This document shows, one piece after another, positions 1-33,790 of a stretch of 33,790 nucleotides of DNA. The stretch covers positions 1 through 33,790 of the forward strand of contig PHBS01000021.1 in the NCBI GenBank assembly GCA_002841995.1. Reading direction: 5' to 3'. Within the stretch, counting starts at the first letter, position 1; each line of letters begins with the position of its first letter. The translations under genes and the position numbers were made by a program. The notes below the pieces were generated by a model, which ran no database searches, was not told the origin of the DNA, and worked only from the letters and a program-made list of their open reading frames with translations. Origin of the DNA: Chloroflexi bacterium HGW-Chloroflexi-8 (lineage in GTDB: Bacteria > Chloroflexota > Anaerolineae > Anaerolineales > Anaerolineaceae).

Positions 1-111
1 TCGAGACTATGACTCAGAATTGTAAGATTTAAGCAGATGACATCCTGGTGTCCAAATTATCCTCTATAATTACTAAGCAGAAGCAAAGCATAAAAAATAG
101 AGAAGGCCTCT

Positions 112-1563
112 ATGAGTACAGATCGTACATTGATTAGCGTTGGAATTGATATTGGTACGACCACCACGCAGATCATTTTCAGTAAGTTGTCATTGGTTGA
201 AATCACACGCGCTGGTCAAATCCCTCGCGTTGATATTTCCAATCGGGAAGTTATCTACACCAGTGATATTTTCTTTACCCCATTGGTTGATCCTGAGACC
301 ATTGATTCGCAAAAGCTTGCCAATCTTCTTGAAAGTGAATATCGAAAAGCCGGAATAACACCCAATCAAGTCGAAACAGGTGCTGTGATCATCACAGGCG
401 AAACTGCCCGTAAGAAAAACGCTGATTTGGTCCTCAATGCGATCTCAACTCTGGCAGGAGATTTTGTGGTGACTGTTGCAGGACCTAATGTTGAAGGCAT
501 GATTGCTGGCCGAGGTTCAGGTGCAGCCAGCTATTCCAAGAAGCATTTTACGACTGTTGTTAACGTTGATATAGGCGGTGGAAGCGCAAATTGTGCAATG
601 TTTAAGCAAGGAAACTTTATCAGCTCATCGGCGATGAGTTTCGGTGGCAGAGTGATCGAAATAAAGGACCAAGAGATAACCTTCATCAATAAAATTGGTC
701 AAATTTTGATTGATGATTGTGGACTTCGATTAAAAATTGGTGACAAACCATCATTAATGGATCTTCGGAAAATTACGGATCACATGGCAGAATTAACTTT
801 AAATTTAATTAAAGGTACAACAAGCGCTCTTTCGGAAAAATTATATCAAACAGCTCCCATCTCAGCTTTTTCAAAGAATTATCCAATTATGTTCACGGGT
901 GGTGTTGGTTACTACTTTTATAAACCACTTACGCTGCGTTCTGTGAGTAACGTGAGTCTTCATGGTGATATTGGTCCATTAATATCAGAAAGCTTGAGAA
1001 TGAACGCAGAAATTTCGGAACTGCTTGTTTTAACACCGGAAGAGACACAAAGAGCAACCGTTTTAGGAGCAAGTTCCCAGACACTTACACTTTCCGGATC
1101 AACCATTTGGGCAGATGAATCTATTTTGCCTTTAAGAAATGTTCCCGTTGTTCGGGTTGATTTGCCTTCATTTTTGCGTAATGGCACTGAAAATCATCCA
1201 TTAGAAATATCGAAGGCGATTAAAATGGCAGTTCAACGCTGGGATATTCAGAGCGGTATGGAATATTTTTCCCTAAGCCTTGATTTCGACCAGGTTTTAG
1301 ATTACGATCAATTGAGAGACTTAGCGCTTGGTTTGGAATTATTTTCCCGAGAATTACCAGATTATTTACCTGTTATCGTTATTATCAAAAAGGATTATGC
1401 CCAGGTTTTGGGACAAACTTTAAAGGCATTAGTCGGGAAACGATCATTGTTGATTATTGACCAGGTTGGTCTCGAAGAAGGCGATTTCATCGATATTGGT
1501 TTACCTTTGATGGATGGTCGGGTCGTCCCTTTGATTGTGAAAACACTTGTTTTTTATCATTAA
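112..1563 (+). CDS. eutA: Ethanolamine ammonia-lyase reactivating factor EutA
   Basis: 483-aa ORF; N-terminal actin-like ATPase motif 'VGIDIGTTTTQIIFS' and 'NVDIGGGSANCAMF'; directly upstream of eutB/eutC; purine-rich 'gagaagg' upstream of the ATG. Confidence 0.93.
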   Translation: MSTDRTLISVGIDIGTTTTQIIFSKLSLVEITRAGQIPRVDISNREVIYTSDIFFTPLVDPETIDSQKLANLLESEYRKAGITPNQVETGAVIITGETARKKNADLVLNAISTLAGDFVVTVAGPNVEGMIAGRGSGAASYSKKHFTTVVNVDIGGGSANCAMFKQGNFISSSAMSFGGRVIEIKDQEITFINKIGQILIDDCGLRLKIGDKPSLMDLRKITDHMAELTLNLIKGTTSALSEKLYQTAPISAFSKNYPIMFTGGVGYYFYKPLTLRSVSNVSLHGDIGPLISESLRMNAEISELLVLTPEETQRATVLGASSQTLTLSGSTIWADESILPLRNVPVVRVDLPSFLRNGTENHPLEISKAIKMAVQRWDIQSGMEYFSLSLDFDQVLDYDQLRDLALGLELFSRELPDYLPVIVIIKKDYAQVLGQTLKALVGKRSLLIIDQVGLEEGDFIDIGLPLMDGRVVPLIVKTLVFYH

Positions 1564-1575
1564 TCCAGGAAATTT

Positions 1576-2949
1576 ATGTTACTCAGAACTATTTTATTTG
1601 GCAAAACGTATGAATTTCCCGATATAAGAATCTTAATGGGAAAAGCAAATGAAGAAAAATCGGGTGATCGGTTAGCCGGTTTGTCCGCCGACACGCTTGC
1701 TGAAAGAGCTGCTGCCAAAATTGTTCTGGCAAATTTACCCCTATGGGTTTTAAGAGACAACCCAGCGGCGCCTTACGAAGTGGATGAGGTGACCAGAGTC
1801 ATACAGGATTCTGTGAATGAGTCGATCTTCTCAGAAATTAAAGGTTGGACTGTCGGAGAGTTGCGGGAGTTTCTATTAAATGATCAAGTCGGTTGTGACC
1901 AGATTCTTCGTATTTCGGATGGTCTTACTTCAGAAATGATTTCTGCGGTGACAAAAATAATGAGTAATATGGATCTTGTGTATGCAGCCAGTAAAATTCG
2001 TGTTATTCGTCATTGTGAAAACACAATTGGTATGGAAGGCACGTTATCCAGTCGTCTCCAACCGAATCATCCTACGGATTCACCGGAGGGCATTCGAGCA
2101 TCCATTTATGAAGGGCTTTCTTATGGGGTGGGCGATTCAGTGATTGGCATCAATCCTGCGGATGATAGTTATGGGTCTGTCTCTCGTTTGTTGGATATGA
2201 CTTATGAAATCATTAAGAATCACGCAATACCAACACAAAATTGCGTTTTGGCACATGTGACTACTCAAATGCGTTGTCTCCAATCCGGTTCTCCTGTAGG
2301 CCTGGTGTTTCAATCGATCTGTGGGTCGCAAAAAGGGAATGAAAGCTTTGGAATTTCTGTGGGTCTTCTGGATGAAGCCTATGAATTAGCAAAAAAGTAT
2401 TGTTACCCATCTGGTCCAAATTATATGTATTTTGAGACAGGTCAGGGTTCAGCATTATCCGCAAATGCACATCATGGTTGGGATCAATTAACTTTGGAAG
2501 CCAGAAATTATGGGTTGGCGAAGCGTTATCACCCCTTTCAGGTCAATACAGTGGTGGGATTTATTGGACCCGAATATCTTTATAATACCGAACAAATTCA
2601 CCGGGCTGGTCTCGAAGACCATTTTATGGGTAAATTAACCGGAATATCCATGGGTTGCGATGTCTGTTACACGAACCATGCAAAAACAGATCAAAACTCC
2701 AGTGAAAATTTGGCCATGCTATTGACTGCTGCAGGGTGTAATTTCTTCATGGGTGTTCCAATGGCAGATGATTCGATGCTCTCATATCAATCAACTTCCT
2801 TCCATGATATTGCGGCCTTAAGGTCTATTTTTAGGCTCAAACCAGCTCCGGAATTTGAGCAATGGATGGAATCATATGGAATTTTAAAAAATGGCCAATT
2901 AACGAATAAGGCCGGCGATCCAACCATTTTTCTTGGCAGGCAAAAGTAA
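1576..2949 (+). CDS. eutB: Ethanolamine ammonia-lyase large (heavy) subunit EutB
   Basis: 457-aa ORF with EutB-like segments 'MGKANEEKSGDRLAGLSADTLAERAAAK', 'TIGMEGTLSSRLQPNHPTDSPEGI', 'GISMGCDVCYTNHAKTDQNSSENLAMLLTAAGCNFFMGVP'. Confidence 0.97.
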   Translation: MLLRTILFGKTYEFPDIRILMGKANEEKSGDRLAGLSADTLAERAAAKIVLANLPLWVLRDNPAAPYEVDEVTRVIQDSVNESIFSEIKGWTVGELREFLLNDQVGCDQILRISDGLTSEMISAVTKIMSNMDLVYAASKIRVIRHCENTIGMEGTLSSRLQPNHPTDSPEGIRASIYEGLSYGVGDSVIGINPADDSYGSVSRLLDMTYEIIKNHAIPTQNCVLAHVTTQMRCLQSGSPVGLVFQSICGSQKGNESFGISVGLLDEAYELAKKYCYPSGPNYMYFETGQGSALSANAHHGWDQLTLEARNYGLAKRYHPFQVNTVVGFIGPEYLYNTEQIHRAGLEDHFMGKLTGISMGCDVCYTNHAKTDQNSSENLAMLLTAAGCNFFMGVPMADDSMLSYQSTSFHDIAALRSIFRLKPAPEFEQWMESYGILKNGQLTNKAGDPTIFLGRQK

Positions 2950-3905
2950 TGGAATCTGAACAAATCGACTTGCTGATCAATGAAGTAATTAAACGTTTGG
3001 AGACTGAAGGCTTAATAAGCTCTCAAATGCAAAAAAATTCGGCCAGATCAACGGAAAGTAACCCTGGAGATAAAAGTAAGGATCCAAATCAGAGCTTCAA
3101 TATAAATTCCGGGATGGGATTACAGACCATTTCAATTGACCTGGATGATCCAACCAAACCGGTTCATCGCGGGAAACCACTGGTGGACAATTCCCAGGAT
3201 CCGGAAGCTTTGTTGGCCCTAATGTCTACAACAACAGCAAGAATAGGTGTTGGAAGAGCAGGAGTTCGTCCAAAAACAGAATCCTTGCTTTTGTTTCAAA
3301 GTGATTTTGCAGTATCACAAGATGCCTTGTACAAAGAAGTAAGCCAGGATTTGCTTAAAAGGATGGGTTTGTTCACAGTAAACACACTCATCACCGAAGG
3401 AAAGACTGAGTACCTATTACGACCGGACCTGGGAAGGTCACTATCTCAGGAGGCTAAATCCATATTGGAAAGCAAATGCATCAAGAACCCAAACATCCAG
3501 ATCTGTGTTGGGGATGGATTGAGCGCATCCGCCATTGAAGCTAATTTAGAAAAAATCTTTCCTGTTTTACAATCGGGGTGTCAAATAGCTGGTTTATCGA
3601 TGGGTACATCTTTCTTTATTCAAAATTGCAGAGTTGGCGTGATGAATGATATCGGAGATATTATCGAACCCGAAGTTCTGATATTACTGATTGGAGAACG
3701 CCCCGGTCTGGGGAGAGCTGATTCGATGAGTGCTTATATGGCATATCGGCCGCAAAAGGGGCATTCGGATGCAGATAGGGAAGTGATCTGCAATATTTTT
3801 GACAATGGCGGAACGAATCCATTGGAAGCGGGTGCGTACGCGATTCGGTTAGCTCAGGACATGATTAAAAATAAAGGCTCTGGCGTAAAAATGAAAATGG
3901 CTTAA
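2949..3905 (+). CDS. eutC: Ethanolamine ammonia-lyase small (light) subunit EutC with N-terminal extension
   Basis: 318-aa ORF; 'ARIGVGRAGVRPKTESLLLFQSDFA', 'LRPDLGRSLSQEA', 'ILLIGERPGLGRADSMSAYMAYRP'; start overlaps eutB stop (TAATG at 2947-2951). Confidence 0.96.
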   Translation: MESEQIDLLINEVIKRLETEGLISSQMQKNSARSTESNPGDKSKDPNQSFNINSGMGLQTISIDLDDPTKPVHRGKPLVDNSQDPEALLALMSTTTARIGVGRAGVRPKTESLLLFQSDFAVSQDALYKEVSQDLLKRMGLFTVNTLITEGKTEYLLRPDLGRSLSQEAKSILESKCIKNPNIQICVGDGLSASAIEANLEKIFPVLQSGCQIAGLSMGTSFFIQNCRVGVMNDIGDIIEPEVLILLIGERPGLGRADSMSAYMAYRPQKGHSDADREVICNIFDNGGTNPLEAGAYAIRLAQDMIKNKGSGVKMKMA

Positions 3906-3918
3906 GAGATGAGGGAAT

Positions 3919-4575
3919 ATGGGAGTATTTGAACCAATTATCGCTAATCCACTTGCAATACGAATTATCCCAAATGTTGATTTAGATTTTGCACGTGTGC
4001 TTGGGCTGAACGAAAAACATAAGAGTGTAGGACTAATTACAGCTGATAATGATGATGCATTATATGTATCCATCGATGATGCGACTAAAAAAGCGGATGT
4101 GGAAGTTGTTTACGCTCATTCCTTTTACGCAGGGGCGAAACATTCTTCTGGAAAGTATTCAGGCGAAATCATAGCACTGTTGGCCGGGCCGACACCTTCC
4201 GAAGTAAGTGCGGGTTTGGATGCTGCAGTTCAATATTTAACGAAATCCGCCCTTTGGTATTCTGCGAATCAGGATAAAAGTGTTGCCTTTTTTCCCCATG
4301 TTGTTTCACAGTCTGGCACCTATCTTTCAAAAATCTGTAACATCCCATTGGGTTCTCCAATCGCATATCTGGTCGCACCACCACTTGAAGGATTATTTGC
4401 TCTGGATATTGTCTTAAAAACAGCTGCAGTTCGAATTGTCTCTTATACTGCACCTCCCTCGGAAACAAATTATATGGGGGTAATCCTTACAGGAGATCAG
4501 TCCGCATGTTCAACTGCTGCTTCGACATTCTCAAGAGCTGTCATCGACGTTGTCAACAATCCCATCAAGTATTAG
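3919..4575 (+). CDS. eutL: Ethanolamine microcompartment shell protein EutL (tandem BMC domain)
   Basis: 218-aa ORF resembling EutL: 'IIANPLAIRIIPNVDLDFARVLGLNEKHKSVGLITADNDDALYVSIDDATKKADVEVVYAHSFYAGAKHSSGKYSGEIIALLAGPTPSEVSAGL'; 13 bp after eutC. Confidence 0.94.
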   Translation: MGVFEPIIANPLAIRIIPNVDLDFARVLGLNEKHKSVGLITADNDDALYVSIDDATKKADVEVVYAHSFYAGAKHSSGKYSGEIIALLAGPTPSEVSAGLDAAVQYLTKSALWYSANQDKSVAFFPHVVSQSGTYLSKICNIPLGSPIAYLVAPPLEGLFALDIVLKTAAVRIVSYTAPPSETNYMGVILTGDQSACSTAASTFSRAVIDVVNNPIKY

Positions 4576-4584
4576 TTTTTCTAC

Positions 4585-4629
4585 TTGGTTTTATCCATTA
4601 ATTATGTGAATATTATTTAGATAAACCAA
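4585..4629 (+). terminator. Candidate weak rho-independent terminator of the eut operon
   Basis: TTGGTTTTATC (4585-4595) pairs with GATAAACCAA (4620-4629) with one bulged T; followed by TTTTAATTTTT (4630-4640); loop is long (24 nt) and the stem AT-rich. Confidence 0.4.
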
Positions 4630-4728
4630 TTTTAATTTTTGTAAGCAATTTGGACATTAATTGTTTGTTCTATAATAAAGATAAATCGATATGTTTTTTC
4701 CAGGTGATTTGCGGGATAAGGAGAAAAG

Positions 4729-6375
4729 ATGACTATTCATAAACTTGCTGGTAAACCTGCGCCGGAAGAACTTTTAATTAATGTCAATGATCTGATTGAA
4801 GATTATTACAATTTGCATCCGGATGTTGAATTAGTGTCACAAAGAGTAGCATTCGGAACTTCCGGGCACCGCGGAACATCCTCAAAAATGAGTTTTAATG
4901 AAGACCATGTCCTTGCTGTCAGTCAGGCAATTTGTGAGTATCGAATAAAGAATGGGATAACTGGACCTTTATTCTTAGGTAAAGACACACATGCTTTATC
5001 TGACGTTGCTCAGGTCAGCGCTTTAGAAGTATTCGCAGCAAATGGAATCGAAGTACGTTATCAAAGTGATATGGGATATACGCCAACCCCGGTAATTTCT
5101 CATGCGATCCTTACTTTTAATGATGGAAAGAAAAATGGAATTTCCGATGGCGTGGTGATTACACCATCTCATAATCCACCCCAGGATGGCGGATACAAGT
5201 ACAATCCGCCTTCTGCTGGTCCTGCTGGTACGGAAATAACCAACGTGGTTCAAGAACGGGCGAACGAAATCCTAGCTAATCGGTTAAAAGATGTAAAAAG
5301 GATTCCACTTGAAAAAGCTTTAAGGATGAAGACTGTCCAGGCATATGATTTTATGTCGCCTTATATCAAAGACTTGGGAAATGTTATCAATTTCCAGGAA
5401 ATTTCCTCTGAGGACATCAAGATGGGCGCAGATCCACTGGGTGGGGCGGCCGTGCATTATTGGGATCTTATTGCAGAAATGTATCAATTGAACATAACAG
5501 TTGTCAACAGGCGTATTGATCCTACATTTTCATTTATGACCCTGGACCATGATGGCAAAATAAGGATGGATTGTTCGTCACCCTATGCAATGGCAGGATT
5601 AATTAATCTTAAGGATGATTTCGACATTGCATTTGGAAACGACCCGGATGTTGATCGTCATGGAATTGTGACTCCATCTTCGGGTTTATTGAATCCAAAT
5701 CACTTTCTTTCAGTTGCAATCTGGTATCTATTTCAACATCGACCAGGTTGGCGACGAGACTCAAAAATCGGAAAGACAATCGTTTCCAGTTCCATGATTG
5801 ATCGAGTTGCAACAAAATTAAATTGCACTCTGGCGGAAGTGCCGGTTGGTTTTAAATGGTTTGTGGATGGATTGATAGACGGTTCGTTTGGATTTGGTGG
5901 CGAGGAAAGCGCAGGTGCATCATTTCTTCGAAAGAATGGACAGGTATGGACGACTGACAAAGATGGGATGATTATGGATTTGTTAGCTGCCGAAATATTA
6001 GCAATCCAGGGTGAGGACCCAGGCCAGACCTACCAGAAATTAACTGAAATGTTTGGAAATCCAATTTACGAGCGCATGGATGCTCCGGCTAGCATGGAGC
6101 AAAAGACTATACTCGCTAATCTCTCACCTGATAATGTGAATGCTAAAACCCTGGCTGGTGAGAAGATTATTTCAAAATTAACGCATGCGCCATTTAACAA
6201 TGCATCGATAGGTGGATTAAAAGTAGTTACTAAAAATGGCTGGTTTGCTGCACGTCCATCGGGTACTGAAGCAATATATAAAATATATGCTGAAAGTTTT
6301 CTAAACCATGATCATTTGAAAAAAATTCAGGAAGAAGCCCAGATTATTGTATCTGACGCGTTAAATACAAAATAA
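4729..6375 (+). CDS. pgm: Phosphoglucomutase (alpha-D-glucose phosphate-specific)
   Basis: 548-aa ORF; '[21 protein letters not shown]', catalytic '[24 protein letters not shown]', metal loop '[14 protein letters not shown]', '[25 protein letters not shown]', '[18 protein letters not shown]'. Confidence 0.97.
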
Positions 6376-6432
6376 TCTTTGGAATTTTTTTAATAAATTC
6401 TTAGCGTGAAATTCTAAAACACTTGATGGTTA

Positions 6433-7290
6433 TTACTCTCCTGCATAACCGCATAAAGCAATTGCACGGGGTCCTGTGTGTACTCCAAGTATTGGGGACA
6501 CGATTTGAATAAAAATCTCTTGGGGCTGAAATTCCTTAATGACCAGCTCTGTTAATGCCTGTGCTTCTTCAAAGGCGGCATTGTGTAATACAGTGATATG
6601 CAAGGGTAAAGTTGTGTCTATATTCTTGAAAAATTGTTTAAATAAACCATCTATACCACTTGATCTCGATCTGGCAGGAATAGATGCTCCAACAGTGCCA
6701 CTATCATGCTTGACCAGAATAAGAGGTTTAATTTTTAACACCGAATTAAAGTATTTAACAGCGTCGCCAAAACGCCCACCTTTAAAAAGATAATCCGTTG
6801 TGTCCAGAGAAATATAATAAGCCAGACTTTTTCTAACGTTTTCGATAACAGTTAATATCTTATCGAGCTTTGCGCCAGATTCTCTGGCTCTCGCAGCTGC
6901 AATTACCTGCCAACCCAACCCCATTGAATTACTTTTGCTATCCACAACATGGACAGGGATGGGTGACTTTTCTGCTGCCTGCTGTGCTGAAAGCATGGTT
7001 CCACTCATAGCGCTACTAATGGAAATTACCAGGATTTCTTTGTAACCTTTATCTGCAGCCACTTGATATGCAGATAAAAAACTTTGAGGCGTTGGTTGAG
7101 AAGTCGTTGGAATGAAAGAGTCTTTTTCCAGTCTTTCGTAAAATTCTTCTGCAGTTAAGTCTATTCCGTCCAGGTATTGTTGATCATTCCAGACGATTGT
7201 TAAAGGCACAACTGCTATGTCAAATTCTTCTAACCATTCAGGTGGAATATCGCAGGTACTATCGGTAATAAGCGCTAAAGATTTTTCCAT
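6433..7290 (-). CDS. DegV family (fatty-acid-binding / FakB-like) protein
   Basis: 285 aa; 'LALITDSTCDIPPEWLEEFDIAVVPLTIVW', 'PTTSQPTPQSFLSAY', 'ISSAMSGTMLSAQQAAE', 'FKGGRFGDAVKYFNSVLKIKPLILV', C-terminal 'GPRAIALCGYAGE'. Confidence 0.94.
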   Translation of the reverse strand: MEKSLALITDSTCDIPPEWLEEFDIAVVPLTIVWNDQQYLDGIDLTAEEFYERLEKDSFIPTTSQPTPQSFLSAYQVAADKGYKEILVISISSAMSGTMLSAQQAAEKSPIPVHVVDSKSNSMGLGWQVIAAARARESGAKLDKILTVIENVRKSLAYYISLDTTDYLFKGGRFGDAVKYFNSVLKIKPLILVKHDSGTVGASIPARSRSSGIDGLFKQFFKNIDTTLPLHITVLHNAAFEEAQALTELVIKEFQPQEIFIQIVSPILGVHTGPRAIALCGYAGE

Positions 7291-7416
7291 TTCAATCCTT
7301 GTTTTACCATGAATTATTGAAAATAATGATTGGATTCTAAATTACATTAAAAAATATTTGTAGTGACACCAGTCATTAAAATTGTCACAAAAAAAATTAT
7401 AAAGACTGGTCTTAGG

Positions 7417-7444
7417 TATAATATTATATAGGAAATTTCGGAGG
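7417..7444 (+). promoter_or_regulatory. Candidate -10 element and ribosome-binding site upstream of coaX
   Basis: TATAAT at 7417-7422; GGAGG at 7440-7444 five nt before the ATG at 7450. No convincing -35 at canonical spacing. Confidence 0.4.
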
Positions 7445-7449
7445 AAAAC

Positions 7450-8223
7450 ATGTTGCTTTGTATTGATATAGGAAATACGAATATCAAGCTGGGTCTTTTT
7501 CATGGTGAGGATATGAAGAATCATTGGCGTATTTCCACGGACCAATCAAAGTTACCTGATGAATACGCAGTATTAATGACACAGTTATTTGAGATTGAAA
7601 AAATCAATTTCAAAGGAGTTACTGCAGTTGCAATATCCTCAGTAGTTCCGCCATTAACCCTTATTTTTGTAGAGTTATGTCAACGATATTTTAACCTGAC
7701 ACCTTTAATGTATGAACCAAACATGAATATTGGCATGCGAATTAATACTGATTATCCCACTGAAGTTGGTCCAGATCTGGTTATGAATGCATTAGCTGCT
7801 TTTCAAATTTATCAATCTTCGGTAATCATCGTAGGTTTTGGTACAGCAACTTCTTTTGTTGCGATTTCCGAGTTTGGTGATTTGGAAGGCGTGGCAATTG
7901 CGCCGGGAATCCTGACAAGTGCGAATTCACTTTTTCGATCCGCATCTGCTTTACCTCAGGTAGCACTCTCACACCCTAAAGTTGCAATCGGCAAGAACAC
8001 AATGGATTCAATGCGATCCGGAATAGTCTTTGGCTTCGTAGGGTTGGTTGAAAAATTGATCCGAAAAATGAAAGAGGAAATGGGTAGTGATGCCCATGTG
8101 ATTGCTACGGGAGGTCTGGCATCATTAATAGCTCCGGAGACAAATTTAATAGAACGAGTTGAACCAAACCTCGCTTTGATTGGCTTGAAACGACTTTATG
8201 AGATCAACCAAAGACGAAAGTAG
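7450..8223 (+). CDS. coaX: Type III pantothenate kinase
   Basis: 257 aa; 'MLLCIDIGNTNIKLGLFHGEDMKNHWRISTD', 'DEYAVL', 'YPTEVGPDLVMNALAAFQIY', 'IIVGFGTATSFVAI', 'GGVAIAPGI'-type motif, 'VIATGGLASLI'. Confidence 0.96.
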   Translation: MLLCIDIGNTNIKLGLFHGEDMKNHWRISTDQSKLPDEYAVLMTQLFEIEKINFKGVTAVAISSVVPPLTLIFVELCQRYFNLTPLMYEPNMNIGMRINTDYPTEVGPDLVMNALAAFQIYQSSVIIVGFGTATSFVAISEFGDLEGVAIAPGILTSANSLFRSASALPQVALSHPKVAIGKNTMDSMRSGIVFGFVGLVEKLIRKMKEEMGSDAHVIATGGLASLIAPETNLIERVEPNLALIGLKRLYEINQRRK

Positions 8224-8233
8224 TTCGAAGGCA

Positions 8234-9097
8234 CTATCTTTCAGTTAAAATAAAATATCCTACTACACCAGATCCCGCATGGACAGATAATCCTGGCGTA
8301 AAATCAGCATAGATTACTTTCTCAGGGCATTCAAACAGACTCTTCATTTTAGCGTATAAATCTTCCGCACCGGACAGGTTATTAACATGAATCATTGCAA
8401 TCTGTTCGATCTTTTTATCTTTGATCGCTTCTTTCATCAATTCAAGTAACCGGATTTCAGCCTTTTTCTGAGTTCGAACTTTTTCAAGAAGCTCTAACTT
8501 TCCTTCTTTTGCAGTTAATATTGGTTTCACATTAAATGCATCCGCAAATCCAGCTGCTAATTTTCCTACCCTTCCTCCCATTGCAAGATACTTTAAGGTG
8601 GGAAGAACTGCAAAAACATGTAATCTTTCTCTAATACTGTTAATTAAGGCAAGGATTTCTTCTTTATTTCCACCGTCTCTTGCTTTTTTTGCTGCTTCCA
8701 ACACCATGATTCCTTGCCCAGCGCATAGCGTAAGTGAATCAATGATGGTTATATCGCGGTCTGGAAAGGATTCAGCAGCACTTAATGCGGCGTTATAAGT
8801 TGCACTAATTTTACTGGAGACAGTGATACAGATAATTGATTCTGCCCCGCTGGAAAAAGCACTTTGAAATGCTTGTTCAAAACTGCTTGGAGGTGGAGCC
8901 GATGTTGTTGGCAACTTGTTTTTTTTATCAATAATTTCGAATAACTCTAAATCATTGATTTCTCCAATTGCACTAAAGGTCTCGTCATCAAAATGGATTG
9001 AAATTGGTATTTGCTGTATCTTATATTTTTCAGCAAGTGGCATAGGAATACTGGAATCACTATCTGTGATTATTGCAATCTCTGTCATGTTTAACAA
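8234..9097 (-). CDS. DegV family (fatty-acid-binding / FakB-like) protein, second paralog
   Basis: 287 aa; 'IAIITDSDSSIPMPLAEKYKIQQIPISIHFDDETF', 'PTTSAPPPSSFEQAF', 'VSSKISATYNAALSAAE', 'LAMGGRVGKLAAGFADAFNVKPIL'. Confidence 0.94.
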   Translation of the reverse strand: MLNMTEIAIITDSDSSIPMPLAEKYKIQQIPISIHFDDETFSAIGEINDLELFEIIDKKNKLPTTSAPPPSSFEQAFQSAFSSGAESIICITVSSKISATYNAALSAAESFPDRDITIIDSLTLCAGQGIMVLEAAKKARDGGNKEEILALINSIRERLHVFAVLPTLKYLAMGGRVGKLAAGFADAFNVKPILTAKEGKLELLEKVRTQKKAEIRLLELMKEAIKDKKIEQIAMIHVNNLSGAEDLYAKMKSLFECPEKVIYADFTPGLSVHAGSGVVGYFILTER

Positions 9098-9200
9098 ACC
9101 TTTTGATAAGTAATGATTTTTAATAATAAATAAATTAATCTTTATGGTTATAACACATTTAATAAAATCTGGATGCTGAAATCAATTTGAACTATATTTT

Positions 9201-10457
9201 TTATTCTTCTTTGCGGATTAGCTGACGTCCAAACATCGAAAAATCCAATCCGGTTGGTTCCTGGAAGATTCTTAATCCAAAATTCTGTGCAGCTGAAACT
9301 AAATGATCAAAAATATCTGCCTGGATGTATTCATATTGTGTCCATTCAGTCGTCTTAGTGAATGCATAAATTTCAATTGGAAGGCCTGTTGGAGTCGGTG
9401 ACAACGATCTGACTAAAAATGGCATATTTTCATGAAAAATGTCTTCTCTATTCCGTAAATATGCAGAAATATACATTCGGAAAATTTCAATATTTGTAAT
9501 TTGAGGTCCATCCAGAGGGGAATCAAAATGGTCACTGTGTTCCTGCTGATAGGCTTTTAAATTGTTAATTTTCATTTCAATTTTGTCGCAGATCAGATCA
9601 ATTTTTCGAAATTCTTCAAGTTGGTCAGCCTCGCAAAACTTTATGCTGACCATATCAATTGAGAAAGATCGTTGGATTCTCCGCCCACCACTTTCTTGCA
9701 TACCACGCCAGTTTTTATAGGCAACATCAACAATTTTGTAAGTCGGGATAACCGTATAGGTCATGTCAAAATTGCGGATTTTGATTGTATGGAGATTAAC
9801 ATTTACAACATCCCCATCTGCGCCATAACTTGGTACTTCTATCCAATCACCTTCTTTTAATAAATCGTTGGCAACAATTTGAATACTGGCAACCAGTGAA
9901 AGGATGGTGTTTTGGAAAATAAGTAACAGAACCGCGGTTAAAGCCCCTAAGCCCGTTAATAATACCCAGGGTGATTGTCCAGTAAAAAGCGTTACGCTAA
10001 GGATGATTGACACAAAAATAAAAAATATCTTTGCCAGATCAAGGTAACTTTGGATGCTGACACCGTTATAATTTTTACTTTTTTCATAAAGATCGTTGAC
10101 AGCGTCCAAAATTGAATTAACTGTCAATAAGCCAAGCCAAAGAATTAAAAATAGACTGATTTTTGAAAGGACTACTTGAATTTCAGGAAAAAGTGCTGAA
10201 CTGGCATTTAGGATAATGAATGGTGCAAACCATGCCAGTCGATATGGTTTTAAATGAGAAACTAAAATATCATCTTTCTTGTTTGTCGATCTTTTTGTTA
10301 AATGAATAATTCCTCTTGCTACTACCTGCCTTGTAAACAAGAAAGCTACAAGACAAATGACTATCAGCCCTGTTATCGCTAATTGCGGGTTTGCACTGAC
10401 CCATTCCGATAGAATAAAATTTTCCATGAAAACTCCAAAAAAGATAGTTATTCTCAA
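9201..10457 (-). CDS. Mechanosensitive ion channel, MscS superfamily (YbdG-like); likely true start at 10427 (MENFILSEW...)
   Basis: 418-aa ORF; multiple TM segments, then 'LLIFQNTILSLVASIQIVANDLLKEGDWIEVPSYGADGDVVNVNLHTIKIRNFDMTYTVIPTYKIVDVAYKNWRGM'. Confidence 0.9.
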   Translation of the reverse strand: MRITIFFGVFMENFILSEWVSANPQLAITGLIVICLVAFLFTRQVVARGIIHLTKRSTNKKDDILVSHLKPYRLAWFAPFIILNASSALFPEIQVVLSKISLFLILWLGLLTVNSILDAVNDLYEKSKNYNGVSIQSYLDLAKIFFIFVSIILSVTLFTGQSPWVLLTGLGALTAVLLLIFQNTILSLVASIQIVANDLLKEGDWIEVPSYGADGDVVNVNLHTIKIRNFDMTYTVIPTYKIVDVAYKNWRGMQESGGRRIQRSFSIDMVSIKFCEADQLEEFRKIDLICDKIEMKINNLKAYQQEHSDHFDSPLDGPQITNIEIFRMYISAYLRNREDIFHENMPFLVRSLSPTPTGLPIEIYAFTKTTEWTQYEYIQADIFDHLVSAAQNFGLRIFQEPTGLDFSMFGRQLIRKEE

Positions 10458-10543
10458 ATTAAATGTTAAATAAATATTATCCTTTTGTCTTGTGTGCGCA
10501 AATCAAGCTGTATAAGCTAATCATCTTCTTTTACTCAAATTAC

Positions 10544-10581
10544 AAAAAGACCTGCATATCACAGAAAATGCAGGTCTTTTT
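10544..10581 (-). terminator. Rho-independent terminator downstream of glnS (symmetrical, could act in both directions)
   Basis: Perfect 14-bp inverted repeat AAAAAGACCTGCAT (10544-10557) / ATGCAGGTCTTTTT (10568-10581) with 10-nt loop, in the gap 22 bp past the glnS stop. Confidence 0.9.
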
Positions 10582-10602
10582 ATGAATTTTTTTCTATTTT
10601 AA

Positions 10603-12285
10603 CTATTGGTTCATCTTTGCCCAGGTGTCACGTAATCCGACTGTTTGATTAAATACGAGATGATCAGGTGAACTGTCAAGATCTGTGCAAAAATATCCCA
10701 ATCTTTCAAATTGGAAATGATCACCAGGTTTTGTACTGATTAGCGAAGGTTCAACTTTACATTTTTGGATGATTTTCAAGGAATCAGCGTTAAGATTATC
10801 CAAAAATGTCTTCCCTTCCTCAAAGTTATCCGGATCTGGTCGGTTGAACAATCGATCATAGATTCGTACTTCTGCATCCAGTGCTTTTGCTTCAGATACC
10901 CAGTGAATTGTGCCTTTAACTTTTCTTCCATCTGGGGAAAAACCACCACGTGTCAGAGGATCGTATGTGCAATGAACCTCGAGAATTTCACCATTTTGAT
11001 CTTTTACGAAGCCTGTGCATTTAACATAATATCCATACCGGAGTCGAACTTCCTGGCCAGGAGATAAACGGAAATATTTCCGGGTGGGTTCTTCCATGAA
11101 ATCATCTTTTTCGATAAACAAATTCTTTGAAAATGGAATTTTACGGGATCCAGCTGTTTCATCCTCAGGATTATTAACTGCTTCCAATTCTTCACATAAA
11201 TCGTCCGGATAATTATCGATAACCAATTTTAATGGATTGATAACACCCATGACTCTTGGGGCTATTTTATTTAAATGATCGCGTACGCAAAATTCTAAAA
11301 GTGATATATCTGCAATGCTTTCATTCTTTGCCACACCAGCTTTTTCAATAAAATTTAAAACTGCTTCCGGTGTATAACCTCTTCTTCGCATTCCAGTGAT
11401 TGTTGGCATGCGGGGGTCATCCCAGCCATTTACATAACCCTTTTCTACCAGAGTTTTTAAGAAACGCTTACTTAAAATTGTATAAGTCATGTTGAGACGG
11501 GAAAATTCGATTTGTCTGGGGTGAAAAATTCCTAGTTTTTCAATAAACCAATCGTAGAGCGGGCGATGGGCTTCATAAGCAAGATCGCATAAAGAATACG
11601 TTACCCCTTCCAGGGAATCTGATTGCCCATGGGCAAAATCATACATAGGGTAAATACACCATTTATCACCAGTTCTATGATGTGTCGCATGAAGAATTCT
11701 ATACATGACTGGATCACGCATGTTGATATTCCCCGAACTCATATCAATTTTTGCACGTAATACTCTTGTACCGTCAGGAAACTCGCCACTACTCATTCGA
11801 TGAAAGAGATCAAGGTTTTCTTCAATCGATCGATCTCGAAAAGGACTATTTTTCCCGGGTTCAGTTAACGTACCTCGATAAGACCGAATTTCTTCAGGAC
11901 TTAAATCATCAATATATGCATCACCTTGCTGTATAAGTTGAACTGCCCATTGATAAAGTTGATCGAAATAATCGGAAGCATAATATTCCCGATCTCCCCA
12001 ATCGAAACCCAACCAATGAATATCTTCTTTAATGGCATCCACAAATTCAATATCTTCTTTCACCGGATTGGTATCGTCATATCGAAGATTTGTTTTCCCA
12101 CCGAATTTTTGAGCAATTCCAAAATCGATGCTAATCGCTTTGGCATGACCAATATGCAGGTAACCGTTGGGCTCCGGTGGAAACCGGGTTGTAACTGTGT
12201 TGAATCGTCCATTTTTCAGGTCTTCTTCAACCGCTTCTATAATAAAATTTGTTGGGGCAGGTGCTTCACTCATTTGTTTCTCCAA
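10603..12285 (-). CDS. glnS: Glutaminyl-tRNA synthetase
   Basis: 560 aa; '[31 protein letters not shown]' (HIGH), '[29 protein letters not shown]', '[40 protein letters not shown]', 'TILSKRFL' (KMSKS-like), '[18 protein letters not shown]'. Confidence 0.97.
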
Positions 12286-12411
12286 ATAGAAAGATATGCG
12301 TGTAAATTCTAACCTTTATTTTATAATGGTGCAACAGACATAAATTAATTATGATAATAAATATTCAAAGAAACTTGCAATTATAAAAACTCTTACTTAA
12401 TGAGGTGATTA

Positions 12412-13068
12412 ATGTCAAAAAACCAGCCTAAATTTGAGGACTGCTTGAATCATGAAAATTCAGTCATTTTCAACTCATTTAAAACTCCTTATCAAATTCA
12501 GGAATTCCTGGATAGTATTCCATATGTCGGTGAGGAATTGAACCGAAGTCCATTGCTTGTGATGCAAGACAGACAATGCCATTGCCTGGATGGAGGTTTA
12601 TTGGCAGCACTTGCTTTACGGAAAATCGGCTACTCAGCCCGGATTATAGATTTAGTTCCTGAACCAGGAATTGATGATGATCATGTCCTCGCAATTTTTA
12701 AAATCAATGGATTGTATGGTGCAGTTGCTAAAAGTAATTTTGTAGGATTACGTTTTCGGGAACCAGTCTATTCTAGTTTGCGGGAATTGGTCATGACATA
12801 TTTTGATGTTTTCTTCAATGTCGATGGGATTAAGACACTTCGTGGTTACACGCGCCCAATTAATTTGGATCTTTATGATCGATACAATTGGCAAACAGAG
12901 CTTTCGGGTGTTGATCAGGTTGTTGACCATCTATATGGTTTGAAAATGGTTTCAGTCATAAAACCTGCCACCATCAATTTGTTGAATAGGATGGATCCCA
13001 GATCTCTGGAAGCTGGCATGATGGGTGTCAACATGGACGGATTATATAAACCTGGCAAGGGGCATTAA
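12412..13068 (+). CDS. Hypothetical protein with transglutaminase-like Cys/His signature
   Basis: 218-aa ORF; 'RQCHCLDGGLLAALALRKIGYSARIIDL...DDDHVLAIFKINGLYGAVAKSNF' resembles a transglutaminase/cysteine-protease core; preceded by 'aatgaggtg'; followed by a terminator. Confidence 0.75.
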   Translation: MSKNQPKFEDCLNHENSVIFNSFKTPYQIQEFLDSIPYVGEELNRSPLLVMQDRQCHCLDGGLLAALALRKIGYSARIIDLVPEPGIDDDHVLAIFKINGLYGAVAKSNFVGLRFREPVYSSLRELVMTYFDVFFNVDGIKTLRGYTRPINLDLYDRYNWQTELSGVDQVVDHLYGLKMVSVIKPATINLLNRMDPRSLEAGMMGVNMDGLYKPGKGH

Positions 13069-13072
13069 ATAA

Positions 13073-13106
13073 AAAAAATGGCAGAAAAACGATCTTGCCA
13101 TTTTTT
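13073..13106. terminator. Bidirectional rho-independent terminator between convergent genes
   Basis: AAAAAATGGCA (13073-13083) / TGCCATTTTTT (13096-13106), 11-bp perfect stem, 12-nt loop, between the plus-strand 12412-13068 gene and minus-strand etfA. Confidence 0.85.
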
Positions 13107-13126
13107 ATCATCAACCAACAGTACGC

Positions 13127-14155
13127 TTATTTCTCTTTTCTGAATTTTATCCATTCCGGTATGATTTCATATAGATCTGCATGAACTCCATAATTCGCAA
13201 TCTTAAAGATTGGTGCATTTTCATCATTGTTGATTGCGATTATCAATTTACTTTTGTTCATTCCGATCGTATGTTGTATTGCACCGGAAATTCCACAAGC
13301 GATATAGATTTCTGGTTCAACCATTTTGCCTGTTTGACCAACTTGTAATTCATAAGGGGCATATCCTGAATCGACCAAAGAACGGCTGACTGCAACACTT
13401 CCTCCCAGGCAATTCGCTAGTTCTTGCAATAATTTCAACCCTTGATTTAGTTTCCATTGATCGGCTTCAATTTGTGACAAACCATTTGGAGGCTGTGCAG
13501 GACTATTTAATAAACCATGTCCACCTGCAACGATAATTCTTGCGTGTTCAATCGGGAGAATATTTTCGCATTCTTCAATGGAAAGGATTTTTATTTTTGA
13601 ATGGGTTTCTTCTATTTCAACATGAACAATTTCGGGGTCATGGTCTAATGAATCCTCCAATGGTTCAGAAAAAGCGTTGGTCTTGAACGAAAAAATGCCA
13701 CTGGCTGACTCAAATTTGTAAGCTTGTTTTGCTTTCCCTCCCAAAATCGTGCGGCTGAGGAAAAGGATATTGTCTTTAATTTGGATTGATTGAACTTGTG
13801 TGATTAAAGGTAAATTGAGAGCAATGCTACAACTGGCAGCTAGCTCAAGGTCAAAATGGGATTCAGAAAACAAAACGATTTGAGGGTTTATTGTTTTAAG
13901 AAAAAATGCTAAGGATTGAAATAATGAATTTATAAGAAGCGCTGTATAAGGAATATTTAAGACATTGATTTTCTCAAATTTGTAAGATTTTGCTTTTTCA
14001 AGTACTGAATTATCCAGGTTGCCAATGACAACCAGTTCCAAATTTGCAGATGAAAATGCTCTGATTTTTTGAGCAGCAGAGACAATTTGCCAATTTAATA
14101 AACCTGGATGTTCCGGTAGATTAATGATGAAGACCACGATTTTCTGTGAATTCAT
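13127..14155 (-). CDS. etfA: Electron transfer flavoprotein alpha subunit
   Basis: 342 aa; FAD-domain segments 'LSRTILGGKAKQAYKF', 'IIVAGGHGL', 'LANCLGGSVAVSRSLVDSGYAPYELQVGQTGKMVEPEIYIACGISGAIQHTIGMNKSKLIIAINNDENAPIFKIANYGVHADLYEIIPE'. Confidence 0.95.
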   Translation of the reverse strand: MNSQKIVVFIINLPEHPGLLNWQIVSAAQKIRAFSSANLELVVIGNLDNSVLEKAKSYKFEKINVLNIPYTALLINSLFQSLAFFLKTINPQIVLFSESHFDLELAASCSIALNLPLITQVQSIQIKDNILFLSRTILGGKAKQAYKFESASGIFSFKTNAFSEPLEDSLDHDPEIVHVEIEETHSKIKILSIEECENILPIEHARIIVAGGHGLLNSPAQPPNGLSQIEADQWKLNQGLKLLQELANCLGGSVAVSRSLVDSGYAPYELQVGQTGKMVEPEIYIACGISGAIQHTIGMNKSKLIIAINNDENAPIFKIANYGVHADLYEIIPEWIKFRKEK

Positions 14156-14919
14156 ACCCCTGCTTCCTTTATTTTTGCATCGAGCATGGAGACGATTTCC
14201 AGATTGTCATTCCCTCGAATCATCTCAGTATGAACATTTTTAACGGGTATTGTTGTGATATTAAAATCTGGATTCGCATATTTTTTTGGACCTATGTCTA
14301 AATCAGCTAAGGTCCAGATAATAATCGATGTTTTTGCGGCTTTTCTTGTTCCCAAAAAAGATGGAAAGCGTGGTTCAGCGAATTCTTTACTGACCGATAT
14401 CACTGCAGGTAGATTGACCGATGTCATTATTTTTTCCTGATCAATTCTAAAGGTAGAGATTATTTTTTCTGTATCTAACTCATCTATTGTCGTTATGGAA
14501 GGTAAATAGGGAAGGTCCATTATTTTGGCAACCAATGTCGCAGTCATCCCTGTTTCAAAATCAATGGATTTCTTTCCAAAACAGATCAGATCAGGATTGC
14601 CAACCTTTTTGAATGCCTTTGCCAGTATTTCTGCTATTTGGCTATTGTTGAGGTAAAAAGGATCAACGTCAACCCGGATCATGGTATCACAACCCATCGC
14701 AAAAGCATTTCGTAGCGATTTGTCGCTTTTTTCGTCACCTATGGTCAACACGATCAATTCAGCTTCTTGTTTTTCTTTTTGTAAAATAGCAGCTTCAAGA
14801 GCGAACTCATCCCAGGGATTCAAAATGTTTACACAATTTCCGATATTTTTTTGATTTTCCGTTATCTGGAAAGGTTGTGTGACATCAATGGCATTTTCAA
14901 TACAAATGACTATCCTCAT
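14152..14919 (-). CDS. etfB: Electron transfer flavoprotein beta subunit
   Basis: 255 aa; 'INPWDEFALEAAI'-like 'LNPWDEFALEAAILQKEKQEAELIVLTIGDEKSDKSLRNAFAMGCDTMIRVD', 'ETGMTATLVAKIMDLPYLPSIT', 'LPAVISVSKEFAEPRFPSFLGTRKAAK'. Confidence 0.95.
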   Translation of the reverse strand: MRIVICIENAIDVTQPFQITENQKNIGNCVNILNPWDEFALEAAILQKEKQEAELIVLTIGDEKSDKSLRNAFAMGCDTMIRVDVDPFYLNNSQIAEILAKAFKKVGNPDLICFGKKSIDFETGMTATLVAKIMDLPYLPSITTIDELDTEKIISTFRIDQEKIMTSVNLPAVISVSKEFAEPRFPSFLGTRKAAKTSIIIWTLADLDIGPKKYANPDFNITTIPVKNVHTEMIRGNDNLEIVSMLDAKIKEAGV

Positions 14920-16925
14920 TAATTCTCCATTATGATATTTTCTATAAAATACTCTGATAAATCCTGAACTACAACGGACATCTCTGCTTTTTGATTCGCA
15001 TCCGACAACATTGATTTACAAAAAGGACAAGCGGTGATCAATTTTTTTGTGGAGACGGATGTTAATTGTTCAAAACGTATATCATTGATAGATTTTTCAG
15101 AATATTCTGGTTCTTTCCAGATCTGAGAACCTCCAGCGCCACAACACCAAGTTGCAGAATGATTAAAAGGTGAAGTGCTTATTTCGCAATTACTTTTTTC
15201 CAGAACTGAATATAACGAGTCACTTTTGTAATTGAAACGACTGAGATAACAGGGATCCTGAAAACTGATCCTCTCAGAGTTGAAATTTTTTCTCATGACC
15301 AACTTATTTTTATCAAGAAGTTCAAGAAGAAGCTCGCTTGAATGAATCACATCATAATTTCCCCCAAAATCAGAATATTCATTCTTTAGTACATGATAAC
15401 AATGCGCACAACTGGTCACAATCCTTTTGGGATTAATCTCATTCAGGATTTCAACATTTGCTGTGGCTAATTGGTAAAACAGGTCTTCTTTCCCTGCTCG
15501 CCTTGCTGAATCGCCTGTGCAGTTCTCCAGCTGACCCAGAACAGAGAAATTAATTTCTGCGTGATTCAATAAATTTAAAAAAGCTAAAGAAGATTTTTGA
15601 GCAAGCGAATCATAAGCACCTGCGCAACCGACCCACCAAAGTATATCCGGGTCGGGGTTTTGTTCAACTGTGCGTATTTGATGACCGGCTGCCCAGTCCA
15701 ACCTGTGAATGTTATGGATTCCCCAAGGGTTTGCATATCTTTCTAAATTCTTAAATAAGACCTGGAAAGACTTAGGATAACGATCCTGCATCAAAACCAG
15801 ATGTCGTCGTATCTGTAAAATGTCTGACAGAGGATCAATTCCAACTGGACAGACATTTACACATGCTCCACAGGTTGTACAATCCCAGACCGCCTTTTCG
15901 GTGATCGCAAATTCGGTCAAAGGCAAAGATTCGAAAGAACTGCTATTCATTCTGCCAAAATTCTGATTCAAATAATAGCGTTTATTGATCTCAAAGGCAG
16001 CAGGGGATAGTTCTGAACCGCTGTTGTAAGGTGGACAGACATTTTGACAACGGCAGCACATGATACAGGCGTAGGAATCCAAAATAGAAGAACTTTCCAA
16101 TTCTTCCAACCGAACTGCTCCAAAAAGCTCCTGTGTCTCATCTTCAAAATCGATTCTTTGTATTGCTGATAGTGTTTTCGTATCTTGCTTAAGCAGGTAG
16201 TTGATTGGAGCCAACATCAGATGAAAATGCTTTGAATAAGGGAAATATGGGATAAATAAAAATAATGATATTAAGGTTGACCAGCTAAATACTTTCCAAA
16301 AGAAAATGACAAATGGTGTTGGAATCCAGATTGAGGATATCGTATTGGTTATGGGAAGCCATAAATTATTTGGGATATATACAGCTTTTAGTGATTCAGC
16401 CAGTATTCTACTGGTAACGTGGATGAAGATCAGCGCGATGACAATCGCCGAATCCTGATTTATTTTTTTTCTGATATCGGGAATTAATTTTACATTTCCA
16501 CGAATCATCAAATCTTTGTGGAAGAATAATCTTCGCAATGAAAAATAAAATACTCCTGCAATAATCAACCCGCTAAAAATATCAGTCAACGGAAAAAGGA
16601 TTTTAGCGAACGGCGATGGGATTGTGAAGGTTGGAAAGAAACGATTAAGTAGGTCATAAATGTTAATGATCAGGAATATCAAAAATCCCCAAACAATCAT
16701 GATGTGAAACAAATTTGACCAGAAACGGGTTTTCCAAGTGGGGAGTAATAGGATGATCTTTTCAGTCAGGACCTTCCAGGTGCGATGGACTGTGATTTTA
16801 CTTAAGTTGTTTCTACCTCGTTTAATTGTTGCAAACAATATCTTATAAGATCGAATCCCTGAATAAAGCGTAAGGCCTAATAAGATAAAAAGAAACGATT
16901 TTTCGAAGGTAGAAAATTCAATCAT
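14919..16925 (-). CDS. Membrane-bound (Fe-S) oxidoreductase with heme-b-type membrane domain, two 4Fe-4S motifs and CCG domains; EtfAB:(mena)quinone oxidoreductase (EMO)-like
   Basis: 668 aa; N-terminal multi-TM region; 'CIMCCRCQNVCPPYNSG' and 'CTTCGACVNVCPVGID' ferredoxin motifs; two CCG-type blocks ('WWVGCAGAYD...ENCTGDSARRAGKED...TSCAHCYHVLKNEYSDFGG' and 'FQDPCYLSRF...ATWCCGAGGSQIW...TACPFCKSML'); in an operon with etfAB. Confidence 0.88.
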   Translation of the reverse strand: MIEFSTFEKSFLFILLGLTLYSGIRSYKILFATIKRGRNNLSKITVHRTWKVLTEKIILLLPTWKTRFWSNLFHIMIVWGFLIFLIINIYDLLNRFFPTFTIPSPFAKILFPLTDIFSGLIIAGVFYFSLRRLFFHKDLMIRGNVKLIPDIRKKINQDSAIVIALIFIHVTSRILAESLKAVYIPNNLWLPITNTISSIWIPTPFVIFFWKVFSWSTLISLFLFIPYFPYSKHFHLMLAPINYLLKQDTKTLSAIQRIDFEDETQELFGAVRLEELESSSILDSYACIMCCRCQNVCPPYNSGSELSPAAFEINKRYYLNQNFGRMNSSSFESLPLTEFAITEKAVWDCTTCGACVNVCPVGIDPLSDILQIRRHLVLMQDRYPKSFQVLFKNLERYANPWGIHNIHRLDWAAGHQIRTVEQNPDPDILWWVGCAGAYDSLAQKSSLAFLNLLNHAEINFSVLGQLENCTGDSARRAGKEDLFYQLATANVEILNEINPKRIVTSCAHCYHVLKNEYSDFGGNYDVIHSSELLLELLDKNKLVMRKNFNSERISFQDPCYLSRFNYKSDSLYSVLEKSNCEISTSPFNHSATWCCGAGGSQIWKEPEYSEKSINDIRFEQLTSVSTKKLITACPFCKSMLSDANQKAEMSVVVQDLSEYFIENIIMEN

Positions 16926-16927
16926 TT

Positions 16928-18079
16928 TTATTGTGTCTTCAAACCTAATTGTTGGGCAATGATCATTTTTTGCATCTCAGAAGTCCCTGAATACAATTTT
17001 GTCCCAATTGCGTCGCGCAGACTTCTTTCAATCTCAAAATCAGTTGTGTAGCCATAACCTCCGAAAATTTGAATTGCATCAAGATAGGTTTGAATGGCAC
17101 TTTCACTAATCCATAATTTCGCGACTGAAGACGGTAAGGCTGGATCATCATTTTCAAATGCCCAGGCTGCTTTGTATAAGAATAATCGTGCTGCTTCTAA
17201 CCTGTTGTGCATATCGACGATTTTATGACTGATTGCTTGATTTTCACTGAGTCGTTTCGTAAACTGCTGCCTTTGATTTGCATATTGAATACATTCTTCC
17301 AATTGGCGCTGCATACTTCCAATAAAGGGGGCTAAAATCAACGCTCGTTCCCACTGCATGATTCTGGAGAAGATTCGAAATCCCATATTTGGTTTTCCCA
17401 GAAGATTTTCTTTAGAAACTTTACAATTCGTAAAGGTAATATCTGACATTAGAGAAGTTCTGGTTCCCATTTTTTCTGTTTTTGATTCCACAGACAATCC
17501 GGGAGTATTTTTCTCTAATAAAAATGCATTAATGCCTGCAAATCCATATTTTTTATTTGTTGTCGCAAATATTAGGAAGAAATCAGCTACGGGGGCATTG
17601 GTAACAAAAGTTTTTCTCCCATTTAATATGTAAAAATCACCATTAAATTCAGCCCTGGTATCCATCGACATCGCGTCCGATCCAGCGTCCGGTTCACTGA
17701 TGGCATGTGCTCCAACCCATTCTCCGGATGCTAACTTTGGCAGGAACTGACTTTTTTGAAACCCATTACCATATAGAAGAATTGGGGTTTCGACTGCCCA
17801 CAAATGTGCACCGAGAGATAAGAATATACCTGCATATTTGCACCCATAACCGAATCCCTCGAGCGTATAGGCACTTGTCAATGGATCTAATCCAAGTCCA
17901 CCATATTCTTCAGGTATGGTTAGCCCTAACAACCCCATTTGCCCCAATGCATGCCATTTTTCTCGAGAAAAATGGCTCTCCCGATCTTCTTCAATTAAGT
18001 TCTTATTCATTTTAGATTGTGCAAAACTTACAGCTTGCTGATACATTTCAAGTTGTTCTTTGTTCCAATTAAAATCCAT
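16928..18079 (-). CDS. Acyl-CoA dehydrogenase
   Basis: 383 aa; 'LGLTIPEEYGGLGLDPLTSAYTLEGFGYGC', 'HAISEPDAGSDAMSMDTRAEFNGDFYILNGRKTFVTNAPVADFFLIFA', 'QIFGGYGYTTDFEIERSLRDAIGTKLYSGTSEMQKMIIAQQLG'. Confidence 0.96.
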   Translation of the reverse strand: MDFNWNKEQLEMYQQAVSFAQSKMNKNLIEEDRESHFSREKWHALGQMGLLGLTIPEEYGGLGLDPLTSAYTLEGFGYGCKYAGIFLSLGAHLWAVETPILLYGNGFQKSQFLPKLASGEWVGAHAISEPDAGSDAMSMDTRAEFNGDFYILNGRKTFVTNAPVADFFLIFATTNKKYGFAGINAFLLEKNTPGLSVESKTEKMGTRTSLMSDITFTNCKVSKENLLGKPNMGFRIFSRIMQWERALILAPFIGSMQRQLEECIQYANQRQQFTKRLSENQAISHKIVDMHNRLEAARLFLYKAAWAFENDDPALPSSVAKLWISESAIQTYLDAIQIFGGYGYTTDFEIERSLRDAIGTKLYSGTSEMQKMIIAQQLGLKTQ

Positions 18080-18240
18080 AATTACCTTCTTTAAATTAAA
18101 AGTTTACAGTAAATATTTTTTGAAACATACCAAAGTACTTGATTTTTTTATTGATTATATCGATGAGGAAGAAAAAAATTGGGAAGACTCTATGTGGAAC
18201 TTTTTCTAGTTCAAAAATTCTGATTGATAAAACAATATCT

Positions 18241-18816
18241 TTATTGAAAGGAATTATCTATAACAGTAATAGCTTCCCAAAGGTTTTTTATGTAATGGAA
18301 ATTGATTGAATCCAATTCTTTTTGATATTTTTTCCATTGCTTTATTCCCCGCCCGGTTTGCAAGAGAATCAGATTCTTGATTCCACTATTAACCCCGGTT
18401 TGTAAATCGCTGTAAGCATCGCCAACAAGCCAGGAGTTTTCAAGATCGATATTAAAATCTTTTTGGGCTTGATAAACAAGCCCGGGTTTTGGTTTTCTGC
18501 AATCGCAATGGTCTTGAGGGGTGTGGGGACAAAGGTAGATCCCATCAATTCTTCCGCCATTTGCTTCAATCCTGTCTTTTAACTTTTGATTGATCTCATC
18601 AATCGTTCCAGTATCCACTAATCCTCTCCCGATTGCCGATTGATTAGTGAGGACAATTATTTTGTAATGAAATTTTTTTAAGGCAGAAATCGACTTGAAA
18701 GTAAAAGGATAAATTTTTACATTATCCCAGGTTCGAATGTAATCCGAACGATTGTGGATTAATACGCCATCACGATCTAAAAATATGGCTCGATACATTG
18801 TTTTTTCCAAACACAC
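18241..18816 (-). CDS. HAD-IIIA phosphatase, D-glycero-D-manno-heptose 1,7-bisphosphate phosphatase (GmhB)-like; probable start ATG at 18798
   Basis: 'IFLDRDGVLIHNRSDYIRTWDNVKIYPFTFKSISALK', 'VLTNQSAIGRGLVD', Zn-type 'CPHTPQDHCDCRKPKPGLVYQA', 'WLVGDAYSDLQTGVNSG'; GTG start at 18816 overlaps the upstream stop, while ATG 18798 has a GGAAAA just upstream. Confidence 0.87.
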   Translation of the reverse strand: MCLEKTMYRAIFLDRDGVLIHNRSDYIRTWDNVKIYPFTFKSISALKKFHYKIIVLTNQSAIGRGLVDTGTIDEINQKLKDRIEANGGRIDGIYLCPHTPQDHCDCRKPKPGLVYQAQKDFNIDLENSWLVGDAYSDLQTGVNSGIKNLILLQTGRGIKQWKKYQKELDSINFHYIKNLWEAITVIDNSFQ

Positions 18817-20321
18817 TATGGGTTTCCATACTCAATAATCAAAGTAGGCCGGGCGACCTTGTTCCAGTCCTCCACTTCAGAAGTACTGAAATATTTCCCT
18901 GAGTGATAAGCACCATCCGCAGAATATACGGCAAGGCTAACTGAATTATCACCGTTTTCGATTGCTAATTGGGCGGCTTTTGTCACGTCCCATTCGTAAG
19001 GTATTCCGGGCCATCCACTGAAAGCTTCCATTGGGTTTACCCAGGTCCGACTCAAATTCTCCATCAGGATTGGAGCATTATTCCAATTAAGTGCGTCTTC
19101 AGACCAGTTATTTTTAGTAATTCCGACTTGAATTAATGACCGATAAGGTTGGAATACGGGATCTCCCCATTTACCTGCATTTCCATAAAGGTGTAATTTT
19201 AAGGTTGCCCTTATGATCGATGTATTCTGTGAAATGGTGGGAATTGGGAAATTAATATAATACTTGGAATAACATGGCCAATCAGCAATATCCCTTTGAT
19301 TTTGGATATTGGCTGTCATCGCATTTTCACCTACATGGACTTTTGTACCCCAATCAGTCCATACGTTTGTCAGATCATATCCTCCACAGATTGTGAATCC
19401 ACCCGGACTCGCGTCCTGGACTATAAATCCATTTTCTCCTTCTCTGACAAGGATGCTACCTTGAATTGAACCACTTCTAATTCCATCTGGCAATAAACCA
19501 AACGAAATATTGCCCCAATTTTGAGCATTGGCTGGATCGAAATCGGGTGGCCAAACCATAGAGGAGATTGTCGGACCATCCAGATAATCTCGATCATAAG
19601 CAATGATTCCCATACGCCAAATGGAATTTGGGTCCGGAGCTGTAGTGATGCCTAACGAAGAAAATGGAATTTTATAACTAAGATTCCATCCACCATCATC
19701 ATTCGCATCGTTCATACCAGGCCCTCGCCACGCTGCCGTTGTTGAAAAAGGAATTTGGACTGTACTCCATTTCGATCCATCCCAACGAAAGGTTTTTTGA
19801 TATTGGGAACGATTTGCTTCCTGCGGGGCTAATCCTGAACTCAGTAAAAACCCTTGATTAGGCAAAAGTTGAGTTGTATTGGATGGGGTTATGAATAACG
19901 AAATGGAATCCCATTCGTCCAGGTTCATCGTCAATGGGGTATTGTCGTACCAGAGTAACCGATCAATCGCTGCGATATATACATATAATGCATCATTACC
20001 ATAGCCTATTCTGACATCATAATAATTATTGTTGTTCGTAATTTCACCGAACCAAAAAACAGCCATTTCTGGAAATGCGTCCCCAACAAAATCGGTCGTA
20101 TTTTTGTAAGGAATGTGAATTAATGGTTCATTAGTTGGCGGTAAAGGTGGCTGCAAAACACCGTTATTGATAAATGGCAAATATATCGTCTCATTATCAT
20201 CGGATGTAATGGGAATTATTTGTTTATCAACCGGGTTACAGGAAAGCAGAATCAATGGAAAAATTAACAGTAGATTCCAGTGAAAATTCCATTTGAATTT
20301 ACTGTTTTCAATCTTTTTCAT
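18816..20321 (-). CDS. Secreted lipoprotein with CBM9-like domain and C-terminal DNRLRE domain
   Basis: 501 aa; signal with lipobox 'LLLIFPLILLSCNPV'; CBM9-like 'DAFPEMAVFWFGEITNNNNYYDVRIGYGNDALYVYIAAIDRLLWYD...WNLSYKIPFSSLGI'; DNRLRE-like C-terminus 'RATLKLHLYGNAG...NNWSEDALNWNNAP...YFSTSEVEDWNKVARPTLIIEY'. Confidence 0.82.
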   Translation of the reverse strand: MKKIENSKFKWNFHWNLLLIFPLILLSCNPVDKQIIPITSDDNETIYLPFINNGVLQPPLPPTNEPLIHIPYKNTTDFVGDAFPEMAVFWFGEITNNNNYYDVRIGYGNDALYVYIAAIDRLLWYDNTPLTMNLDEWDSISLFITPSNTTQLLPNQGFLLSSGLAPQEANRSQYQKTFRWDGSKWSTVQIPFSTTAAWRGPGMNDANDDGGWNLSYKIPFSSLGITTAPDPNSIWRMGIIAYDRDYLDGPTISSMVWPPDFDPANAQNWGNISFGLLPDGIRSGSIQGSILVREGENGFIVQDASPGGFTICGGYDLTNVWTDWGTKVHVGENAMTANIQNQRDIADWPCYSKYYINFPIPTISQNTSIIRATLKLHLYGNAGKWGDPVFQPYRSLIQVGITKNNWSEDALNWNNAPILMENLSRTWVNPMEAFSGWPGIPYEWDVTKAAQLAIENGDNSVSLAVYSADGAYHSGKYFSTSEVEDWNKVARPTLIIEYGNP

Positions 20322-20334
20322 TATAAAGAATTTC

Positions 20335-21960
20335 CTATAGTTTTTTGGATGGATTTACAATCCTTTTAGGCGCGGTGGTGGATGTGCTTTTTTCAGTCGG
20401 TAGGTTACCCTTGGTGCTTTGTGTTACTGTTCTTGGTTTATGGTAATAACTATAATATGCAGATCTTTGTGAGCTTCCATTCATAACAAAACCAACGATT
20501 TTAGCTTTTGCTCTCGAAAGTTGAGCGTAAGCCATGCGAAGAATATCGCGACGGGATTTTCCTGGACTGATGACAATCAAAACACCATCAACTTTTGTTG
20601 AAAGTACAAATGCGTCTGAGGTAATAAAGGGTGGGCCATCTACGATTACAATATCTGCAGCATTTTTTAATGTTTCAAAAATTCTTTCTGTAGAAACGGA
20701 ACTTAATAACTCGGATGGGTTGGGCGGTGTTTTTCCGGCGGGAAGCAAATAAATTTGCCCATTAAACAACGAAACCAAATGTTGACTGATCGAATCGCGG
20801 TTTGATAATAATAAATCGCTCAGTCCGGTTTCTTTTTGTAATGAGAATTTTTGTTTGATTGTTGATTGGTAAAAGTCTGCATCAATCAAGATGACTCTTT
20901 TATTCGCTTTCGCGAAAGAAAGTGCTAAGTTCATCGAGACTGTTGTTTTCCCTTCCGATACACCTGGCGAAGTGACCAGAATTGTTTTGATGCTTTTTCC
21001 TAAATCCATAAATTCCAAATTATTCCTTAAGGATCGGAAAGAGTCTGTAATTGGAGAAAATGGTTGGTCATTGACATAACTTAGCGGATTTTCTTCCTTG
21101 GGCACCCTTGGAATCTCGCCAAGTAATTGGGCGTTGATAATCTTGGTCACATCTTCGGGAACGTTAATGGATTGATCCAGCCATTCCAACAAGAAAATAC
21201 CGATTGCAGCCAATAACATCCCGACCACAACAGCTAACCCGGAGGTAATGAATTTGCTTGGACTAATAGACCTACCCGGAACTTGGGCTGGTTCGATGAC
21301 GGTTAAAGAGTTTAATGCGCCTTTAGATGTACTGGAAAGCAAAGAAGCGTAGGTGTCCTGTAATGTTGAAAGCTTTGTCTCTAATGCATAGATCTGTTGT
21401 TCGGTACTGGAAATTTGAGAAGCTGAGCTTAAAGTTCCCAATTCAGTCTTTTTTTGTTCAATATCATCCTGTGTGGACTTGATATCGTTTTGTAAAGTGG
21501 TTAACTGATCATTAATAAAGGTTTGGCGTTCTTGTTCATCCGAATTTACACTGGTTGGCGCACTCAAAATTAGTTGATTTGCCAACTCTTCGGTTACTGC
21601 TTTTGCACGATATGGATCAGTGTCCGTCACACTAATTTCAATTAATTGTGTATCGGGAAGAGCGCGGACTGTATATGGAGGAAGCCAATTTAAACCCAAT
21701 GCTTTCATGGTCCCGAGTTTTACAGGTTCCCGAGTGGCCATATCGGCATATATTGTTGCTAATTGTTGCTCCAGAAAGAATTGATTGGATGAGGGATTGG
21801 GATTGTTTATGGATTGCCCAATAATAAGAGTTGTTCGTGATAAATATTGGGGAGCTTGTGTAAAAGAAATAGCAAGGCTAATTACGCCAGCAATTACACC
21901 TGCAGCCAGAATTAACCAACGCCATTTCCAAAGCGGAGCGAAAATAGATTTTAATTCCAT
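20335..21960 (-). CDS. Polysaccharide co-polymerase / tyrosine autokinase (Wzz domain fused to Wzc/CapB-like kinase)
   Basis: 541 aa; Wzz-like N-terminus with TM, coiled coil, second TM; Walker A 'VTSPGVSEGKTTVSMNLALSFAKANKRVILIDADF', 'IVDGPPFITSDAFVLSTKVDGVLIVISPGKSRRDIL'; C-terminal Tyr cluster 'RSAYYSYYHKP'. Confidence 0.93.
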   Translation of the reverse strand: MELKSIFAPLWKWRWLILAAGVIAGVISLAISFTQAPQYLSRTTLIIGQSINNPNPSSNQFFLEQQLATIYADMATREPVKLGTMKALGLNWLPPYTVRALPDTQLIEISVTDTDPYRAKAVTEELANQLILSAPTSVNSDEQERQTFINDQLTTLQNDIKSTQDDIEQKKTELGTLSSASQISSTEQQIYALETKLSTLQDTYASLLSSTSKGALNSLTVIEPAQVPGRSISPSKFITSGLAVVVGMLLAAIGIFLLEWLDQSINVPEDVTKIINAQLLGEIPRVPKEENPLSYVNDQPFSPITDSFRSLRNNLEFMDLGKSIKTILVTSPGVSEGKTTVSMNLALSFAKANKRVILIDADFYQSTIKQKFSLQKETGLSDLLLSNRDSISQHLVSLFNGQIYLLPAGKTPPNPSELLSSVSTERIFETLKNAADIVIVDGPPFITSDAFVLSTKVDGVLIVISPGKSRRDILRMAYAQLSRAKAKIVGFVMNGSSQRSAYYSYYHKPRTVTQSTKGNLPTEKSTSTTAPKRIVNPSKKL

Positions 21961-21991
21961 GGAATGCCTTCCCTAATAAGAACAAAAAATA

Positions 21992-22011
21992 AATCCATAT
22001 ATATATGGATT
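21992..22011. repeat. Perfect 20-bp palindrome in the intergenic gap between GT4 and Wzc-like genes
   Basis: AATCCATATA|TATATGGATT reads identically on both strands. Confidence 0.9.
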
Positions 22012-22036
22012 ATAACGAAAAATTTTTCCTGGAAAA

Positions 22037-23287
22037 TCAAGAATATAGACTATGAGAAGAATTTATCGATTCCTGATAAATTTGTAAAAGTTTTTCAGCA
22101 GCTTTCTGCCAGGAATGATGATTTTCAACAAAAAGCCTGCCAGCTTTGCCAATTTTTTCCATTCTGGAAGGATTTGATAACAAATCAATGGTTAAATTTG
22201 CAAATGATTCAACATCATCTGCCACTAACAAGTCCTGTCCTGGTATAGCACTCAAGGCGTTAAGAGCGCTTGAAGAAGTAATCACAGGGGTCTCACAAGC
22301 CATGGCTTCCAAAATTTTATTTTGAATTCCAGCACCGTACGCAAGTGGTGCGACAGCGATCGTAGCTTTTTGCAAGAATGAGCGCATTTCCGGTACCCAA
22401 CCTGTGATTGTTATTCGTGGGTCTTCCCCAAAATTGATAATTTCTTTGGAAGGATTTTGTCCGACAACCCAAAGTCTAACATCAGGATTTTTTTTCCAGA
22501 TTAGCGGCATGATTTCTTTGACCAAATTAGAAACCATTTTTTGGTTTGCGTGATAACTCATTTTCCCACTGATTACAAGTGTATTTTCCTCGCGTTTTTG
22601 GTTTATATCTGGTGTGAAATTTTCCAGGTCAACACCATTTGGGAGAACGACCAAATCTGCATTGATTTTTAGCTTTGTTAGTAATTCCACAAAAACATTT
22701 AAGTCAGTCTGTGATGTTACAAGAACTTTATTGAAAACACTGGCGACTCGTGGTTCGTAAATGGATGTCCGTTGAGTCTCAACTTCAAGAAATTTTCTAC
22801 CAATCCAAAGAGGATGGTGGATTGATGCCTGGCGAAAAAGGTGTGTGATTGAATCTACACTGTCCCAAACAATGGGTGTGTGGTTAGAAATATTCATTTC
22901 TTTTAATTTAATCCCAAAATCAACACTTCGTAAGTGTTCAAAATGGATGACATCAAAAGGACTATATTCATTTTTAATAAGCTTTTCGATTTGAATAAAC
23001 ATTTTCTTATTTATCCCATACGACGCTTGAAAAGGCTTATTTGTTGGTAAATTCTTAAGACTGTTAAAAAGAACTTTTGTCTTCGTAATTGGTATTGGAA
23101 AAATATCTTCACAAAGAGAACGAAGTTCATTGTCTACTAATAAATTTTGAGGGGAATCATAAAAAACGAGTGTAATTTTATGTCCAAGTTTTGCTAAATG
23201 TCGAATAAATTGATAGGGACGAACCCGGATCAAATCTGGTTTGTATGGAGTAACAAAAAGAATCCTAAGCGGGTTGGTTATTTGCAT
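22037..23287 (-). CDS. Glycosyltransferase family 4 (GT-B)
   Basis: 416 aa; 'LRILFVTPYKPDLIRVRPYQFIRHLAKLGHKITLVF', 'VVLPNGVDLENFTP', 'ITGWVPEMRSFLQKATIAVAPLAYGAGIQNKILEAMACETPVITSSSALNAL'. Confidence 0.92.
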   Translation of the reverse strand: MQITNPLRILFVTPYKPDLIRVRPYQFIRHLAKLGHKITLVFYDSPQNLLVDNELRSLCEDIFPIPITKTKVLFNSLKNLPTNKPFQASYGINKKMFIQIEKLIKNEYSPFDVIHFEHLRSVDFGIKLKEMNISNHTPIVWDSVDSITHLFRQASIHHPLWIGRKFLEVETQRTSIYEPRVASVFNKVLVTSQTDLNVFVELLTKLKINADLVVLPNGVDLENFTPDINQKREENTLVISGKMSYHANQKMVSNLVKEIMPLIWKKNPDVRLWVVGQNPSKEIINFGEDPRITITGWVPEMRSFLQKATIAVAPLAYGAGIQNKILEAMACETPVITSSSALNALSAIPGQDLLVADDVESFANLTIDLLSNPSRMEKIGKAGRLFVENHHSWQKAAEKLLQIYQESINSSHSLYS

Positions 23288-24575
23288 ATCTTTTCCTTAC
23301 GAAAATGCTCAATTTGGATAATGCTAACCCTGCAAACACAAGGAAAAGCGCATCAATGGGTAATCGATATCTAACCAAACTCCAGGTCAAAATATGAATT
23401 GCACTGTAAACAAAACCAAATATTAGTATCAAGCTTATTGGTGAATCAAAAAAAATTATTTTTGATTTTAGAATGGATTTGATACTGAGCCAGATACCAA
23501 AAACCATGAATGGCAATGCAAATCCGAAACTTGTGACTCTTGTGATATTGCTCAATAGTGATGAATCTTGACTTGGTAGAAAATCAAATAAGATTGGAAT
23601 GCGGCTCAAAGATAAAAGGGCATAAGTTCCGGGATTTTCAAATACGAAGTTTAAACCGCGTTTTAGTAATTCAGAATCAAGGGAAGCCTCATCCAATCCT
23701 TTTAATTCAACCGGCAGCATCATTAAATAATTGCCCATTTCTTCCGGAAGAATACCAACAAATTGTGTGCCATAGATTGGATTATTGGACCAAAAGAAGG
23801 CAAAACCCGCATTTGTGTTTAACAAGACAAATCGATCAAAGCGTTGATAATTAAATATAGTAAATGGCAAAATCATGATAAAGATGATTAAACCGCTCAC
23901 AACCAGATTTTTAATTGACTTTAGAAGACCAGAATTCCTTTGGTTCCAAAGAATCCAAAGAAACAGAAATGGAACAAAAAGCATGAATACCTGTCGTAAA
24001 AGAATTGCGGTGCCGGATAATACACCTAAAACCAAATAATATGAAGTTGTGGTTTGTGTAGGCTTAAGTCGAATGGCGGACCAAAAAACAGCCAGGACAA
24101 CTGTGATAAACCAGGATTCGGTCATCAATGCTGCGCTATAGTAGATTAGATAAGGGTAAATTGCAATCCATCCTGCGGAAAATAATCCTGAGATTTCCGG
24201 GAATATTATTTTTGAAATTTTATACAAGAGTAATGGTTGAAGAATTCCAATGACGATGGCTTGAATAATTCTGGCAAGCAGAGCGTTAACACCAAATATT
24301 TTATAAACGAAAACCAGATAAAAGGTGTAAATGTAACTCCAATGCGCTGTGGGATCCCCCGGGTGTGTTGCCGGCCACCACGGCTGATCAAAAGTGAAAC
24401 CAAACCCATTCATTACACGTTGAGCAAGGGTGTGATAAGTGACTTGATCTGCAATTCCAGGCATTTGAGTAACCTGGTTTCCTAGAATTATGGATGCCAA
24501 AAGCCTGGCAAGGACCGATCCAATAATGATCAAGACGAGTAGGTTTTTTTCGGAAATTGTTAATATTTTTTTCAT
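23265..24575 (-). CDS. Membrane glycosyltransferase, GT39/ArnT/PMT-like
   Basis: 436 aa; polytopic, 'LARLLASIILGNQVTQMPGIADQVTYHTLAQRVMNGFGFTFDQPWWPATHPGDPTAHWSYIYTFYLVFVYKIFG'; start of the downstream GT4 overlaps its 3' end by 23 bp. Confidence 0.82.
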   Translation of the reverse strand: MKKILTISEKNLLVLIIIGSVLARLLASIILGNQVTQMPGIADQVTYHTLAQRVMNGFGFTFDQPWWPATHPGDPTAHWSYIYTFYLVFVYKIFGVNALLARIIQAIVIGILQPLLLYKISKIIFPEISGLFSAGWIAIYPYLIYYSAALMTESWFITVVLAVFWSAIRLKPTQTTTSYYLVLGVLSGTAILLRQVFMLFVPFLFLWILWNQRNSGLLKSIKNLVVSGLIIFIMILPFTIFNYQRFDRFVLLNTNAGFAFFWSNNPIYGTQFVGILPEEMGNYLMMLPVELKGLDEASLDSELLKRGLNFVFENPGTYALLSLSRIPILFDFLPSQDSSLLSNITRVTSFGFALPFMVFGIWLSIKSILKSKIIFFDSPISLILIFGFVYSAIHILTWSLVRYRLPIDALFLVFAGLALSKLSIFVRKRYANNQPA

Positions 24576-24579
24576 CTTT

Positions 24580-25809
24580 TTATTTCACAAATTCGTAGAC
24601 TTTGTCCAGTTTTGTAAATACAACTTTCCAATCATATTTTTGTTCTACAAGCTTCCTTCCGGAATTAGCAATTTGATTTAGTTTCTTGCGGTCGTTTAAG
24701 AGATTAATGATCGCTTGGGAAAACTCAATGGGATCGTCTTTTACAATCACATCCCGATCGGGCTCGGCTTCAATCCCTTCCAGTCCAACAGTGGTTGTTA
24801 TGATTGCCATTTGTCGTGCAAATCCTTCCAGTATTCGGACACGCATCCCTCCGCCAGCCAAAACAGGAACAATCAAAATTGCAGTTTTTTCGAGATATGG
24901 ATCCAGATTGTCCACATAACCAGTTATTTCAATCGAAGGAGAGCTTGATTTTGCCAAATCAAAAAAATCATTGGGAGGATTTTTCCCTATTACAGTAAGA
25001 GTTGCATTCGGTATTTGCTTATGAACTCGAGGAAAAACTTCCTTAATGAACCAACGGATTCCATCAGCGTTGGGTGGATAATGCAACGTCCCGATCGTCA
25101 GCAATTGAAGAGAATTGGGTGAAGTGGTGACAGGTGTCAGAAGTTGAGTGTCAACAGCAATTGGAATTATCGAAATTTTTTCACTGATATCTATATTAGA
25201 ATCTGAAAGTAATGCTTCCTTATCTATTTCGGATACTGCAAGAGTATGGTCAAAATGATCAATTAACCAACCTTCATATTTCCGTAATTTTGTTTTTTCA
25301 AGATTAATAAGCGGTCTGAACAGTGAAGGAATATGACTCTTCATGCGATCCATAATCGTCCAGGTTGCATTATGAGCATCAAATATCAAAAATGGTGATT
25401 TTTTTTCTTTATTTTTTTGAATCAGCTTCTTTGCCTTCCAGGCAAACTGAGCCATACTCAACTGATCTGCATGGATCACATCAAAATCATTTTTCTGTAA
25501 AAGATTTTGTATTTTCTTATGCATTTCTGGTAGATTGTCTCGTTCCACTAAAAAAGGTGAACCGGTAAGTATTGATTTAATTCCAAATAAAAGATCATTT
25601 AATCTTTTTCGCTTGATCTTTACCGTGTGGACCTGAGTACATATTTCAGTGACAAAATGTAAATATGCGTTTTCTTCTTCACGGAGAAAAGTGACCATGT
25701 GGATTTCATGACCATTTTGGGATAGGTGACGTAGGACATGCCAGGTCTTGACTCTTGGACCGGCATTTGGGGGATAAGGTAGGATTTGTGTTAAGAATAA
25801 TATGCGCAT
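24580..25809 (-). CDS. Glycosyltransferase family 4 (GT-B)
   Basis: 409 aa; 'MRILFLTQILPYPPNAGPRVKTWHVLRHLSQNGHEIHMVTF', 'LLTIGTLHYPPNADGIRWFIKEVFP', 'IVPVLAGGGMRVRILEGFARQMAIITTTVGLEGIEA'. Confidence 0.92.
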   Translation of the reverse strand: MRILFLTQILPYPPNAGPRVKTWHVLRHLSQNGHEIHMVTFLREEENAYLHFVTEICTQVHTVKIKRKRLNDLLFGIKSILTGSPFLVERDNLPEMHKKIQNLLQKNDFDVIHADQLSMAQFAWKAKKLIQKNKEKKSPFLIFDAHNATWTIMDRMKSHIPSLFRPLINLEKTKLRKYEGWLIDHFDHTLAVSEIDKEALLSDSNIDISEKISIIPIAVDTQLLTPVTTSPNSLQLLTIGTLHYPPNADGIRWFIKEVFPRVHKQIPNATLTVIGKNPPNDFFDLAKSSSPSIEITGYVDNLDPYLEKTAILIVPVLAGGGMRVRILEGFARQMAIITTTVGLEGIEAEPDRDVIVKDDPIEFSQAIINLLNDRKKLNQIANSGRKLVEQKYDWKVVFTKLDKVYEFVK

Positions 25810-25817
25810 AGATAAAT

Positions 25818-26732
25818 TTAATAGATGGAAATATTCTTTATCAAAGAGTTGTAATTGGTCATCATGGTTTGATTTTCCGCTGATTTGGTTATCAGACTCA
25901 TTATTCCACCGCCTACTATTCTTGTCATGGAAGCGAAATACAGGACTATTTTATAAAGGGTAGTGATCACTTTCCCATAATGTTTCCGGAAGAATTGAAT
26001 TTTGGTTTTATACAATTCCAAAAACATGGGAGTTCTATTCTGTTTTGTCGATTGCCCACCATGGTGAACAATAATTGAATTAGGCACCCAATAAATTTTC
26101 CATCCAGCTTTCTTTAGTCTGTAATTCAAGTCGACTTCTTCTGTGTAAACAAAAAAAGCCTCATCCAGATAGCCTACTTCTTCTAATGCTGACTTTCTAA
26201 GCAATAAACTTGCACCTTGGAGATTATCCACCGGATAAATCTTGTGTGAATCCCACTGATCCATTGGATATCTGGTATTTGGGATTAATCCTTCTAGATG
26301 AAACATTCGCACGAATTCTCTTCCCAAAGTAGGGAATGGATAACACGATATTTGTAAACTTCCATCCTGGTTTATTAATTTGGAACCGCAAGCACCAATT
26401 AAAGAATCGCCTTCGATGACATGTTTTAAGCTGTCCAGCGCTTCCGGGGTTACCTCTGTATCCGGGTTTAACAACCAGATATAAGCTCCTTTAGCCAATC
26501 GGATTCCTTGATTATTCGCAGCAGCGAAACCTTTGTTTTCTTGATTCTGAATCCACTTTATCTGAGGATACCTTTTTTGTATCAATTCTTCACTTTCATC
26601 GCTTGAAGCATTGTCCACGACAATAATTTCGAAAGAAGACCGGATTTTAGAAGCAAAGATGCTATCAATGCATTTTTGTAGCAGGACCTGGACATTATAA
26701 GAGACGATTATGATGGTAATTTCCGGATTCAT
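25818..26732 (-). CDS. Glycosyltransferase family 2 (rhamnosyltransferase-like)
   Basis: 304 aa; 'EITIIIVSYNVQVLLQKCIDSIF', 'IIVVDNASSDESEELIQKRYP', 'NKGFAAANNQGIRLAKGAYIWLLNPDTEV', 'FVYTEEVDLNYRLKKAGWKIYWVPNSIIVHHGGQST'. Confidence 0.94.
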   Translation of the reverse strand: MNPEITIIIVSYNVQVLLQKCIDSIFASKIRSSFEIIVVDNASSDESEELIQKRYPQIKWIQNQENKGFAAANNQGIRLAKGAYIWLLNPDTEVTPEALDSLKHVIEGDSLIGACGSKLINQDGSLQISCYPFPTLGREFVRMFHLEGLIPNTRYPMDQWDSHKIYPVDNLQGASLLLRKSALEEVGYLDEAFFVYTEEVDLNYRLKKAGWKIYWVPNSIIVHHGGQSTKQNRTPMFLELYKTKIQFFRKHYGKVITTLYKIVLYFASMTRIVGGGIMSLITKSAENQTMMTNYNSLIKNISIY

Positions 26733-28144
26733 ATAACGAATTCTTGCTTCTTGTGTTGATATTTGATAAATATCAAACTACCAAGAAAGACCCATGCCAA
26801 AACACTCGAACGAAATCCTTCCATTCCAATATTGTAAATAAAGGGAAGTAACCAGTCACCAAGGAACGCAGCAACTAAAGTTCCTGCCAACCCGCCAAGT
26901 GCAGAATACACAAAAGCATTTTCGAATGGATCAAGATTTTCTTTGCGAAGTGAGAAACCGAGTCTTGCTGTTTCAAACGCCCACCAAAAAAAGATGAGTG
27001 TACCGACGATACCAACTTGTGCTAATAAATCGACGTAATTATTATGGGAATTAAAACTAACCGAATATCCCATGATGTTATAAAAAGGTGTGTAGAAGTA
27101 ATAATTTGCTGGTCCGACGCCGAAAAGTGGGTTCTTCCCGAAAATTTGAAATACAATTTTCCATGCCTCTAATCGGGTGACCATGCTATATTCATTGTCT
27201 CCTACAAAAACATAACCCTGGATGATTTGGTTTCGAACTAAAAGAATTATTGCGAAAGAAAACAACGCGATCAACCCAATTTTTGGTTTTGTTAAGAAAA
27301 TAATTACAAATACAGCTGCCATGGCAGGTAACCATCCAGATGCCCAGGATTGTTTTGTAACTAAAAGTGTAAATATCGCTGAGAGAGATATTACAAGACA
27401 ACCAATCCGGTAAATTGAGCTAAGAGATTTGTTCAACCAAAATTGTCCGAAGGAAATTGCAATTAACCAGGTCCAGAATAAACTGTCAACGACTGCCCTT
27501 TGAAAAACGCGATTTACGTAATGACGTAAAGGCGGAAATATAAATGCAATAGAATAGATTCCTCCTAAAATGATAAAAACAAAAACCAATGACTTTAACC
27601 AAATGGGTTTTTCCATACGATGCGCTGCTGTGATAAAAGCAGCCATACTCAGCACCATGATCATGATCTGCCCAATTTGTGCGAATAAAGAAGCTGATTT
27701 GGTCGGATACCAATCTAATTGACCAAATCCAAAAGAAACAATTGTCGAAACAACAAATAAGAGTGCAGCATAAATACTGGGTTCCGGTAATATCTTTATC
27801 TGCCGGTTAATTATGAACATTTCAACCAGCCAGGCACCGACCAATAAACTCATCATCAGAAATGCGCTGTTAATTTTTGTTTGAGTACCGGTCGATATGG
27901 AGAATGGAATTAATAAGCAAGCCACGATTAAAATTGGAAATCCAATTCCCGGGTGCCGAATAAAAAAGATAATCCCAAAAACGCCCAAGATTCCTGCAAC
28001 CGCCAGAATTGCAATCAGATTTTGGCGAGCAATAAATGGCGCTAAAAGGATTGCCCCAATGAAAATGATGCTTGGCCAAATATAATTTTGCCAGTTGGGA
28101 AAGCGAATTGTGAAATCCAATAAGATTGAAGAATAGTTTTTCAT
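26729..28144 (-). CDS. O-antigen ligase/polymerase family (WaaL/Wzy-like) membrane protein
   Basis: 471 aa; polytopic; 'KNPLFGVGPANYYFYTPFYNIMGYSVSFNSHNNYVDLLAQVGIVGTLIFFWWAF' (SHNxYxxLLAxxG signature). Confidence 0.9.
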   Translation of the reverse strand: MKNYSSILLDFTIRFPNWQNYIWPSIIFIGAILLAPFIARQNLIAILAVAGILGVFGIIFFIRHPGIGFPILIVACLLIPFSISTGTQTKINSAFLMMSLLVGAWLVEMFIINRQIKILPEPSIYAALLFVVSTIVSFGFGQLDWYPTKSASLFAQIGQIMIMVLSMAAFITAAHRMEKPIWLKSLVFVFIILGGIYSIAFIFPPLRHYVNRVFQRAVVDSLFWTWLIAISFGQFWLNKSLSSIYRIGCLVISLSAIFTLLVTKQSWASGWLPAMAAVFVIIFLTKPKIGLIALFSFAIILLVRNQIIQGYVFVGDNEYSMVTRLEAWKIVFQIFGKNPLFGVGPANYYFYTPFYNIMGYSVSFNSHNNYVDLLAQVGIVGTLIFFWWAFETARLGFSLRKENLDPFENAFVYSALGGLAGTLVAAFLGDWLLPFIYNIGMEGFRSSVLAWVFLGSLIFIKYQHKKQEFVI

Positions 28145-29346
28145 TCGTTGTTCGATTTATAAATAAATTGAAGATCATCAGCAAATTTATGCTCAATCTT
28201 TTCCCAATCGTACATGTTTCCGGCAAATTTTAAGGCGTTTTGTTCAAGGTTGGATCGCGCTTTTGAATTGTTTAACAAGAAAATTACTGCATTTGCAAAT
28301 GCTTCAGGCGTATTTGCCAGAATGATATTTTCCTGATCCGTAACCTCCAGCCCTTCAGCTCCTTTGGCAGTTGAAACGACTGCCGTTCCCAGCGCCATAG
28401 CTTCTAATATTTTTAATCGGGTGCCGGCTCCTTGCCGGAGCGGGACTACACAAACTTGGCTGCTGGATACAACTGGCCGAACATCATCCAGATAACCTGT
28501 GAAAATGATATGTTCTTTGTAAGAAAAATTTTCTAAGTTTACTCCATCAGTCTTTCCAGTGATTATGATCTTTACATTAGGTTTCGATTTCAAGATGATT
28601 GGAAATATCTCGTCCATGAAATAGTTCATTGCATCAAAATTTGGGAAATAAGTTAGTGCGCCGTTATAAATTAATCGATCATCTTCTTTCGCTAATGCTA
28701 AAGGATGATTCTCTTCCAGGTCGACCCCATTCGGTACTTTTATCAATTGATTCGGGTGAATTTTTGTGTAATCCTGCACTCGTTTTATATCCAATTCAGA
28801 TACAACCAGACATTGATCAAAAGACGAATAAACTTTATTTTCAAAATTTGCCATTTTTTTAAAAGCAAGAAAGCGCCGAATTTTTTGGGCCATGTTTTTA
28901 GCAAATTGAATATCTTCTTTCAACATAACTGCGAGTAAATTATCGATATCTACAATTCGTTTTACACCAGTTAGTCTGAGCGCATAAGGCGCCGTAACAA
29001 ATGTAAATGCAAACACGAAGTCCGGTTTCCAATCCTGTGCAGTTTTTTGAACTAAAGTCTCCATGTTTTTATTGTAGCCGGCAAAAACTGCTGCTGGAAA
29101 AGGTGAGAAAAAACCGATAAGTTTTTTAATTTTGGGATACATAAAAGGCTTTTCAGGGAGAATTTTAATGAGTTGACAGAACTGGCCAATATGCGTTAAC
29201 CATTCATCTCGAACAGGTTGATCTTCAAAAGATATGAGGGCAATCTCATGATCTCTGGCTAATGCACGTATCAGATGATAAGCACGTATCTTACTACCTT
29301 GATTTTGTGGATATGGAAACCATGTAGATAAGATTAAAACTTTCAT
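28141..29346 (-). CDS. Glycosyltransferase family 4 (GT-B)
   Basis: 401 aa; 'MKVLILSTWFPYPQNQGSKIRAYHLIRALARDHEIALISF', 'LIYNGALTYFPNFDAMNYFMDEIFPIIL', 'VVPLRQGAGTRLKILEAMALGTAVVSTAKGAEGLEV'. Confidence 0.93.
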   Translation of the reverse strand: MKVLILSTWFPYPQNQGSKIRAYHLIRALARDHEIALISFEDQPVRDEWLTHIGQFCQLIKILPEKPFMYPKIKKLIGFFSPFPAAVFAGYNKNMETLVQKTAQDWKPDFVFAFTFVTAPYALRLTGVKRIVDIDNLLAVMLKEDIQFAKNMAQKIRRFLAFKKMANFENKVYSSFDQCLVVSELDIKRVQDYTKIHPNQLIKVPNGVDLEENHPLALAKEDDRLIYNGALTYFPNFDAMNYFMDEIFPIILKSKPNVKIIITGKTDGVNLENFSYKEHIIFTGYLDDVRPVVSSSQVCVVPLRQGAGTRLKILEAMALGTAVVSTAKGAEGLEVTDQENIILANTPEAFANAVIFLLNNSKARSNLEQNALKFAGNMYDWEKIEHKFADDLQFIYKSNNE

Positions 29347-29349
29347 GGA

Positions 29350-30192
29350 TTATTCATCAAAAAAACTGGCATATATTGAGTTTTTAAAATAATCTTTTAG
29401 CTCAATGAAATTCGATATAGTTTGTGATAAAGGTAGATTCGATTGTTTATGAGTGCCAGGTCTCACAGGGATGTAATTAACACCTAAGAAATCCTGGACA
29501 TTTTTCATTATTGGCCCATAGTCATTTGAAAGATCTTCATAAAATATTTCGAGAATGGGGTGGTTTTTGAATAAAGTGTCCGCTTCTGTTTCCCATTTTC
29601 TTGTTTGCTCAAAGTCTTTGATGCATTCAATCGGATCCACCCGTACACTTATTTGTTGTTCTATATCCCCGTTTGTATTGACCCATTTATTGTTTTTATT
29701 GGCTTTTAATCTGGAAACATGAGTTTGGAGAATGTTTTTTCGCTTGATATGGAGTATTTTGATCTTGTTTTGATCTTCCAGGTATTTCCAGATGTTATTA
29801 AACGGTGGTTTTTGAGCGTGATAATAAAAAAGTTTGAATCCAACTGCTTTGATATCCAAAGGAAATTTACGAAACAGGTATTTATTTAAAAATGTTACTG
29901 GATCCCGTTGATAGGTCTCAAGAACGATTTTATTGAATTCAAAGCGAGGGGAATCCCACTCGATTTGATCCTCGTTGCGGAAAATTTCTCCAACACTTAC
30001 AACTTGTGGGTTGTCATTAATGAGTCCTCTTAAGAAATTTGATCCCGTTCTGGATCGCCCAAGAATAATGAAACGTGTGTAATCTGTCGTACCTTTTACG
30101 AGTCCAATATCCAAAGCGAGTTTTTTAGCATCTTGCTTTTTCAATGATAACCATCCTCTTAAGCCAGTCAAGTTTATGAAGCTTCTTTTCAT
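29350..30192 (-). CDS. Sulfotransferase (PAPS-dependent, Stf0-like)
   Basis: 280 aa; 5'-phosphosulfate-loop-like 'FIILGRSRTGSNFLRGLINDNPQVVSVGEIFR'; 'KILHIKRKNILQTHVSRLKANKNNKW'; 'EIFYEDLSNDYGPIMKNVQDFLGV'. Confidence 0.86.
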   Translation of the reverse strand: MKRSFINLTGLRGWLSLKKQDAKKLALDIGLVKGTTDYTRFIILGRSRTGSNFLRGLINDNPQVVSVGEIFRNEDQIEWDSPRFEFNKIVLETYQRDPVTFLNKYLFRKFPLDIKAVGFKLFYYHAQKPPFNNIWKYLEDQNKIKILHIKRKNILQTHVSRLKANKNNKWVNTNGDIEQQISVRVDPIECIKDFEQTRKWETEADTLFKNHPILEIFYEDLSNDYGPIMKNVQDFLGVNYIPVRPGTHKQSNLPLSQTISNFIELKDYFKNSIYASFFDE

Positions 30193-30200
30193 GGTTTATT

Positions 30201-31115
30201 TCAATTTACCTTAATCCTGCGTTGACCCCATTTTTGAAATAAGAAATCTTTTATACCTTGAACTTTTGCATCCCTATGTTCTATCTTTGATTTCCACTTT
30301 GAATTAAAAGTCCATGAAAGTATTGTCTTTGCAAATTCCCAAATAGTTGAAAACCAAATGGTAATCGGTGTTTTGTGTTTCTTATAGAAGAGCAAACGAT
30401 TTCTGGTAGCATAATAAGTGACATTTGGGGAAGGTAAATAATTTTTCTGAACCCCTTTGTGCCAAATCCTGGCTTGAGGGACTATTAATGCTTTCCAGCC
30501 TTTTTCTTTGATGCGAAAACACCAATCGGTTTCTTCCCAATAATAAAAAAATCTTTCATCAATCAATCCAGCTTCATTAATTGCTTGCGCACGAATCCCA
30601 ATTGCACAACCCGATATCCAGGCGACTTCGTAAGGGTTCTGATACTGACCAATGTCTTTTATATTCTGTCCCAGGTGAAGAGAATCTCCGCCTTTTGTAA
30701 ATGTACCGCCTGCGGATTGGATAATTTCCGGGTCGTCGAAATGGTAAACCAGAGGACCAACAATCCCAATGTCAGAACGATCTTGTACTGCAAGCATCAT
30801 TTGTTCAAATGCATCTTTGGCCAAAATAATATCTTCATTTAGAACGAATATCCAATCGGGGTTCTGCTTGATAGCATATTCCAATCCGAAATTATTATTC
30901 CCTGCATATCCTTTATTTTCTTTCAATTGAAGAATGGTGATATGGGGGAATTTGGAATTAATTTCTTCAACTGAACCGTCAGTAGAGGCATTGTCCAGCA
31001 CAAGAATTTGCATATCAGGATAATGATTATCTTCGATCGATTGGATACAGGCGAGTGTATCAATCTTACGATTTGTATTTAAAATTATGGAGATAATTTT
31101 TGGGGTTCTTTGCAT
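30201..31115 (-). CDS. Glycosyltransferase family 2
   Basis: 304 aa; 'ISIILNTNRKIDTLACIQSIEDNHYPDMQILVLDNASTDGSVEEI', 'NKGYAGNNNFGLEYAIKQNPDWIFVLNEDI', 'FFYYWEETDWCFRIKEKGWKALIVPQARIWHKG'. Confidence 0.94.
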   Translation of the reverse strand: MQRTPKIISIILNTNRKIDTLACIQSIEDNHYPDMQILVLDNASTDGSVEEINSKFPHITILQLKENKGYAGNNNFGLEYAIKQNPDWIFVLNEDIILAKDAFEQMMLAVQDRSDIGIVGPLVYHFDDPEIIQSAGGTFTKGGDSLHLGQNIKDIGQYQNPYEVAWISGCAIGIRAQAINEAGLIDERFFYYWEETDWCFRIKEKGWKALIVPQARIWHKGVQKNYLPSPNVTYYATRNRLLFYKKHKTPITIWFSTIWEFAKTILSWTFNSKWKSKIEHRDAKVQGIKDFLFQKWGQRRIKVN

Positions 31116-31123
31116 GAGTCGGA

Positions 31124-32122
31124 TTATTCTATCAACCAGGCTTTAGGAAAGTTCTTTTCAATTTCAATGTTTTTAAATTTTGAACTCTTACGTGCTCCAT
31201 GTTCTTTTACCCAGTCCGCCATCATTTCCAATCCCTGGTCAAGAGTATGCTTCGTTCGGATACCGAAAACCTGATCCAATTTTTTATGAGAAGAATAGGC
31301 ATCCTGAACTTCATTTCTGGCGGGCAAGTGATTCACAACCGGATCTTTCCCCATTGCTTTTGCAACAGCGCCGGCAAGTTGATTTACGCTGTATGGTTGA
31401 TCTGCGCCAATATTGAATATTTGGTTATAAGCCTTTGGATTTTCAATTGATTCAGCTAAGATGGGTGCCAGGTCACCGATGTAACTGAAAGCGCGTGTCT
31501 GTTGTCCATCACCAAAAACACTCATTGGTTTTTCCTGAAGAATTTGATTCATAAAGATACCCACAACATTTCTATACTTATCGCCAATATTCTGTCTTTC
31601 ACCAAAGACATTGTGGGGTCGGAAGATAATATAATTCAGCCCAAACATTTCTTTGCATGTTTTTAATTCCTGTTCTACCGCCAATTTGGCGATCCCATAG
31701 GAATCTTCTGGGTGTGGGTTGGTCTCTTCCGTCATAGGCAACTCAGGACTGGATCCATAAACAGCAATAGATGATGTAAAAACGAAACATTTCACATCGT
31801 TTTTTATGGAAGCATTGATTAAATTAACACTTCCGATCAAATTATTTTCATAATTAAATCGCTTAATAAAGTGGCTTAATCCTTCGGCTGCATATGCTGC
31901 GAGGTGGTAAACAAAATCAAACTTTTTTTGTGAAAAAATTTGATCAATCAATTCATAATTATTGATACTGCCATGAATAAAGGCAGCATTTGGATTGATA
32001 TTTTCATGAAAACCACCGCTTAAGTCATCAAGAACTGTGACATCATAGCCGAGATTAATCAAATTATCTGTAGCGTGTGAGCCAATGAATCCAGCACCAC
32101 CGGTAACCAAAACTTTACTCAT
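31124..32122 (-). CDS. NAD-dependent sugar epimerase/dehydratase (UDP-glucose 4-epimerase-like SDR)
   Basis: 332 aa; 'VLVTGGAGFIGSHATDNLINLGYDVTVLDDLSGG', 'VFTSSIAVYGSSPELPMTEE', 'SYGIAKLAVE' (YxxxK), 'IFRPHNVFGERQN', 'VFGDGQQTRAFSYIGDLAPILAES'. Confidence 0.94.
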   Translation of the reverse strand: MSKVLVTGGAGFIGSHATDNLINLGYDVTVLDDLSGGFHENINPNAAFIHGSINNYELIDQIFSQKKFDFVYHLAAYAAEGLSHFIKRFNYENNLIGSVNLINASIKNDVKCFVFTSSIAVYGSSPELPMTEETNPHPEDSYGIAKLAVEQELKTCKEMFGLNYIIFRPHNVFGERQNIGDKYRNVVGIFMNQILQEKPMSVFGDGQQTRAFSYIGDLAPILAESIENPKAYNQIFNIGADQPYSVNQLAGAVAKAMGKDPVVNHLPARNEVQDAYSSHKKLDQVFGIRTKHTLDQGLEMMADWVKEHGARKSSKFKNIEIEKNFPKAWLIE

Positions 32123-32146
32123 ACATTTTCTCCCAGAAAAAGATGA

Positions 32147-33253
32147 TCACCCAAACACGTAAACAAAAAATTTTCGTAACGGTGACCTTTTTAATATTTC
32201 AATTAATAAGACCGGACCTAATATTGCACCAAAAATCAAAATTGGTTGGAAAATAATTTGATATTTTAAAATCTGTGGGATCAAGTTATAGATAATTTTG
32301 GCAATAAGAGTCAAAAAAAGTGTGTGGGATAAGTAGATCCCAAACGATTTACTTCCCAGGTAATTTAACCATTTTAACTTGATAATTGGACCTAGCGAAT
32401 AGGTGATGAATGTCAGCAAAAAGAAAATGGAGAACAAGTTGTCAACAATTGATTCCCTGGAAGGGTACCAATCTCTGCCAGATAAGGCAAGAAGTTTTTC
32501 CCATTCCCAAATTCCTACAGGAATTAGAACCAGACTAATCGTCAGGAAAAGTAGACGAAATCGGACTAATTTTTCTTGAATCGAAGCGTAAAAGAATCCA
32601 ATATAAATGCCAAATACAAACCAAAATAAGTTCCCAGGAAAAAGCCAGGCATGGGTGAATAGACTCAGAAAGGATTTTCCAATGTATGAAATTCCCAACA
32701 TACTGGCATATTGTCCCAAATGAACGAGAATCATCAAAATAAAAGAAATCGAAAGCATGAGAAAAGGTTTTGCTTTAACAGCTCTTGTCAATATTGGAGA
32801 CAATAAATAGAGCTGAATAATGAGGGGAATGAAATAAAATGCCTCAATCGCTTTGCCAGTCAGGATCATATTTACAATTTGTCCTGGTTGATATGATTCA
32901 CCAAAAAAAACATTCATACAGATCAGGATTGTCGACCAGATCAAATAAGGGATTACCAGGTATTTGATTCTTGTAAAAATCCATTTCCATTTTGGTGCTG
33001 ATTCTTTTCCAGATGCGAATACGATAAAGTAACCTGAAACAAACAGGAATGCAGGGATTGCGATGATGATGATTTGTTCGATGAACCGCAGTCCAAAATA
33101 TGAAAATGATCCCTTTAGAGAAAAATTTGGAACAGTAACGGGAAGAAACCGGTCGGTCCACCAAAACATTGAAATAAATCCCCACCCGGCGGCATGATAT
33201 AGAACTGCTCCGATTATGGCGATTCCGTTTAATGCAAGTAATTTTTTAATCAT
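32147..33253 (-). CDS. Acyltransferase family 3 (membrane O-acyltransferase)
   Basis: 368 aa; 'LLALNGIAIIGAVLYHAAGWGF', polytopic, 'LNYLGSKSFGIYLSHTLFL'. Confidence 0.88.
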   Translation of the reverse strand: MIKKLLALNGIAIIGAVLYHAAGWGFISMFWWTDRFLPVTVPNFSLKGSFSYFGLRFIEQIIIIAIPAFLFVSGYFIVFASGKESAPKWKWIFTRIKYLVIPYLIWSTILICMNVFFGESYQPGQIVNMILTGKAIEAFYFIPLIIQLYLLSPILTRAVKAKPFLMLSISFILMILVHLGQYASMLGISYIGKSFLSLFTHAWLFPGNLFWFVFGIYIGFFYASIQEKLVRFRLLFLTISLVLIPVGIWEWEKLLALSGRDWYPSRESIVDNLFSIFFLLTFITYSLGPIIKLKWLNYLGSKSFGIYLSHTLFLTLIAKIIYNLIPQILKYQIIFQPILIFGAILGPVLLIEILKRSPLRKFFVYVFG

Positions 33254-33264
33254 ATGGTTATTTT

Positions 33265-33790
33265 CTAGCCGAACACATACCCGTAGACCCTTTTGAGTAA
33301 GGGTTTACGAAAAATCCACATTCCAAATAAAGGCAAACCCAAGCCAGCAACAGCTATTATCAAAGTAAATAGAATGGTCTGGCTCAACAACCAGGGAGCA
33401 AAATGATAAATCCCTCTTGCCAGATACTGTGTCACCGGGATATGTGCCAGGTAGATTCCAAATGATTGAGACCCGATCTTTTCAATAAAATTACGCAAAG
33501 GTAAAATTTTATTGGTACTGAGTATTGCAAATAAGACAGTCATTGAATAAACAGCATCGAGTAAAGTTTCTCTGGTTTCAATCCAATTCAATCCGGAAAA
33601 TTTGATTAACCATTCCCATTCCAAAATTCCGAGGAAAAAGAGGACAATTGCCAATGAGATCCATGCTATAGTTTTTATTTCAAAAATCTTCTTGAATTCA
33701 TTGCGGTGAAAAGCAATAACAAGCCCAAGACTGAACCAAAAAATCCTCACAATGAACAGCCATTTTGGGAATAGTTTGATCAGGAGTAAA
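33265..33790 (-). CDS. Acyltransferase family 3, partial (5' end outside window)
   Basis: Track ORF 33265-33750 starts at an internal GTG; the frame stays open to the window edge (upstream reads ...LLLIKLFPKWLFIVRIFWFSLG), so the gene is truncated; 'FIEKIGSQSFGIYLAHIPVTQYL' matches the neighbouring paralog. Confidence 0.85.
   Translation of the reverse strand, partial: LLLIKLFPKWLFIVRIFWFSLGLVIAFHRNEFKKIFEIKTIAWISLAIVLFFLGILEWEWLIKFSGLNWIETRETLLDAVYSMTVLFAILSTNKILPLRNFIEKIGSQSFGIYLAHIPVTQYLARGIYHFAPWLLSQTILFTLIIAVAGLGLPLFGMWIFRKPLLKRVYGYVFG

Follow-up and report, generated by a model that had tools for sequence, protein, structure and literature searches.

A candidate glycan-retaining lipoprotein with CBM9-like and CBM96/DNRLRE domains at a Wzz-kinase locus of Chloroflexota

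On balance, we favor, with modest confidence, the interpretation that a gene located next to the gene for a Wzz-BY-kinase (WzzK) in an EPS locus of Chloroflexota encodes an accessory, lipid-anchored, noncatalytic lectin (here, the CBM protein) that would retain or organize the exported glycan in a role analogous to that of Wzi. The window analyzed here is the whole of a 33,790-base contig (C253) from a draft genome of 3.95 Mb in 256 contigs, and the closest relatives of this genome are Anaerolineaceae/Chloroflexota records.

Between 33,750 and 13,127, nearly all genes of the window are carried on the minus strand, in the order acyltransferases, epimerase, GT2, sulfotransferase, GT4, Wzy, GT2, GT4, PMT_2, GT4, WzzK, CBM gene, GmhB-like phosphatase, acyl-CoA dehydrogenase, FeS oxidoreductase, and ETF (Table 1); the dehydrogenase and FeS oxidoreductase names were read off the sequences. 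In all four cluster-bearing genomes of the genus, GmhB is followed by these dehydrogenase, oxidoreductase, and ETF genes (13127 to 18079 in the window). The opposite end of the cluster carries two acyltransferase genes. The CBM gene has an ATG start and begins 13 bp past the WzzK ORF, a spacing reported in the initial annotation and in agreement with the coordinates 20321 and 20335. The overlap of its stop with the GmhB-like ORF, also reported there, holds for a GTG start of that ORF at 18816 (1 bp) and is lost with the ATG at 18798 (MYRAIFLDRDG...), which aligns with the starts of homologous GmhB proteins, is probably the start used, and leaves a 17-bp gap. A sulfotransferase gene is also present in the clusters of five relatives (G002, G003, G005, G010, and G059), and based on the in-cluster sulfotransferase, the glycan of the locus is possibly sulfated. 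A second EPS locus on another contig of the same genome (C200; L205) carries HddA, GmhA-like, and sugar-transferase genes. This locus suggests a heptose pathway that the GmhB of the window would complete and, thus, makes heptose in the glycan plausible.

Table 1. Coordinates of the CBM gene, its domains, and the neighboring genes in the window
Feature	Position	Strand	Basis
GmhB-like D,D-heptose 1,7-bisphosphate phosphatase	18241..18816	−	NF006506 (just below cutoff), TIGR00213, TIGR01656
CBM9 + CBM96/DNRLRE lipoprotein, 501 aa	18816..20321	−	ORF, Pfam, NCBIfam, AlphaFold2 model, Foldseek
CBM96/DNRLRE beta-sandwich, residues ~335-501	18819..19319	−	Pfam, NCBIfam, Foldseek
CBM9-like beta-sandwich, residues ~62-280	19482..20138	−	AlphaFold2 model, Foldseek, homolog profile matches
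Short motif YLPFI, residues 47-51	20169..20183	−	Motif comparison across family loci
Signal peptide and lipobox (...ILLSC), residues 1-28, predicted lipidated Cys28	20238..20321	−	Pattern match
WzzK, Wzz + BY-kinase (polysaccharide co-polymerase/autokinase)	20335..21960	−	Pfam Wzz, AAA_31; TIGR01007
EPS biosynthesis genes: GT4 (three), PMT_2, GT2 (two), Wzy, sulfotransferase, epimerase	22037..32122	−	
Wzy	26729-28144	−	EPS cluster
Sulfotransferase	29350-30192	−	EPS cluster

An AlphaFold2 model built from 67 sequences (pLDDT 88.3, pTM 0.86) recovered two beta-sandwiches, and a Foldseek comparison of this model with the PDB returned two independent sets of matches, of the CBM96 type and the CBM9 type. 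The two domains read from the sequence in the initial annotation, i.e., a CBM9-like segment and a DNRLRE module, were thus both recovered. The C-terminal domain scored above the curated cutoffs for PF24517 in Pfam (43 versus 26 bits, E = 5.6e-11) and for NF033679 in NCBIfam (52.1 versus 34 bits, E = 7.6e-14), and CBM96/DNRLRE was matched in 24 of 24 homologs at E ≤ 1. Its fold matches include 8wab, a chondroitin-sulfate-binding CBM (E = 3e-9, TM(target) 0.82), and 7vbo, an alginate-binding CBM96 (E = 1e-5). The ligands known for CBM96 relatives are anionic chains, namely, alginate (PMC9971899) and chondroitin sulfate (title of 8wab). In the founding member, TM6-N4, alginate is bound in a groove by Lys/Arg and Tyr residues (PMC9971899), and the residues of this basic groove used for comparison are Lys27, Arg36, and Tyr159. 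Lys353 of the window protein is Lys or Arg in 67 of 67 sequences and is located near the Arg36 strand of TM6-N4, with the exact register uncertain. Cys350 is invariant, and Cys312 lies just upstream.

The N-terminal domain matched the solved CBM9 modules 1i82, 7nwn, and 7nwo at E values of ~1e-8 and TM(target) of 0.70 to 0.74, with 1i82 at 1e-8 and 0.74. In sequence searches alone, the window protein remained below the Pfam cutoff for CBM9, and neither the protein nor an N-domain profile matched a CBM9 sequence in the PDB; only the fold comparison found CBM9. Among 24 homologs, CBM9 was detected in 4, and it was above the curated cutoff in homolog L169 (23.7 versus 23.4 bits). Based on the model, we file this domain as a CBM9-like fold outside formal CBM9 membership. 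Trp137 and Trp257, which are 96% and 99% conserved, occupy places in the model like those of the clamp of CBM9-2 (Trp71/Trp175), as judged by topology and not by superposed coordinates. The two clamp aromatics of CBM9 are found on a helix that joins strands 4 and 5 and in the loop past strand 11 (PMC8280721). Pfam, NCBIfam, and the AlphaFold2 model revealed no catalytic domain in the protein, which agrees with the initial annotation and excludes a hidden one.

The protein has a lipobox (ILLSC) with Cys28 after an N-terminal hydrophobic segment, the pattern of a bacterial lipoprotein, and both LspA and Lgt are encoded in the genome; the lipobox claimed from the sequence thus stands. Most members from the window's genus retain the lipobox, as does G026, and it is scattered among other homologs. 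Overall, it is found in a minority, and the majority of family members have a signal peptide without the Cys. The wall-anchoring domains SLH and LysM are fused to relatives L167 and, weakly, L174 (SLH) and to L064 (LysM). From these features, the surface location of the family seems to be constant and its anchor type variable.

Most family members carry a (Y/F/W)-L-P-x-x motif near one end (YLPFI in the window protein). It directly follows the signal peptide in 43 of them, is C-terminal in ~8 others as identified by script (a few more by eye), and never occurs at both ends. The motif is also present in unrelated surface proteins (PQQ-propeller and BNR). Among evenly spaced samples of secreted-like ORFs from two genomes, 0 of 52 and 0 of 42 had a YLPLV-type motif at the N terminus. 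This lack of N-terminal enrichment rules out a general export tag, and the motif thus marks a subset. We found no paper tying a YLPLV-type motif to Chloroflexi.

The intact two-domain family is present across Chloroflexota at 35 to 57% identity. Of the 61 near genomes, 15 encode relatives, as do 31 of 400 genomes sampled phylum-wide, and most of these relatives are full length. While a scan of genome contigs with the single protein returned no relatives, an alignment-based scan of a collection of 84,980 species then gave 157, and nearly all of the matches listed were from Chloroflexota. Conservation is strong in both domain layout and sequence, with 28 invariant columns in 67 sequences.

Using a neighborhood survey, we found WzzK at a distance of ≤10 kb from the CBM gene in 17 of 42 genomes, against an expectation of 0.68, and in 10 of 25 genera, against 0.41, where the expectation was derived from the 0 to 7 WzzK copies per genome and the statistics ignore phylogeny. 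The linkage to EPS genes, on which the initial annotation had made its proposal depend, is therefore conserved, and a chance placement in the locus (17 of 42 genomes versus 0.68) is excluded. The CBM gene is co-directional with and adjacent to WzzK in the window's genus, G026, G036, and G041; convergent with it in G055, G042, and L153; and divergent and adjacent in L181. In the Chloroflexaceae, the two are divergent with HddA between them and, in several cases, also GmhB and a membrane-fusion lipoprotein. Nine Chloroflexaceae loci (L070, L073-L076, L082, L083, L090, and L092) have the WzzK locus divergent from HddA plus the CBM protein, and in several, the membrane-fusion lipoprotein between GmhB and WzzK is of the HlyD/CusB type. 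On the family tree, the linked state requires at least seven changes. Because the orientation varies by lineage and at least seven changes are required, the linkage recurs and does not represent one conserved operon; a single inherited operon as the sole cause is excluded. In L176-L178, the CBM gene adjoins Wzy and glycosyltransferase genes without WzzK, and its recurrent neighbors overall are WzzK, Wzy, GmhB, and HddA. Within the window's genus, a WzzK ortholog and the CBM gene are both present in four genomes and both absent in four. For 61 relatives, the co-occurrence table of one WzzK subtype and the CBM gene was 11/3/4/43 (Fisher 9e-7), with the subtype threshold set after seeing the data. 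We found no paper describing CBM proteins in EPS loci of Chloroflexi.

In Bellilinea caldifistulae (G010), sulfotransferase, WzzK, and GmhB follow in the same order, WzzK and GmhB are separated by only 23 bp without a CBM gene, and the sole relative of the CBM protein is encoded elsewhere in the genome. Similarly, the cluster is present in G059, and the relative is on another contig. These two clusters without the gene in place support that it is accessory to the pathway. In the large Roseiflexus/Thermoflexus clade, no EPS linkage was seen, and an exported PQQ-propeller-type gene is often located upstream; given these neighbors, the role of the family may be broader than the glycan locus. At nine loci (L094, L136, L144, L147, L151, L152, L163, L168, and L172), a gene for an exported protein of ~600 to 750 aa lies directly or closely upstream, and this protein is a PQQ beta-propeller where tested (L094); in L122 and L140, a PQQ propeller is fused to the CBM protein. 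Four related EPS clusters (L200, L201, L202, and L206), of which three are in genomes without the CBM gene, encode a BNR-repeat, sialidase-like exported protein, which is perhaps another glycan-binding accessory.

The initial annotation had suggested that a membrane-anchored carbohydrate binder could tether, organize, or recognize the glycan in place of a Wza-type outer membrane component. Poly_export/Wza (PF02563) and Omp85 (PF01103) were both absent from the window genome and 60 relatives, whereas the models matched the control genomes, and Pfam did not find PF02563 in the CBM protein itself. There is thus no sign of an outer membrane step to replace. In a survey of outer membrane genes, Chloroflexi were grouped with monoderms, although their membrane architecture is still debated (PMC8871954). 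With working controls in the Wza and Omp85 searches and a Bellilinea cluster that exists without the gene, a Wza replacement finds no support, and it is the tethering or organizing part of the suggestion that fits the data.

If the protein is a glycan-retaining lectin, lipidation of Cys28 after export would keep the protein at the outward-facing side of the cytoplasmic membrane. Its CBM9 and CBM96 domains would then bind the polysaccharide that the neighboring Wzy/Wzz-kinase pathway makes and exports, the former with a Trp137/Trp257 clamp in the manner of end-binding CBM9s and the latter in a groove of the type that holds anionic chains; the presence of a sulfotransferase gene in this cluster is consistent with such a groove. 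The glycan coat would thereby be kept or ordered at the cell surface, and the lectin would act as a pathway accessory and not as an export channel. Extending this to a phylum-wide Chloroflexota lectin dedicated to glycan retention, with a role like that of Wzi in cells that lack outer membrane machinery, is a tentative proposal, for which we consider the chances clearly below even. In it, a CBM9 that binds chain ends would be joined to a CBM96 that binds chains, and the two would capture, at separate points, the polysaccharide that the cell itself makes through Wzy and that is sulfated in some cases.

The two domains are mostly familiar from polysaccharide-degrading enzymes, and a large clade lacks EPS linkage; both would fit an adhesin or nutrient-capture lectin that binds environmental polysaccharides or other cells, with the EPS genes as a co-regulated surface-lifestyle neighborhood. 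We regard this as fairly unlikely, since WzzK, Wzy, GmhB, and HddA recur in the neighborhood clusters instead of any degradative CAZyme, and 28 invariant columns in the family are unlike what a lectin following varied food glycans would show. The position directly next to WzzK and the co-occurrence with one WzzK subtype could also point to an envelope-side accessory of polymerization or export that binds the growing chain close to Wzy/WzzK and alters its length, release, or attachment, for instance, by hand-over to an LCP ligase, and LCP proteins are indeed encoded in the genome. The same cluster without the gene in Bellilinea and the many WzzK homologs in genomes lacking such a partner speak against this possibility, which we judge unlikely.

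The SLH and LysM fusions, the tandem PQQ-propeller and BNR neighbors, and the terminal YLPLV-type motif common to several surface proteins would be expected of a structural component of a surface layer or sheath, in which the CBM folds would pack against other proteins or the wall and the glycan would act as the scaffold. The conserved Trp positions, which match a sugar clamp by topology, and the EPS linkage make this explanation improbable. Retention or organization of the exported glycan by a lipid-anchored lectin therefore remains the reading that we favor.

In bacteria without an outer membrane, surface retention of exported polysaccharide is known mainly as covalent attachment in Gram-positives. 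A two-module lectin at Wzz-kinase loci across the phylum is a testable candidate for noncovalent glycan retention, offers a functional lead for DNRLRE/CBM96 beyond degradative enzymes, and is relevant to the building of sheaths and biofilms by filamentous, mat-forming Chloroflexota. Compared to CBM96/DNRLRE proteins (TM6-N4, 7vbo, PMC9971899; 8wab), the C-terminal domain is above the cutoffs and has the same fold; however, the members with known ligands are lyase modules, and the window protein contains no enzyme. The N-terminal domain shares its fold with CBM9-2 of Xyn10A from T. maritima (1i82) and CBM9.3 from C. kristjansonii (7nwn, PMC8280721), and its two Trp may, by topology, correspond to the clamp positions, but the window protein is under the Pfam cutoff and has no attached glycoside hydrolase. 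Wzi, the outer membrane lectin of the E. coli group 1 capsule, is an 18-strand beta-barrel (PMC3791409), while the model here consists of two beta-sandwiches in a CBM9 + CBM96 lipoprotein, and the genomes lack Omp85 and Wza; the two proteins are not homologous. By analogy, the CBM protein would share with Wzi, which retains the capsule, the role of a nonenzymatic protein at the cell surface that is associated with a Wzc/Wzy-type locus and is proposed to bind and hold the polymer made by that locus.
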